The position numbers and the translations under genes were made by a program. This document shows, in pieces, positions 1-64,000 of a stretch of 64,000 bases of DNA. The stretch is from Dehalococcoidia bacterium (GTDB lineage: Bacteria > Chloroflexota > Dehalococcoidia > DSTF01 > JACRBR01): the NCBI GenBank assembly GCA_021731085.1, contig JAKFYB010000018.1:62001-126000 (forward strand), read 5' to 3'. A model generated the notes under the pieces. The model saw only the letters and a list, made by a program, of their open reading frames with translations. It ran no database searches and had not been told where the DNA came from. Numbering within the stretch: position 1 is the first letter of the stretch; each line of letters opens with the position of its first letter.

Positions 1-60
1 CGGTCCGCTCCTGCCGTTGGAAGTCGGGTCGAAAGCCTTGAAGGCCGTGTAGTTGGACAT
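1..60 (-). CDS. 5' end of a truncated unknown CDS (MSNYTAFKAFDPTSNGRSGP...)
   Basis: ATG at 60..58 on minus strand preceded by GAGGTGTC Shine-Dalgarno-like sequence; open to window edge. Confidence 0.5.
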   Translation of the reverse strand, partial: MSNYTAFKAFDPTSNGRSGP

Positions 61-234
61 TGAGACACCTCTTTCGATTGAGCTGCCTCCGATGCAGGAG
101 GACGGGCGCCCCCGCCCGTCGCGCTTGACGCAGCAGTTTTACGATGACTGGAGTCTGTGTTGATGACCGCGCGCAGGCACAAACAAAACGACCGCCCGTA
201 GGCGGCCTGCACGCGATGTCCGAGGACAGCGGTC

Positions 235-291
235 TTAGGCGGTTGCCTTCCGGGAGCGCGACGGTGCCAGGGCATTGACATTGACGGTCAT
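235..291 (-). CDS. putative 18-aa leader peptide MTVNVNALAPSRSRKATA
   Basis: GGGAGGAGGTGTCACG-ATG, short ORF ending TAA, promoter TTGACA-17-TAGTCT upstream and hairpin plus T-rich tract downstream. Confidence 0.45.
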   Translation of the reverse strand: MTVNVNALAPSRSRKATA

Positions 292-340
292 CGTGACACC
301 TCCTCCCGTTTCGTGGCCGCGAGCGCGACCTGTTGCCAAG

Positions 341-369
341 AGACTACGACCCGCCACCGAAGATGTCAA
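341..369 (-). promoter_or_regulatory. sigma70-type promoter TTGACA(364-369)-17 bp-TAGTCT(341-346)
   Basis: sequence match on minus strand upstream of the leader ORF. Confidence 0.45.
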
Positions 370-505
370 CTCCTCATACCCCTATATCTGCGTCCAGCCT
401 CTCCAGAAGCATCTGTTCGTGCCGCACGCGTTCGGTACGATGGCCCCGCGCAGGGCAGGACATCTGCTAGCCCAACGGAACCCAAGAAAGGCGATCCACT
501 CACGC

Positions 506-1669
506 ATGCGTTTGAAGCGGATCATCCTCCTCGGCACGACGTCGTTTGCGGCCTACTCAAGGGACAACGGCGCCCAGATGGCCGCCGCCATCGCGTACCA
601 CATCCTCTTCGCCATCGTGCCGCTCGTCATGTTCTTCATGTCGGCGCTCGGCCTCATTGTCGGCACGGATACCGTGCAGCAACGCGTCAGTGACTACATC
701 AGCGAAAATTTCGATCTCTCGACTGCGAATATCACAATCGAACTGACGGACGCCGGCGTTGAGCGCCTCGAAGCTGAGCACGGAGCCGACGCTGTCGCGG
801 AAGTCGAGGCGGAACTCATCGCCATGAACGGCGACACGGAGCGCGAGGCGGAACGCAGCGCTCTTGCGGAGGATCTCCTCGACGACGAGCCGGTCGAGGT
901 GGCCGGCTATGAACTGGTTGCAGACGACGTCGATCTCCATTTCGACAACATCGTCTTGGACACGATCCGGGGCGTTGTAGATGCGAGCAGTACGCTCAGC
1001 ATCATCAGTCTGCTGTTTCTCGGATTCGCCGCGTCTGGTCTCTTCGGTCAGATTCGACGGTCACTCGACTATGTCTGGGGACAGCCGCGGCGTCCACCGA
1101 TGCTGCAGGGCAAGTTGCGAAACATTGCTCTCCTCCTCATGCTGCTCCTCCTCCTCGTACTAACGCTTGTGCTGCTGTTCGCCCTCTCGGTCGCGGCGAG
1201 CATCCTGCTGCGCATCGTCAGCGAAGTGCGCACGGATCCGATTTGGCTGGAGGGCGGGCTCTGGCCCGCCACGACGTTCCTCGTGCCGCTCGCATTTTCC
1301 TTTGTAATGTTTGCCCTCCTTTACCGGCTAGGTCCGCGCGCCAACGTAAAGGTCGGCGACGTCTGGCTTGGCGCGCTACTCGCCGCCATCGCCTTCGAGA
1401 TCTTCAAGTTCGGCTTTGGTGTCTACATCGCAAACTTCTCGGCGTTCGATGTCGTGTATGGCGCACTCGGTGGTGTCCTGCTGTTCCTGATGTTCGTCTT
1501 CTTCAGCGCCCAGGTGTTCCTATTCGGCGCCGAGATCAGCGCCTACTACCCGCGCGTGCGCAGAGGCGAGTTCGATGAGCCGGATAAAGGCCCGTCGCCG
1601 CCAATGAATCTGCGCCAGATGGTGATATCGGGGATTAAAGGGCTGTTTGTGTCCCAGCCGCCGCCCTGA
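506..1669 (+). CDS. YihY/BrkB family (RNase BN-like) inner membrane protein
   Basis: AYHILFAIVPLVMFF and multi-TM pattern with C-terminal VYGALGGVLLFLMFVFFSAQVFLFGAEISAYYPR typical of the family; internal ATG at 506 preferred. Confidence 0.85.
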   Translation: MRLKRIILLGTTSFAAYSRDNGAQMAAAIAYHILFAIVPLVMFFMSALGLIVGTDTVQQRVSDYISENFDLSTANITIELTDAGVERLEAEHGADAVAEVEAELIAMNGDTEREAERSALAEDLLDDEPVEVAGYELVADDVDLHFDNIVLDTIRGVVDASSTLSIISLLFLGFAASGLFGQIRRSLDYVWGQPRRPPMLQGKLRNIALLLMLLLLLVLTLVLLFALSVAASILLRIVSEVRTDPIWLEGGLWPATTFLVPLAFSFVMFALLYRLGPRANVKVGDVWLGALLAAIAFEIFKFGFGVYIANFSAFDVVYGALGGVLLFLMFVFFSAQVFLFGAEISAYYPRVRRGEFDEPDKGPSPPMNLRQMVISGIKGLFVSQPPP

Positions 1670-1751
1670 TGTTGACTACGCGCCGCATCGCCTATCATTC
1701 GCGCAACCACGCGGCCGCTGGCCAACCGGCCAGGCGAAAGGAAGTGACACC

Positions 1752-1970
1752 GTGTTTCTACAAATCGTTGCTATTCTCTGCGTCGGCGTCTGGATTGCCA
1801 CCTGGGTCGGCGCGATCTGGGACATGAACCGCCGCGCCGACATGTCCGGGATGCAGATGGTGATCTGGATCGCCGTGATCGTCATCTTCCCGTTGGTAGG
1901 CCTCCTTGCCTACATGATCTTCCGCCCCTCGCCCGACAAGATTCGATACAAGGGCGAAAACATCGAGTAG
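1752..1970 (+). CDS. small PLDc_N-like two-TM membrane protein
   Basis: two TM segments with WIAVIVIFPLVGLLAYMIFRP signature; GTG start. Confidence 0.6.
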   Translation: MFLQIVAILCVGVWIATWVGAIWDMNRRADMSGMQMVIWIAVIVIFPLVGLLAYMIFRPSPDKIRYKGENIE

Positions 1971-1988
1971 GTTCAGTCGTGCGCCGGC

Positions 1989-2675
1989 TTACTCGGACGC
2001 CTCGCGCTCTGTATCCCCTCGCGGGTGCAGCGCGAACCAGAAGATGACGCCGATCAGTACCGTTGTGATGACTCCCGAAGCCAGAACAGACATAAGCGGG
2101 TAGTCGTCGAGTGCCGTTCCCACCGTGTACGCCAATACGCTCGTGTAGGTTGCCCACGTGGCACCACCAATCACTGACCACAGCAGGAATTTGCGATAGG
2201 GCATCCTTTGGATGCCCATCGTCGCGTTCACGAAGAAACGCACTCCGGGCACGTACCGCCCCAGCACAATGAATAACGGTGCACGGTCGCCCAGGATCTG
2301 GATAACCGTCATCACCCGTTTGTCCGATTCAAGACGGGCGACTTGTGGTGCGAACCGCTCTGAGTTGATGCGCGCGATCCAGTACAGCCCACTGTCTCCC
2401 GCGATAGCGCCAATAGCTCCGGCCAGAATCACCGCAGGCAGCCACAGCTCACCATTCGCAGCCTGTACCGAGGCGGCGTTCAGCACCGTCTCCCCCGGCA
2501 GAATTGGAATGATCGCATCACCGAAGATGAGAAGCGCAGTGATCAAATACGCCGTAGCCGGCTCGACGCCGTCCTCCAGCAACCCAAGCGCATCATCCGT
2601 CAGCGCGACGACAATCACGCCGAGAATGACACAGATCACGGCGAGTCCCGCCAAACGCACGGCCCAGTGCTTCAT
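1989..2675 (-). CDS. DedA family membrane protein
   Basis: PGETVLNAAS, GRYVPGVRFFVNATMGIQRMPYRKFLLWSVIGGATWA pattern. Confidence 0.85.
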   Translation of the reverse strand: MKHWAVRLAGLAVICVILGVIVVALTDDALGLLEDGVEPATAYLITALLIFGDAIIPILPGETVLNAASVQAANGELWLPAVILAGAIGAIAGDSGLYWIARINSERFAPQVARLESDKRVMTVIQILGDRAPLFIVLGRYVPGVRFFVNATMGIQRMPYRKFLLWSVIGGATWATYTSVLAYTVGTALDDYPLMSVLASGVITTVLIGVIFWFALHPRGDTEREASE

Positions 2676-2696
2676 GTGAATCCTGACCTAAACGAA

Positions 2697-2727
2697 ATCC
2701 CCGCCGCGGAAGTGCCGCGGCGGGGAT
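2697..2727 (-). terminator. intrinsic terminator hairpin
   Basis: 13-bp perfect arms ATCCCCGCCGCGG/CCGCGGCGGGGAT followed on minus strand by TTTCGTTT. Confidence 0.75.
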
Positions 2728-2753
2728 ACTGAGGTCACAAGCGCTCGGACGGC

Positions 2754-3125
2754 CTACAGAAGAGCCCGTCGCTTCAATTCGTCGAACTCCGCCTGATTGA
2801 TTGCCCCAGAAGAGAGCAACTGCTGCGCCTTCGCGATCTCATCAGCGGATGTCACGCCGGACACGCTTCGCTGCGCCTGCTGCATCTGCCGTACTTCAGA
2901 CTCCGTCGGCGGTCCGCGGAAGATCATGTACAACAGGATGCCCAACAGCGGCAGCAGGAATATCAGCAAGATCCACATCGCCTTCGCAAATCCACTGATG
3001 TCGCGGCGGAAGATGTCGGCGAAGACGGCGATGAACATCCAGATGAACATCGTGGCGAAAAACACCATGATCATCCAGGCGACTACGTCCCAGAAACTTG
3101 TGTCGTCGAGTAACAACGGCTGCAT
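2754..3125 (-). CDS. PLDc_N plus C-terminal SHOCT-like domain membrane protein
   Basis: two TM region then QQLLSSGAINQAEFDELKRRAL (SHOCT-like). Confidence 0.75.
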   Translation of the reverse strand: MQPLLLDDTSFWDVVAWMIMVFFATMFIWMFIAVFADIFRRDISGFAKAMWILLIFLLPLLGILLYMIFRGPPTESEVRQMQQAQRSVSGVTSADEIAKAQQLLSSGAINQAEFDELKRRALL

Positions 3126-3235
3126 TGATCTCCTCCTCTAGCTCACGTTATGACGCCGGAAGGATATACCGTCTCGCAGCCGGCTGCTATACGTCTTGGT
3201 AAGGACCATCCATCGCGTCGTCATGCCGCATTTTG

Positions 3236-4582
3236 TTAGTCAGCGCGTGCGACGAGCCAGTCGAGCACGGCCAGCCATACGAGTGTGAGCGCCACGACCC
3301 CAACCAGCGCTCCGAAATCGAAGCCCGGAAGTATTGCCAGAACGACGACCCCAATGCCGATGCCCACCAGGCGAAGCCACATAACGTTGCGCCCCATCCA
3401 GGAGTTCGCGTCCGGCGACCCCGCCGCGGGCTTCCATGCATCGGCGAGCTGGGCACGACGCTTCGTCGCCCACCCGGAATTGCTTGTCGCGAACCATAGG
3501 GCGACGAAATACACCGCCAACAAGCCCAGCACAGTCATGTACACCCGATCCGTCGGCTCCGGCCAAACGACCAGCAGCAGTGCTCCGATGACCAGACCGC
3601 TGACTCGCAGTGTCGTCGCGTTTGCCTGCAGCTCCTTGCCCAACTCCGGCACAGGTTCGCCCTTTGGATTGCGGACGCGCAGCCGCACCGCGCGCGCCAA
3701 TCCCGACTGCCCCGCGAGCGACGCGCCGACCACGACCAATAGGCCCAGAACAACAAGGAAGAAAGATTGCAGCCGGAACCGATCGACGAGCGCATCGAAG
3801 ACTACTTTGCCCACCGCATCGTCCTGAGCAAAGCTGGCGACGATTGGACGAATCGGCATGAGCAGCAAGGCCGCGACCAAACCACAGAAGAGGATCACGA
3901 CTCCCACGTTGCGCACCGCGCTCCGTCGATCCTTCGCAAACAGCACGGCCATACCGAAGCAAAGCAGCGCCGCCGCAACCACCGCCAACGTGATCTGGTT
4001 GTGCAGGCTCAGCAGATCCTGGAGCGCATCTGCCTTCGGCGCGTCGTCGATGAGCACGATTTGGCCCGCATCCTCCGGTATGTCGACGTTCGCCAGCAAA
4101 CCATCAGGATCGTCGATGCCAAGCTGCTCGGCCACGCGCAGCAGGATAGGTCTCAGGTCGAGGATGATCTTGTCGTCCTCGAACGCAATCGTGCCTTCAC
4201 CTTCGATGATATACACGAGTTGCCGGTGGACGAGCGTCAGGGCTGTCTCGAACACATCGGCAATTTGATCGGATTGGAGAATGCGTAATGCCGTCCTCTC
4301 GATGAGGTCCTGCGCGCTGATCGCCAGGATAGGCGCGAGGAACTTCATTCCATCGGGAAGGCTCTCCTGGATGCGGGTCTCAAGATCTCCTTGTTCAACC
4401 AGCCTTACCGAAAGCCGCGCCGCGAGATCCTCCTGGACGGCCTCATCGTCCAGGACTTCTGTCACGGTGCCAACGAACTCGTCCGTGTCGAACACGGTGC
4501 GGTTCACCCATAACGTCGCATTCGCACTGAGCGTCAGCAACGCACCGAGTACGAGGAAGACAATGACGAGGATCGATCGCAT
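3236..4582 (-). CDS. multi-TM integral membrane protein of unknown function
   Basis: N-terminal signal/TM, large extracytoplasmic part, several C-terminal TM helices. Confidence 0.7.
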   Translation of the reverse strand: MRSILVIVFLVLGALLTLSANATLWVNRTVFDTDEFVGTVTEVLDDEAVQEDLAARLSVRLVEQGDLETRIQESLPDGMKFLAPILAISAQDLIERTALRILQSDQIADVFETALTLVHRQLVYIIEGEGTIAFEDDKIILDLRPILLRVAEQLGIDDPDGLLANVDIPEDAGQIVLIDDAPKADALQDLLSLHNQITLAVVAAALLCFGMAVLFAKDRRSAVRNVGVVILFCGLVAALLLMPIRPIVASFAQDDAVGKVVFDALVDRFRLQSFFLVVLGLLVVVGASLAGQSGLARAVRLRVRNPKGEPVPELGKELQANATTLRVSGLVIGALLLVVWPEPTDRVYMTVLGLLAVYFVALWFATSNSGWATKRRAQLADAWKPAAGSPDANSWMGRNVMWLRLVGIGIGVVVLAILPGFDFGALVGVVALTLVWLAVLDWLVARAD

Positions 4583-4745
4583 CGGGGTCTCCAGTTCGAG
4601 CCGTCTCCGCTGCCACTGCAGGAGTCCGCTTCGGCACTACGGTACATCGCCGGAGCACATGCTGACAGGGAATTGACATATTAGGCCTGCACGGCACCTC
4701 TGCGCGTGGCTGGTAGGATTCGTCCGAGGGAGTAACGCACCACAT

Positions 4746-6701
4746 ATGACACGAACCTGCCTCCGGTCTCTCTGTCTCGGGCTTGTCCTGGGCGCATCAT
4801 TCATGCTGTTTCCAGCGCCCCAACATGCCGCTGCGAACGACCATCCGGCGTCAGAAATCTGCCTGATGGATTCGCTTTGCGGGTCGGCGGCGCTGCAACA
4901 AGCTTCTGCCGATCAGGAGCTCGCGGACAAGTACGCGCCGATAGTGATGCTCAAAGCCCAGAAGGAGCCCTGTGACAGCACAGGGGAGGCCTACGCACCC
5001 GTCTCCGTCGACATCGTGCTAAGCAATCCTGCGGTCCTGCTGCGGAACATCGACTCCACGGAAACCGTGACTGCCCCCGACGCCCCCGACCTGTTCGGCC
5101 TTGGTGAAGGCAACTATCTCGACCTTCCCAACGATCCGCGAAAACCCGGCTGCCTCTACGAAGAGGATTTCGACGCGCTCGAGCCTGCGATAACTCCGAT
5201 CGCCTACGCCCACATTGCCCGGCAGGACGGCGCCTCGGGCTTCGCGCTCCAGTACTGGCTCTACTACTACTTCAACGACTGGAACAACAATCACGAGAGC
5301 GACTTCGAGATGATCCAGCTCATCTTCGAAGCGGACTCCGTCGAAGAAGCCCTCGCACAGACACCAACCCGCGTCGGCTACTCGCAGCACGGCGGCGGTG
5401 AGTACGCGGATTGGGACAGTGACAAGCTACTCCGCGATGGCAACCACCCGATCGTCTACGTCGCCTCAGGCTCCCACTCGAACCAGTTCGCCAATGAGAA
5501 CTACATCGGCCGGGCCGAGGAAGACGGTGTCGGATTCGGATGCGATGACGCCAGCGGCACCAGCGTCCGCATGCAAACCGCAGCCATCGTCGTCCCGACC
5601 AGCGTGGACAGCGCCGACGATGAGTTCGCGTGGATCAACTTCGAAGGCCGTTGGGGCGAGCAACTCTCAGGCGAGTTCAACGGCCCAACCGGGCCCAACA
5701 CCAAGCGCGCCTGGACCCAGCCGTTCGCCTGGCAAGAAGACCTCCGCAGTTCCAATGTCGAAGTCCCAACCGGCAAGACGGCGGGACCCAGTCCGGTGAA
5801 CGCGTTCTGCGGGATCGTCGCGTTCGTCTCGAACAACATCCTGCCGTTCGTCACCGAACGCCCCTGGCTCACCCTCATGGGCGCTGTCGCCGTCGTCGGC
5901 GGCCTCGCGACGACGGCAGCCCGCACGAACTACGACCTCGTACCCGTCCCATTGCGGCGGAAGCGGCGCTTCGGACAGATCCTCCGCGCCGCAGTCTTTA
6001 CCGTCCGCAAGCGTTTCGCGTTGTTCGTCGGGATTTCGATCGCCTTTATCCCGGCCGGGATCTTGGCCTCATCTCTCCAGGCGTTCTTGGCCAACAACCC
6101 TCCGCTTGGGGCGCTGCTTGATCTGTCCGACCCGCCGATGGGCATTGCCATCGTCATTGGCGCAACCATCGGCGTCGCCGTCTTCAGCATCGCCTACCTC
6201 GTGACTATCATCGGAATTACGGCCGCCCTTGCCGAACTTGAGGATGGAAACGACATCTCCATCCTCGGCGCCTACAAGGCCGTATGGGTTCGAATCTCCG
6301 ATCTTGTTCGAGCGAGGCTACGCGCCTTCTTCATCCTCCTACTTCTGACGATCAGCGTCGTCGGCATCCCTTGGGCGATTCGACGGGGCGTCCTGTGGAT
6401 CTTCCTCGAGCAGGCCATCCTGTTCGACGACGCTGACAAGGGCACGGCGCGTGAACTGAGTGAAAGGGCGGTCGATGGTCATTGGTGGCGTGCCGCAGCG
6501 CTTTCGGCAGCGTTTACATTCGGCGGCCTGAGCCTCGGACCGATCATCACAGCACCGTTGCTGCTCTTCACCTCGACGCCGCTGGAACTGCTGAATGCGA
6601 TGAGCTCGCTGATTTACATGATCGTTGTGCCCGTCATCGCCGTCGCCCTCGCCCTTCTTTACTTCGATCTCAAGGCGAGCGACGAACCTGATTCGAACTA
6701 G
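4746..6701 (+). CDS. Vps62-like domain fused to multi-TM C-terminal region
   Basis: signal peptide; ALQYWLYYYFNDWNNNHESDFEMIQL ... HPIVYVASGSHSNQF Vps62-type motifs; about five TM helices at C-terminus. Confidence 0.65.
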   Translation: MTRTCLRSLCLGLVLGASFMLFPAPQHAAANDHPASEICLMDSLCGSAALQQASADQELADKYAPIVMLKAQKEPCDSTGEAYAPVSVDIVLSNPAVLLRNIDSTETVTAPDAPDLFGLGEGNYLDLPNDPRKPGCLYEEDFDALEPAITPIAYAHIARQDGASGFALQYWLYYYFNDWNNNHESDFEMIQLIFEADSVEEALAQTPTRVGYSQHGGGEYADWDSDKLLRDGNHPIVYVASGSHSNQFANENYIGRAEEDGVGFGCDDASGTSVRMQTAAIVVPTSVDSADDEFAWINFEGRWGEQLSGEFNGPTGPNTKRAWTQPFAWQEDLRSSNVEVPTGKTAGPSPVNAFCGIVAFVSNNILPFVTERPWLTLMGAVAVVGGLATTAARTNYDLVPVPLRRKRRFGQILRAAVFTVRKRFALFVGISIAFIPAGILASSLQAFLANNPPLGALLDLSDPPMGIAIVIGATIGVAVFSIAYLVTIIGITAALAELEDGNDISILGAYKAVWVRISDLVRARLRAFFILLLLTISVVGIPWAIRRGVLWIFLEQAILFDDADKGTARELSERAVDGHWWRAAALSAAFTFGGLSLGPIITAPLLLFTSTPLELLNAMSSLIYMIVVPVIAVALALLYFDLKASDEPDSN

Positions 6702-6734
6702 ACCAGCTCGATGTCCCGCGCCCTGTGGGCGCGC

Positions 6735-7571
6735 CTACTCGTAATCCAGGACGTACGCGGTGAGTGCCTCTGGCAGTGCGTCACGAGCGATCCGGATGTC
6801 CGTCGAGCCGACGCGCTCAACCGTCTTACCTTCGAGGAACTGATCCACCGGCTGGCTGAGGGACGGCATGTTCGCTGTTTGATAGTGCATGGGGAACACC
6901 ATCTTCGGCGCGACCTGCGTCGTCACTTCCGTCGCCTCCGTCGGCCCGACGCTGAAGCCCCCACCCGTCGGCACCATCAGCACGTCGACAGCCCCAAGGG
7001 CGGCAAGTTGCGTGTCATCCAACACATGCCCCAGATCGCCCGCGTGCGCGATCGTCAGGCCTCCCGTCTCGAACACAAAGAGCGCGTTCCTCCCGAACAT
7101 TGAACCCTGAGCGTTGTCATGGAAGGTCTGCACCGTCCGGATGCGCACATCTTCGACCGTCTCGTCGATCTCGGCCCATCCATCAGCAGTCAGGCCGCGC
7201 AGCACCGTTGCCGTCGCGCCGCCGAGCGCGTCATTATTGTGGTCCGGGTGCTCATGTGTGATCGTCGCCACATCTGCGTTGAGCGGCGCCGGCACCATGT
7301 AACCGATGTCGTTGAACGGGTCGAGGAGGACCGTCGTGCCGCCAGGGCTCGTCAGCAGGAACATCGACTGCCCGAACCAGCGGAGGCCAACCGCCCCGTT
7401 GTCGGTGCCCGCATCCACCGTGGCAGTCGATGCCGTAGTCGCCTGTCCCGTCGTGTCAGGTGTAATCGCCGCATCCGAATCATCGTCGCCTCCGCAGGCG
7501 ACACTCACATATGCTGCCGCACCGCCGAGCGCGGTGAGTGCGATGAATTTTCGACGTGTAACCAAGCTCAT
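6735..7571 (-). CDS. MBL-fold metal-dependent hydrolase, exported lipoprotein
   Basis: TRRKFIALTALGGAAAYVSVACGG signal; TITHEHPDHNN metal motif. Confidence 0.85.
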   Translation of the reverse strand: MSLVTRRKFIALTALGGAAAYVSVACGGDDDSDAAITPDTTGQATTASTATVDAGTDNGAVGLRWFGQSMFLLTSPGGTTVLLDPFNDIGYMVPAPLNADVATITHEHPDHNNDALGGATATVLRGLTADGWAEIDETVEDVRIRTVQTFHDNAQGSMFGRNALFVFETGGLTIAHAGDLGHVLDDTQLAALGAVDVLMVPTGGGFSVGPTEATEVTTQVAPKMVFPMHYQTANMPSLSQPVDQFLEGKTVERVGSTDIRIARDALPEALTAYVLDYE

Positions 7572-7750
7572 GGCCGTATCCCTCCGGTCGTACTGGTAAG
7601 AGAGTTCGCATAGTGTACGCAGCTAACGCCGCACCGGGCGGCACACGCTGGTACAAATATGGATCTGATACGTCATTCGGCTGGAGTTGATGCCAACGAC
7701 ACGCCTGCTATCGCAAGATGCGGCGGTAGATTCTGGGTCGACCCCGCCGG

Positions 7751-7783
7751 ACTCCTGCTTCGACCAGTGAGCTGGTCAGGAGT
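7751..7783. other. hairpin in long intergenic region (ACTCCTG-cttcg-ACCAG tgag CTGGT-CAGGAGT)
   Basis: hand-folded inverted repeat; a second one at 7859-7886. Confidence 0.35.
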
Positions 7784-7916
7784 GCAGCGTTCGACCAGAG
7801 TCTGCATAACCCCGCAGGACGGCCTGGTGCCCTCAAGGTCGCCGACCAACCCCGAGCAACGGCCCGGGCCGCAAGGTCCGGGTCGTCGCGTATCCACCGC
7901 AGTCCACAGAATGGCT

Positions 7917-8585
7917 CTATTCTGGCGCAGGCGTCGGCGTCGCATACAATTGCGCGATTGCCTCAGGCAACCGCATGTACGTCTCGATCGCCCAGCCGCT
8001 GAATCCTTCGCCGGCCACCTGGAACCACGTGTAGCCGTCAGCGTCGATGGGGCCTTCGAGGATGATCGCCGTATTCCCATCGCCCATGCAGATCGTCGCC
8101 GCCGCCGCGACCGCAGGCTGCTCTCGAATATTCAGGCAGTCTGTCTCGCCCAGCCCAACGAAGACGACGCCATCTCCCGGCTCCAGCGGCCAGTCGATGC
8201 CCGGAATGGCCTGGTTCGGGTCACGGTTCATGACCGTGAGAATCGTCCATCCGGCTTCCGCGGACTCCTCCATCAGCAGCTCGGTCGTGTACTCGGAGAA
8301 CGTCGGACCCAGGTGGTACGCGCGATTCCGCCCGCGCTGGCCGACCAGCGTCGAGCACAGCTTCCCGACATCGACCCCAGCCTGCGACTCGCCGCAGTCG
8401 CCGATGTAGTCGACATTCCGGTTCTCGCGCACCCAGTCGCCGATCACGATCTCGGCTGTCGGCAAGGGTGGCGTAGCCGTGGGATCCGGCGTCTTGTCGC
8501 CGTCATCGCCGCCGCCGATCACGCCGCATCCCGCTGCAACCAGCGCGATCGTGCCCAGTAGTGCCAGGCGCAGTGTGTGCATCAC
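7917..8585 (-). CDS. SH3-like domain lipoprotein
   Basis: lipobox ALVAAGCGVIGG; LNIREQPAVAAAATICMGDGNTAIILEGPIDADGYTWFQVAGEGFSGWA is SH3-like. Confidence 0.65.
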   Translation of the reverse strand: MMHTLRLALLGTIALVAAGCGVIGGGDDGDKTPDPTATPPLPTAEIVIGDWVRENRNVDYIGDCGESQAGVDVGKLCSTLVGQRGRNRAYHLGPTFSEYTTELLMEESAEAGWTILTVMNRDPNQAIPGIDWPLEPGDGVVFVGLGETDCLNIREQPAVAAAATICMGDGNTAIILEGPIDADGYTWFQVAGEGFSGWAIETYMRLPEAIAQLYATPTPAPE

Positions 8586-8636
8586 GTTCAGCGCTCCTTG
8601 CGTCCCCGCCAGGCTTAGGCCCTTGCTGTCCCCCGC

Positions 8637-9464
8637 CTAAGCCCAGTCGTCACCAGCATATCGGTCCATGAAGTCCGCATGCACATCACGCCCGCCGGCA
8701 ACGAACTTCTTGCTGGATATACGCATCGGCGCGCCGGAGCGTTCTGTCGCCACACCGCCGGCCTCGCGCACAAGCAGAATGCCTGGTGCGATGTCCCACG
8801 GCGAGATGTTGAGGTGCACATACAGGTCCAGCCGCCCGCATGCTGCGTACGCTAGCCCGAGCGCCGCGCTCCCCGTGATCCTGAACCCCTGCGTCTGCGG
8901 GAAGATCCGCGTCAGCAGCGCGAGCTGCTTCGCCCCCAACCCATCGTCGTAGCCAAGGTCTAGGCTCAATACTGACGAGAACACGTTCGGCTTCGACGAC
9001 GCCCGAATCGGCGACTCGCCTAGAAAAGCACCCTGCCCCGCGATCGCCCAAAACCCTTCGTCGTGCACAGGGTCATACGTAAGTCCCACCACGGGCTCGC
9101 CGTCGCGGCACAAAGCAATGTTCACGCACCAGAACGGCATCCCGATCGCGTAGTTCTTCGTCCCGTCGATCGGGTCGATCACCCATGTCCACCCTGAAGA
9201 TGCATCAGTGTCCGACGCCGTCTCCTCCGAGAGAATCTTGTGGTCCGGATACTCCTCCGCCAGGATCGCCTTCACGCGCAGCTCGCACTCGACATCCGTC
9301 TCCGTGACGATGTTCCGGTGCCCCTTGACATCGATGACATGCCCGCCACGAAACCGCGACAGCGCATGCGCCCCCGCTTCCCTTGCACACCGCCAAGCAA
9401 CATCAATCGCCGTGGCGCCAGAAGCCGAAACAGGAATATCACTCATCCAATGAGCCTGAGCCAA
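8637..9464 (-). CDS. inositol monophosphatase family protein
   Basis: WVIDPIDGTKNYAIG and SPWDIAPGILLVREAGG motifs. Confidence 0.92.
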   Translation of the reverse strand: MAQAHWMSDIPVSASGATAIDVAWRCAREAGAHALSRFRGGHVIDVKGHRNIVTETDVECELRVKAILAEEYPDHKILSEETASDTDASSGWTWVIDPIDGTKNYAIGMPFWCVNIALCRDGEPVVGLTYDPVHDEGFWAIAGQGAFLGESPIRASSKPNVFSSVLSLDLGYDDGLGAKQLALLTRIFPQTQGFRITGSAALGLAYAACGRLDLYVHLNISPWDIAPGILLVREAGGVATERSGAPMRISSKKFVAGGRDVHADFMDRYAGDDWA

Positions 9465-9506
9465 GACTCTTCAGCCTGGTAGATCCGAAGGGTGTCGAGT
9501 ACCACG

Positions 9507-9776
9507 CTACCCCCTGCCGTTTGCGGCCTTGGCCTTTGCATCTGCAATCTGTCGCAACAAACGCATACGCTTTTTCGAAATCTTACCGTTGGTAGCCGAG
9601 GTTAGACGTTTGACCACGACGGGGCCGTTCTCGCCGGGAGCAGATGTTCTCATATTCAACCAGCGCCTCTTGACGCCCCGGACTCGTATCAAGCCGGGGT
9701 TGCCATTCGGGCTCGTCTTGGAACGGCGGCTCTTGACTGCTGTCTTTCGCTTGCCTGCTTTCTTGCCAGTTGTGAT
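9507..9776 (-). CDS. small very basic protein; start uncertain (ATC at 9776 with GGAGGAGG SD, or ATG 9692)
   Basis: open frame ITTGKKAGKRKTAVKSRRSKTSPNG...KISKKRMRLLRQIADAKAKAANGRG directly downstream of the ligase gene. Confidence 0.4.
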   Translation of the reverse strand: MTTGKKAGKRKTAVKSRRSKTSPNGNPGLIRVRGVKRRWLNMRTSAPGENGPVVVKRLTSATNGKISKKRMRLLRQIADAKAKAANGRG

Positions 9777-9822
9777 AGCGCCTCCTCCGAGCGAGTCAGT
9801 GTGTACCCGCGCAAGTCGGAAA

Positions 9823-10893
9823 CTAAATCACGCAGCCGGCAGCCGCGAGATCCGGCCGCAGCGCGCTGAAAATAGGAAACCTCAAGTGCGCGTCCGGCGA
9901 CCATTCGCTGTACCGCACGTGGCACACCATGTCCGGCCGCGTCCAGTACATCAAGCGCGCCAGCGGCGGCGGATCGAAGAACGGCGACTCGCTCGCGTGC
10001 AGCGGCTCCAACAGCTCGACGAGTTCGCGCGCCTCCTTATCTGACATCCCGCCCGATACCGCGCCAACATACTCAAACCGTCCCTGCGTGTACGCTCCCA
10101 AAAGCAGCTGTGAGAATGGTTCCCCGCGCCGATGCGATCCCCCGATCGCATATCCGCCGATCACGAAGTCACCGCTCTGCTGCGCGCGAACCTCGAGCCA
10201 CTCGCGCGACGTCCGCCCGCGCGTGTACGTGCTCTGCTTGTGCTTCGCGACCACGCCCTCCAGCCGTCGGTCGATCACTGCTGCGTAAAACGCGATGCCT
10301 TCGTGGTCGACAAAGTCGACCGGCGCGAACTCCGCGCCTGCCATCAGGTGATCGTGCAGTCGATTCTTGCGCTGCCACAACGGCCGATCTTCGAGCGAGC
10401 GTCCATCCAGCCACAATAGGTCGAACGCCTGGAACGACAGCGAGCCCGTCACTTTCTTCAGCCGAAACTGCACGGGCAATTGCGGCACCTGCTCACGGTC
10501 CGGCCCGACTGCCGTCGCCATCATGTGCAGCCGCGCCCGCAGCAGGTCGAAGTCCGGATGCCCCTCGCCGTTCGTCGCCACGATCTCTCCATCGAGGATC
10601 GCCTCGCGTGCGTTCAGCCGGTCGGGGATACAAAGCAGTTCCGGGAAGTACGGAGTGAGATCGCGTCCGTTGCCAGCCCGCAGTCGCACAACGCCGTCGC
10701 TCACGTACGCCATCGCCCGCACGCCGCCCCACATCAACTCGAAAATGTGATCTGGTGAGTCGAACGGGTCAGGTGTGCCAGCGGCCATCATCGGCGAAAT
10801 CGACGACGGCATGCGCCCGAGCATCGACGGCGTCGCGCTCGCGGCATGCGTCGCGATGGCGTGGCCTGTGTCGTCGATCGACGAGCGCGTCAT
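9823..10893 (-). CDS. ATP-dependent DNA ligase, LigD ligase-domain type, active-site variant
   Basis: AILDGEIVATNGEGHPDFDLLRARL, EGVVAKHKQSTYTRGRTSREWLEVRA; motif I reads ELMWGGVRA; overlaps Ku gene. Confidence 0.85.
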   Translation of the reverse strand: MTRSSIDDTGHAIATHAASATPSMLGRMPSSISPMMAAGTPDPFDSPDHIFELMWGGVRAMAYVSDGVVRLRAGNGRDLTPYFPELLCIPDRLNAREAILDGEIVATNGEGHPDFDLLRARLHMMATAVGPDREQVPQLPVQFRLKKVTGSLSFQAFDLLWLDGRSLEDRPLWQRKNRLHDHLMAGAEFAPVDFVDHEGIAFYAAVIDRRLEGVVAKHKQSTYTRGRTSREWLEVRAQQSGDFVIGGYAIGGSHRRGEPFSQLLLGAYTQGRFEYVGAVSGGMSDKEARELVELLEPLHASESPFFDPPPLARLMYWTRPDMVCHVRYSEWSPDAHLRFPIFSALRPDLAAAGCVI

Positions 10894-11744
10894 CCTGCGC
10901 GCCTGCGCCTCGCTGGCTTCTCCGCGACCTCACTGTCGGAAGCATCGGCCTCGTCCGAGGCTTTTCCCCCGCTCGTCTTGTCCTTCTTCGCCGCCTCGAC
11001 GCTCGCCCGCAACGCCTCCATCAGGTCGGTGATCTTGCTCGCGACCTTCGCCGGCCGCTTGATCTCCTGGCCCTCCGACTTCGCCTCGATCAGCTCCAAC
11101 AGAGCCTCGCGGTAGTTGTCGTGGTACTTCTCCGGCTCGAAGTCGCCCTCCAGCATCTTCACCAGCGAGTGCGCCATCTCCAGCTCTTTCTCGCTCAGTT
11201 TCGCGTCTGGTGCCTCAAGCTCCTCCGTCGAGCGGATCTCGTCCGCGTAGAACATCGTCTCCAGCGCGATGATGTCGTTGTACACACGCAGCGTGCACAA
11301 TTGCTCCTTCTGCCGTAGCGTCACCTTCGCCAGCGCCACCAGCTTCGAGTCCTTGAGCACTTCTCGCAGCAACGCGAACGGCTTCCCGCCGACCTTGTCC
11401 GGCTCCAGGTAGTACGTCTTCTGATAGTAGATGGGGTCGATCTGCTCGTCCGGCACAAAGTCCGTGATCTCGATCGTCCGGGTCGTGTCCACCGGCACCT
11501 TGTCGAAGTCTTCCGGCTCCATGACGACGTACTGGTCTGGCCCGATCTCGTACCCACGCACGACGTCGTTCCACTCGACGACCACATCCTCGTCCGGACA
11601 GTAGCGCTGCGTCTTGATGCGCACCTGATCCGGTTTGTGCAGCAGGTTGAACGAGACGTCTTTCTCCTCCGTCGCGCTGTACAGCTTGATCGGAATGGAA
11701 ACCATCCCGAAGCTCACAGCCCCCTTCCAAATCGATCGTGGCAT
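10890..11744 (-). CDS. ku: non-homologous end joining protein Ku
   Basis: MPRSIWKGAVSFGMVSIPIKLYSATEEKDVSFNLLHK start and overall Ku pattern. Confidence 0.95.
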   Translation of the reverse strand: MPRSIWKGAVSFGMVSIPIKLYSATEEKDVSFNLLHKPDQVRIKTQRYCPDEDVVVEWNDVVRGYEIGPDQYVVMEPEDFDKVPVDTTRTIEITDFVPDEQIDPIYYQKTYYLEPDKVGGKPFALLREVLKDSKLVALAKVTLRQKEQLCTLRVYNDIIALETMFYADEIRSTEELEAPDAKLSEKELEMAHSLVKMLEGDFEPEKYHDNYREALLELIEAKSEGQEIKRPAKVASKITDLMEALRASVEAAKKDKTSGGKASDEADASDSEVAEKPARRRRAG

Positions 11745-11792
11745 GGCACATCTCCTGGCGCCGACGAGCAATCGCGCACTACTCGCTTCCGG

Positions 11793-11813
11793 AGCGCGGG
11801 CTGTCAGCCCGCG
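11793..11813. repeat. dispersed hairpin repeat A (AGCGCGGGCTGTCAGCCCGCG)
   Basis: one of five similar copies in the window. Confidence 0.8.
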
Positions 11814-11987
11814 TCGCGTAGCGAGACCTTCGATGGCGTCGTGCTCCCAAGAGTTTACCGAACCACAAGCACCCGCCGCAGATCGCAATTCCCACGCCAG
11901 CCATGTCAATCGCGTATCGGACGTCGCTCGACGGAATCTTGACCGTGGATTCGCATCCCGTGCCTGCGCGATCCACAATGCGCACGC

Positions 11988-12851
11988 ATGACTGACAATC
12001 GCAGCCACTCCCTGCATGGCGCCACGCTCGATCTCGCCGGCCTCTTGCCAGCCGGCACGATGGGCATCGACGCCGGAATGACGATGACCAAGATCGCGCG
12101 AGCCGCGCCAAAAGGCGTAGAAGTCTCGGCTCGAGAGACGGCATCCCTCGGTGACATCTCCTGGCCTGCACTTCGTGCCGATGCAGAGTCCGTAGGCATC
12201 ACCGGCGCCCGCGTCGCGCTCCTCGCCGCAAACGGCGGCTCCGTCTCTGTCCCCGAGATCGACGCCGCCGCACGCGGCTGCATCGCGCTCCTCAGCGCAG
12301 ACGATGGCCTTGGCGACGGAGAGTTCGTCATGGCACTGCTCGGCACGGGCACCGCATTCGCTGCTGTCAGCAACGGCAAGGTGTCACATCTTGGCGGGAC
12401 GGCGCTAGGCGGCGGTTCATTCGCCGGCATCGCTCACCGCGTCGCACCGGAGCTGTCCTACGACGCAGCGATTGCCGCCGCCGTCAGCGGCGACCGCACC
12501 ACCGTCGATGTGATGATCTCCGACGTCTACCCGGAAGGCCTCGGACGCATCGGCCCCGACCTCACAGCCGCACACCTCGCACGCAAAGGACGCGGCTCGA
12601 CCGCCGACTTCCTCGCCGGCCTCCTCAACCTCCACGCCGAAAGCATCGCGATGATCGCCGCCGGCCGCGCGCGCATGGCCAGCGCGAACCGCATCGTCCT
12701 CTGCGGCGGCTTCATCCACAACAACGACCGCCTCGTCGAGGGCATCACGAGCATGGCCACCCGCTTCGGCAACGCCGTCGAGACCGTCCCCGCCCCCGGC
12801 TACGCAGGCGCAATCGGCGCCGCCCTCATCGCAGCCGATGTTCAGCAATAG
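11988..12851 (+). CDS. type II pantothenate kinase-like / BadF-type ASKHA kinase
   Basis: GIDAGMTMTKIA, LLGTGTAFAAVSNGKVSHLGGTALGGGSFAG, IVLCGGFIHNN. Confidence 0.75.
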   Translation: MTDNRSHSLHGATLDLAGLLPAGTMGIDAGMTMTKIARAAPKGVEVSARETASLGDISWPALRADAESVGITGARVALLAANGGSVSVPEIDAAARGCIALLSADDGLGDGEFVMALLGTGTAFAAVSNGKVSHLGGTALGGGSFAGIAHRVAPELSYDAAIAAAVSGDRTTVDVMISDVYPEGLGRIGPDLTAAHLARKGRGSTADFLAGLLNLHAESIAMIAAGRARMASANRIVLCGGFIHNNDRLVEGITSMATRFGNAVETVPAPGYAGAIGAALIAADVQQ

Positions 12852-12877
12852 GGCGAGTCGCCGACTCGCCCTATTGC
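12845..12877. repeat. perfect inverted repeat spanning the stop codon of the kinase gene
   Basis: GCAATAGGGCGAGTCG c CGACTCGCCCTATTGC, 16-bp arms. Confidence 0.9.
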
Positions 12878-12931
12878 ATCCAGGCATGTTGGCTAGACCG
12901 CGCCAGTCGCTCGGCGTGTGGCCAACAAATC

Positions 12932-12955
12932 GTAGCGCGGGCTTTTCAGCCCGCG
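12932..12955. repeat. dispersed hairpin repeat A
   Basis: GTAGCGCGGGCTTTTCAGCCCGCG. Confidence 0.8.
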
Positions 12956-13049
12956 CGGTCGTTCAACAGCGTGCACATCGCGTCTCGCGAGCGTCGCCCG
13001 CCCTCAAGCCCTTCTGTGCACTCTGTGTCCTCTGTGGATAAGTGAACAG

Positions 13050-13880
13050 CTAGACCTTGTACACCTCAACCCGGCTCTCAGCGTCATCATCCGCAACAAA
13101 CGCCATGAACAGATCCGGATACACCATCTTGTGTGTGAAAGCGTTGTGACACAGCAGCCGCCCCGTATGCGTCTTCGTCGTCACCATGATCCGGTGAAAC
13201 GGCAGCCAGGTCGATGCATCGATTAAGTCGATTCCGCCGACCTCGACCACGTCCCCACCAAGCTCGAACTTCGAGAAGCCGCTGCACGCCAGCACATTGC
13301 CGCCGATAAAGTCGATGTCCTGATAGTCCACGTTTTGGACCGGATTGAGGTTCATATACAGAAGTTCCCAGTCGAAGTTCCACACGTATATCTTCCGCGC
13401 CGCCCACGACATCCCGAAGATCCGCTTCCGGACAACATCAATCGACAGCGCCCCGATGTGGTCCGGAAACTGCACCGGTTCGCCGACGACCGCGAACGCC
13501 TCCGCATCGACCTTGTAGATGTGGCACTGGCTATCCGCACGGTACTCGCTCACCGGAACGTAGATGTGCGCACCATCGGTCGCCAGCCCGCCCGGGTGGT
13601 ACACCAGTCCCGACCCCAACTGCAGCCGTCGTTTCTCGTCCACGCGCGATCCATCACGCGCGAGTTCGACCAGAAATCCCTGGCCTTCGGTCGAGAGGTC
13701 CGGACTACCAGTCTCCGCCTTCGTGAACTTCACCGACGACAGAAAAAAGCGATCCGCCCCGATGCGCAGCAGCCCCTGCGGATGGTCCGTCTCAAGATGC
13801 AGGTCGAGACTGTCGACGTAGGTCCATTCGCTCGAGTCCGTCGTGCTCATTAGCTTCGCGACAACCGGATCAGCATCCAT
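13050..13880 (-). CDS. conserved-looking hypothetical protein, probably beta-propeller
   Basis: repeat-like beta-rich sequence; full ORF without overlaps. Confidence 0.6.
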   Translation of the reverse strand: MDADPVVAKLMSTTDSSEWTYVDSLDLHLETDHPQGLLRIGADRFFLSSVKFTKAETGSPDLSTEGQGFLVELARDGSRVDEKRRLQLGSGLVYHPGGLATDGAHIYVPVSEYRADSQCHIYKVDAEAFAVVGEPVQFPDHIGALSIDVVRKRIFGMSWAARKIYVWNFDWELLYMNLNPVQNVDYQDIDFIGGNVLACSGFSKFELGGDVVEVGGIDLIDASTWLPFHRIMVTTKTHTGRLLCHNAFTHKMVYPDLFMAFVADDDAESRVEVYKV

Positions 13881-13920
13881 CGTGAAGTGTCCTTTCCCGC
13901 TTCGACAGGCAGCGCCGCGA

Positions 13921-16900
13921 TCACGATCCCGGACACTGCCCCGAAGGCGAAATGAAGCTCGCCAGCAATCCCTGATCCGCCGGATTCCAGGCGCCGTCCT
14001 TGTTCACATCCACGCTCACGACTCGGAACGCGACGTTGCCGATCGCCGTAGCAAGCATGCCCATGTCCGCCACGTTGACGATGCGATCTCCATTGAGCGA
14101 CATCGCTTCACACCCGTCGCGACCCCCGTCCACCGTTCGATCGCTATCCGTGTCGGTGCTCAGAACGTTAGTCCCGTAGAAACAGAACTCGATCCGGTTC
14201 GACAGTTTGTCGCCATCCGCGTCTGCCGTCGATCCGCACGCCGTCACAAGTGGCTTGCTCGCGGCGCTGGCCGGATTGGTCCCGAGCGCGCACTCCGCCC
14301 CATCAAGGAAGCGGTCGGCGTCCGTGTCTCTCAGTTGCGAGTTCGTCGGTCCGGTCGCCGAGGTACACGGCGCGCCCGCTGTCTCAGTCAAATCCGCGAC
14401 GCCGTCGTTATCGTCGTCTGGATCGCACGCGTCGCCCGAACCATCGGAGTTCGCAAGCGTCTTGTCGTCAACCGTCGCCATGTACGGCGGCGAGTGGTCA
14501 ATGAAGTTGCGATCGGCGTTCACCTGTGCAGCGTTGGCGCCCATCGGACAGTTGTCGCTCGTCGTCAGCACCCCGTCGCAGTCGCTGTCCGAAGCACACC
14601 CCACCCCGATCTGCACAACCTGCTGGAACGTCGGGCGGTTGATCCAGTGGAACGCCGGTATCGTCGCGATCCCGAGCGCCTGCGACCGCACGTCATCACT
14701 CGCGATCGTCCGTTTCCAGTTCGCCACACTCGGCGACCCGAATTCCACTTGCAGAAGCGGCGCAGCCTGTCCCAGAGACGCCCAAAGCGCATCAGCACAC
14801 GCCGCGAGGCTCCCGCCGCCACAGTACGTCTGCGAAAACGGATCCGTAACGCTCAGGCCCAGCACCTGCCGGAGATCCTTCTGTACGTGGCTGTATGTCC
14901 CGCTACCGAACGCCGACCCATTGTGTCCTTGCGGTGCGTCATGGATCCCGACACCCAGATGTGAAATCGCGTGCCCCGATTCCGTGTCGAACATAGCGCT
15001 CGTCAACAACGGCCACCATCGATCCATGATCGCCGGCGCCTGCGGGTCGTCGTACTCGCCGCTCCGGTCGAAGTCACGCCGGTGCGCTGAAGTAGCAACC
15101 CACGCCGCCAGCCGATCCCGCATGTCCTGCGCGCGAGAATCAACCGTGCCAGGTGCCGTCGTGCCCATGACTTGCAGCAGCAGTGGCAGCACCTCCTGCC
15201 CGCGCAGGTCGACGGTTCCCGCATCCGCCATCGCGTTCACGAGATCCGCGCGGTCGATCGGCCCACCCGCGATCGCTGCCTCGATCCTCGCGTTCAGCAT
15301 CTGGACGCGTTGCACAGGCCCTTCCGAGTAGGACCGGTCATTCGCCATGAACTCCGGCGCCTGCTTGTTGTTCCACGACGACAGATACCCCTGAGCCGGG
15401 TTCAGCGCCGCCGGCTGTGACGCGACAGGAATGTAGCTCTGCCAGTCCCACGAGCCATTGCCCCACACGGGAAGATACGGATCGACGCCCGTCGCGCGCT
15501 GCGGGCACTTGCACGAGTGTTGGTACCCAATATCCGCGTCGTCGACATAGAACCAGTTGAAGCTGTAGTCGATCCCGCCGCCCATGTTCGCCTGAAAGTC
15601 CGCGAAGCCGTTCGCCATCATCGCCGGGTTGTTCACGCGATAGAACCCGTGTGCCGAACCCAGCTCATTGCCGTACGTTGAACGCTGCGTCGCGATCGCG
15701 ATCGGCGTGCCGTCTTCCAGCGTCCCGCGTTCTCGAATCGGCCCGTAGTCTTCCGTGCGCTCGACCCGCCATGAGATGGCCGGTGTCGTGGACATCTCGT
15801 GCTGGTACGTCTCGATCTCCTTGCACGTGCTGTCGTGCAGGTACCCCATCGAGTCGACGGTCGCCGTCCCACCGAGTGGTTCGCACAGTTCGAGCACCCA
15901 CTGATCGACGTTGTCCGCGCCCGAAGAGGTCGCCGACCACGCATAGTTCGTCCCGCGCCCCAGCTGCACGTACGTGTCCACCCCCGCGAACGCCGCACCA
16001 CGAGCGTCGATCCCGGGCCCGTGTACGTCCTTCTCGACCAACAACTGCGGGACGAAGTACCCCGTTTGTGGCCCAAACACCGCGATCGGATTGCCCGTGA
16101 CGGTGTTTTCGCCCGACACCAGCAGCGCGTTGCTCATGTCTCGCGGTGCAAACGCCGTCGTCAGATCCGCAAAGACGAACCCAGGCGGATCATCGATGAT
16201 CGCGTCGAGGCTGTCGCAATCGACGTCAGGGTGCGCCGCCGGGTTCACAGGCCCAAGATTCGTCATGTACGGCGCAGCCGTCGCCGACGTCGTGACCGCC
16301 TCATCGTCGTTGGCGAGATGAAAGTCGTCGAAAACGAGCCGCGCCGCGGGCATGCTCCCCAGTTCCGCAGCGAGATCCTTCAAACCGCAGTGGTTCCGAA
16401 CCTCCCCGCCGCCGCCCTTCCCGAAAATCGCGCCAACCTTCGATGCTGTCGCGATGATGTCCTCAGGCACCCACGGATCAAGTGAAACGCCAAGCGCTGT
16501 GTATTCCGCCGGCAACTTCGTGGAGTCAACGAGCGCTTCGCTGATGTATTGGTTCACGCCGTCGGTGTACGCCTGACCGTCATTGACGATCGCCTGTCCC
16601 TCAGCGCCCGACGCCGCCATCGCCGCGATCTGCGCTGTCAGGTCCGCTTCTGTGTACGGCGCATCCGCAAGCTGCTCTCGGTCCAGACTCTGATTCGCAG
16701 CCGAAGCCCCCAGGAACTCCGACAGTCGCGCACGACCCAGCCGCCGCAGCACATCCATCGCAAACAGGCGATCCTCCGCGGCCGTATACCCCTGCGCGAA
16801 CATCGTCGCGTACCGCGTCTCACCGTAGACATGCGCTACGCCGAAGCTCCGGTCGCGCACAACCGTCACTCCTGCCGTGGGCGAATACACCCGCGCGATG

Positions 16901-17220
16901 TCATGCTCTGGCACCCCGAACGATGCATCTTTGTAGAAGCTCGACAGTTCGTCGTCGGTCAGCCCGGGCGCGTTGTAGACGAGTTCCGTGTACATCGCGA
17001 GTTGGTCGCGCATGTGCGGCTGATACGCGAACGCACCCAGCAGTAGGTCATCCCCGTTCTGCACGCCGTCCTGCCCCGGCGGCAGGATGTTCATGAACCC
17101 CGCCGCGTCGCCGAACTCCTGATACCGCCCCGTTCCCGGTGGAAATGCCGACGTTGAAGTAAGAGGCGCGCTGATCCACAAACACAGTCCGATCGCCGCC
17201 AGGACCAGCAAGCGTTTCAT
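13921..17220 (-). CDS. penicillin acylase family (Ntn-hydrolase) with thrombospondin type-3-like and dockerin-like C-terminus
   Basis: signal peptide MKRLLVLAAIGLCLW; MSNALLVSGENTVTG catalytic region; C-terminal DSDCDGVLTTSDNCP, DACDPDDDNDGVADLTE, DVNKDGAWNPADQGLL. Confidence 0.85.
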   Translation of the reverse strand: MKRLLVLAAIGLCLWISAPLTSTSAFPPGTGRYQEFGDAAGFMNILPPGQDGVQNGDDLLLGAFAYQPHMRDQLAMYTELVYNAPGLTDDELSSFYKDASFGVPEHDIARVYSPTAGVTVVRDRSFGVAHVYGETRYATMFAQGYTAAEDRLFAMDVLRRLGRARLSEFLGASAANQSLDREQLADAPYTEADLTAQIAAMAASGAEGQAIVNDGQAYTDGVNQYISEALVDSTKLPAEYTALGVSLDPWVPEDIIATASKVGAIFGKGGGGEVRNHCGLKDLAAELGSMPAARLVFDDFHLANDDEAVTTSATAAPYMTNLGPVNPAAHPDVDCDSLDAIIDDPPGFVFADLTTAFAPRDMSNALLVSGENTVTGNPIAVFGPQTGYFVPQLLVEKDVHGPGIDARGAAFAGVDTYVQLGRGTNYAWSATSSGADNVDQWVLELCEPLGGTATVDSMGYLHDSTCKEIETYQHEMSTTPAISWRVERTEDYGPIRERGTLEDGTPIAIATQRSTYGNELGSAHGFYRVNNPAMMANGFADFQANMGGGIDYSFNWFYVDDADIGYQHSCKCPQRATGVDPYLPVWGNGSWDWQSYIPVASQPAALNPAQGYLSSWNNKQAPEFMANDRSYSEGPVQRVQMLNARIEAAIAGGPIDRADLVNAMADAGTVDLRGQEVLPLLLQVMGTTAPGTVDSRAQDMRDRLAAWVATSAHRRDFDRSGEYDDPQAPAIMDRWWPLLTSAMFDTESGHAISHLGVGIHDAPQGHNGSAFGSGTYSHVQKDLRQVLGLSVTDPFSQTYCGGGSLAACADALWASLGQAAPLLQVEFGSPSVANWKRTIASDDVRSQALGIATIPAFHWINRPTFQQVVQIGVGCASDSDCDGVLTTSDNCPMGANAAQVNADRNFIDHSPPYMATVDDKTLANSDGSGDACDPDDDNDGVADLTETAGAPCTSATGPTNSQLRDTDADRFLDGAECALGTNPASAASKPLVTACGSTADADGDKLSNRIEFCFYGTNVLSTDTDSDRTVDGGRDGCEAMSLNGDRIVNVADMGMLATAIGNVAFRVVSVDVNKDGAWNPADQGLLASFISPSGQCPGS

Positions 17221-17308
17221 CGTCACATCCTCGTGCCTAGAGCGGGGTTGGTTCCGGCGAGTATACACCCGCGCCGTCGTCAATCCCGCTCCCGATACAC
17301 TGCTGAGA

Positions 17309-18691
17309 ATGTCTCCTCACAGAGTTCCATCGATGCGCTCGCGTGCGGCTATCGCAATACTCGCGCGCATCGCCTTCGTGGCCGCCTCCTACGTGGCCGC
17401 CGCCTGCTCAGGTTCGGGTTCGTCAAGTTCCACACCAACGCCCGAACCAACGCCAACACCCGCATTCAACGCCGACTGGGCCACCCCGATAACCCTGCCG
17501 GTCACGCCGGTTGCCGTCTCCGAACACACGATCGCCGATCCCGCATTCGACCCGTTGCCCGGCGCCCGTGCACTCTTCGGTATCGACGACACTGCTCCTG
17601 GAAACTCGCACTCCTACCAGATCGAAATCCCCGAGATCTGGAACGGCGACGTCGTATACTTCGCTCACGGCTTCCGCGGTAACACGACCGAACTGACCGT
17701 CGGCCCGCCGCCCATCCGCGAGCACCTCATCGACAACGGCTACGCCTGGGCTGCCTCCAGCTACTCTCAGAACGGCTACCGTCCCGGCATCGGCGCGCAG
17801 GACACGGCCCGCCTCATCCCGATCTTCGAGCGACTCGTCGCGGCCCCGGAGCGCAGCTACATCTACGGCCAGTCGATGGGTGGCAACGTCGTCACCGTCT
17901 CCCTCGAATCGCCAGATACGCGCACAGCGTACGACGGCGCCCTCACAGAGTGCGGCGCCATGACGGGAACGGGCATCGTCGACTACTTCCTCAGTTGGGG
18001 CGCCATCGCTGGCTACCTTTCCGACACTAACCTCACGGCCTCCGCGACCGACGCCGGCGAGTTCGTCCTCACCCTGCGCGACAAAGTTAACCCGACCCTC
18101 GGATCTCCCGCCGATCCCACGCCGAAGGGCGTCGCGTTTGCAAGCGCGATCGAAAACCTCACGGGTGGCCCGCGTCCACTCTTCGATGAAGGCTTCGCCG
18201 CCAACTACGAGAGCAACTTTATCGTCCTCTTCGGCGCCATCGTCGCACCGGCACCGTCCAACGCCGTCGCCCAGAATGCCGACACCGAGTACGAGGTCGA
18301 CGAGGGGCTCGCCGTCACGTCCACCGACCTCAACGAGAACATTACGCGCGTGCAACCGAACGCCGACTTCCAGGATCGCGAACTCTATCCCGAGTTCGCA
18401 CCTTCGACCGGCGACATCGCCGTACCTCTACTCACCATCCATAACACCGGCGATCTCTTCGTCCCCATACACCTCGAGCAGAAATACCGGCGCCTCGTCG
18501 ATGACGCCGGCGCATCGGATCTCCTCACCCAGCGCGCCATCCAGCGCCCCGGCCACTGCAACTTCACAGCCACGGAGCGCATCGCCGCCTTCACCGACCT
18601 CGTCGCGTGGGTAGAAGGCGACATCAAGCCCGCCGGCGAAGACCTCCTCGGCGACCTAACCACCGCCGGCGCCACCTTCACGCTCGAATAG
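17309..18691 (+). CDS. alpha/beta-hydrolase-like secreted lipoprotein
   Basis: lipobox VAAACSGSGS; YIYGQSMGGNVV nucleophile elbow; C-terminal RPGHCNFT. Confidence 0.75.
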   Translation: MSPHRVPSMRSRAAIAILARIAFVAASYVAAACSGSGSSSSTPTPEPTPTPAFNADWATPITLPVTPVAVSEHTIADPAFDPLPGARALFGIDDTAPGNSHSYQIEIPEIWNGDVVYFAHGFRGNTTELTVGPPPIREHLIDNGYAWAASSYSQNGYRPGIGAQDTARLIPIFERLVAAPERSYIYGQSMGGNVVTVSLESPDTRTAYDGALTECGAMTGTGIVDYFLSWGAIAGYLSDTNLTASATDAGEFVLTLRDKVNPTLGSPADPTPKGVAFASAIENLTGGPRPLFDEGFAANYESNFIVLFGAIVAPAPSNAVAQNADTEYEVDEGLAVTSTDLNENITRVQPNADFQDRELYPEFAPSTGDIAVPLLTIHNTGDLFVPIHLEQKYRRLVDDAGASDLLTQRAIQRPGHCNFTATERIAAFTDLVAWVEGDIKPAGEDLLGDLTTAGATFTLE

Positions 18692-18716
18692 ACCGGCCTC
18701 GTACATTCCTGGCGCA

Positions 18717-18746
18717 TGTCATTCCGAGCGAAGCGAAAAATCTACG
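18717..18746. repeat. dispersed repeat E-type (TGTCATTCCGAGCGAAGCGAAAAATCTACG)
   Basis: resembles known chromosome-dispersed intergenic repeats; single copy here. Confidence 0.4.
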
Positions 18747-18914
18747 CCGAACACGACGTGCGTTCTAGACATGGCGCAATCGCCGCCCAGGCGCGTGATA
18801 GATGCTCCACAGACCAGTCGGAACGAAACGCGCACGACAACTCGCCCCTACCGCAGCAGCACTCTATGGTGGATGGACGACAACACCTATCGCCCAAACA
18901 AGGAGCACGTTGCG

Positions 18915-19862
18915 ATGACAAAGATGCGTTTCGGCATGCAAACCAGCCTCAACGGCGTCTCGTGGAACGAACTCGAAGACATGTGGAAGTTCCTCGACCG
19001 CCAGACCAGCATGTACAGCGCCTGGACCTTCGACCACTTCGTCCCACCCGGCGTGGGCCAGGACCCAAACGAGAGTTGCTTCGAAGGCTGGGCCGCGCTC
19101 GCCGCCGTCGCCGCAGTCACCGAACGCATCCGCCTCGGTTGCCTCGTCACCGGCGTCACGTATCGCGAACCGGCCGTCCTCGCCAAGATGGCGGCAACCA
19201 TCGACCACATCAGCGATGGACGCCTCGAATTCGGCATCGGCGCAGCCTGGCACGAAGCCGAGCACCGCATGTACGGCATCCCGTTTCCATCCGTGAAGGA
19301 GCGCCAGGATCGCCTCGAAGAAGCGGTGCAGGCCATCCGCATGCTCTTCGACGCCGACACGCCGCTCGATTTCTCCGGCAAGTACTACAACCTCAAAGGC
19401 GCGTCCTTCGCGCCACGCGGAGTGCAGCGCCCGCATCCCCCCATCATGATCGGCGGCGGGGGCGAGAAGCGGACGCTACGTACGCTCGCGCGCCACGGCG
19501 ACGTGATGAACGTGTCCGGTGATCCAGCAGCTGTGAAAGCAAAGATCGAGGTCCTCGAACGTCACTGCGCCGACGTCGGTCGCGACCCGTCTGAAATCGA
19601 CAAGACCGTCTTCACCGCCGTCATCGTCAGCGACAACGAGAAGCTCATCGACCGCGTCGCGGCCATGATGGCCATGGGAACCTCCATGTCGCCTGAAGAC
19701 GCGAAGCGCGTCATGCCCATCGGCTCGGCCGAGCATGTCCTCGAAGTCGTCGACCGCTACGCCGCAATCGGTGTCACGCAGATCATCATGATGGGACAGG
19801 CGCCTTGGAAGCGCGAAATCTACGCCCGCCTTAACGAGCAAGTCATCGCCCCGCTGGCTTAA
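18915..19862 (+). CDS. LLM-class (luciferase-like) F420-dependent oxidoreductase
   Basis: MRFGMQTS, IRLGCLVTGVTYREPAVLAKMAATIDHISDGRLEFGIGAAWHEAEH. Confidence 0.9.
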   Translation: MTKMRFGMQTSLNGVSWNELEDMWKFLDRQTSMYSAWTFDHFVPPGVGQDPNESCFEGWAALAAVAAVTERIRLGCLVTGVTYREPAVLAKMAATIDHISDGRLEFGIGAAWHEAEHRMYGIPFPSVKERQDRLEEAVQAIRMLFDADTPLDFSGKYYNLKGASFAPRGVQRPHPPIMIGGGGEKRTLRTLARHGDVMNVSGDPAAVKAKIEVLERHCADVGRDPSEIDKTVFTAVIVSDNEKLIDRVAAMMAMGTSMSPEDAKRVMPIGSAEHVLEVVDRYAAIGVTQIIMMGQAPWKREIYARLNEQVIAPLA

Positions 19863-19885
19863 AGCAGGGAGACACAGAGCTTGTT

Positions 19886-19909
19886 GTAGGGGCGCTGCTT
19901 GCCGCGCCC
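19886..19909. repeat. dispersed repeat C (GTAGGGGCGCTGCTTGCCGCGCCC)
   Basis: reverse-oriented relative at 44790-44813. Confidence 0.6.
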
Positions 19910-19961
19910 AGCTCCGTTCGTCGGCTAGGTGCCTGGCGAAAATCAGCGGCCATGAAGAACG

Positions 19962-19984
19962 GAGCGCGGGCTTTCAGCCTGCGC
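19962..19984. repeat. dispersed hairpin repeat A
   Basis: GAGCGCGGGCTTTCAGCCTGCGC. Confidence 0.75.
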
Positions 19985-20010
19985 GTTCTCGTCGACGAGC
20001 GTCAAAGTCA

Positions 20011-22461
20011 TCAACGAAGGTCATCGAAGTTCACTGTTGGCCGCGCCGCCGGCTCTTCTCCGAACCCAGGCTCAGGGGCCGCCGTCGGCACGCTCGTCGG
20101 CGCTACCATCACTGTCGGCGCTCCGACTGGATCGCCCGGTGTCGGCGCCGCTCCTGGCGCCGGAACCAACGCCGTTGCCTGTGGTCGCGGAGCTCCACCG
20201 CCTCCCCCGCCATAGACCCGCAGATACTCCTTCGCCAGGTACGACCGCCATTCAAGCAGTTCACCCGGCACGCTCGACAAATCCCGTGTCGTTCGCTCCC
20301 GCCCCAACAGTTCGCCGCCCCACCAATCCGCCGTCTGCTGTGCCAGCGCGGTCAGCGCGAAAGCCCCTTTGACGGATCGGCAGCGGGTGTCCTTCTGGAC
20401 AATGATCCCGCTCGGCACACACACCGTGGCCTCAACGATGCCCGCCGGCTTCACCCAGTCTCGGGCGGCTCGCCCCTCCAGCGCCTTCGCCATGACGTTG
20501 TGCCATGTCAAACCCGCGATCGTCGTGCTGAAGATATTTACCATCGGCGTGTTATCGCTGTTACCGACCCATACGCCAACTGCGAGGTCAGGCGTATAGC
20601 CAATCGTCCATGTGTCGCCGATGAGCTTCTTCTTCGTCGGATCTTCCTGGTCGTACGGTTCGCTTGTCCCCGTCTTCACCGCGACACGATGTCCCGCTAT
20701 GTTCAGGTTGCTCCCGCGACCGTACGTAATCTGGCGGTTCTCATCCTTCGAGAGGATGTCCGTTATCATATAGGCGTACTCAGGTTCGATCGCCGGCTCG
20801 AACTCTGGCGTCATGTTGTCCATCAACACATCGCCCTTCCGGTTCTTCACGAGCAACACTGACGTCGGTTCGAGGCGCCGGTTGCCTTCCGGCAACGACT
20901 GCGTCGATGGCACACCGGCCATCACACCATTGTTCGCGAACGTCGAGTACGCATACGTCATGTCGAGCAGCTTCACGTCCACTCCGCCCAATGTCATCGC
21001 TGGACCTAGTCCCTCGCGATCGAGCGTAGTGATGCCCATTGCCTTAGCCGTCGCCCGCACATTGTCGACTCCAACCCAGAGGATCGTCTTGAACGCCGGG
21101 ATGTTGAACGAGTTCCCCAGCGCCTGCTTCACCGTCATCGTGCCCCTGTTGCGCCCGTCCGGATTGCGCGGCTGGAATTCCTTGCCGTCTTCTTCCTTGT
21201 ACGTGATCGTCGAGTCAATGATTGGCCACTCCGGTCCCCAACCTTGCTTGAACGCGGTCGCATATGTGAATGGCTTGAGGGTCGACCCCGGCGAGTTGAG
21301 CGCTACGGCGTTGTTGACCTCGCCGTTGACGTCCTGCCGGAAGTAGTCGCGGCTCCCAACCATCGCCAGAATCTGTCCTGTCTCTGGCTGGATGACCACG
21401 ACGGATCCGTTGTGTCCGTTAGATGAAGCCTCATGCTGAAGGAGGCTCTCTTCCAGATAGGCATTCGCCATGTCATTGAGCGGCAAATCGAGTGTGGTCA
21501 ACACTTCTAGGCCACCGTGATACAACGCTTCCTCGCCGAGCGTGGCCTTCAGGTAGTCGGCGACGTACAGGACGAAGTGCGGCGCGAGAAACGGTCGCGG
21601 CTGCGGTTTCAGCGTAATCCTCTCGAGCTGCGCCCACGCGCGGGTCTCACTGTCGATCGCGCCATGCCGCTCCATCAGGGCGAGCACTTCGCCCTGCCTG
21701 CGCTTCGCCGCGTCATAGTCCGAAAATGGATCCCATCGCGTCGGGGACTGCGGTAGTCCAGCAAGGAACGCCGCCTGCGCCAGCGATAGATCCTTCGTGT
21801 GGATGCCGAAGTACGTCAGCGATGCCGACTCGATCCCGGTCGCGAGGTTCCCGTATGGGATCTCGTTCAAGTACCACTCGAGAATCTGCTCCTTTTCGTA
21901 CTCCTGCGTCATGCGGATCGCGAACACAACTTCCTTCGCCTTGCGTTCGAGCGACCGTTGTTCGCGCTCCTCAGGCGTGAAATAGATCTGCTTTACCAGT
22001 TGCTGCGTGATGGAACTCCCGCCGCTCCCTTCGAAGAAGCCGTCTCCAGGTTGCACGTTCTCGCGCACGGCCCGCGCCAAGCCCTGCACGCTGATGCCGG
22101 GGTTCGAATAAAAGCTTTCGTCCTCAGTCGCGATCGACGCCGCCTGGATCCAGAACCCCATCTCGTTTAGCGGAATGCGCTCTTGTTGGCCATATCCTTC
22201 GTCGAGGAACTGAAAAAGCAACGTCCCGTGCCGGTCATGGATGCGCGCTCCCCCTCCTCTGGCGGCAATTGCTTGCTCGGCCGAGACATAGTCTGTCGAA
22301 ACACGGTCCACGTATTGAAGCCCGGCAAGCGCGGAGCACCCGATGATGCTTAAAGTGACTGCAAGCGGGACGAACAGAAGCAGCAGACCAGCAGGAGGCC
22401 CTCCGCGCTCCTGGCGCCGCCTTCGCCGTAACCGCCGCCTGAGAATGTAGTCCTGGGTCAT
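20011..22461 (-). CDS. class A penicillin-binding protein (PBP1A-like)
   Basis: GGSSITQQLVKQIYF transglycosylase; PGSTLKPFTYA, KTGTSE transpeptidase motifs. Confidence 0.95.
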   Translation of the reverse strand: MTQDYILRRRLRRRRRQERGGPPAGLLLLFVPLAVTLSIIGCSALAGLQYVDRVSTDYVSAEQAIAARGGGARIHDRHGTLLFQFLDEGYGQQERIPLNEMGFWIQAASIATEDESFYSNPGISVQGLARAVRENVQPGDGFFEGSGGSSITQQLVKQIYFTPEEREQRSLERKAKEVVFAIRMTQEYEKEQILEWYLNEIPYGNLATGIESASLTYFGIHTKDLSLAQAAFLAGLPQSPTRWDPFSDYDAAKRRQGEVLALMERHGAIDSETRAWAQLERITLKPQPRPFLAPHFVLYVADYLKATLGEEALYHGGLEVLTTLDLPLNDMANAYLEESLLQHEASSNGHNGSVVVIQPETGQILAMVGSRDYFRQDVNGEVNNAVALNSPGSTLKPFTYATAFKQGWGPEWPIIDSTITYKEEDGKEFQPRNPDGRNRGTMTVKQALGNSFNIPAFKTILWVGVDNVRATAKAMGITTLDREGLGPAMTLGGVDVKLLDMTYAYSTFANNGVMAGVPSTQSLPEGNRRLEPTSVLLVKNRKGDVLMDNMTPEFEPAIEPEYAYMITDILSKDENRQITYGRGSNLNIAGHRVAVKTGTSEPYDQEDPTKKKLIGDTWTIGYTPDLAVGVWVGNSDNTPMVNIFSTTIAGLTWHNVMAKALEGRAARDWVKPAGIVEATVCVPSGIIVQKDTRCRSVKGAFALTALAQQTADWWGGELLGRERTTRDLSSVPGELLEWRSYLAKEYLRVYGGGGGGAPRPQATALVPAPGAAPTPGDPVGAPTVMVAPTSVPTAAPEPGFGEEPAARPTVNFDDLR

Positions 22462-22491
22462 TGCCGGTCCGATCCTGCTCTGGGGGGCTGG

Positions 22492-23049
22492 CTATCGTTC
22501 CGGCGCGTGACCGTTGTGGTTGCTGCTCTGCATAATCGTCGCGAACACCGGAACCGCTTGAGTCGCCACCTTGCCTGCACCACTACCGGTGATCGAAGCG
22601 GCCGCCCTTCCTGCACGCTCTTCGAGTCCGCAATACGGACACACGACCCACGCCGATTCAGTCAAGCGCTCGCAGCCGGGGCACGCAGCACCAACGTACG
22701 AAGCGCAATATGGGCACCGCACAAAGTCTGCCCGCAATGTGCGGTAGCAGTCCCTGCAACTCGGAGATTCCGCTGCATGTGCTGCGAGCGCCTGCATCTC
22801 CATGCGTCGTTCCGCGCGCTCCTCGATGGTCTCGCTTGGACGGAGGGCTACGTACAGGACCAACCCGGGGAGAAAAAACACGGCCGTGAACGCGATTGCA
22901 GCGAATTGCACCGCCGTGGAGTTCGTCCGCCGCTGGATGTCACCAGCGACCCAGACGACGGACGCTAGCCACAATATCACCGCATATGCCACCACGACGA
23001 GCACTGATGTCCACAATCCAGTCGACCAAATTCCAGCATCGTCGAGCAT
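22492..23049 (-). CDS. membrane protein with double zinc ribbon
   Basis: two TM helices; CRDCYRTL...CPYC...CPGC...CPYCG. Confidence 0.8.
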   Translation of the reverse strand: MLDDAGIWSTGLWTSVLVVVAYAVILWLASVVWVAGDIQRRTNSTAVQFAAIAFTAVFFLPGLVLYVALRPSETIEERAERRMEMQALAAHAAESPSCRDCYRTLRADFVRCPYCASYVGAACPGCERLTESAWVVCPYCGLEERAGRAAASITGSGAGKVATQAVPVFATIMQSSNHNGHAPER

Positions 23050-23227
23050 GACGGATCTCCTTAGCGCCTGTGGGGGATTGATGACTTAGTTTGCGGTTTC
23101 TGCATTGCATCAGCATTGCAAGCATCAGGCCGATGTTTAGGTCACGTTGCGAGCAACCGATCAGCCAAACACGAGTTCGCCGCGCGCAGCAACACGAGGA
23201 CACAGCGATCAGGTCGCATATGATGTA

Positions 23228-23243
23228 TGTTTCACGTGAAACA
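23228..23243. promoter_or_regulatory. parS site (ParB-binding) TGTTTCACGTGAAACA
   Basis: exact 16-bp match to the canonical parS palindrome. Confidence 0.9.
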
Positions 23244-23320
23244 TCACCACTTGCCTGCGACGCGGCGAGAGCCGAATGGTTAGATCCGGCTCTCGCCCAC
23301 ATAGACCTGCAACGGAGGCC

Positions 23321-23779
23321 TCAGGCCGATCGCTTGATCTCCCCACGCCAGCCGCCTGTCTCGCGGCCACGCTCCTCGATGAACGTCTTGAACCGGTCGA
23401 GGTCACCTTCGACCCGCCGCCCAACGAACCCCATCATGTCTCCCGCCTTCTCGACGAAGCCATCCGGGTCGTAATCCATCTGCAGCATCACGCGCGTCTT
23501 CGTGTCGTCAATGTGGTGGAACGTCACGACTCCGCCGTTCTCGGCGCCGTCCTCTGCGCACCACGCGATGCGCTGATCCGGTGTCTGCTCGGTAATCTTG
23601 GCGTCCCACTCCTTAACTTGGCCGCCGATCTCCGCCTTCCAGTGCACGCGGTCGTCGCCCATCTGCTTGACCGCCTCAACCCCTTCCATGAACTGCGGAA
23701 ACTCTTCAAATTGCGTCCACTGGTTGTAGACGGCCCGCACGGGCGCCTCCACATCTATGCTCTTCTCGATTCGGGCCAT
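23321..23779 (-). CDS. SRPBCC / cyclase-dehydrase family protein
   Basis: MARIEKSIDVEAPVRAVYNQWTQFEEFPQFMEGVEAVKQ. Confidence 0.9.
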   Translation of the reverse strand: MARIEKSIDVEAPVRAVYNQWTQFEEFPQFMEGVEAVKQMGDDRVHWKAEIGGQVKEWDAKITEQTPDQRIAWCAEDGAENGGVVTFHHIDDTKTRVMLQMDYDPDGFVEKAGDMMGFVGRRVEGDLDRFKTFIEERGRETGGWRGEIKRSA

Positions 23780-23931
23780 GTCCGTTTGCTCCTTCTAAGA
23801 GAGTATTGCTTCGTCGCAACGCCACTCTATGCCCCTCGCCGCAACCTTTCCGCGAACGCCGCGCAACCGCCCGTTGCAGTGGCATTGCATCGGCCCAGTA
23901 CAATGCTCTTACACGGTTATAGGAGTTCACC

Positions 23932-24333
23932 ATGGCCTACTTCCTCGCCAAAACCGAACCCACCACCTACTCCATCGACGACCTCAAGCGCGACAAGAAG
24001 ACCGAATGGGACGGCGTCCGAAACCCCGCCGCTGTCAACGCGATCAAGGGCATGAAGCCGGGCGACACCGTCATCATCTACCACTCCGGCAAGGACAAGG
24101 CGATCGTCGGCCTCGCCCAGGTCGCCTCCGCCCCACGCCCAGACCCAAACGATGACCGCAGCTGGGTCGCAGACTTCAAGTACCTGAAGCACGCGAAGAA
24201 CCCCGTCACGCTCAAGCAAGTGAAGGAATCCCACAGGTTCGACGACTTCGCCCTCGTCCGCATGGGCCGCCTCAGCACAATGTCCGCCCCAGACGCCTTC
24301 TACAAATGGCTCGAATCCGAAGGCGCATTCTAG
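23932..24333 (+). CDS. EVE domain protein
   Basis: MAYFLAKTEPTTYSIDDL...WDGVRNPAA...MKPGDTVIIYHSG. Confidence 0.92.
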   Translation: MAYFLAKTEPTTYSIDDLKRDKKTEWDGVRNPAAVNAIKGMKPGDTVIIYHSGKDKAIVGLAQVASAPRPDPNDDRSWVADFKYLKHAKNPVTLKQVKESHRFDDFALVRMGRLSTMSAPDAFYKWLESEGAF

Positions 24334-24390
24334 GCTTAGAGAGGGATCATAGCCGCCCCCGGGCTGTGCGCGCGCATGCGCCAATGGTGA

Positions 24391-24406
24391 TGTTTCACGT
24401 GAAACA
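24391..24406. promoter_or_regulatory. parS site (ParB-binding) TGTTTCACGTGAAACA
   Basis: exact match, embedded in a 28-bp perfect palindrome 24385-24412. Confidence 0.9.
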
Positions 24407-24420
24407 TCACCACCTGGCGG

Positions 24421-24448
24421 TGTAGGGGCCGACCTATGTGTCGGCCCG
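24421..24448. repeat. dispersed repeat C-like (TGTAGGGGCCGACCTATGTGTCGGCCCG)
   Basis: hairpin GGCCGAC/GTCGGCC. Confidence 0.5.
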
Positions 24449-24704
24449 CTGCGGCCACCGAATGTGTGGATCCCGCGATACGAGCAGACGGAGCCGCTGC
24501 CGACGAGTAGCTTGTCAGGTGACATTCCGTCGTGCCAACGCGCCGGGACGTGAAACGACCTCGTGTCTCCACGAGGTCGTTTGCTCCCCCACGTATGCTC
24601 GGCGGCTCAGCAGCGTCGGCCGCGACCCTGAAAGCAGCGCGCCACAAGCTCAACCGTTCACGCACAGTATCGACACCAGCGGTGCACAACTGTTGCTTGG
24701 GCTC

Positions 24705-25601
24705 CTAGCCAATGCTCCAGCGCAACTCCGTCCGCGCGACCATCGCGCCGCCCGGCTCCACAACCGACATTCCGGTATCCGCCACGCCACGCGCAGCCAT
24801 GTTGAACGCGTCCGGCGCGCATGTCTGTGGCTCGACACAGAACCCGCGATCTGACTGCGTGTACACGACCGCATGTCGACAATTCTCACTCGACGTCATC
24901 GTCAGCAGAATATCGCCCCACCGAATCTCCATCGGTTGTCGAACGCCCACGTAGAAGTCGTCCAGCTGCCGCCCCTCGATCCCCGGACACTCCCCAAGAT
25001 CAGCATCGCCGGAAGGCGCGTTGACTGCGCCTGTCGGAATGAGGTCTGCTTTCGAGTCGTAGTGCCCTGCAGCCGCGACGCGCACACGGGGAACGGTGCC
25101 GGCTCGTACATCGCGCCGAAACCAGGGGTGCCATCCCACACCGGCGGGGATTGATTCCGTGCCCTCGTTCTGCACAGTCAGCGCCAATTGCGCGCCGTTT
25201 TCTAGAACCCGGATTTCGTGCGACAACCGCGAGGGAAACGGCCACTCCACGCTCGACGTAAGTGTTACCTCCAACCGGCACGAAACCTCGCCGACATACA
25301 CGGCCTTCCAAGGCACATAGACGCCCCGCCCATGAATCGAGTGTACGCCGTCATTCGACGGCAGCTCATAAAACGTACCCTGCCACTCGAACCGCGCGCC
25401 ATCGATGCGCCCTGGCCACGGCGTCATCGGGTAGCAGCCCCACAGCAGGGGTTCGTCGAGGAGCGTCTGCAAGTCGTCGGGTGCCACGAGTAGCGGCAAC
25501 CAGGCATCACCATCGAGGATCTCGATCTGTACGATGCGGCCGCCCGCTTCCGGCGCGATGAGCACCCGCGTTCGACCGGCCGTCAGTGAAATCGTGTCCA
25601 T
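24705..25601 (-). CDS. aldose 1-epimerase family protein
   Basis: EAGGRIVQIEI, LLWGCYPMTPWPGRI, HSIHGRG, GWHPWFRR. Confidence 0.85.
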   Translation of the reverse strand: MDTISLTAGRTRVLIAPEAGGRIVQIEILDGDAWLPLLVAPDDLQTLLDEPLLWGCYPMTPWPGRIDGARFEWQGTFYELPSNDGVHSIHGRGVYVPWKAVYVGEVSCRLEVTLTSSVEWPFPSRLSHEIRVLENGAQLALTVQNEGTESIPAGVGWHPWFRRDVRAGTVPRVRVAAAGHYDSKADLIPTGAVNAPSGDADLGECPGIEGRQLDDFYVGVRQPMEIRWGDILLTMTSSENCRHAVVYTQSDRGFCVEPQTCAPDAFNMAARGVADTGMSVVEPGGAMVARTELRWSIG

Positions 25602-25625
25602 TCGTGGCTCAGTGGAGAAGTGGTT

Positions 25626-25693
25626 GGCGGACTAGGATTCGAACCTAGATTCACGGCTTCAAAGGCCGCTGTCCTACCATTGAACGATCCGCC
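25626..25693 (-). tRNA. tRNA-Gln (anticodon UUG)
   Basis: acceptor GGCGGAT/GTCCGCC, anticodon stem GCGGC-CTTTGAA-GCCGT, T-arm CTAGG-TTCGAAT-CCTAG. Confidence 0.9.
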
Positions 25694-25725
25694 AGCAGCA
25701 CCCAATGGTAGCGCAGCCGTAGCGC

Positions 25726-25758
25726 CAGCCGGAGCGCAGCCGGAGCGCAGCCGGAGCG
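25726..25758. repeat. tandem repeat, three exact 11-mers CAGCCGGAGCG
   Basis: direct reading; degenerate copies flank it. Confidence 0.9.
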
Positions 25759-25847
25759 CAACCGATTGCCCGAAGGCACGGCTCGATCAATAGTGTTCCG
25801 GCGTGCGCGGTGGCGCGCGCACGACATAGGGGAGTTCTGGAGGGATT

Positions 25848-27005
25848 ATGCCATCATTCGCGCTCACCGTTGAGACCGTATTCGGCGACGGCTGCATCGC
25901 CGAGCTAGGTCAGCGGGCCAAGGCCAAGGGCTACAAGCATGCGCTCATCGTCACGGACCCCGGCATCAAGGCCGCCGGCATCCTTGACTCGATCATGGCG
26001 TCGCTGGACGAACAGGGCGTCGCCCACAGCGTCTACGACAATGTCACGCCGAACCCGACAGTTGCCGAGGTAGACGGCGGCGCAAAGGCGATGAATGACG
26101 GCGACGCGGACTTCGTTATCGGAGTAGGCGGTGGTAGCGCCATCGACGCCGCAAAGGGCATCGCTGTGTTCAGCGCAATGGGCGGCGAGTCATCTAAGAC
26201 CTACCTGTTCGGCGCCGGCACGGTCCCATTCCCGAACCAGATGAAGCCGCTGTTCGCCGTCCCGACGACATGCGGTACTGGCAGCGAGATCTCGCCCGCC
26301 GCCGTCATCACCGACCCGGACACGCACTACAAGCACCTGATGCTCAACTGTACGCCGCACATTGCCTTCCTGGACCCCAACCTCGTAGCCAAGATGCCGC
26401 CACCGATCACCGCCGCCACCGGCATGGACGCGCTCACCCACGCCATCGAGGCGTACGTGAACCCCGGCAATACGCCCTTCACGCGCATGTTCGCGACGCG
26501 CGCCATCCAACAGATCAGCTCGAACCTGCGCCAGGCAGTGAACGGCCCCGACCGGCCCTCCGCCCTCCGCAACATGCTCTACGCCGCTGACATCGCTGGC
26601 CAGTCGATGTCGCAGGGCCTCGGCCAGGTGCACGGCCTCTCGCACGTCGTCAGTGGTCGTCTAGGCACGCCGCATGGCGTGGCGAACGCCATCCTTCTGT
26701 CACAGGTGATGGAGTTCCACAACGACTTCCTGTCGCCGCAGCTCTCCGAGATCGCGCCGCTCATGGGCATCAACGCACACGGTATGGACGCGAAGAAGGC
26801 CGCAAAGGAAGTCGTCACCCAGATCCGCGCCCTGCGAGACGAGATCAAGATCCCGTCGAAGCTCAGCGACCCAAGCGTCGGCATGTCGGAGTCCGACGTC
26901 GCGCAGTTCGTCGAGGACGCCCAGAAGTCGCAGGGCGTGTTCATCGCCGCTCCGCGCGCGGCATCGGCCGAAGACCTCGCGGCTATCTACAAGAGCGCAC
27001 TGTAG
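25848..27005 (+). CDS. iron-containing alcohol dehydrogenase
   Basis: IGVGGGSAIDAAKGIAV, PTTCGTGSE, MDALTHAIEAYV, HGVANAILL. Confidence 0.95.
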   Translation: MPSFALTVETVFGDGCIAELGQRAKAKGYKHALIVTDPGIKAAGILDSIMASLDEQGVAHSVYDNVTPNPTVAEVDGGAKAMNDGDADFVIGVGGGSAIDAAKGIAVFSAMGGESSKTYLFGAGTVPFPNQMKPLFAVPTTCGTGSEISPAAVITDPDTHYKHLMLNCTPHIAFLDPNLVAKMPPPITAATGMDALTHAIEAYVNPGNTPFTRMFATRAIQQISSNLRQAVNGPDRPSALRNMLYAADIAGQSMSQGLGQVHGLSHVVSGRLGTPHGVANAILLSQVMEFHNDFLSPQLSEIAPLMGINAHGMDAKKAAKEVVTQIRALRDEIKIPSKLSDPSVGMSESDVAQFVEDAQKSQGVFIAAPRAASAEDLAAIYKSAL

Positions 27006-27112
27006 GACACTACCGTTAACGAGCGTGAAGGCGCGGCGTGATGGCCGCGCCTTCACGCTGTCTCGCGCAGTCGCTATCATCAGTTCAAACCCACCACGCA
27101 TGGAGGCACACG

Positions 27113-27634
27113 TTGGCGCGCAAATTGTTTGAAGTCCGCGATTCTCCGATCCACGGTAAGGGAGTCTTCGCCATCCGCCCCATCCCCCGCGGCACGACGA
27201 TCGTCGAGTACACCGGCGAGCGCATCTCCTGGGACGAAGCAGACCGACGCGAAGAAGAGAAGGACGACGGCGATACCCACACGATGCTCTTCACCGTGAG
27301 CAAAAAGGTCGTCATCGACGCGACCCGGCGCGGCAGCGACGCGCGCTATGTGAACCACTCGTGCTGGGGTAATTGCCGCACCTTCATCGATAAAGATCGC
27401 GTGTACATCGAGTCGCGCCGGAACATCCAGCCGGAAGAGGAACTCTTCTACGACTACAAACTCTCGATGGACGGCGCGAAGATCACGAAGAAACTAAGGA
27501 AGGCGTACGCCTGCCGCTGCGGCTCGTCCAAGTGCCGCGGCACGCTCTTGTTCGAACCCAAGCAACGCGCGAAGAAGCCAACGGCCAGCGCTGTGGCTGA
27601 ACGGCCGAAGGCAGCAAGGGCGGCGAAGAAATAA
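27113..27634 (+). CDS. SET-domain protein lysine methyltransferase with post-SET Cys motif
   Basis: SPIHGKGVFA, YVNHSCWGNC, ELFYDYKL, CRCGSSKCRGTL; TTG start with GGAGG. Confidence 0.9.
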   Translation: MARKLFEVRDSPIHGKGVFAIRPIPRGTTIVEYTGERISWDEADRREEEKDDGDTHTMLFTVSKKVVIDATRRGSDARYVNHSCWGNCRTFIDKDRVYIESRRNIQPEEELFYDYKLSMDGAKITKKLRKAYACRCGSSKCRGTLLFEPKQRAKKPTASAVAERPKAARAAKK

Positions 27635-27644
27635 CTGTGTCGAC

Positions 27645-28154
27645 GTGAGGACGCTTGCGCCGGTCACGCTTGTTCGCCCTCCAATTCGAATCTACACTGA
27701 CACCGTGAACGTGGATTATGGCATCGACCTGGACGAAGTCCGGCGCGTCATCGATGGCGCTGAGGTGCTCGTCATCCGATTCTCCGTCACTGACCGCCGC
27801 CTCCTGATCGACTCACGCTCGAATGAACACGCAGGCCCAATGATCCGCGTCGTGCCGCCCGCACAGTCCGCCGAGGAACGCTTCCGCGCGATCAAGGTGC
27901 TACGCCCGCGCTTCCGCGTCCCACAGCGCGTCGTCACGTTCCACTGGCCGCGCCACGCCCGCGCGATGTCCGAGGCCGGCGTTTGGGATCACCTCGTCCG
28001 CCGCCTCGTCGCCTGCGGCATCGAGAACACCGGTGAGTGCGACGACGCCTATGCCGAACTGCTCCGCGAAGAACACGCAGTCGAGGCGCGCGCCATCGTC
28101 GGCGGCGAGGGATTTCAGACGGTCTGGCCGGCAGGAGTTGCCGCCGATGAGTGA
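27645..28154 (+). CDS. hypothetical protein
   Basis: intact ORF, overlaps next gene start; GTG 27705 may be true start. Confidence 0.6.
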
Positions 28155-29184
28155 CCGCATACTCGACTTGCGCAGCGACACCGTCACCGTGCCGTCCGCC
28201 GAAATGCGCCGCGCGATGTACGAGGCGGAGGTCGGCGACGACGTCTTCGGCGAAGATCCAACCGTGCGCCGTCTCGAGGAGATGGCTGCTGAGGTCACCG
28301 GCAAAGAAGCAGCGTTGTTCGTGTCGAGTGGGTCGATGGGCAACCTCATCGCATTGCTCTCCCACTGCCAGCGCGCCGACGAGGCGATCTGTGGCAGCGA
28401 GGCCCACGTCCTGCACTACGAGGTCGGCGGCGCAGGCGGCGTCGCCTCCGTCACACTGCGCGCGGCCCGAAATGACGCACGCGGCCGCCTGGATCCCGCC
28501 GAGGTGGAGTCCCTAATCCGCGGCGAGAACGTGCACACGCCACGCACGTCACTCCTCATGCTCGAAAACACGCACAACCGCTGCTCCGGCGCGGTCATCT
28601 CGGTCGAGGACACGCAGCAGCTGTGCGACCTCGCCCATCAGCACGGCGTGGCCGTACACATCGACGGCGCCCGCATCTTCAATGCGGCGCTCGCGCTAGG
28701 CGTACCTCTAGCCGACGTCGCGGGGACTGCGGATTCGGTGGGCTTTTGCCTCTCGAAAGGGCTCGGTGCACCCGTCGGCTCGCTCGTCTGCGGCGACGGT
28801 GCCTTCATCTCCAGCGCCCGAAAGAATCGCAAGATGCTGGGCGGTGGAATGCGGCAAGCAGGCATCATCGCCGCAGCCGGTGTCTGGGCCCTCCAGAACA
28901 TGGTCGAGCGCATGGCGGAGGATCACGCGAACGCAAAAGTTCTTGCCTACGGTCTCGCCGAGATTCCCACGATCGACCTCCAACCCGACACGATCGAGAC
29001 GAACATCGTCATCTTCCGCACCAGCGATGCCGTCGGCTACGCGCGAGCGCTGAAGGCCAGCGGCGTCCTCTGTACGATGCCCGGTCCCGACCGCCTCCGC
29101 ATGGTTACCCACTACGGGATCGAACGGGCGGACATCGACACGGTGCTCGTACGCGCCCGCGGTGCCGCGTTGGCCGCCGTATGA
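28147..29184 (+). CDS. ltaE: low-specificity L-threonine aldolase
   Basis: [49 protein letters not shown] region. Confidence 0.92.
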
Positions 29185-30005
29185 CGAGCCAGGGCAAAGG
29201 ACAAACAGCAAAGGGCAGAGGGATTCGGGCTACAGCTTTGCTCTTTGGCCTTGGCTCTCTGCTATTCTTCGCCGCATGCTCTCAGCTCGAAGAGCCCGAC
29301 ACACGCGACATCGTCGAGAACATCCCCTTCGCCGCCGGCGACGAACTAACGTACACGCTGAAGGACGGCGACGAGGTCATCGGTACGACGATACTCTCCG
29401 TTGAAGACGGCGTCGACGGCGCCTTGGTGCTCACGCAGCGATCATCCGACGACGAAGGCAACGTCGACGAGGCGTCTGTCGAAGTGGAAGCGGACACGCT
29501 GAAGCCCATTCGCGGCACCCGCAGCATCCTCGACGACGTGCAGCGCAACGTCGGCGAGTCCTGCTACCAGATCGAGGGCGAGAATCGCTGCGACGATGAA
29601 GATCTCGACCCGAGCGAGTGCGACGCCGGCATCGTCGTCCGCATCGAGGAACAGGTGTTCGAGCCACCGGACGAAGAAGAGCCGAGCATCCCGCGCCGCG
29701 CGCCACTCTGTGTGCCCGAACACGCGTACGACAACGACACATCGCTCTTCATCTGGCGCACGATCGCCTTTGAGGAGGATTATCTCGCCAATTACAAGAC
29801 GGTGCTAACGGGCACCCGCCGCATCCAGACCGTCCGCATCGAAGTCGTCGGACGCACGACCGAGACGCCCATCGGCGAGCGCGACGCCTGGATCGTCGTC
29901 ATCGCCGCCGACGGTAAACAGCAGCGCGCCTGGTTCAGCACAGACGACGATCACGTCATGCTCGCCTACCAGAATGAAGGCTTCACCTTCGAACTACAGG
30001 ACTGA
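29181..30005 (+). CDS. lipoprotein of unknown function
   Basis: signal peptide with lipobox FFAACSQ; ATGA overlap with upstream stop. Confidence 0.7.
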
Positions 30006-30017
30006 TGGAGACAACCC

Positions 30018-30039
30018 TAGCGCGGGCCTTCAGCCCGCG
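30018..30039. repeat. dispersed hairpin repeat A
   Basis: TAGCGCGGGCCTTCAGCCCGCG. Confidence 0.8.
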
Positions 30040-30081
30040 TGTGTTACTCGCGACCAATCACCAATCTCGAATCACCACAAC

Positions 30082-30333
30082 CTAGCCAAGCTTTATCGCC
30101 AGGCACGTCGTCGTCCGCTGCACCCCGTCCGCCTGCTGCAGCCCCTCCGTGATCGCGTTGCCCAGCTTGTCGAGGTCATCCGCCTCCAGCTGCACGATGA
30201 CATCGAACGGCCCCGTCACCGTATCGACCGCCGTCACCCGCGCGTCCCCATGCGAAAGCTTCTTGATCGCATCACAAACCGCCCGCGCCTTGCCGACCTC
30301 CGCCTCGATAAGCACATATCCTCGCACGGCCAT
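30082..30333 (-). CDS. stand-alone Lrp/AsnC ligand-binding (RAM) domain protein
   Basis: VRGYVLIEAEVGKARAVCDAI...VTGPFDVIVQLEADD; no HTH. Confidence 0.88.
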   Translation of the reverse strand: MAVRGYVLIEAEVGKARAVCDAIKKLSHGDARVTAVDTVTGPFDVIVQLEADDLDKLGNAITEGLQQADGVQRTTTCLAIKLG

Positions 30334-30409
30334 AGCATGCCTCCTCGGTTTCTAATGTAATTGGTCATCAGAGTAACGCCGAAGTCCTTGGCTGAGTAGG
30401 AAAACGAAA

Positions 30410-30433
30410 AGGCCCTCGATTGATCGAGGGCCT
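30410..30433 (-). terminator. intrinsic terminator of clpC
   Basis: AGGCCCTCGAT-tg-ATCGAGGGCCT followed on minus strand by TTTTCGTTTT. Confidence 0.85.
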
Positions 30434-30459
30434 CTTGTATCAAGGTCGGCCATTGGTGG

Positions 30460-32943
30460 CTACGTAAGCGCGGGCTCTTCCGCCGGTTCCGGCGTGCGCT
30501 TGTCCATGACGATGTCCTCGCCCTGGATGTCGATCAGCACCGTATCGCCCGGCGCAAACCGCTCCTGTAGAAGCGCCTCCGACAGCCGGTCCTCAAGCTC
30601 GTTCTGGATCACGCGGCGCAGCGGCCGCGCGCCGAACACCATGTCGTAACCCTTCTCGCCGAGCCAGTCCTTCGCCGCGTCCGTCATCTCCATCGACAGG
30701 CCCTTGAGAAGCAACTGCTTGTCCAGCTCTCGGAGCTGCAGGTCGACGATCTTGCGGATGTCCGGCTTCGTCAGCGCGTGGAACACCACCTGGCTGTCGA
30801 TGCGGTTCAGGAATTCCGGCCGGAAGACGCGCTTCAGCTCTTCCTCGACCTTGCCCTTCATCTTCGTGTACTGGTCGTCGGCCGTCTTCGCCTCGTCCTT
30901 CTTCACCGCGAAGCCCAGACCGGAGTCCTTGCGGATCAGGTCCGAACCGACGTTGCTCGTCATGATGATGATCGTGTTCCGGAAGTCCACCTTGCGGCCC
31001 TTCGCGTCGGTCAGGTGGCCGTCGTCGAAGATCTGCAGCAGCATGTTGAACACGTCCGGGTGCGCTTTCTCGATCTCGTCGAGCAGAATCAGGCAGTACG
31101 ACTTGCGCCGCACCATGTCCGTGAGTTGACCACCGTCGTCGTAGCCGATGTATCCCGGAGGCGCCCCGACCAGCCGCGAAAGGTTGTGCTTCTCCATGAA
31201 CTCGCTCATATCGATGCGGATCATGTTGTCTTCGCTGCCGAACATGAACTCCGAGAGCACGCGCGGAAGGTACGTCTTGCCGACGCCGGTTGGCCCGAGG
31301 AACATGAAGACGCCGATTGGGCGCTTCGGGTCCTTCAAGCCGGCACGGCTCCGGCGAACGGACTTCGCGATCGCCGTGACAGCGTCGTCCTGGCCGATCA
31401 CCTTGCCGTGCAGGGCCTCCTCCATCTGGAGCAGCCGCTGCGACTCTTCGGTGTTGATACGCGCGACGGGGATGCCCGTCCACATGCTCACGACATCAGC
31501 GATATCGTCCTCGGTCACCGTCGGCTTGTCGGTGTCGCGCTCGACCTCGATGCCCTGTTCCAGCGACTCGATCTTCTCCTGCAGTTTCACCTCGCGGTCG
31601 CGAAGCTCGGCGGCGTACTCGTACTGCTGCGACGAGATCGCCGCATCCTTCTCGCGGCGCAGCGACTCGAGGCCCTTGGCCGCTTCCTTGAGGGAGGGCG
31701 GTGTGGCCGAGCGCCGGATGCGCACGCGGCTCGAAGCCTCATCGATGAGGTCGATCGCCTTGTCTGGCAAGAAGCGGTCGGAGACGTAGCGCGATGCAAG
31801 CTCCGCGGACGCGACGAGCGCTTCCTCGCTGATGATCAGCTTGTGGTGCTCCTCGTACTTCTCCTTGATGCCCTTGAGTATCTCGATCGTCTCTTCGACG
31901 CTCGGCTCCTCGACCATCACCGGCTGGAAGCGGCGCTCAAGCGCGGCATCGCGCTCGATGTGCTTGCGGAACTCATCGAGCGTCGTCGCGCCGATGCACT
32001 GCAGTTCGCCCCGCGCGAGGGATGGTTTGAGGATGTTCGCCGCATCGACAGCGCCTTCGGCCGCACCTGCACCGACGAGCATGTGCAGCTCATCGACGAA
32101 GAGCACGCAGTTGCCGCTGCTCTTGATCTCTTCGATGACCTTCTTGAGGCGCTCCTCGAACTCACCACGGTACTTCGTCCCCGCGACGAGCGAGCCGATG
32201 TCCAGCGTAAGCAAGCGCTTGCCCTGCAGTGTCTCCGGCACGTCGCCGCTGATGATGCGGTGCGCCAGCCCCTCGGCGATGGCCGTCTTGCCAACGCCTG
32301 GCTCACCAATAAGGACGGGGTTGTTCTTGGTTCGCCGGGACAGAATCTGCACGACGCGTTCGATCTCTTTCGAGCGGCCGATGACGGGGTCGAGCTTGCC
32401 GGCCCGCGCGGCCTGCGTGAGGTCCATGCCGAGTTGGTCGACGGTTGGTGTTCGTGTCGATGACCGCGCGCCCGCGCCGGCCGCCTGCCCCTGTGGCATG
32501 CTCTGGCTCAGAATCCGCGTCGTCTCTGCCCGAACGCGCTCGAGGTTCACGCCAAGGCTCTCGAGGACGCCGGCAGCAATGCCCTCACCCTCGCGGACGA
32601 GGCCGAGGAGCAGGTGTTCGGTGCCAATGTAGTGGTGGTTCAGCCGGCGCGCCTCGTCGACCGCCAGCTCGATGACCTTCTTGGCGCGCGGCGTCAGGCC
32701 GATCTCGCCGAGCACGGCGCGGTCGCCGCGGCCGATGATGAACTCTACGGCCGAGCGAACCTTGTTGAGCTCGACGCCCAGGTTCGCCAGCACCTTGGCG
32801 GCCACGCCGTCGCCCTCGCGGACGAGGCCGAGCAGCAAGTGCTCCGTGCCGATGTAATTGTGGTTGAAGCGCTGGGCTTCTTCCTGAGCCAGTGTCAGGA
32901 CACGGCGCGCTCTTTCTGTGAATTTGTCGAACCTGTCAGCCAT
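30460..32943 (-). CDS. clpC: ATP-dependent Clp protease ATP-binding subunit ClpC
   Basis: [61 protein letters not shown]. Confidence 0.97.
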
Positions 32944-33163
32944 CCCGCGCTCCGTTCCAAGAATTGATAACGTTGTATAACCAATCTAGCATAAACGCTT
33001 CTGCGGAGTCCAGTAGGGCCCCCGCGTATAAACGCCAGGGGCCCGTTAATTTCTGTCGTCGGGTGCGCGTCGGTGCGACTCGAGCGGCGTTCCCCCTGAT
33101 TTCCTACGCGGACGATCCTACGTCCGGACTACTTGCAGTGTCGCAACAACGGCAGCGCGTTGT

Positions 33164-34789
33164 CTAACTCTTGTCTTCCTCGTCGTCGGCGGGAGCCGCT
33201 TGCTCTTCCGTCGAACCCTCACTGCCTTCGCTTGCAGCTTCGGCTGGTTCGTTGGTCGATGAATCGGCGACGGTGGCCGCAGCGGGTTCCTCGGCGGGAG
33301 ACTCCGCTGTGTCAGAGGGAGAGACGTCCGCGCTAGCAGCTTCTACGGCCGCTTCCTTCGTTGCCTCGATTTCCGATGACGACCCAAGGCCCGCGGCAGC
33401 GAATGCCTGTGCCATCGCCGACGGCGGCTCTGGCTCCTGCACGCGCGGTGCGGGTGGGGGAGTCGGCGTCGATGCTGCTGCGGTCGCGCTTGGCGCCGTT
33501 GCCGGTGCGTCTTCGGTTTCTGGCGCCGCGGCCGATGCTGGCGCTTCCGGTGGCGTTTCCTTCGTGTTGACAGTCAGGCCCTCGCGCTCCTCGAATTCCT
33601 TCGAAAGGTCCTCCGGGACAGCGACGATCTCACCCTGATCGTTGAACATGAAGCCGAGCTTCGTGCCTTCATCGCGAGCTTCCCGGAGGCTCAGGCCCAG
33701 GCGGTGACGGTCGCGCTCGATGCGCACGATCTTCAGCGGCAAGAGGTCGCCTTCACGGACGACTTCCTTCGGGTGGGCGATCCGGCGGTCGACGAGTTCC
33801 GATACGTGGATGAGGCCCTCGACCGGGCCCTCGATCCGCGCAAAGGCGCCGAATGTCACGAGCTTCGTGACCATGCCGGGCACAACGCGCCCGACCTGGT
33901 ACTTGTCGACGATGAGATCCCACTCCTCGGGCTGCGCGCGTCGCAGCGAGAGTGCAATCTTCTTCGTCTCGGGATCGACCTTCATGACGTACACGTCGAC
34001 CTCGTCGCCGATTTTGTACATCTCTTCCGGCGACTTGTTGCGGTCCCACGAAACTTCGCTGAGGTGCGCGAGGCCATCGGCGCCGCCGAGGTCGATGAAC
34101 ACACCGAAACTTCGCACGCTCGAGACGCGACCCTTCCGGATCTCGCCTTCCTTGAGTTCTTCGAGCAGCCGGTCCTTCTGTTGCGATCGCCATTCTTGCA
34201 GCGCCGCGCGCTCGGAAAGAATCACACGGTTGCGGCGGCGGTTGATCTCGATGACTTTGAGCCGGAGTTGCTTGCCGACCGCCGAAGCAAGTCCGCCATC
34301 GCCTTCCGTCTCTGGACGGACGCCGACGACCTGTGACAACGGGACGAACGCGCTGACGCCCTCAACGTTCACCAGCAGGCCGCCCTTGTTGTAGCCGGTG
34401 ACCTCTGCGTCGAACGCCTCCGCTTCTTCGAAGCGCGTCTGCAGCACACGCCAACCACGCTCGCCGCGGGCGCGATCGACGGACAGAAACACCTGCCCGT
34501 CATCTGTCTCGGGCTGCATCACATAGACGAGGATCTTGTCGTCAACAGCGATCTTGCTCGTCGGGTCGGCGCCCATCGAGTGCATCTCATTCAGCGGAAT
34601 GATGCCCTCGGACTTGGAGCCAACATCGACGATGACGCCATCGCGCTGGATGCCCATAATGGTGCCTTCGATCACTTCGCCACGTCGCAGCGACTTGATC
34701 CCAGCCCCATCAGAGTCCAGCCAACTCTGCATGCTGAAGGCGTCGTCGTCCTTCACTTCGGTTTCGACTTCGCCACTACTTACTTCCAT
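33164..34789 (-). CDS. rpsA: S1 RNA-binding domain protein / 30S ribosomal protein S1-like (four S1 repeats, long Ala/Pro/Glu-rich tail)
   Basis: repeated GxVxxVxxxGxFVxLxxxxGLxHxSE blocks; ATG 34789. Confidence 0.88.
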   Translation of the reverse strand: MEVSSGEVETEVKDDDAFSMQSWLDSDGAGIKSLRRGEVIEGTIMGIQRDGVIVDVGSKSEGIIPLNEMHSMGADPTSKIAVDDKILVYVMQPETDDGQVFLSVDRARGERGWRVLQTRFEEAEAFDAEVTGYNKGGLLVNVEGVSAFVPLSQVVGVRPETEGDGGLASAVGKQLRLKVIEINRRRNRVILSERAALQEWRSQQKDRLLEELKEGEIRKGRVSSVRSFGVFIDLGGADGLAHLSEVSWDRNKSPEEMYKIGDEVDVYVMKVDPETKKIALSLRRAQPEEWDLIVDKYQVGRVVPGMVTKLVTFGAFARIEGPVEGLIHVSELVDRRIAHPKEVVREGDLLPLKIVRIERDRHRLGLSLREARDEGTKLGFMFNDQGEIVAVPEDLSKEFEEREGLTVNTKETPPEAPASAAAPETEDAPATAPSATAAASTPTPPPAPRVQEPEPPSAMAQAFAAAGLGSSSEIEATKEAAVEAASADVSPSDTAESPAEEPAAATVADSSTNEPAEAASEGSEGSTEEQAAPADDEEDKS

Positions 34790-35062
34790 CAACGCGGTGC
34801 GGCCTCCTGTAAAAAATAAGCCGTCTCGATCTCGGACGTCAGACTTGCGGTCTGTTGCCCTGACCGGTCCGGCTTCAAGTCCGAGTCTAACACAGGTTTG
34901 ACGATGCAAGGAAGGAATTTCCTTGCAAGTTCGTCTGTTGGCGAGACGTGCGCTATACTCTCCCGCCGCGACCATCGAGTGGACGCCGCACCAGACAACA
35001 GTTCGATTGTTCGCGCAGGCTCGTTCTCGCCGGCGCAGATGCTGACGAGAGGAGGGTCGCGT

Positions 35063-35158
35063 ATGAGCTCCGTGGTGAAGAAGCGCAAGAAGAAGATGCG
35101 CAAGCACAAGCATCGCAAAATGCTGAAGAAGACGCGCTGGCAACGAAAGCACAAGTAG
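35063..35158 (+). CDS. AURKAIP1/COX24-domain 31-aa protein, bS22-like ribosomal protein
   Basis: MSSVVKKRKKKMRKHKHRKMLKKTRWQRKHK with GGAGGG SD. Confidence 0.85.
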   Translation: MSSVVKKRKKKMRKHKHRKMLKKTRWQRKHK

Positions 35159-35185
35159 TCGTCGCTTCTGGATTGCATTCATACA

Positions 35186-35216
35186 GAGACCCTCGCAGAT
35201 CTTGCGAGGGTCTCTC
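35186..35216 (+). terminator. intrinsic terminator after the bS22-like gene
   Basis: AGAGACCCTCGCA/TGCGAGGGTCTCT 13-bp arms then CGTGTTTG. Confidence 0.8.
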
Positions 35217-35245
35217 GTGTTTGCACAGGATGCGGCTGTTGGCTC

Positions 35246-35268
35246 GTAGCGCGGGCCTACAGCCCGCG
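35246..35268. repeat. dispersed hairpin repeat A
   Basis: GTAGCGCGGGCCTACAGCCCGCG. Confidence 0.8.
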
Positions 35269-35300
35269 TTCCCCCGCATACGGGGGTTACACTTTTCGCA

Positions 35301-35825
35301 ATGACAATAGCGCTGAAGCTAACGCACGACGAGCCGCGGCTGGTGTATCTGGCACTCGTGTATCATCTGGGCCGCCCGGGTTCGGAACTGAACGCCGAGA
35401 CGATGCTGCCGCTGGAACACGGTCTGCGGGAGGTGAAGGTCGCCCTCGGCCGCGACATCCAGTCACCAGAAGCGACCATCGAACTTGATGATTGGCAGTT
35501 CCAACGTCTGGCCTCCGCAATCAAGGGCAGCGTGAACGAGTTTCGCGTCTACCACATGAGGGAGGGTGCAGTCAGTGGCGTAGCGCGGTGGACCGAGACT
35601 GCCGAGACGCTGTTTCCGGATATCAAGCTGGATCACGAAGCCGCGCTGGATCTCGCCGAAGCAATGATGATGCTGCAGCGTAGAATCGATAGGGCGGTCG
35701 CAAAGGCGATCAAAGCTGATTCTGCGTCCGATTCCTCATCGTCCGACTCCGACCCGCTTCAGCCGCAAGCCGATGTTCCTGCGCCGAAGTCAGGCAGATG
35801 GCCGTTCGGCAAGCGCTCGACATAA
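35301..35825 (+). CDS. hypothetical protein
   Basis: intact ORF, no recognised motif. Confidence 0.6.
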   Translation: MTIALKLTHDEPRLVYLALVYHLGRPGSELNAETMLPLEHGLREVKVALGRDIQSPEATIELDDWQFQRLASAIKGSVNEFRVYHMREGAVSGVARWTETAETLFPDIKLDHEAALDLAEAMMMLQRRIDRAVAKAIKADSASDSSSSDSDPLQPQADVPAPKSGRWPFGKRST

Positions 35826-35896
35826 ACCACTACCGCCGCCGGGTGCTGACTGCTACAATCACTCATCTGATATAGCGTCTTAGTATCGGCAGCCGA

Positions 35897-36112
35897 ATGG
35901 TAACCAGCCCCTTCGAGAACTACCTGGACCTTGTGGAGGCCGCACGCCTTCTCAATATCCACCCCCAGTCGCTTCGACGCCTCATCAAGCAGAAGAAGGT
36001 GCCGGCCGTCTTGTTCGCAGGTAAGTACCTGATAGAGCGGGACAAGCTCGAAATGTTCAAGAGCAACTACGACCCGCGCCCCGGCCGCAAGCCAATTCGG
36101 CGCCTCCTCTAG
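35897..36112 (+). CDS. small excisionase-type helix-turn-helix protein
   Basis: LDLVEAARLLNIHPQSLRRLIKQKKVPAVLFAGKYLIERDKLEMF. Confidence 0.85.
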   Translation: MVTSPFENYLDLVEAARLLNIHPQSLRRLIKQKKVPAVLFAGKYLIERDKLEMFKSNYDPRPGRKPIRRLL

Positions 36113-36141
36113 GGCGAGGAGCGTCGCTGCGTGTTAAACGA

Positions 36142-36168
36142 AAGGGCAGGCCCAACGGGCCTGCCCTT
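36142..36168 (+). terminator. intrinsic terminator
   Basis: AAGGGCAGGCCC-aac-GGGCCTGCCCTT then CTTTGTCGTTT. Confidence 0.85.
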
Positions 36169-36194
36169 CTTTGTCGTTTCTGCGACGCCGGTTT

Positions 36195-36455
36195 TCATCC
36201 GCCAGCGATTGCTGGCAGTAGATAGACCTCGGCATCGACGGGCACGGCCTGGTCCAGCGACATAACTTGCTCGTTGTTGATAGCGAATCCGATCTCCGGC
36301 CGCATCCCTTCCGCGTCCACAAGCCGATCGCGGAACCCCGGAAACTTCCCCTCCAGTGCGTCGATCACCTCCGCGAGCGTCGCGCCGACGACCTCGACCT
36401 TGTCCGCACCACCAGCGAGTGGCCGGAACATCGCCGGGATCCAGACCATCGCCAT
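36195..36455 (-). CDS. MoaD/ThiS-family sulfur carrier
   Basis: ALEGKFPGFRDRLV...VDAEVYLLPAIAGG (C-terminal GG). Confidence 0.85.
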   Translation of the reverse strand: MAMVWIPAMFRPLAGGADKVEVVGATLAEVIDALEGKFPGFRDRLVDAEGMRPEIGFAINNEQVMSLDQAVPVDAEVYLLPAIAGG

Positions 36456-36458
36456 CGA

Positions 36459-38702
36459 CTACGCGATCCCGCGCGTTGTCTCGAGAATCCTCCGCGGCGA
36501 CATCGGCAGCTGCGTCTGTCGGACGCCCGTCGCGCGCGCCACAGCATTCGCAATCGCCGCCAGCGGCGGCACAATCCCCGGCTCGCCAACGCCACGCACC
36601 CCGAATGGGTGCAGCGGGTTCGGCACCTCGACGATAATTGTCTCGATCATCGGCACGTCGAGCGATGTTGGAATCCGGTAGTCGAGGAAGCTGGAGTTCG
36701 CCATGCGACCGGTGTCGTCGTAATAGTACTCCTCGTTCAGCGCCCAGCCGATGCCCTGGACGGCGCCGCCCTGCATCTGGCCCTCGACGTAAGCTGGGTG
36801 CACGGCCGTACCCGCGTCTTGGATCGCCGTGTACCGAAGAATCGTCGTCTTCCCCGTGTCCGGATCCACCTCCACATCAACGATGTGGTGCGCGAATCCG
36901 CCACCCGCCAGGAAGCCCGCATTCACGGAGCCGCTGACCGTGAGTCCGACGCCGCGCCCGACGGTTGCAACCGCCGCTTCCTTAAACGTCATCGTCTTGC
37001 TTCCGTCCGCGTTCTTGAATACGCCGGCCTCAAACTGCACCTCATCAGGCGTCGTCTGCCATGTCGGAGCGAGGCGCTCCTTGAGAGCCGCGATAAGATT
37101 CTTTCCGGCCTCGTGCACCGCCATGCCTGACGCGAACGTTACGCGGCTGCCCGCCGTCACGTCGTTCACGCCGACCGAGTCCGTGTCGACGACCGTCGCC
37201 TTCACGTCCTCGAACGTGATGCCCAGCGTCTCAGCGAGCTGCATCGCCAGCGACGCGCGCGTGCCGCCGATGTCCGTATTGCCTTCGTTGAGGTTCACAG
37301 TGCCGTCCGGTTGCACGCTCACGTTCACGCTAGACCGAAGCCCCACGTTGAACCAGAACCCCGACGCCACGCCGCGACCACGGTTCGGCCCTTCGAGCGG
37401 CGTGTTGTAGTGCGGTGAGTTCAGCGCCGCCTCGACGCACTCTTCATGCCCGATGCGCTTGAACGGCATCCCCATCGGCCCGCGCGAGCCCTCCGCGGCT
37501 GAGTTCATGAGCCGGAACTTCAGCGGGTCGATTTTGAGTTGATCCGCGATCTCGTCGATGAGCTGCTCCATCGCGAACGCGGCTGCGGGCGCGCTCGGTG
37601 CGCGATAGTCCTGCGTGCGTGGCTTGTTCACAACCACATCGAACCCATCAAACTTCACGTGCTCGATCTGGTACGCCGCCGTCACGACCATCGTCGCGTA
37701 CATCGCCGCGGAACCCGGATAGGCGCCGTTCTCGTACGCCATGTCGCCGTACGCAGCGCGAAGCTTGCCGTCCTTCGTCGCGCCCAGCTTGATCCGGATA
37801 TTCGTGCCAGGCGTCGGCCCCGTGCCTTCGAACACGTCCGTGCGGTCCATCCGCATCGATACGGGCTTGCCCGTCGCACGTGAGAGCAGCGCCGCGACCG
37901 GCTCGAGGTATACGGAGATCTTGCCGCCGAACCCGCCGCCGATCTCGGTCGGGATCACCTTGATCTTGGAGATCGGGTGGCCAAGGATCTGCGAGACCGA
38001 CTCGCGCGCCGGGAACGATCCCTGTGTGCATGTCCAGATGGTCAGTTGGTCGTCGCTGTTCCAGTGCGCCGTCGCGGCCTGGGGCTCAATGTACCCCTGG
38101 TGCACCATCTTCGTCGAGAACTCGCGCTCGACGATCACATCGCACTCAGCAAATCCGGCCTCGATGTCGCCGAACGCCGAGACGGTCTGGGCGACGACAT
38201 TGCTCGGGCCTTCACTCGGGCCGGTGGGTGCGCGTGTGCGAAGCGCCTCGTGCAGGATCGGCGCGTCGGGGCGCATGGCCTCGCGCACGTCGAGCACCGC
38301 CGGCAGCACCTCGTACTCGACCTCGATCAGCTTCAGCGCTTCCTGCGCGACGTGGTCGTTGATCGCCGCAACAGCGGCAACCGCGTGTCCGCGATAGAGC
38401 ACCTTCGTCCCCGCGAGAATGTTCGCGGCAGGGTCAGGCAGCTTCGAAAGATCGCCGTCAGGGCCGACGATGTCCCGCGCCGTTACGACCGCCTTCACGC
38501 CATCAAGCGCGAGCGCCTTCGATGCGTCGATCTTTTTGAGATTCGCGTGCGCGTGCGGGCTGCGCAGTACGCGTCCCGCCAGCGCGCCTTGCTGTTTGAT
38601 GTCCGCGCCGTACTGTGCGCGGCCCGTCACCTTATCGACGCCATCCGGCCGCACCGGGCGCGTGCCGATGACTTTGTATTCGGGCTTGCTCGTCGTCACC
38701 AT
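36459..38702 (-). CDS. xanthine dehydrogenase family, molybdopterin-binding large subunit
   Basis: DGVDKVTGRAQYGADI, GGGFGGK, DYRAPSAPAAAFAMEQLID; not the AYxCSFR of form I CO dehydrogenase. Confidence 0.93.
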   Translation of the reverse strand: MVTTSKPEYKVIGTRPVRPDGVDKVTGRAQYGADIKQQGALAGRVLRSPHAHANLKKIDASKALALDGVKAVVTARDIVGPDGDLSKLPDPAANILAGTKVLYRGHAVAAVAAINDHVAQEALKLIEVEYEVLPAVLDVREAMRPDAPILHEALRTRAPTGPSEGPSNVVAQTVSAFGDIEAGFAECDVIVEREFSTKMVHQGYIEPQAATAHWNSDDQLTIWTCTQGSFPARESVSQILGHPISKIKVIPTEIGGGFGGKISVYLEPVAALLSRATGKPVSMRMDRTDVFEGTGPTPGTNIRIKLGATKDGKLRAAYGDMAYENGAYPGSAAMYATMVVTAAYQIEHVKFDGFDVVVNKPRTQDYRAPSAPAAAFAMEQLIDEIADQLKIDPLKFRLMNSAAEGSRGPMGMPFKRIGHEECVEAALNSPHYNTPLEGPNRGRGVASGFWFNVGLRSSVNVSVQPDGTVNLNEGNTDIGGTRASLAMQLAETLGITFEDVKATVVDTDSVGVNDVTAGSRVTFASGMAVHEAGKNLIAALKERLAPTWQTTPDEVQFEAGVFKNADGSKTMTFKEAAVATVGRGVGLTVSGSVNAGFLAGGGFAHHIVDVEVDPDTGKTTILRYTAIQDAGTAVHPAYVEGQMQGGAVQGIGWALNEEYYYDDTGRMANSSFLDYRIPTSLDVPMIETIIVEVPNPLHPFGVRGVGEPGIVPPLAAIANAVARATGVRQTQLPMSPRRILETTRGIA

Positions 38703-38724
38703 CGCAATGCTCCTGTCCCTATCG

Positions 38725-38754
38725 TCAGCCCTATGGGCCTCAGCCCTACGGGCC
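38725..38754. repeat. tandem 15-mer TCAGCCCTAYGGGCC x2 between subunit genes
   Basis: direct reading. Confidence 0.9.
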
Positions 38755-38755
38755 C

Positions 38756-39247
38756 TTAGGCCTTTGCCGGCGCGCGCCGCATGTCATCAGCAGCGTCGAG
38801 CACCGCCCGCACAATCTTGTCGTAGCCCGTGCAGCGGCAGAGGTTGCCCGCCAGCCAGTGGCGAATGCGCGCTTCGTCCGCATCCGGCTCCTTGTCGAGC
38901 AGCGCCTTCGCCGCCACGATGAAGCCCGGTGTGCAGATGCCGCACTGCAGCGCCGCGTTCTCGAGGAAGCTCGTCTGCAGCGGGTGGAGTGTCTCGCCGT
39001 CGGCCACGCCTTCGATCGTCACGATCTCCGCGCCGTTGCACTCAACGCCGAGCACGCAGCAGGCGTTTACCAGCGACCCGTTGACAATGACGTTGCAGGC
39101 CCCGCAGTTGCCGTTGTTGCAGCCTTCCTTAGCGCCTGTCATGCCGAGTTCATCGCGCAGCGTCTCAAGTAGGCTCTGTCGCGGTTCCACGAGGAAGTCG
39201 CGCTGTTCGCCGTTGATGCGCGCGCTTACATATGTACGTCCCGTCAC
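38756..39247 (-). CDS. (2Fe-2S)-binding small subunit of molybdenum hydroxylase
   Basis: EGCNNGNCGACNV, CGICTPGF, CRCTGYDKI. Confidence 0.96.
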   Translation of the reverse strand: MTGRTYVSARINGEQRDFLVEPRQSLLETLRDELGMTGAKEGCNNGNCGACNVIVNGSLVNACCVLGVECNGAEIVTIEGVADGETLHPLQTSFLENAALQCGICTPGFIVAAKALLDKEPDADEARIRHWLAGNLCRCTGYDKIVRAVLDAADDMRRAPAKA

Positions 39248-39249
39248 GC

Positions 39250-40125
39250 TCAGGCTCCCTTCGCTCGTGCGATTGCTGTGTTGATGACGTGCTTTGTGAG
39301 CACGCCCGCGAGATGCTTGCGTTGCGCAGCAGACCCGCGCATGTCCGTGATCGGCTTCGCGGCGTCAGATGCGGCAGCGGCGGCTGCGTCGATCGTCGCC
39401 TCAGAAACCGGCTTTCCCGCCAACGCGTCGCCCGCCGCCTTCACGTAGAGCGGAGTCGGCGCCACAGCGCCGACAGCAATGCGCGCCGACTCGAACTTCG
39501 AGCCGTCGGCGGAAAGTGCGACGCTGGCGGCTGCATTCACCACGGCGATGTCCATCTCGTTGCGCGGGATGAAGCGCTCGAACGCCGCGCCGCTGTTCGC
39601 CGCAGGAGCGGGGAACGTGATCGAGACGAGCAGTTCGCCCGCTTGCAACACGTTTTGCCCCGGCGCGGTGCAGAAGTCCTCGACCGGCACGTCGCGCTTT
39701 CCGCTGGGGCCGATGATGTTGCAGACGCCGCCTAGCGCGATCAGCGTCGGAATGGAGTCCGCCGCCGGCGAACTGTTGCAAAGATTCCCGCCCAGGCTCG
39801 CCCGCGATTGGATCTGGATGCCGCCGATCAGCGACGCCGAGTCGACCAGCGCAGGGAAGCGCTTCTGTACTTCCGCGTCACCGTAGAGTCGTGCACACGG
39901 TGCCGCCGCTCCGACGGTCAGCGACCCGTCGGATCCGAAGGAGAAGCTCGTCGCCTCCTTGATGCCTTTGATGTCAACCATGACGCCGACCTGGCGCCGT
40001 CCTTCGCGTGCCTGGATGATCACGTCGGTGCCACCGGCGAGGACGCGGGCCGTGGCCCCGTGCTTCGCCAGCGCAGCAACGGCCTCATCGAGGGACGCGG
40101 GCGCTACATATTCGAGTGCCTGCAT
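39250..40125 (-). CDS. FAD-binding medium subunit of molybdenum hydroxylase
   Basis: VLAGGTDVIIQAREG, RASLGGNLCNSSPAADS. Confidence 0.94.
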   Translation of the reverse strand: MQALEYVAPASLDEAVAALAKHGATARVLAGGTDVIIQAREGRRQVGVMVDIKGIKEATSFSFGSDGSLTVGAAAPCARLYGDAEVQKRFPALVDSASLIGGIQIQSRASLGGNLCNSSPAADSIPTLIALGGVCNIIGPSGKRDVPVEDFCTAPGQNVLQAGELLVSITFPAPAANSGAAFERFIPRNEMDIAVVNAAASVALSADGSKFESARIAVGAVAPTPLYVKAAGDALAGKPVSEATIDAAAAAASDAAKPITDMRGSAAQRKHLAGVLTKHVINTAIARAKGA

Positions 40126-40239
40126 CGTGTGCCTTTCCAGCCGGCATTCCGGCCCACAGAATCGTTATGCTGGCTACGGCATATCGGAGCCATGCCTTAG
40201 ACTCAAGCATAGATCGCTTCAGACTCGCAGGGACACCAC

Positions 40240-41340
40240 ATGCAGCTCGAAGTCACACGCGAAATGGTCCGACTCCTCGAAGTAGGCGAGCGCTTCGTGC
40301 TCGCGTCGCTCGTCGATGCGCACGGCTCTACGCCGCAGAAGGTTGGCGCCCGCCTCCTCGTCCGCACTGACGGCTCGACCATCGGGACGCTCGGCGGAGG
40401 CTGCATAGAAGCGGAGGTCTGGGAGAAGGCCAAAGAAGCATTCGGCGATGGCCGGCCGCTCGCCCTGGACTTCACCCTGAACGAAGACATCGCTGTGGAC
40501 TACGGCCTCGCTTGTGGCGGCACCGAACAGATTCTGGTCGACCCCACCTACACGGCCGAAGACCTCCCGCTCGTGCGCGACATGCTCACCGGTGCAGAGG
40601 GTGCGCGCCGCGGGGTCGTCGTCTCCGTCGTCGAGGGCGAGTCACCCGCAAGTAAGCTCGCTGTTTGGGAGGATGGCGCAACAACGGGCGATCTCGCTGC
40701 GGATCAGGAAGCGGCGCTAGAACTGGCGCGCCGTCTGGTCGAAGCGCCGCGCCCGAAGCCGACGCTCGTGAAGCTCGCCAGTGGCACGACCGTCTTCGCC
40801 GATGTCTTCGCCGAACCACCAGAGATCGTCATCATCGGCGGCGGCCACGTCGGGCGTTCGCTCGCAACGGTCGCGCACTTCGTCGGCTACAAGATCGCCG
40901 TTATCGACGATCGCACCGACTTCGCGAACAGCGAGCGCTTTCCGGAGGCAGCCGCTGTCATCGCGGGCGACATCGAAGAAGCGATAGAGGGCTACCCGAC
41001 GACGCGCAACAGCTCGATCGTCATCGTCACGCGCGGCCACAAGTACGACTACCAGGCTCTCGCCGCCGCAGCTCGCTCCAACGCCGGGTACATCGGACTC
41101 ATGGGCAGCCGCCGCAAGGTCGCCCTCATCTACCGTCAACTTATGGAAGACGGTGTGCCCGAAGAGCGCCTGCGCGACATCCACGCGCCGATCGGCCTCG
41201 ACATCGGCGCTATCTCGCCGGAGGAGATCGCCGTTAGCATCGTCGCCGAGATCACGATGGATCGTCTCGGCGGACACGGTGGCCCGATGCGTGCCAGCGA
41301 CGCGCTCATCACCAAAGCGCGCCCGCGTACGGTCGCCTGA
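40240..41340 (+). CDS. XdhC/CoxI family protein
   Basis: HGSTPQKVGARLLV, GTLGGGCIEAEV, IIGGGHVGRSLATVAHFVGYKIAVIDDR. Confidence 0.93.
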   Translation: MQLEVTREMVRLLEVGERFVLASLVDAHGSTPQKVGARLLVRTDGSTIGTLGGGCIEAEVWEKAKEAFGDGRPLALDFTLNEDIAVDYGLACGGTEQILVDPTYTAEDLPLVRDMLTGAEGARRGVVVSVVEGESPASKLAVWEDGATTGDLAADQEAALELARRLVEAPRPKPTLVKLASGTTVFADVFAEPPEIVIIGGGHVGRSLATVAHFVGYKIAVIDDRTDFANSERFPEAAAVIAGDIEEAIEGYPTTRNSSIVIVTRGHKYDYQALAAAARSNAGYIGLMGSRRKVALIYRQLMEDGVPEERLRDIHAPIGLDIGAISPEEIAVSIVAEITMDRLGGHGGPMRASDALITKARPRTVA

Positions 41341-41341
41341 C

Positions 41342-41953
41342 GTGCCGGCCGCCTCGTCGCGCATCGCTGTCACCGTCTCCGCCATCCTCCTCGCCGCGGG
41401 CGAATCAACGCGCATGGGCCAACAGAAAGCCCTGCTCCCGTGGCAAGGGACGACGCTCCTTGAATACCAGCTCGCCCAACTCGCCGACGTCGAGGAAATT
41501 AACGAGATCGTCGTAGTTACTGGGCACGAACCCGAGGCCATCGCGCGCATCGTCGAACGCGCCCCGCGAGCGCGCGTCGCGCACAACGCGAACTATAAGT
41601 CCGGCAAAGTCAGCTCCATCCAGGCGGGCCTGCGCGCGATCGCAACCGACACGGAAGCGGTTCTTCTTCTAAACGTGGACCAGCCGCGTTCGTCGGCCAT
41701 ACACGGCGCAGTGATCGCGAGTCACGTCGCGAAGCGAGTGCCGATCACCGTACCGGCACACGACGGTCATCGCGGTCACCCTGTTCTTGTCGCGCGATTG
41801 CTGTTCGACGAACTGCTCGCGATCAGCGAAGAGACGCAAGGCATCCGAGCCGTCATGCGCCGCCACGAATCCGAGATCAACGTCGTCGAGATCGATGACG
41901 CATCCGTGACACTAGACCTCAACACACCAGATGACGTCCAAGCCGCGCAATAA
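41342..41953 (+). CDS. MobA/MocA-type molybdenum cofactor nucleotidyltransferase
   Basis: ILLAAGESTRMGQQKALLPW. Confidence 0.9.
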   Translation: MPAASSRIAVTVSAILLAAGESTRMGQQKALLPWQGTTLLEYQLAQLADVEEINEIVVVTGHEPEAIARIVERAPRARVAHNANYKSGKVSSIQAGLRAIATDTEAVLLLNVDQPRSSAIHGAVIASHVAKRVPITVPAHDGHRGHPVLVARLLFDELLAISEETQGIRAVMRRHESEINVVEIDDASVTLDLNTPDDVQAAQ

Positions 41954-42046
41954 CAGCAGCTTGCGGATGCGATAGCGCCGACAGAACCTCACACACCCAG
42001 GGAGATCTCTGTGCCTCTGTGTTTTCGTCGAGCAGATCGAAGCAGG

Positions 42047-42718
42047 TCAGCCCGCGTCGAGATGACGCGTCTCTTCGAAGAACGACATGCTCTTGCGGTA
42101 CCAGTCCGCGCTAATCTTGCCTGTCGAATGCAGGTACGTCAGCAGCACTTCGAACGTCAGCACCGACACCAGGCGTATGCCGTCCTTCTCGAGGATTTGT
42201 CGCCCGCCCGACTGCCGGTCGAACAGCACGACGGCATCGCGCACGAACAAACCTTCGTCACGCAAGCGAATCGCCGTCGTCGCGATGCTTCCGCCGCCGG
42301 TGATGAGATCGTCCATGATGATCGCCGTCTGGCTTGGGTGGTAGATCCCTTCAACGTCCGTATCGAGATCGTCCTTGCGCGGATGCACGTAGACCAGCGG
42401 CACCTTCGCCGTCAGCGAGAACGCCTCTGCGACCAGGAGGCCGCCGAACGGTACGCCGCAGACGAGGTCGAACGGGTCGATTTGTGGGTTGCGCATCGAC
42501 TGCAGCGCCGCGATCTCCTGGTGCAGAATCTGCGCCGACTTGGCGAGCGCCGTCGGGTGGGCGATGAGGAGACGCAGGTTGACGTAGATAGGGGAGTTGA
42601 CCGTGGTGCGGCCGAGGGTGAAGTCACCAAACTGCACCGCGCCGAGGCGCCACAGCGTGTCCGCTAACCACAGGTTCGACTGGCCGCTTGGCGGGGAATC
42701 GCTCATGAGCTCCAACAA
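42047..42718 (-). CDS. pyrE: orotate phosphoribosyltransferase
   Basis: FTLGRTTVNSPIYVNLR; AIIMDDLITGGGSIATTA PRPP motif. Confidence 0.9.
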   Translation of the reverse strand: MLELMSDSPPSGQSNLWLADTLWRLGAVQFGDFTLGRTTVNSPIYVNLRLLIAHPTALAKSAQILHQEIAALQSMRNPQIDPFDLVCGVPFGGLLVAEAFSLTAKVPLVYVHPRKDDLDTDVEGIYHPSQTAIIMDDLITGGGSIATTAIRLRDEGLFVRDAVVLFDRQSGGRQILEKDGIRLVSVLTFEVLLTYLHSTGKISADWYRKSMSFFEETRHLDAG

Positions 42719-42924
42719 ACCAAAAGGCTCTCCTACATAGGAAAGCCTTTATCGTCGCGTCTTATATATCCGCATTTCGGCAGACACCGCAACGGGTAAC
42801 CCCCGAAACGGCCTGGGTGCGCGCCCGACCAATGGTCGGCTTCGGCCCCTTGGACAGCTCATTGTGTCGGTGTCGTGCCTTGTCGGCCTGCCCTGCCACC
42901 GGGTCTACTTTGCAGCAGGGCTAC

Positions 42925-42966
42925 TCAGTCAACTTGCCAGACACCCCAGCGGATGCGGTTGTTCAT
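42925..42966 (-). CDS. putative 13-aa leader peptide MNNRIRWGVWQVD upstream of pyrE
   Basis: AAGGAGGTGTCTTC-ATG; two Trp codons; promoter upstream and hairpins downstream. Confidence 0.45.
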   Translation of the reverse strand: MNNRIRWGVWQVD

Positions 42967-43034
42967 GAAGACACCTCCTTGCTGAACTCGGAGTGCTTAC
43001 ATGGCCCCTCCCGAGCTCACTCGGGATTGGATCT

Positions 43035-43064
43035 ACGATATGACGGATCGGAGAAGGCTGTCAA
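43035..43064 (-). promoter_or_regulatory. promoter TTGACA(43059-43064)-18 bp-TATCGT(43035-43040) for pyrE leader
   Basis: sequence match on minus strand. Confidence 0.5.
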
Positions 43065-43165
43065 TACCCCAAATGGCCCGCTCTGCGTGTTTGTCACCTT
43101 CGTTCACGTGATTGTGATGTGAGCGGACTCGCCGGGCGGGCGTATGATTGATGCGGAGGCGTCGA

Positions 43166-44056
43166 ATGGCTGTCCTCGAAGCGCCCGTACACGACCCGCC
43201 TACGCAAGTGCCGCACGCCATCGAGCGTTGGGTGCGGATCGCGCGCATCGTGCATCCCTTCCCGACGCTGCTGAACGTGGCCGCGACCGCCGGCCTCGCC
43301 TTCGTCGCTGCGGATGGCGCGCCTGATGGAGCGACGATCGCACGGATGCTGATCGCGATGCTCTTCGCGCAGTGCGCGATCGGCGCAACCAACGACATCT
43401 TCGACAGGGAACTCGATGCTGCCACGAAGCCGTGGAAGCCGGTGGCGTCCGGTCTCGTGTCTATGCGGGTGGCTGCGGGGCTCGCTGTGGCCTTTGCGGC
43501 TTCGGCGCTGAGCGTAGTGATGTCGTTAGGAGCGGCGAGTGTCGCTTTGTTCGTGCTTGGTACTGCGTGCGGGCTGGCGTATGACATGCGGCTCAAGCGC
43601 ACGCTGTTCAGCGCTGTGCCTTTCATGATCGCGATTCCGGTGTTGCCGATCTGGGCGTATGAGACGCTCGGGGAGTGGGATGACGTGCTGTGGTGGCTGC
43701 TGCCGCTGGGTGGGCTGATCGGGTTGGCCATGCACCTGGCGAACACGCTGCCGGATATCGAGGCGGATGCTGCACAGGGGGTGCGGGGCCTGACGCATCG
43801 GTTGGGTGTGTACGGGTCGCTTGTCCTTTGTTGGGTGGCGTTCGGGACGGCGCTGGGGCTGGCCGTTGTTATCGCGCCGGCTGTGGTCGAGAACGGGCGG
43901 TGGTTTGCGGTGGCGGTCGGGACCGGTGTTGTGAGCCTCGTGGTGGCGGTTGGCGCCTGGGTGGCCGTGCGGGAGCGGGCCTTGCAGTTCAACTTTGGGG
44001 CGATCAGCATCGGGGCGGCGGTTACGGCTGCGGGGTGGTTGGCTGCGGTCACTTGA
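43166..44056 (+). CDS. UbiA family prenyltransferase
   Basis: ATNDIFDRELDAATKPWKPVASG; multi-TM. Confidence 0.92.
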   Translation: MAVLEAPVHDPPTQVPHAIERWVRIARIVHPFPTLLNVAATAGLAFVAADGAPDGATIARMLIAMLFAQCAIGATNDIFDRELDAATKPWKPVASGLVSMRVAAGLAVAFAASALSVVMSLGAASVALFVLGTACGLAYDMRLKRTLFSAVPFMIAIPVLPIWAYETLGEWDDVLWWLLPLGGLIGLAMHLANTLPDIEADAAQGVRGLTHRLGVYGSLVLCWVAFGTALGLAVVIAPAVVENGRWFAVAVGTGVVSLVVAVGAWVAVRERALQFNFGAISIGAAVTAAGWLAAVT

Positions 44057-44176
44057 GGGGCCTCGCTTTGGCTCTCGCCGGAAAAAAGTGGTGTGAAAAA
44101 AAGTTTCCGAATAATAAGTCGTAAAGTGATCAATTAGCGGTGTTTCGCAGGTGGCGGGCTGCTGGTTGTCTACGAC

Positions 44177-44202
44177 GTGACGGGCGAGGGCGCCCGTCCT
44201 CC
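44177..44202. repeat. dispersed hairpin repeat B (GTGACGGGCGAGGGCGCCCGTCCTCC)
   Basis: related copies at 100-120 and 44855-44890. Confidence 0.7.
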
Positions 44203-44309
44203 TGGCCGGTCGGCCGCGATGCCGAGGCTGAGGCTGTTCGTCATGGGGCGAGCATGGCCTTTGTTGGGGATTAGCTCCAAGCGTCGGATGGCACTTTTCG
44301 AGATTGCCC

Positions 44310-44347
44310 TTGATATGGCCAGTGTCCCGTGGTAACTTGGTACCAAG
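44310..44347 (+). promoter_or_regulatory. promoter TTGATA-17-TAACTT overlapping palindromic operator CTTGGTACCAAG (44336-44347)
   Basis: direct reading just upstream of the 44361 ORF. Confidence 0.55.
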
Positions 44348-44360
44348 ATAGGAGGTTGAG

Positions 44361-44690
44361 ATGGGTGCCCAAGAGCCGCTGGGGGCAATCGCGCAGTCCG
44401 TCGACCCGAAGCAGGTGGTCGAGCGGGTGCAGTTGGGGGTGCGGATGGAGAAGAAGATGGTGAAGGTGCTGAAGGGGCTCGCGGAGTTCGAGGGCGTGAC
44501 GCTGGGGCAGATGCTTGAGAAGATCGTGCTGCACTCGTTCGAGCCGGTGCCGGGGGATGAGGGCGAGAGTTGCGCCAGTCCGCACGGGAAGAAGGCGCTG
44601 GCGGCGATCGCGGACCTCAAGCGGGTGTATGGCATGGAGTACGACTCGCACTCTGCGCGCGGGTTTTCGGAGGACGAGCCAGGTGCCTAA
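44361..44690 (+). CDS. small hypothetical protein, possibly ribbon-helix-helix-like
   Basis: AGGAGGTTGAG-ATG; RMEKKMVKVLKGLAEFEGVTLGQMLEKIVLHSF. Confidence 0.6.
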   Translation: MGAQEPLGAIAQSVDPKQVVERVQLGVRMEKKMVKVLKGLAEFEGVTLGQMLEKIVLHSFEPVPGDEGESCASPHGKKALAAIADLKRVYGMEYDSHSARGFSEDEPGA

Positions 44691-44700
44691 GCGGACGAGA

Positions 44701-44726
44701 AACACAGAGGCACGGAGACACAGAGG
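44701..44726. repeat. dispersed repeat D (AACACAGAGGCACGGAGACACAGAGG)
   Basis: related sequences at 42003-42024 (opposite orientation) and 13012-13047. Confidence 0.6.
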
Positions 44727-44789
44727 ATCGGGTGGGATCGTCGTGAGGTCTCGGATGCGCTGTCGCATGTTGTGTTCGTGCTCGACGAG

Positions 44790-44813
44790 GGCGCGGCAGA
44801 GCAGCGCCCCTAC
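44790..44813. repeat. dispersed repeat C, inverted orientation
   Basis: GGGCGCGGCAGAGCAGCGCCCCTA. Confidence 0.6.
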
Positions 44814-44854
44814 GCGACCGGTGGTTGCGCTTTCGCATGATGGTGGTTGACGCG

Positions 44855-44890
44855 TGACGGGCGGGTGACGGGCGGGGGCGCCCGTCCTTC
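44855..44890. repeat. dispersed hairpin repeat B
   Basis: TGACGGGCGGGTGACGGGCGGGGGCGCCCGTCCTTC. Confidence 0.7.
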
Positions 44891-44914
44891 TGTCATTCGC
44901 TGATACTCTTAGGT

Positions 44915-46117
44915 GTGCCGAGCAAACCTCACGCTGCAGTTTCTGTCGAGCCTATTGGGCTGTATTTGCACATTCCGTTTTGTACGGCGAAGTGTGGGTA
45001 TTGCGACTTCAACTCGTACGTGGGGCACGACCACACGATCCCGTCGTACACGAAGTCGTTGCTGACTGACGCTTCGCTGTGGCGGGCGGCTGTTGGTGGG
45101 CGGGCGGTGGAGACGGTGTTTTTTGGTGGAGGGACGCCGAGCCTGACGCCGCTGCCGGAGATGCAGTTCTTGATGGCGGGGCTGCGGGACGCGTTCGACA
45201 TTCTGCCGGACGCGGAGGTCTCGCTGGAGTCGAACCCGGGGTCGTTGACGACGGAGTACTTGCGCGGGCTGCGCGACATCGGCTTCAACCGGCTGTCGAT
45301 CGGCGTGCAGTCGTTCGACGACGAGGAACTGGTGTCGCTCGACCGCACCCACTCGGCCGACGAAGCGCGGCAGGCGTACGCGTCGGCGCGCGATGCGGGG
45401 TTCGACAACGTGAATCTCGATCTTATCTACGGATTGCCGGAACAGCCGCTGTCGAAGTGGCAGTCGAACCTTGAGGCGGCGCTCGATCTCGCGCCGGAGC
45501 ATCTGTCGCTGTACGCGCTCACCGTCGAAGAAGGGACGCCGCTGGCCCGCGACGTCGCGCGCGGTCGGACGCCGGCGCCGGACCCCGACGAGCAGGCGAC
45601 GCACTACGAGTACACGCAGGAGCGGCTGGCGCGCGCGGGCTACGAGCACTACGAGATCTCGAACTGGGCGCGGCCGGGGCGCCGCTGCCGGCACAACCTG
45701 ATCTACTGGACGCATCGCGAGTACCTGGGGATGGGCGCGGGCGCGCACAGCTACCTGAACGGCGCGCGCTTCGGGATGGTGCTGCTGCCGAACCGCTACG
45801 GCGAGCTGGTCGATGAGTCGGCGGCCGCGCAGGACGGCGTGATGCGGCACATCGCGAGCGCGGAGACGCCGCCGCCGGAGCTGGTGATGGCCGATGCGCT
45901 GATCCTTGGGCTGCGGCTGCTTGATGGCGTGGACGTGCGCGAGTTCGCTCGCCGCTACGGCGCGTCACCGGACGACGTGTACGGCGACATCCTGCGCGAG
46001 TTCGAGGGCTACGGCATCCTCGAACGCACGCCGACGCACCTGCGGCTGTCGAAGCGGGGGTTGTTGCTCAGCAATGAGCTGTTCCTGCGCCTACTGCCGG
46101 AGGCAGTGGAGGTGTGA
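44915..46117 (+). CDS. hemW: radical SAM heme chaperone HemW-like
   Basis: YLHIPFCTAKCGYCDFNSY; FFGGGTPSLT; FNRLSIGVQSF. Confidence 0.93.
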   Translation: MPSKPHAAVSVEPIGLYLHIPFCTAKCGYCDFNSYVGHDHTIPSYTKSLLTDASLWRAAVGGRAVETVFFGGGTPSLTPLPEMQFLMAGLRDAFDILPDAEVSLESNPGSLTTEYLRGLRDIGFNRLSIGVQSFDDEELVSLDRTHSADEARQAYASARDAGFDNVNLDLIYGLPEQPLSKWQSNLEAALDLAPEHLSLYALTVEEGTPLARDVARGRTPAPDPDEQATHYEYTQERLARAGYEHYEISNWARPGRRCRHNLIYWTHREYLGMGAGAHSYLNGARFGMVLLPNRYGELVDESAAAQDGVMRHIASAETPPPELVMADALILGLRLLDGVDVREFARRYGASPDDVYGDILREFEGYGILERTPTHLRLSKRGLLLSNELFLRLLPEAVEV

Positions 46118-46231
46118 GAAAGAACCTGTTTGTGCGCCAGCCGTTCCAACGAAATGCGGTACGCGGAGCGTACCGCAGGCGCCGAAAACCAGTCAACTTT
46201 GGCTCGCAAAAGACCGTTACTTGACACACCC

Positions 46232-46315
46232 CGCACCCCGCACCTGTCGGTATCGTCGCGGCGACGCCTTGCGTCGCCCCGATTATCGCGACGATACCGA
46301 CAGGTGCGGGGTGCG
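46232..46315. repeat. large inverted repeat, 29-bp perfect arms with nested 7-bp hairpin
   Basis: CGCACCCCGCACCTGTCGGTATCGTCGCG ... CGCGACGATACCGACAGGTGCGGGGTGCG; inner GCGACGC-ctt-GCGTCGC. Confidence 0.95.
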
Positions 46316-46586
46316 ACAGTGCGCGAAGTGTGCCCGAATTCTGCGCAAATCTCGCTTCTTGACGTATTTAGTTAGTCGTAGGGCTGTCACAGCCCCATTC
46401 AGGGGTTGACGAAGTAGAAGCGTACTCCGATAATCCAAGTGATTCCATCTCCACGGGGACTTCTCGCTCGGTGGAATCTAGGACGTCCAGGACGGGGCGG
46501 ATCATTTGTCAGGCTTGCCCGGGCAAATCGTGGGGTCCCAGCGAAGTCCTCAGCGTCCCATGGGCAAGCAGTAGCTACGTGCGAAT

Positions 46587-46614
46587 GAAGAGACACAATT
46601 CTTTGTGTCTCTTC
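46587..46614. promoter_or_regulatory. 12-bp-arm palindrome immediately upstream of the 46631 gene
   Basis: GAAGAGACACAA-TTCT-TTGTGTCTCTTC. Confidence 0.7.
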
Positions 46615-46630
46615 TGTTATTCTCCGTTCC

Positions 46631-47428
46631 ATGCAAGATCAGGTTGTCGATTGGTCATCGAAGGTCGTTGAATGCCTCGATAAACTTGGGGGCCGGGATT
46701 CGTTTATCCCAGCCGCCAAGCTTCGCGCGGCCGTCGCGCGGCCCGGCTCCGCCGAGAGTACCCAGTTTACGAACTGGCTAAAGGCCTCCGGCAAGACGTT
46801 CACCAAACTCCTACATGATACGGGTCTCGCGGTACATCCGCAGGCGGGCTCGGATTCGTTGGTGGGGTTCAAGGGAGCGGCTCTTCCCCAGCCCGAACAG
46901 TCTTTCACCTTACGCAGCGACGTGTTTTCCGCGTTTACGCACGCGAGCCCGCAACCCTACAGCTACATCCCAAGTCTGGATATTTTCACGTCCGATGCCG
47001 GTAATGAAAGTGATCGCGTCGACATACCACGAATTACCAGAGATGATCTCTTTGCCCAGAGGCGGGCGTTCGTGGCGTCCCTAACTGATGAGGAACATGC
47101 GAAGCGCCTCTCTGATGTTCTCGACTACTCACCGAGGGCACTCGCCGATTTCAGTCAGGCACTTGCTGAGTTGGGCTTGAAATCGCGCTGGCATGCTTTT
47201 CGCTCAGAAGATATTCGAGCTGCCGTCGAGAGGTGGGCTCAGTCATCGGACACACCTGTATCGCCTTCTTGGTTTGAGAGAAGAAGCGGTAAAGGTGAGA
47301 CGGCTCAAGAAGTGTTAAGCCACGTTGCACACCACATGACTGAAGATGAAATACGGTCGCTGACTATTCCCTTCAGGGCAGTTGAAGCAATGTACCGATC
47401 TCTGTCGCGAAGAAGACCCCAGGAGTGA
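46631..47428 (+). CDS. uncharacterised protein A; N-terminal winged-helix/LOTUS-like region and UPF0158-like helical C-terminus (tentative)
   Basis: intact ORF; LGGRDSFIPAAKLRAAV...FTKLLHDTGLAVHP; ALADFSQALAELGLKSRWHAFRSEDIRAAVERW. Confidence 0.65.
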   Translation: MQDQVVDWSSKVVECLDKLGGRDSFIPAAKLRAAVARPGSAESTQFTNWLKASGKTFTKLLHDTGLAVHPQAGSDSLVGFKGAALPQPEQSFTLRSDVFSAFTHASPQPYSYIPSLDIFTSDAGNESDRVDIPRITRDDLFAQRRAFVASLTDEEHAKRLSDVLDYSPRALADFSQALAELGLKSRWHAFRSEDIRAAVERWAQSSDTPVSPSWFERRSGKGETAQEVLSHVAHHMTEDEIRSLTIPFRAVEAMYRSLSRRRPQE

Positions 47429-47431
47429 ACA

Positions 47432-48182
47432 CTTGCAGCCGCGGCTAATCATTGCTGGGGTGCCCATTGGAGTTCTGAACAGACACAAGGGCTACAGGCC
47501 GGATGTACCAGGATGGGACACCTCGATTGTGCCGTCTCGTCGGGGAGCCGACCTCGGCACTTGTTGGCCGGACGTCATCAAGGTCGCCGATCAGTGCGAT
47601 CACGATGGCGCGCATATCCTGGCTTTTCATAATCCTGAAGAGGAGAGAAAAGAGTTTGAGGCCCGAGTCTATTCGAGGCACCGACTCATCTGGTTTGACC
47701 GAGATGACGCAAAGTTCTACGGATTGGCCGCCTTCGACGAGAAAGTAAGAGAAATCGTGGAATTTGAGCAGCAGTGGCGGGGCGCTATACGGCCGGGTGA
47801 AGCGTCGGCTGCGCTAGTCCTTCCGGAATCTGTTTTTGTTTCACGCAGTACAGTCGAGGCGCTTTGGAAGAGGGCAGCGAAACTTCGCATTGGCAAGGAT
47901 GAGATCGCCAAGGTCACGCAATTGCGAGACTCGTTTCGCAGTGAGCATTGGAAGGAAGGCAACTGGAGAGACTGCAAGGAACGGATATTCGACCATCGCG
48001 GCGCTAGACATGGATCGACGCCCGAGGCTAAGCGCTGGAAGTTCACTTTGGCACTTCCAGATGGGTTCCACTTCGACGTCAAAACCGCACGTGGCGGGCC
48101 GTTCCTGCTCACGGACTGCCTCGGAGAAGCCAAGGAATTTTCTCGGTACGCCAACGTCGACTGTCATGGGTTCGTCCGTTGA
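47432..48182 (+). CDS. uncharacterised protein B, adjacent to/possibly coupled with protein A
   Basis: AGGAG then TTG start just after the protein A stop; intact 250-aa ORF. Confidence 0.65.
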
Positions 48183-48207
48183 GGACGTCTACGTCATTAG
48201 CGCGCCC

Positions 48208-49116
48208 TTACGCTGCGACGGGCGTCAGCCATGATTCGATCCGCGCCCGCAACCCCGCCGCATCGAGACCGTGCGCACGGTCGTGGTGCTCGATCGAGCC
48301 GTACTGGCGGAACTCGATGTTTGGGACGCCGATGGCGAGCAGGCGGTGGGTGCGGTCGGCGAGCGCGGCTGAGATGACGCCGGCGGATGTGCCTTCGAGG
48401 TATGGCTCGATGATGGCCACCGAGTCGTCGGTCATGTGCTTGCGGAGACCTGCGGCGTCGAAGGGGCGAACGGTGGCGGTGTAGAGCACGGTCGCGTCCA
48501 TCCCCTCAGCTGCTTCGAGCACCCGGTCGAGCATCGGGCCGACCGCGATGATCGTCGGAGTGCCATCCGCGCCTTGGCGAACGACCTTCAGCCTGCCATC
48601 CTCGGCCGCATGAGGCGCAGAGTTCGTGGTCGCGTCGAGCCGGATGTAAACAATGTCAGTCGACGCAACAGCATTTCGCAACAAACGATCAACCTCATCC
48701 GGATGGCCGGGGACTTGGATGCGGACGCCGGGGAGGGTTGCCATCAGCGCCACGTCGCCGGTGGACTGGTGGGTTCGACCGTACGCTGGAGTGTCGTACG
48801 AGCCACCGATGCTGACGAGCACGCCGCCGACGCCCTGGTGCGCGAAGCCGAGCTTCACCTGCTCGAACGCTCGCTCGACGAGAAACGGCGCGAAGGTGTG
48901 GACGATGGGGCGCATGTCGGCGAGCGCCATGCCCGCGCCGACGTTGATGAGCAACTGCTCGCGGATGCCGACGTTGATGCGCCGGAAGGGGTGCTTCTGC
49001 TGCGCCTCCTTGAACTTGTCGCCGCTGATGTCGGCGAGCACGATGGCGACGCGCTCGTTCGTATCGAGCAGTTCGTTCGTGACGCTGGCGAACCGGTTGC
49101 GCATTTCCTCACTCAT
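48208..49116 (-). CDS. transketolase C-terminal subunit
   Basis: GIREQLLINVGAGMALADMRPIVHTFAPFLVERAFEQVKLGFAHQGVGGVLVSIGGSYD. Confidence 0.9.
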   Translation of the reverse strand: MSEEMRNRFASVTNELLDTNERVAIVLADISGDKFKEAQQKHPFRRINVGIREQLLINVGAGMALADMRPIVHTFAPFLVERAFEQVKLGFAHQGVGGVLVSIGGSYDTPAYGRTHQSTGDVALMATLPGVRIQVPGHPDEVDRLLRNAVASTDIVYIRLDATTNSAPHAAEDGRLKVVRQGADGTPTIIAVGPMLDRVLEAAEGMDATVLYTATVRPFDAAGLRKHMTDDSVAIIEPYLEGTSAGVISAALADRTHRLLAIGVPNIEFRQYGSIEHHDRAHGLDAAGLRARIESWLTPVAA

Positions 49117-49841
49117 GACTTCTTCTCCACTACTGCAACGACTGCTCGCGGGCGTCCGCGGTGTGGCTCCGTCAGCGCTGATTCGATTGAGGCGTGGTCG
49201 CGGCCGTCGATGGTTGCCGTGGACCAGCCTTCGACTTCGAATCGCTTCGCGATGCCGCCAGGCCAGGTCAGTGACGACGACTGGTTGTCGATGACGATGA
49301 CGGTCAGCGCATCGAGGCCGCGGACGAGGCGCGGCGCGACGGCGATCGCCTCGTGGTTGCTGCCCTCGTCGAGCTCGGCATCACCGACGAGGCAGAAGAT
49401 GCGCGCCGGATTGGCGCGCGCCCTCAAGCCCGCGGCCATCCCAACGGCGAGCGGCAGCCCGTGGCCGAGCGAGCCGGACGAGATCTCGACGCCGGGGATC
49501 AGGTTGCGGTCGGGATGCAAGCCGAGCGGCGAGTCGGGTCGGCACCAACGGCGGAGTAGTTTGGGGTCGAAAAAGCCCTTGGCCGCGAGGATGGCGTAGT
49601 AGGCCATCGGCCCGTGTCCCTTCGATAGCAGGAAGCGGTCGCGGGCATCATCGTCGAGATGCGCGGGGTCGATGCGGAGGATGCGGTCGTACAGGACCCA
49701 AAGCACGTCGAGCGTGGAGGTGGCGCTGGCGGAGTGCTTCTCGTCGCCTGTCATGTAGCTCATGAGGCGGCTGAGGTCCGCGTACGTGTAGGCCTGGGGC
49801 GGGGGTCGATCGAGAGTGGCGGCGTGTGTGTTGTCGTTCAT
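49113..49841 (-). CDS. transketolase N-terminal (TPP-binding) subunit
   Basis: FLLSKGHGPMAYYAILAAKGFF; SGSLGHGLPLAVGMA; GDAELDEGSNHEA. Confidence 0.92.
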   Translation of the reverse strand: MNDNTHAATLDRPPPQAYTYADLSRLMSYMTGDEKHSASATSTLDVLWVLYDRILRIDPAHLDDDARDRFLLSKGHGPMAYYAILAAKGFFDPKLLRRWCRPDSPLGLHPDRNLIPGVEISSGSLGHGLPLAVGMAAGLRARANPARIFCLVGDAELDEGSNHEAIAVAPRLVRGLDALTVIVIDNQSSSLTWPGGIAKRFEVEGWSTATIDGRDHASIESALTEPHRGRPRAVVAVVEKKS

Positions 49842-49848
49842 GGCGCCC

Positions 49849-49879
49849 AGCGTAGAACTTCAAGTAGACTTGAAGTCAA
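49849..49879 (-). promoter_or_regulatory. MerR/SoxR-type promoter: TTGACT-19 bp-TACGCT with SoxR-box palindrome ACTTCAAGTAGACTTGAAGT (49857-49876)
   Basis: perfect 9-bp arms; 14 of 18 positions identical to E. coli soxS-type box CCTCAAGTTAACTTGAGG; 19-bp spacer. Confidence 0.8.
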
Positions 49880-49899
49880 GGGCTGGAGACGACAATTTT

Positions 49900-50388
49900 T
49901 TGGCAGTTCTTTCCGACCACATCACGATCACCGAACTGAGCGCGCGCAGTGGCGTGGCGGCCTCCGCACTGCGCTACTACGAAGACCTGGGCTTGATCGC
50001 GGCGGAACGGACGAGCGGGAACCAGCGCCGGTACCGGCGCAGTGTCCTGCGGCGGGTGGCGGTGATACGCGCCGCTCGCACGATGGGGGTGCCGCTGTCC
50101 GCGATCGCGTCAGCGCTAAGGACGCTGCCTGGGAGCCGAGATCCGACTCCGGCCGACTGGGAGCGCCTGTCGCAGCGGTGGCATCGCGAGCTGGACGCGC
50201 GCATCGCCGTGCTCGAGAAGCTGCGCGATCAGCTCTCGTCGTGTATCGGCTGCGGCTGCCTGTCGCTCGAACGCTGCAAGATCTTCAATCCGGACGACAA
50301 GGTTTCGGTCGAGGGGGATGGGCCGCGGCTGCTGATGCCCGACGAACCTCGGGTCGCTACGAAGCGGGGAAGCCGGGGGAGAGCCTGA
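49900..50388 (+). CDS. soxR: SoxR-like MerR family redox regulator
   Basis: ITELSARSGVAASALRYYEDLGLI; CIGCGCLSLERC [2Fe-2S] motif; TTG start at 49900 proposed. Confidence 0.88.
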   Translation: MAVLSDHITITELSARSGVAASALRYYEDLGLIAAERTSGNQRRYRRSVLRRVAVIRAARTMGVPLSAIASALRTLPGSRDPTPADWERLSQRWHRELDARIAVLEKLRDQLSSCIGCGCLSLERCKIFNPDDKVSVEGDGPRLLMPDEPRVATKRGSRGRA

Positions 50389-50962
50389 CGCTTTCGAGCT
50401 GCGGGAAGTGATCGCCGTCGTGGATGCGCTGGAAGCATGCCCACTCACGCGCGTTCATCGAGCCGAAGAAGAAGTGCCGGAAGCGTGTATCGCGATCCAT
50501 GCCGTCGACCTTCTCGATCAGCGCGAGCAGTTCGTCGTGGGCGGACTGCGCTGATTCGCGTGCTTCGGCGATCGTCTCGAACTTCGCGAGCGTCACGCCG
50601 TCCTGCGACTCTTCCTTCTCGAGATGCGGGCCGAACCCGGGCGGCATGTTGCCCGCGCCGAGGTGCGCACTGAGGGCGACGGTCACGCGCTTCACGGTGA
50701 CGATGTGCGCCATCGTCTCGAGGATGGACCACTGGCCGGGCGCGGGCTTCCACGTTGCCTGGGCGTCCGTGACACCGTCGATGTTGCGCAGGACGTGGTC
50801 GTGGCCTTCCTGGACCGCGGCTGCGATGCCCGCCGGCGGCTTGGCCGCGGTGTCCTTGATGAACGTGAGGACGTAGTTGAGCGCGTCGTCGGAGAGGCGG
50901 GCGTGGCGGACGCCGTCGTCGCCGACCTCGTAGGTGATCATGAGCTGGTCGAACTGTGGCAT
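50357..50962 (-). CDS. DinB-family protein
   Basis: WKPAPGQWSILETMAHIV...FQRIHDGDHFPQL; overlaps 3' end of soxR. Confidence 0.75.
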   Translation of the reverse strand: MPQFDQLMITYEVGDDGVRHARLSDDALNYVLTFIKDTAAKPPAGIAAAVQEGHDHVLRNIDGVTDAQATWKPAPGQWSILETMAHIVTVKRVTVALSAHLGAGNMPPGFGPHLEKEESQDGVTLAKFETIAEARESAQSAHDELLALIEKVDGMDRDTRFRHFFFGSMNAREWACFQRIHDGDHFPQLESVRLSPGFPAS

Positions 50963-51029
50963 CAGTGGACCTCCGTTCGCCGTGAGTATCCTAAAGATAC
51001 TAATCAAGCGCCAGTGCCAATCGCACGAA

Positions 51030-51566
51030 CTAGCGCAGATCCGGCATTTCGCCCTCGATGCGGACGACGAGGGTGTCGTAGTCGCGTAGGACGTCCTCGA
51101 TGTCCGTACCGTCCGGGAGATTTCGCACGCGGGCGAGCACGGCGGCGTCGATGACGACGGGCCAGCCGGGTGTGTCGCCCGCCACGGGCCGGGACAGCGC
51201 TGCGGTCGCCGCGATGTGTTGGAGCAGCACGGCCTTGATCACGTTTGCTTCGCGCGGCTGGTAGAGGCGGAGGATGACGGCGGTCTTAGTGTTGCGCGGC
51301 GTCGCCGTTGCGCCGACTCGCAGCGCCGATGCTTCGCCGTCCGGCCAGCGCTCGTTCACGATCGGCTCGACGTCGTTGCCGGAGACAAGCGGGATCAGGC
51401 GTTCTGCGTCGCTGCCCAGCACGACTTCAACGACTTCGACTCCGGCTTGCTGGAGTTGCCCGACCTGCCACTCGATGAGCGTCTCGTCGTCGTCGGAGCG
51501 CATGAGGGCCAGCGGTTCGCCGTCGTGCGTGAGGTCTGTGTCGGCGAGAAGGATCGCTGTAATCAC
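51030..51566 (-). CDS. degenerate MobA-like nucleotidyltransferase
   Basis: fold-like pattern TLIEWQVGQLQQAGVEVVEVVLGSDAE, WPDGEASALRVGATA; lacks GxSxRMGxxK. Confidence 0.6.
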   Translation of the reverse strand: MITAILLADTDLTHDGEPLALMRSDDDETLIEWQVGQLQQAGVEVVEVVLGSDAERLIPLVSGNDVEPIVNERWPDGEASALRVGATATPRNTKTAVILRLYQPREANVIKAVLLQHIAATAALSRPVAGDTPGWPVVIDAAVLARVRNLPDGTDIEDVLRDYDTLVVRIEGEMPDLR

Positions 51567-52432
51567 AGGAAAAGCTCACCGCGAAGGACGGTGACGGCGT
51601 TGCCGCCGATGTGGGCGGTGATGTCGCCAGGTATGCCGGTAACACGCGCGTGTACGAGTCCGGGTTGCCCGAGTTCAATCCCTTGTTCGGCTGTGTACGC
51701 GATCTCACCGTCGCGGGTGGGCAGAAGTTCGTGCTTCGCGATGAAGGCGGCGGTGCATCCGTTCGCGCTGCCCGTGACAGGGTCTTCGAAGACGCCGGCC
51801 TCCGGCGCGAAAGCGCGGACGTGAATCTGTACATTGGGTGTGCTCGCGCCGATGCAGAAGATGGCCATGCCATGGGGCACTTTGAGCAGCGCCATCATGT
51901 CGGGTTCGACGCGCAACATCGCTTCGTACGACGAGATCTGCGCGATCTTCCAGTAGATGCCGGTCGAGACTTCCTCGGCTCGTATGACATCACCGGGGTT
52001 CAGGCCCAGCCACGCCGCGATGTCGTCGAGCGGCGGGTCGTAGGATCGAAAATCGGGCTTGGCTTGCGTCATCGTATACAGCGGCGGGTCGCCGGAGACG
52101 ACGACGGGAATTACGCCGGCGCCTGTCTCGAGAAGGAGTGGCTCACCTGTGGCGAGCTTCACTCGCCCTTCGCTGACAAGAATGTGCGAAGCGGCAATCG
52201 TGGGATGCCCGGCGAACGGCAGCTCTGTGCCCGGTGTGAATATGCGAATGTGCGCGTGGTTCGCCGGCGACTTCGGTGGGAAGAGGAACACCGTCTCGGA
52301 GAGATGTTGGTTTAGCGCGATCCGCTGCATCGTCTCGGTCGAAAGGCCTTCCGCATCGACGACAGCGGCGGGATTGCCCTCAAGGGGCGTCGCCGTGAAC
52401 GCGTCGACATGACGAATCGCGCGAGAACTCAC
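51563..52432 (-). CDS. PhzF family protein
   Basis: RHVDAFTATPLEGNPAAVV; LPFAGHPTIAASHIL; EDPVTGSANGC; GTG start overlapping upstream stop. Confidence 0.93.
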   Translation of the reverse strand: MSSRAIRHVDAFTATPLEGNPAAVVDAEGLSTETMQRIALNQHLSETVFLFPPKSPANHAHIRIFTPGTELPFAGHPTIAASHILVSEGRVKLATGEPLLLETGAGVIPVVVSGDPPLYTMTQAKPDFRSYDPPLDDIAAWLGLNPGDVIRAEEVSTGIYWKIAQISSYEAMLRVEPDMMALLKVPHGMAIFCIGASTPNVQIHVRAFAPEAGVFEDPVTGSANGCTAAFIAKHELLPTRDGEIAYTAEQGIELGQPGLVHARVTGIPGDITAHIGGNAVTVLRGELFL

Positions 52433-52632
52433 CCGCGACGCACCGCGCGCACGCCTCGACCGATCACCGTAACGACGAGCGTCCATGCGGCGGCATTGAG
52501 GAGGACGTTTACGGGGAACAGCATCCACAGCCGCTCGGCCTTGCCTTCTTCGATGACGTTGCCGGCAGCTTTTCGCGTGACGAGGAACTGAAGCACGACG
52601 GTTACGGCGAGCACACGAAGAAATGTCTTCAT
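52429..52632 (-). CDS. small two-TM membrane protein
   Basis: hydrophobic ORF, overlaps phzF start. Confidence 0.6.
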   Translation of the reverse strand: MKTFLRVLAVTVVLQFLVTRKAAGNVIEEGKAERLWMLFPVNVLLNAAAWTLVVTVIGRGVRAVRRG

Positions 52633-53130
52633 CTAGAGCACCTTCTTGTAGATCCGCATCCGGGACGTTGGCTTCCACGGTGGAAACACGCTGCGCTCGT
52701 GCGTCCAGCCTTCGCGGTCGAAGAGCGCGTGCGCTAGCGAGTTGTTCTCCGCGGTATGTAGCCAGAGCGTCTTCTTGCCGCGCTTGCGGGCTTCATCCTG
52801 AGCAGCGGCCATGAGCTGGCGACCGATACCGCCGCTTCGTGCGCGTGCCGTCACTTCGATGTTCTCGGCATACGCATTGTCGCCAGCCTGGAAGTCGCGC
52901 GTGTCGTCGTCGACAGGCGGCGTCCAGTCCTGGTCCTCACGGAAGTTCGTGTGGACGGCGACCCAGCCGACGGCCACGCCGTCCTCTTCGGCAACGAAGA
53001 TGAAGCAATCACCATCTTTGACGGCGTCTTCGCAGTGCTCGAGACGCATCTTGTCGCGCTCGCCCAAAAAGGCCTTAAGCGCAGAGGCATCTCGCGCGTA
53101 GTCGATGGGTCGAATGGTGATGTCACTCAT
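52633..53130 (-). CDS. GNAT family N-acetyltransferase
   Basis: VTARARSGGIGRQLMAAAQDEARKRG; LAHALFDREGW. Confidence 0.88.
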   Translation of the reverse strand: MSDITIRPIDYARDASALKAFLGERDKMRLEHCEDAVKDGDCFIFVAEEDGVAVGWVAVHTNFREDQDWTPPVDDDTRDFQAGDNAYAENIEVTARARSGGIGRQLMAAAQDEARKRGKKTLWLHTAENNSLAHALFDREGWTHERSVFPPWKPTSRMRIYKKVL

Positions 53131-53219
53131 GCGGGGTGTGTCCGGCCGGTGTCCTGCGCGTGCCGATGTCCCTGAGTCTATCCGCCTAGCGCTATCCGCG
53201 GAAGCGCGTGCCCAACAGG

Positions 53220-54035
53220 CTAGTCGTCGTCCTCATGTTCTTCCCAGTCGTCGTGGTCGCCTTCGCGGGTTTCATGCTCGCGTTCTTCGTGCTCATCGTC
53301 GTCCCTATCGTTGTCGCCTTGGAGGGCCACGCCCATGTCGGGCTGGCTAGCGCTAAGGGCGCGTTGGTCCAGCACCGTGGCGAAGGTAACGGCTAGCGCG
53401 TTCTCGTCACTGCCTGAAGAAGGTCTCGCGATTCCGGTGGTGAGGATGAGCAGGACGGCAGCGAAGGAAGCGGCCCCGGCTGCGCCGAAGCGCACGCGAC
53501 GGGCCTGCGTGGCAACGGGCATGTGGTGCTGAAGGCGGTAGAACGTGAGGGCGAGCACGGTCAAGCCGGCGCCCAGGTAGATGAGGCGCGCCCACGTTGA
53601 TGACCCATCCGTGCCCGCCGTGACTCCGTGAAGCGTGACGAGTCCGAACAGGGCGAATGTGCTGAAGTGGATCACGTGCCAAACTCGATAGCCGGTGATT
53701 CGGCGGACATAGAAGCTCGCAACGATGATTGCCAGCAGGTAGATCCCGAAGACTCCGGCAGCTGTCTGCCACGCGCGATACGGAGATGCAAACGGGACGG
53801 CGAGTTGCCATACGCTGAAGTTGAAGAAGCCGTCTCCGAGCAGGACTGCAACGTGGAAGATGCTGAATGCCAGGGCGAGGATCGCGGTGAACTTGTGGAT
53901 GTCGAACATCGTGTTGCGCGAGAACCGGCCCGTGAACCGCGTGCCGATCATGATCCCGAGCACCGTTGAGAAGAACAGAAGTCCGTAGGCAGTGAACGCG
54001 GCGGCGCGTGACAGATACCAGAAGTCGTGACTCAT
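53220..54035 (-). CDS. ferric reductase-like transmembrane protein with acidic/His-rich tail
   Basis: DIHKFTAILALAFSIFHVAVLL, WHVIHFSTFALFGLVTLHG; tail DDDEHEEREHETREGDHDDWEEHEDDD. Confidence 0.85.
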   Translation of the reverse strand: MSHDFWYLSRAAAFTAYGLLFFSTVLGIMIGTRFTGRFSRNTMFDIHKFTAILALAFSIFHVAVLLGDGFFNFSVWQLAVPFASPYRAWQTAAGVFGIYLLAIIVASFYVRRITGYRVWHVIHFSTFALFGLVTLHGVTAGTDGSSTWARLIYLGAGLTVLALTFYRLQHHMPVATQARRVRFGAAGAASFAAVLLILTTGIARPSSGSDENALAVTFATVLDQRALSASQPDMGVALQGDNDRDDDEHEEREHETREGDHDDWEEHEDDD

Positions 54036-54934
54036 GTCGTGTATTCCTTCCACCTTGTGGTTGTAACCACGTCGCCCGAATTGGAGACAAAGAGTGCCGC
54101 AGCGTCGTATCTTCCTACTAGCTCCAGTCCTTCGCGTGGGCCGAGCAAGTAGGCCGCCTTCGCAAGCACATCGGCGTGCGTGGCGTCTCTGGCGACCACG
54201 GTCGCGGTTGCCACGTCGCTCTCCGCGCTATGGCCGGTGCGCGTGTCGATTAGATGGTGGTAGCGCGTGTCGCCACGTGTCCATGACCGTCCAGTTGAGC
54301 CAGAAGTGGCCACGCCTCGGCCGTAGACGCGAATCGTCGTAATGTCGCGCGAAGCGTCGAAGGGATCTTGTACCCCGACGATCCAGCCTCCACCGCCGGG
54401 ACCCTTCCCAGATGCGAAGAGGTCCCCAGAAGCGTTGATCATCACGTTCTCGTGGTTCAGTCGTTCGATTGCGCGATCGACCGTGAACCCTTTGCCGATG
54501 CCTCCGAGGTCTAGTCTGACCCCGCCGGGAAGCGTGATCGTCCGGCTTCGCCTATCCAGCTTGACATCGCGCCACGAATGAGCGGCCCGTTGGCGCTCCA
54601 GTGTTGATGTGCCAACGGTGCCGGCGACTTCTCGAAACGTACGATCGTATCCACAGGCCTCAAGTGCACCGCGAACGGTCGGATCGAACACACCATTAGT
54701 TGCCCTCGACCAGTGGAGGCCGGCCGCGACTACTTCGAACAGTGTTGGCGATGCGTTGAACGGGGTGGCGGGCTTAGCGTGCATCCGCTCGAGTTCAGAC
54801 CACGGGAGGAAGCGACTCAGGCACTGCTCATGCTGCTCGAAGAGTCGCTGGACACAGTCGAGGTCCTCCGGCGCTCCGTCCACGAGCTGAACCTCGACCG
54901 TGCCGCCCATCGCCTGAAACTCGCGCGTCTCCAT
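54032..54934 (-). CDS. apbE: FAD:protein FMN transferase (ApbE)
   Basis: MGGTVEVQL, DLGGIGKGFTVDRA, SGSTGRSW, YHHLIDTRTG. Confidence 0.93.
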   Translation of the reverse strand: METREFQAMGGTVEVQLVDGAPEDLDCVQRLFEQHEQCLSRFLPWSELERMHAKPATPFNASPTLFEVVAAGLHWSRATNGVFDPTVRGALEACGYDRTFREVAGTVGTSTLERQRAAHSWRDVKLDRRSRTITLPGGVRLDLGGIGKGFTVDRAIERLNHENVMINASGDLFASGKGPGGGGWIVGVQDPFDASRDITTIRVYGRGVATSGSTGRSWTRGDTRYHHLIDTRTGHSAESDVATATVVARDATHADVLAKAAYLLGPREGLELVGRYDAAALFVSNSGDVVTTTRWKEYTT

Positions 54935-54935
54935 A

Positions 54936-55199
54936 TCAAGACACCCTTGTCCTTGTGTCGGCGCGGGGCTCAGCAACGCCAGGGTTCTTCGACTGAGCAG
55001 TTGAGCTGTTCGAAATGCTGGTCGACCCGTTAGCGGAGGCGATGGCGGTTGCGGCCGTGGAAAGCGCCAGTGGTAGAACGTCATCCTCGCCCTGAACCGC
55101 GGGTTCGGCGTGTCGGAAGGAGATCCAACCTCCGAATACGGCACCCAAACTGGCCGTGAGGATGACGGTCTTTGCGGCAAGGTTTTTCGTGCGTACCAT
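54936..55199 (-). CDS. small single-TM or secreted protein of the apbE operon
   Basis: GGAGG-SD; MVRTKNLAAKTVILTASLGAVFGGWISFRHAEPAVQGEDD. Confidence 0.65.
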   Translation of the reverse strand: MVRTKNLAAKTVILTASLGAVFGGWISFRHAEPAVQGEDDVLPLALSTAATAIASANGSTSISNSSTAQSKNPGVAEPRADTRTRVS

Positions 55200-55329
55200 G
55201 TGTCTGTTCCTCCACTTCATGATCGCTCCCGGATTCTCGATTTCTATTGCGAAGTGATGACGCGACATGGGTACGAGGATTGTTTAGCGTGCGGTAACCA
55301 GATGTTCATCCGCCCAAGTTAGGAGATAG

Positions 55330-55809
55330 TTGTTGAGTGCGATTCTTGATCACGCGCGATCGATGATCGCGTACAACCATTGGGCAAACGGTCGTATCCT
55401 CACAGCGGCGTCGAAGTTGTCGCCTGATGACTTCGCGAAGATCAGCAAGACGCTCGTCCATACAGTTGGCACGCAGTTGTACTGGCGCGGCAACTGGAGG
55501 GGCGAGGAGGTCGGTGAACCGGAGGGAGAATTCTCGATAGGTGACGTCGTCGGCCTGTACGAGAAATCCGACGCCGATCTCGAAGCCTACGTCGCAGGCC
55601 TTACTGACGAGGAGTGGGAGCGGACGGAAGCGTGGTGGAAGCGTTGGGGGTACGAGGAGACGGCACCTGTGGGACAGACGCTGTTCCAGGTGATCTACCA
55701 CGGCATCCAGCACCGCGCCGAAGTCGCCGTCATATTGAGCGACCATGACGCGTCGCCGGGCGAGATGGACTACCTCGTCTATCTGCAGGAATCGGCGGGC
55801 GTAGCATGA
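55330..55809 (+). CDS. DinB-family protein
   Basis: MIAYNHWANGRILTAASKLSPDDF...HGIQHRAEVAVIL. Confidence 0.85.
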   Translation: MLSAILDHARSMIAYNHWANGRILTAASKLSPDDFAKISKTLVHTVGTQLYWRGNWRGEEVGEPEGEFSIGDVVGLYEKSDADLEAYVAGLTDEEWERTEAWWKRWGYEETAPVGQTLFQVIYHGIQHRAEVAVILSDHDASPGEMDYLVYLQESAGVA

Positions 55810-57032
55810 CGTCGCTGCTGCTCAACGATGCCACGTTGCTCGATTGCACCGGCGCCGATCCTCGTCCATACGTCAGTGTGCTCGTCGAAGATGGGCGTGT
55901 TTCGCGCATCGGCGACGCGGGATCGATCGCGGCGCCGACCGATGCACAGACCGTGGACTGCGCCGGACGCACGCTGATGCCGGGGTTGACGGATGCACAC
56001 GTGCATTTCGGCGCGGTCGATACGGGCGCTGCTGAACCAGCCGAGCAGCAAAGCCACGTCAGCTATGTGCTGAATGTCGCCGACAACATCCGCATTGCGC
56101 TCGATGAGGGTTTCACGACTGTGCGCGACGCGGGCGGACTGGATCCGGCGTATGCCGTTGCTGTCGCGACGGGCCAGATCGTTGGGCCGCGCATTCTGCC
56201 GTCGGGATCGTTCCTGACCATCACTGGTGGGCACGGCGATCATCGCTCGCCGTGGACCGATCAGGCCGAGCACTCGATACCGGGACTCGTCGCGCATTCC
56301 GAGATCGTCGATGGCGCCGATGAAGTGCGACGAGCCGCGCGCACCCAGCTACGGCGCGGCGCCACGCAGGTGAAACTCATGGTGTCGGGAGGCGTGATGT
56401 CGCCGAATGATCCGCTCGAGAGCATCCAGTTTTCCGTCCCGGAGATTCGCGCCGCTGTCGAAGAAGCGCACGCGTTCGGGAAGTACGTGATGGCTCACGC
56501 CCACACGGCTGCGTCGATCCAGAACGGTCTTGAGGCCGGCGTGCGATCGTTCGAGCACGGAAGTATGCTCGACGAGGAGAAGGCAAAGCGCATCGCGCAG
56601 CAGGATGCCTTCATGGTGCCGACGACTGTGATCCTTGAACTACTCCTGCGATGGGAGGGTATGCCCGAGTTCAGCCGCCAGAAGGCTGAGTTGGTGCTCG
56701 GACAGACAGCTGATTCCGTGAGGATGGCCCGCGCGGCAGGCGCGAAGATCGGCTCAGGCTCCGATCTGCTGGGCCCGCGGCAACGTCGTCGCGGGGCGGA
56801 GATCGTCACCAAGGCGAAGCTGCTCGGTGCGATGGACGCCATCCTGAGCGCGACGCATGTGAACGCGGAGCTGTTCCGCATGGAGGATCGCATCGGCACA
56901 GTGGAAATCGGGAAAGATGCCGACCTGATCCTCGTCGATGGTCAGCCGCTCGATGACGTCGGCGTGCTGGTCGATGCGCGCAATTTCCCGCTCGTGGTGA
57001 GGGGCGGCGTCGTCGTAAAGGACGCGCTGTAA
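55806..57032 (+). CDS. amidohydrolase family protein
   Basis: LMPGLTDAHVHF; AHAHTAASIQNGLEAGVRSFEHGSM; GSGSDLLG. Confidence 0.92.
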   Translation: MTSLLLNDATLLDCTGADPRPYVSVLVEDGRVSRIGDAGSIAAPTDAQTVDCAGRTLMPGLTDAHVHFGAVDTGAAEPAEQQSHVSYVLNVADNIRIALDEGFTTVRDAGGLDPAYAVAVATGQIVGPRILPSGSFLTITGGHGDHRSPWTDQAEHSIPGLVAHSEIVDGADEVRRAARTQLRRGATQVKLMVSGGVMSPNDPLESIQFSVPEIRAAVEEAHAFGKYVMAHAHTAASIQNGLEAGVRSFEHGSMLDEEKAKRIAQQDAFMVPTTVILELLLRWEGMPEFSRQKAELVLGQTADSVRMARAAGAKIGSGSDLLGPRQRRRGAEIVTKAKLLGAMDAILSATHVNAELFRMEDRIGTVEIGKDADLILVDGQPLDDVGVLVDARNFPLVVRGGVVVKDAL

Positions 57033-57053
57033 GGGCCTCTAGCGGCCTCGCGG

Positions 57054-57704
57054 CTACGGCAAACCCGCATCCGCCAACCGCCCGCGCGCAATCTCTTCGT
57101 TGATGAACCCGTAGTAGAGCGCTGCTACGTTACCCTCGGCGTCGATGAAGAAGCTGTCAGGTAGGCCCGTGAGACGATACCGGTCGTAGATCGTGCCGGG
57201 CCGGTCGATGACGACGGGCATCGCGATATCCAAGCCGGGCAAGAAGCCGAGCGCCTTCTCCTGCGACTCGCGGTAGTTGATGATAAGCACTTCGAGCCCG
57301 GCGTCCTTCTTCTCGTCGTACAGCGCCTGGATGTCCGGCAGTTCCCGCCCGCATGGCACGCACCAGGTCGCCCAGAAGTTCAGCCAAACGACCTTGCCCT
57401 TCATTCCAGATAGCGTCGTCACGAACTCGCCGCCCTCGTCGCAGAGCGCGAAGTCTGGCGCCGGCTCTCCGATTACGGGCGGGCCTGTAGACGCGAGTTC
57501 GACGTCGATGCTGTCGTCGCAGAGCGAATACACCTTTTCGGTGTACGACACCGGCGTCGCGTCGATCGCCGCTTCGTCTGCGTCAGCATCGTCGTCCTTG
57601 CGAAGAAATACGACTGCGCCGATCGCGGCGGCGATCACGGCCGCGGCGATGATCCCTCGGACGAGCGGGCGGTTGAGAAGTGATGTGCCGGGGGCTTGCT
57701 GCAT
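57054..57704 (-). CDS. TlpA/ResA-type membrane-anchored thioredoxin-like protein
   Basis: N-terminal TM; VVWLNFWATWCVPCGRELP; GLPDSFFIDAEG. Confidence 0.92.
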   Translation of the reverse strand: MQQAPGTSLLNRPLVRGIIAAAVIAAAIGAVVFLRKDDDADADEAAIDATPVSYTEKVYSLCDDSIDVELASTGPPVIGEPAPDFALCDEGGEFVTTLSGMKGKVVWLNFWATWCVPCGRELPDIQALYDEKKDAGLEVLIINYRESQEKALGFLPGLDIAMPVVIDRPGTIYDRYRLTGLPDSFFIDAEGNVAALYYGFINEEIARGRLADAGLP

Positions 57705-57765
57705 CTCCTACATAGTACGATCCGGCTTCGTCGCCGGGATGGGTGGTGCTATATTCTGAGCCTTC

Positions 57766-58332
57766 ATGGATGATCGAACGTTGTTCCTGGCCTCAATGGC
57801 GCGAGTCGCGGAAGCGATGGATGCGGTGGGCGTGCCGTATGTCGTCACAGGCTCGATGGCGGCCGGCTTCTACGTCATGCCACGGATGTCTGGCGATATC
57901 GACTTTCTGATCAACCCGCAGCCGAGCGACAAGCCGTTCGTCGCCAAGATCCTCGCGGAAGATTTCTTTGCCGATCCGGATGTGATCAAGGAGGCGTTCA
58001 ACGACCGCTCGATGTTCCAGGTCATCGATCCTAACGGGCATGTGAAGAGCGACCTCATCTTTTGGACGCCCAAGTTCAATCCGGAGACGGTGTTTCAGCG
58101 CGCGCAGACGATGCGAGTAGAGGGCACCGGTGTGAAGGTGATCGCTCCTGAAGATCTCGTCATTGCGAAGCTGATCTGGGCGAAGGAAAGTAGATCGGAG
58201 CTTCAATTCAGGGACGTGCACAGTCTGCTACAGTTCGAGGAAGTTGACAGCGAGTACGTTCGGCGCCAGGCCAAAGTGTATGGCGTCGGCGAACTGCTCG
58301 AAGAGGCATCAAGTGAGAGATACGCGACCTGA
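57766..58332 (+). CDS. nucleotidyltransferase-fold protein
   Basis: YVVTGSMAAGFYVMPRMSGDIDFLI; APEDLVIAKLIWAK. Confidence 0.8.
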   Translation: MDDRTLFLASMARVAEAMDAVGVPYVVTGSMAAGFYVMPRMSGDIDFLINPQPSDKPFVAKILAEDFFADPDVIKEAFNDRSMFQVIDPNGHVKSDLIFWTPKFNPETVFQRAQTMRVEGTGVKVIAPEDLVIAKLIWAKESRSELQFRDVHSLLQFEEVDSEYVRRQAKVYGVGELLEEASSERYAT

Positions 58333-58591
58333 GGTGTCACTGGCATATCGTCAGCGAATTGCCGCGCTTTCGGGCGAGGACAGGCTCGTCATGGCCGCCG
58401 ATCTCTATGCGACCGGGCGGACCATGATGCGCGCCGGCATTCTGGCGCGCACGCCGGACGCGAGCGAAGCCGAGGTCCGCAAGCAGATCTTCCTTCGCTT
58501 CTACGAACATGACCTGCCACAGTCGCTCATCGACCGAACGCTGCGGGACATCGATGAGCGGTTCGCAGGGCTACCTGCCGTCCCTGCCTAG
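58313..58591 (+). CDS. small hypothetical partner of the nucleotidyltransferase
   Basis: GTG start overlapping upstream gene. Confidence 0.6.
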   Translation: MRDTRPEVSLAYRQRIAALSGEDRLVMAADLYATGRTMMRAGILARTPDASEAEVRKQIFLRFYEHDLPQSLIDRTLRDIDERFAGLPAVPA

Positions 58592-58676
58592 GGCGCCGCT
58601 GGCGCTTGCTTCTTGCCGCAGGCGAACGGCCGTCGCTAGACTGCACTGTCCCCACATAACCGCTCGGAGAACAACG

Positions 58677-59042
58677 TTGCCTACATACGAATACGCGTGC
58701 GAGTCCTGCGGCGCCCGGTACGAGAAGAAGGAAGGGTTCGACGCGAAGGCACGCCAGAAGTGCCAGCAATGCGGCAAGGCGACCGCCCAGCGCGTCCTCT
58801 TTGCGCCGCCGATCGTGTTCAAGGGCAGCGGCTTCTACAAGACCGACGCGCGCGGCTCCGATACCAGCGACTCCGCCACGAGCACCACGCCCTCCGTGCC
58901 GGATCTGGGTGCTGCCGGCCATGGCCACTCGCACGGGCCGGGCGGCCACACGCATGACGCGCACGCGCCGGCGGCAACCGACGCCAAGCCTGACAAGAAG
59001 GCGAAGAAGGACACGACGACCGAGTCCGCAGCGGCGAGCTAG
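58677..59042 (+). CDS. FmdB-type zinc ribbon protein with His-rich extension
   Basis: [21 protein letters not shown]...[30 protein letters not shown]. Confidence 0.88.
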
Positions 59043-59044
59043 CC

Positions 59045-59506
59045 GTGCGCGTCGTCTTGCAGCGCGTCTCCGAAGCCTCAGTCTTGGTTGATGGCGAGGT
59101 GGTCGGATCGATCGATCGCGGCCTGCTGCTGCTTGTTGGCGTCGCTGAAGGTGATGACGACGCGACGGCGCGTCGCGTGGCTGTGAAGTGCGCCGAGATG
59201 CGCATCTTCGCCGACGATGATGGCCGCTTCGACCGGTCGCTGGTCGATGTTGGCGGAGCGGCGCTGGTGGTTTCGCAGTTCACCCTTCTCGCCGATGTGC
59301 GTAAGGGCCGGCGGCCGAGCTTCATCGCGGCTGCGCAGCCTGATGTTGCGGCGCCGCTGTGCGACTTGCTCGCCCAGGCACTGCGCGATCTCGGCGTGCG
59401 CGTCGAAACGGGGCGGTTTGGTGCGAAGATGGACGTGTCGCTGGTGAACGATGGGCCTGTGACGATCGTTGTGGACTCGGGCGCACTCGATGCGCCGCGC
59501 GGCTAG
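59045..59506 (+). CDS. dtd: D-aminoacyl-tRNA deacylase
   Basis: [40 protein letters not shown]. Confidence 0.95.
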
Positions 59507-59525
59507 GCGCAATCCGCGATAGCGG

Positions 59526-59741
59526 TCAGTCCATCATCCAGCACAGCGCTTCGCCCAGCGGTTCGCCGGCGCGAATCCCGCGGATGGACTGCCACGTCGA
59601 GAACGCGATGAGCGTCGTCCCGACAACGAGCGCGACCGCCTGAAACCCCGGGCTCCCGACGAACCACAGGACAGACATCCAGAATGCGCCCATGAGGACG
59701 GCGTGCGTGCCAATCGCGGCGGCGTAGAGCAAGAACTGCAT
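59526..59741 (-). CDS. small membrane protein
   Basis: two hydrophobic segments. Confidence 0.55.
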   Translation of the reverse strand: MQFLLYAAAIGTHAVLMGAFWMSVLWFVGSPGFQAVALVVGTTLIAFSTWQSIRGIRAGEPLGEALCWMMD

Positions 59742-59745
59742 AGCG

Positions 59746-60612
59746 CTAGTGTGCCGCCTTCGCGCCCTTGCCCGCCAGCTCCGGCCTGCCCGACCATGTC
59801 CAGGCCCAGTTCGTGCGACTGACGCCCATGAGCACGCCGTGCAGTGCCGTCGGGTGGATGAACATGTTGGTCTCGCCGCCGGAGTGCTCGCCGCCGGATG
59901 TGTGGCGCAGGCCTTTCGCTTTCATGCGTTCGGCGATGGGTGCGATTGCTTCGACCTCGATGTAGCACATATAGAGCGTCTCGCCGCCGCGGCGCATCAT
60001 GAAGCGCCCCATCGGCTGCTGAGGGTCTGTGATCTGCGACAGCTCGATGCGGTCGAGTCGATCTGGTGGATTGAACAGCGTGAGCTGGCCCGTGTACCCG
60101 TAGTCATGGCTGGTGAGCGGCGAGAAGCGCGACTGGTCGAGCCCGAAGCGGTCGGCGTAGAATTCGGCCGCAGCCTTGTGGTCGTTGATGAGGTTCGTCG
60201 CCTCATACAGGTAACGCATGAGGCCGGCCATCGGGCGATTCTGCTCCTGTGAGATCACCATGCGCAGGCCGGGCGTCTGATCAGGAGCGATGAAAAGCTG
60301 GCCGCCCTCCTCCGTGAACTGCAAGCCCTTCGACGACAGGCGAGACGCGAGTGCGCTGACGTCCCTCGTCGAGAAGCCGGCTGCGAACAGACCTTCGCCC
60401 CAGTTGGCGACGTAGTCCGCGACCGGACCGTCGCCGTTCGGCTCGAGCAGTTCGAATTCTGATGTGCCGGCGTGGACGACGCGGCGTTTTGCGCCGAGCA
60501 CCTTCACTTCATCGTCGCGTACCGTCTTGGCATCGAAGATGTGCGCGAACGTCGCGGCTGCGGTCTCACGGTCACGAACGGCGATCTGCATACGGTCAAC
60601 GTGTTCGAGCAT
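59746..60612 (-). CDS. VOC/glyoxalase family protein
   Basis: MLEHVDRMQIAVRDRETAAATFAHIF; two paralogous halves. Confidence 0.85.
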   Translation of the reverse strand: MLEHVDRMQIAVRDRETAAATFAHIFDAKTVRDDEVKVLGAKRRVVHAGTSEFELLEPNGDGPVADYVANWGEGLFAAGFSTRDVSALASRLSSKGLQFTEEGGQLFIAPDQTPGLRMVISQEQNRPMAGLMRYLYEATNLINDHKAAAEFYADRFGLDQSRFSPLTSHDYGYTGQLTLFNPPDRLDRIELSQITDPQQPMGRFMMRRGGETLYMCYIEVEAIAPIAERMKAKGLRHTSGGEHSGGETNMFIHPTALHGVLMGVSRTNWAWTWSGRPELAGKGAKAAH

Positions 60613-60683
60613 GGGACGTCTCCTCTCGGTAGTGGCGTGAGGGTATCGGACGCACGAACCAAGAACCAAGACCCTGTCGTACA

Positions 60684-61748
60684 ATGAAGACACGCCCCCC
60701 AAAGGGTCGCCAGCCTGTGAAAGGACTGCACATGGCCTCCGAGATCCCGCCCGATATGCAGCGGCCACAGATTGAGCGCGCCAAGGATGAGGGCGGGCTC
60801 GCTGCCTTCGTGCGCATTCTGCTGACCGGCTTCGCTTACCTGCTGATGATCCCGCCGTGGGGCATCATCGTCTGGTTCTTCACCGTGAAGATCGTCGCCG
60901 AGTACGAACGTGGCGTGATCTTCAGGCTGGGCCGTCTCGTTGGCGCTCGCGGGCCGGGACTGTTCGTGATCCTGCCCATCATCGACCGCATGGTGGTGAT
61001 GGATCTTCGCACGGTCACGATGGACGTTCCGAGTCAGGAGTGCATTACGCGCGACAACGTGACGGTCAAGGTGAACGCCGTCATCTACTTCCGCGTCACT
61101 GGCCCGGAAGACGCCGTGACCAAGGTCATCGACCACTTCCGCGCGACATCGCAGATCGCCCAAACGACGCTACGCAGCGTTCTCGGGCAGTCGATGCTCG
61201 ACGACCTGCTGTCTGAGCGCGAGGCGATCAACAACAAGCTGCAGACGATCATCGACGAGCAGACGGAGCCGTGGGGCGTGAAGGTCTCGACTGTCGAGGT
61301 GAAGGACGTCGAGTTGCCTCAGGGCATGCAGCGCGCGATGGCCCGCCAGGCGGAGGCAGAGCGCGAACGCCGCGCGAAGGTCATCAACGCCGACGGCGAG
61401 TTGCAGGCATCAGAGCGGCTGGCGGAAGCCGGGCGGATCATGTCGGAGACACCGGCGACGTTGCAGCTGCGCTTCCTGCAGACACTGTCCGAGGTCGCGA
61501 CGGAGAAGAACAGCACGATCGTCTTTCCGGTGCCCATCGACCTGTTGAGTCTGGTCGCCGACACCATGAACCAGAACCTGAACCGCGGCAACGGCGGTGA
61601 CAACGGCGAAGGCGGTGGCGGCTCGAACTTGGGCCGACGCGTTCGTGTCGGTGCGGCGCCACCGTCGGGTGACATCGCCGACGACCTCACACCGCCGGAG
61701 GGGAAACCGCCGTTGGAGCCTGGTTCGCGAGAGGGCGTCGTGAGCTAG
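60684..61748 (+). CDS. SPFH/Band 7 (stomatin-like) protein
   Basis: [67 protein letters not shown]. Confidence 0.95.
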
Positions 61749-61975
61749 TCACGCTCGTGGATGGCACCCATGCTGCGCACGAAGAGCGCGACGGCAACGC
61801 CCACCACGACGGCGAGCGCGAGAATCGCCGTAGCGCGCATGCTGTAGGCGAGACCGTCGTCGCTGAGGAACGCGATCGCAAACAAACCGAACGCGAACCG
61901 CACGATCGCAAAGATGACGAGCACCTTGAACGCAGCGCGCGCGAATCCGAAGATGCTGTCCCGATAGCGGCTCAT
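61745..61975 (-). CDS. small two-TM membrane protein
   Basis: hydrophobicity pattern. Confidence 0.55.
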
Positions 61976-62063
61976 CGAGCGAGTATAGCCGTGCGGTGAT
62001 CCGCGTCATGACCACCGTCGTAATCTCACCGACAGCTGGCCTTCGACAACCGAACGAGGCAAC

Positions 62064-62543
62064 ATGGCCCATCTAGAAATCCGCAAGTTCATCCCCGCCT
62101 CGTCGGAGGCGGTGTGGTCGGTGCTCGAGGATCTTGAGCATCAGAAGTCGTGGATGGTCGACGTCCGCAAGCTGGATGTGGTGACGGACGCGAAGCGCGG
62201 CGAAGGCGTCGTGATGCGCGTGACGAGTGAGCTATTCGGGCAGCCGATCGTGAAGGACGTGATGACGATCACGGGCTGGGAGCCTGGGCGCCGCATGGAT
62301 GTGAAGCACGACGGCCAGTTTCACGGCACCGGCAGCTTCATCCTCGACCGCGTCCACAACGGCACGATCCTGACGTGGATCGAGGACTTCGATGCTCCGC
62401 TCGGACCGCTCGGTGAACTGGGCTTTGGCATTGCCGTCAAGCCGCATCTGCTGCGCGTGTTTGCCCGATCGCTCGAAAACGTGCGACGGCTTGCCGTCGA
62501 GCGCGAGCTTACGGGCGCGGTCGCTCAAACAACTCAAGCCTAG
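62064..62543 (+). CDS. SRPBCC family protein
   Basis: MAHLEIRKFIPASSEAVWSVLEDLEHQKSWM. Confidence 0.85.
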   Translation: MAHLEIRKFIPASSEAVWSVLEDLEHQKSWMVDVRKLDVVTDAKRGEGVVMRVTSELFGQPIVKDVMTITGWEPGRRMDVKHDGQFHGTGSFILDRVHNGTILTWIEDFDAPLGPLGELGFGIAVKPHLLRVFARSLENVRRLAVERELTGAVAQTTQA

Positions 62544-63112
62544 GGTTTCTCAACGTCGTAGGCGCGGCCATCGACGAACAGGCGTAGCGGTTCCGCGTTG
62601 CCGAAACGATCTAGCCTTACTTCAACAGCGATGCCACTAGCTGCCGCGGTCGGAGGCGATCCTGCGTCATCGCTTGCGACGAAGAGCCATTCGATGTCGT
62701 AGCTGATTTCGTAGGTCGCGTAGTCGATGATCTGGACACCCGGGTCGTAATACGGATAACCCACATCGCCTGAGATGAGTACGTTTTTGTCGTCATCGCG
62801 ATCACGGCGATCATGAATCGCCTCGGCACGCCAGTACCCGTCAGCCGATTCGGTCAGCTCGACATACACGGTGCCGTAAAAGGCTTCGCCATCGCGGTTG
62901 CGGCCCAGCGAATCAACGCTTGAGATTTCGTAGCGGGCGGTGACATAGTCGCCGGATTGCACTTCGATCGGAACCAACTGCCCGACGCGCAGGAGCACGG
63001 TGTCGCTCGTCCAGACTGTGTATTGCTTGAAGGCGAGAATCGACAGCAGAATCGTGATCTGGATCAATGCGATCGCTGTGAGGCGCGCGGCAGGCTTGTT
63101 GAGCACCTTCAT
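62540..63112 (-). CDS. GDYXXLXY-domain membrane protein
   Basis: RVGQLVPIEVQSGDYVTARYEIS. Confidence 0.8.
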   Translation of the reverse strand: MKVLNKPAARLTAIALIQITILLSILAFKQYTVWTSDTVLLRVGQLVPIEVQSGDYVTARYEISSVDSLGRNRDGEAFYGTVYVELTESADGYWRAEAIHDRRDRDDDKNVLISGDVGYPYYDPGVQIIDYATYEISYDIEWLFVASDDAGSPPTAAASGIAVEVRLDRFGNAEPLRLFVDGRAYDVEKP

Positions 63113-64000
63113 GAGAGATGCTCCGCGTCCAGAGGGCCCTGTCGAGGCAGGGCGAGTTGCTCATCGTCCATTCTCGTCACCAGGGTGCGCCGGAATCGCT
63201 CGAGTCCGAAAGCGACACCAAGGAGTATGAGTCCGCCGATGATGAAGAAGGCCGACCCCGTGAGGAGAGACCAGAAGACGTCGACGTAGCGGGTGAGGAT
63301 GCCGACGGCCACCAGCAGCAGCCCAAAGTTAATGTAGCGCTCGTCGCCTCGAAGATAGCCGTGCGTGACGATGCCTGCCGCAGCGGCAAAGAAGATCGCG
63401 TTGAAGACGATCGCGTAGCCAGTCCACGCGGGCCACGTTGCGACCATCGCAGCCGTTGCAAGAAGCAGCGCCAGGAAGGACGTTTCCGCAGTCGCCTCCC
63501 GTTCGCGAGAGCCTACCAACCACTGGATAGCCACGAGCACGGCGACGACGGCGATGGTTACATACACGAGCGGCGGCGCGGCGTACGATTCGATGCCGTC
63601 GTCGATGAGGCTGCGCCACGGTTCGTCAAATGCAAAGACATATACGAGAGTCAGCGTGACTAGTGTGCCGGCGAACACGTAGACCTCTCCAAATTGGGCA
63701 AGCGGCTTGCGAACCTCGTGAAGCTTGCCGATCGCGTAGAGAGCTACGCCGAGGACGGCGATCATGATCAGGGTGGCGTCAACCTTCGCCGAGTCCTCAT
63801 ATCGAATGACCAGCCAGAACACGGAACCGATGACGACGTTGACGAGACCGAGCAGCAACACTATTCGCGAGCGAAATGCGTACGCCATTGGCAGCGCTCC
63901 GAGCGCGGCGAGGAAGAAGTAGTAGGGCACCGGGAACGAACCGTCCGACGTCGTTAAGGGAATGTCGTAGATGTCCCCGAACAGGAACAGGCCCGCTTCA
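63109..64000 (-). CDS. multi-TM DUF2157/DUF4401-like membrane protein, truncated at window edge
   Basis: TM-rich ORF open to window end, ATGA-type overlap with the GDYXXLXY gene. Confidence 0.7.
   Translation of the reverse strand, partial: EAGLFLFGDIYDIPLTTSDGSFPVPYYFFLAALGALPMAYAFRSRIVLLLGLVNVVIGSVFWLVIRYEDSAKVDATLIMIAVLGVALYAIGKLHEVRKPLAQFGEVYVFAGTLVTLTLVYVFAFDEPWRSLIDDGIESYAAPPLVYVTIAVVAVLVAIQWLVGSREREATAETSFLALLLATAAMVATWPAWTGYAIVFNAIFFAAAAGIVTHGYLRGDERYINFGLLLVAVGILTRYVDVFWSLLTGSAFFIIGGLILLGVAFGLERFRRTLVTRMDDEQLALPRQGPLDAEHLS

Follow-up and report, generated by a model that had tools for sequence, protein, structure and literature searches.

Genes and features around the switch

The window analyzed here is a 64,000-nucleotide stretch, positions 62,001-126,000 of contig C2, within a 3.58-Mb Dehalococcoidia MAG of 52 contigs with 96.6% completeness and 0.88% contamination. 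The relatives of its HemW protein point to Chloroflexota, class Dehalococcoidia. At 42-43 kb, a PyrE-like gene on the minus strand faces away from plus-strand genes for a UbiA-family prenyltransferase and a HemW-like protein, with an intergenic gap in between (Table 1). The pyrE-ubiA gap measures about 0.5 kb in relatives as well, so there is no large insertion at this place. On the minus strand, positions 42,727-43,090 look by eye like an attenuator leader that may belong to the pyrE-like gene, with a promoter-like TTGACA, a Shine-Dalgarno sequence and a short frame MNNRIRWGVWQVD, followed by a hairpin with a T-rich tail. A REP-like, G+C-rich palindrome, GACGGGCGAGGGCGCCCGTCCTCCTG, occurs at 44,179-44,204 and 44,866-44,892 and has many copies across the contigs. 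A search for RNA families returned nothing besides one tRNA.

Table 1. Features of the window (positions count from its first nucleotide)
Feature	Position	Strand	Remarks
Left domain, C-rich plus strand	1..42298	.	GC skew about -0.03 to -0.19
Perfect parS TGTTTCACGTGAAACA	23228..23243	.	
Perfect parS TGTTTCACGTGAAACA	24391..24406	.	
Switch interval, origin-type C-to-G	41127..43833	.	Best position 42,298; change-point likelihood; permutations
PyrE-like phosphoribosyltransferase	42047..42718	-	Left border of switch; named by sequence reading; no Pfam match at 0.001
Intergenic gap, 447 bp	42719..43165	.	Inside switch interval
Right domain, G-rich plus strand	42299..64000	.	GC skew about +0.2, decaying to about +0.03
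Degenerate ParB-like palindrome TCGTTCACGTGATTGT	43100..43115	+	6 mismatches to parS
UbiA-family prenyltransferase	43166..44056	+	Four-fold-site skew +0.51
AT-rich dispersed 42-bp repeat AAAAAGTTTCCGAATAATAAGTCGTNAAGTGATCAATT	44098..44138	+	14 matching sites in this genome
HemW-like radical SAM protein	44966..46117	+	Four-fold-site skew +0.52

A strand-composition switch at 42-43 kb

GC skew revealed that the plus strand turns from G-poor to G-rich at 42-43 kb. In non-overlapping 2-kb bins, skew was below zero in all 21 bins left of 42 kb and above zero in each of the 11 on the right, the cumulative G-C curve reached its minimum at 42,298, and the change-point statistic lay above all 20,000 block permutations of the bins. 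The switch is real, and both its location near 43 kb and its C-to-G, origin-type polarity are as the first-pass annotation had described them. The size of the jump, measured by comparing 10 kb against 10 kb, was 0.159 and not significant by itself: shuffled 4-kb blocks of C2 reached this value in 6.5% of cases, and in 36% when blocks were flipped as well. Significance is carried by the long, ordered and persistent runs on either side rather than by jump size.

The switch extends to synonymous positions in genes of both orientations. Four-fold sites of plus-strand genes change from -0.29 in the last 5 kb on the left to +0.51 in the first 5 kb on the right. Minus-strand genes, for which data are sparse near the switch and none are called within 5 kb to its right, are negative on the left (-0.10) and positive at 5-20 kb on the right (+0.26 at 5-10 kb).

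Along the whole 231-kb contig C2, the strand to the right of the switch remains G-rich for ~25 kb, falls to zero by about 25-60 kb and then becomes negative, being as C-rich at 165-208 kb as it is left of the switch. Because the skew reverses again and the cumulative curve finishes below its level at 42,298, the minimum that had been proposed as a check on the origin assignment is present but local, not global. Outside the window, C2 carries at 208-231 kb many small, tightly packed plus-strand genes that, by their sizes, resemble a ribosomal-protein operon; its strand would be the lagging one by the local skew.

Gene order across the switch is conserved

The genes pyrE, ubiA and hemW are contiguous and co-linear in three relatives (L019, L020 and L021), as are ubiA and hemW in a fourth (L022). 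The broken gene order of an inversion boundary was seen in none of these four stretches, and none showed a consistent C-to-G switch at these genes. At four-fold sites, hemW has a skew of +0.52 here as against -0.22 to +0.11 in six relatives, and ubiA one of +0.51 as against -0.15 to +0.38; the congener G005, whose draft is without hemW, stands outside this comparison.

As relatives without a consistent switch share this gene order, a local inversion or an assembly join, either of which had been named as a possible explanation, is ruled out at this spot. The comparison indicates instead that the skew developed where it now lies, the junction itself not having been rearranged. Some of the skew on the right may be of older date, since L020 is G-rich on both sides of the locus and accounts for the ubiA value of +0.38.

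Comparable jumps recur in the genome, most of them at parS

We surveyed skew over 1.72 Mb on 14 contigs, ~half of the draft genome, comprising the largest contigs and others picked for carrying parS. With thresholds set after the data had been seen, 16 upward versus 7 downward jumps exceeded 0.10, and 10 upward (maximum 0.225) versus 1 downward exceeded 0.14. Upward jumps were located at C5 114 kb, C8 56 kb, C9 41 kb, C20 49 kb, C1 107 kb, C7 123 kb, C24 34 kb, C14 51 kb and C3 97 kb, in addition to the window switch. The survey thus returned the sharp upward jumps and gradual declines expected of multiple origins, as well as several origin-type switches on one molecule, here on draft contigs: the number of jumps or parS loci is two or three on each of C1, C3, C8 and C9. 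Because a single inversion produces both an upward and a downward jump, the two kinds should be balanced if a single-origin chromosome had been scrambled.

The genome contains 29 exact copies of the palindrome TGTTTCACGTGAAACA, putative ParB sites that we refer to as perfect parS, on 14 contigs, several of them at contig ends. The copies lie within a 36-40-bp module, CTCGCNNNCGATGCATGTTTCACGTGAAACATCACCAT, which is best preserved on C18. A canonical ParB is encoded on C29, and three more ParB-domain proteins are found in the genome. Seven of the nine largest upward jumps have a perfect parS at a distance of about 5 kb or less. The mean jump at nine parS loci was 0.112, compared to 0.0035±0.019 for positions drawn at random (no value as high in 200,000 draws), and parS position alone predicted the sign of the skew in 203 of 250 bins (81%) within 30 kb, compared to 51±6% for random anchors drawn from the same, partly parS-picked contigs (0 of 3000 as high). 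Around parS, pooled four-fold-site skew climbs from near -0.2 to near +0.3, an effect that has faded at distances of 40-60 kb. It changes in concert in plus- and minus-strand genes, so gene orientation provides no explanation.

Unbiased scans of all k-mers at the jumps ranked parS and its flank first and yielded no initiator motif. Strong jumps at C8 56 kb and C3 97 kb occur without parS. The window switch, unlike most other jumps, likewise lacks a parS within 18 kb; the two sites at 23-24 kb coincide with a small jump only. The first-pass annotation had used parS as an origin landmark; two perfect sites do lie in the window, but parS sites are scattered over 14 contigs.

Two elements close to the switch were considered and set aside. 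The palindrome at 43,100 is probably a chance match rather than a ParB site, because the other parS-less jumps have none; we estimate a probability of ~2% for an interval of such length. The AT-rich 42-bp repeat was not accepted as a common origin element, as it occurs at 14 sites, is absent from seven family members and shows only a weak link to the skew jumps (z 3.7).

Dispersed parS in a second genus

Allowing up to one mismatch, we counted 36 parS sites in this genome and 13 in G010, a member of another genus, compared to 1-3 in six of the eight family genomes. Matches to the extended parS motif are far more numerous here than in any other genome of the class sample. In G010, upward jumps of 0.11-0.15 were present at all seven perfect parS loci for which both flanks could be read; a one-mismatch site in the same genome showed no upward jump. 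The flanks of the G010 sites differ from those found here, which suggests that dispersed parS spread independently in the two genomes.

G006 carries a single parS, beside rnpA and yidC, and its skew jumps upward there; 140 kb of another of its contigs are flat, with a largest jump of 0.047. As the upward jump accompanies the lone parS and those 140 kb are flat, we take an upward jump to mark the origin in this family.

The canonical origin-side locus lies elsewhere

In this genome, dnaA is located on C42 (L004, 14978-16678), a strongly C-rich contig of 18 kb that holds no consensus DnaA box (TTWTNCACA) anywhere, including upstream of dnaA. The window shows no excess of DnaA boxes, with 23 near-matches versus 27 expected for a consensus that may not be that of the species, and a single perfect box near the switch, at 44,092; we thus agree with the earlier reading that there is no clear DnaA-box cluster. 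The rnpA-yidC-jag genes, with a parS, are on C18. Since other family members carry parS in the same neighborhood, C18 rather than the window holds the ancestral origin-side locus. Of the hallmarks of a canonical, DnaA-dependent oriC, the switch has the origin-type change in skew; dnaA and rnpA are on other contigs, and the nearest perfect parS is 18-19 kb away, not within about 10 kb. The switch is one of at least ten comparable upward jumps in the genome, and its designation as "the replication origin" finds no support.

Many fixed origins as the favored reading

We think it probable, by a modest measure, that the switch belongs to a set of about 15-30 fixed origins of replication on a bacterial chromosome. 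Skew minima alone are weak evidence for an origin, since rearrangement can create them (PMC4403523). We favor many origins because the conserved gene order, the asymmetry of the jumps, their coupling to parS and their recurrence in a second genus together meet this objection. Replication forks would diverge at the switch, and divergent forks would give rise to the skew; initiation would take place here and at the other fixed sites, with each origin covering about 50 kb in both directions. Copies of parS would accompany or follow most origins, where they could let ParB and SMC capture newly copied regions.

A fuller version of this reading, to which we give somewhat less than even chances, is that the 3.6-Mb chromosome has 15-30 fixed origins, one every 100-200 kb, normally with 36-40-bp parS modules that spread from rnpA-yidC-jag. 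The arrangement would have evolved two or more times within a single Dehalococcoidia family, in which close kin have kept a single parS locus, and the window switch would be an origin that lacks or has lost its own parS. Several points weigh against the many-origin reading: the lack of a parS within 18 kb of this switch and at two other strong jumps, the lack of a DnaA-box cluster here and upstream of dnaA, the ordinary jump size, the possibly older part of the right-hand skew, and a draft assembly surveyed on contigs partly picked for parS.

The chief rival, unlikely in our judgment, is that ParB and SMC translocate outward from dispersed parS without any initiation and leave strand asymmetry through repair or exposure. 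It would account for parS being the only common motif overwhelmingly enriched at the jumps, and for the lack of an initiator motif. Against it, we know of no mutational effect of ParB/SMC translocation; in addition, parS is missing at the window switch and at the jumps C3 97 kb and C8 56 kb, and there is little switch at the 23-24 kb pair. The movement itself, SMC traveling outward from parS, is established (PMC7333895).

We likewise give little credence to a single-origin chromosome scrambled by inversions and translocations, in which the switch would be a rearrangement boundary. Inversions do create skew flips, and gene order is very different between this genome (G000) and G010, but order across the switch itself is conserved, which contradicts scrambling at the locus. 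Moreover, upward jumps are more numerous and larger than downward ones, skew decays with distance rather than staying constant, and parS sits at upward jumps in two genera.

A multipartite genome, made up of many small replicons with one origin and one parS each, seems improbable. Many contigs do have one parS locus and one jump, and the genome encodes four proteins with a ParB domain, one of them a canonical ParB; however, several contigs have more than one jump or parS locus, one and the same parS occurs throughout and housekeeping genes are spread over the contigs. An assembly or binning artefact, whether through chimeric joins at short repeats or a mixture of genomes, is very improbable: although the MAG is a draft with several parS at contig ends, contamination is low, synteny across the switch is intact in relatives, random misjoins would not yield mainly upward jumps and the independent assembly G010 repeats the pattern. 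That the switch is the chromosome's single oriC, as its polarity and a parS 19 kb away might suggest, is scarcely credible given the canonical parS with rnpA-yidC-jag on C18, dnaA on C42, at least nine similar jumps elsewhere and the return to negative skew within C2.

Relation to known systems

The many-origin reading shares individual features with several described systems. A canonical bacterial oriC, with parS near dnaA, rnpA and yidC, shows the same C-to-G switch, and the ancestral parS of this family lies at rnpA-yidC-jag; the differences are the many switches per genome and, at the window switch, the absence of dnaA, a DnaA-box cluster and a nearby parS. Cyanobacteria such as Synechocystis and Nostoc replicate from multiple origins independently of DnaA, and their chromosomes, which have an irregular cumulative skew, are inferred to start replication at several places (PMC7198777). 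Their replication profiles are flat and the sites unspecified (PMC7198777), whereas the sites proposed here, from skew, are fixed and mostly marked by parS, in a genome in which dnaA is present.

In the skew N-domains of the human genome, sharp upward jumps at presumed initiation zones and gradual declines between them mark changes in fork polarity (PMC3320577); here the pattern occurs in a bacterium, at a scale of about 100 kb rather than megabases, and the jumps coincide with parS. Streptomyces and Listeria have 20-23 parS sites, a number similar to that of the perfect parS found here, clustered near one origin (PMC7333895), unlike the present sites, which are distributed over 14 contigs, most loci with a skew switch of their own. 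Skew minima were also used to propose more than one origin in bacteria by Gao 2015, who considered two per chromosome and required DnaA boxes and replication genes nearby (PMC4403523); here, more than ten switches are linked to parS in two genera.

A search of the open-access literature found no report of such an arrangement in Dehalococcoidia. A single origin per chromosome comes close to a rule among bacteria, and the known exceptions, some cyanobacteria, are without mapped fixed sites. If the many-origin reading is true, the relatives with a single parS would make the gain of origins in a bacterium directly testable, along with whether segregation sites must travel with origins and how neighboring forks terminate. 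In another family of the class, G052 has parS on eight contigs, eight sites in all when up to one mismatch is allowed, and is possibly a third case of dispersed parS.
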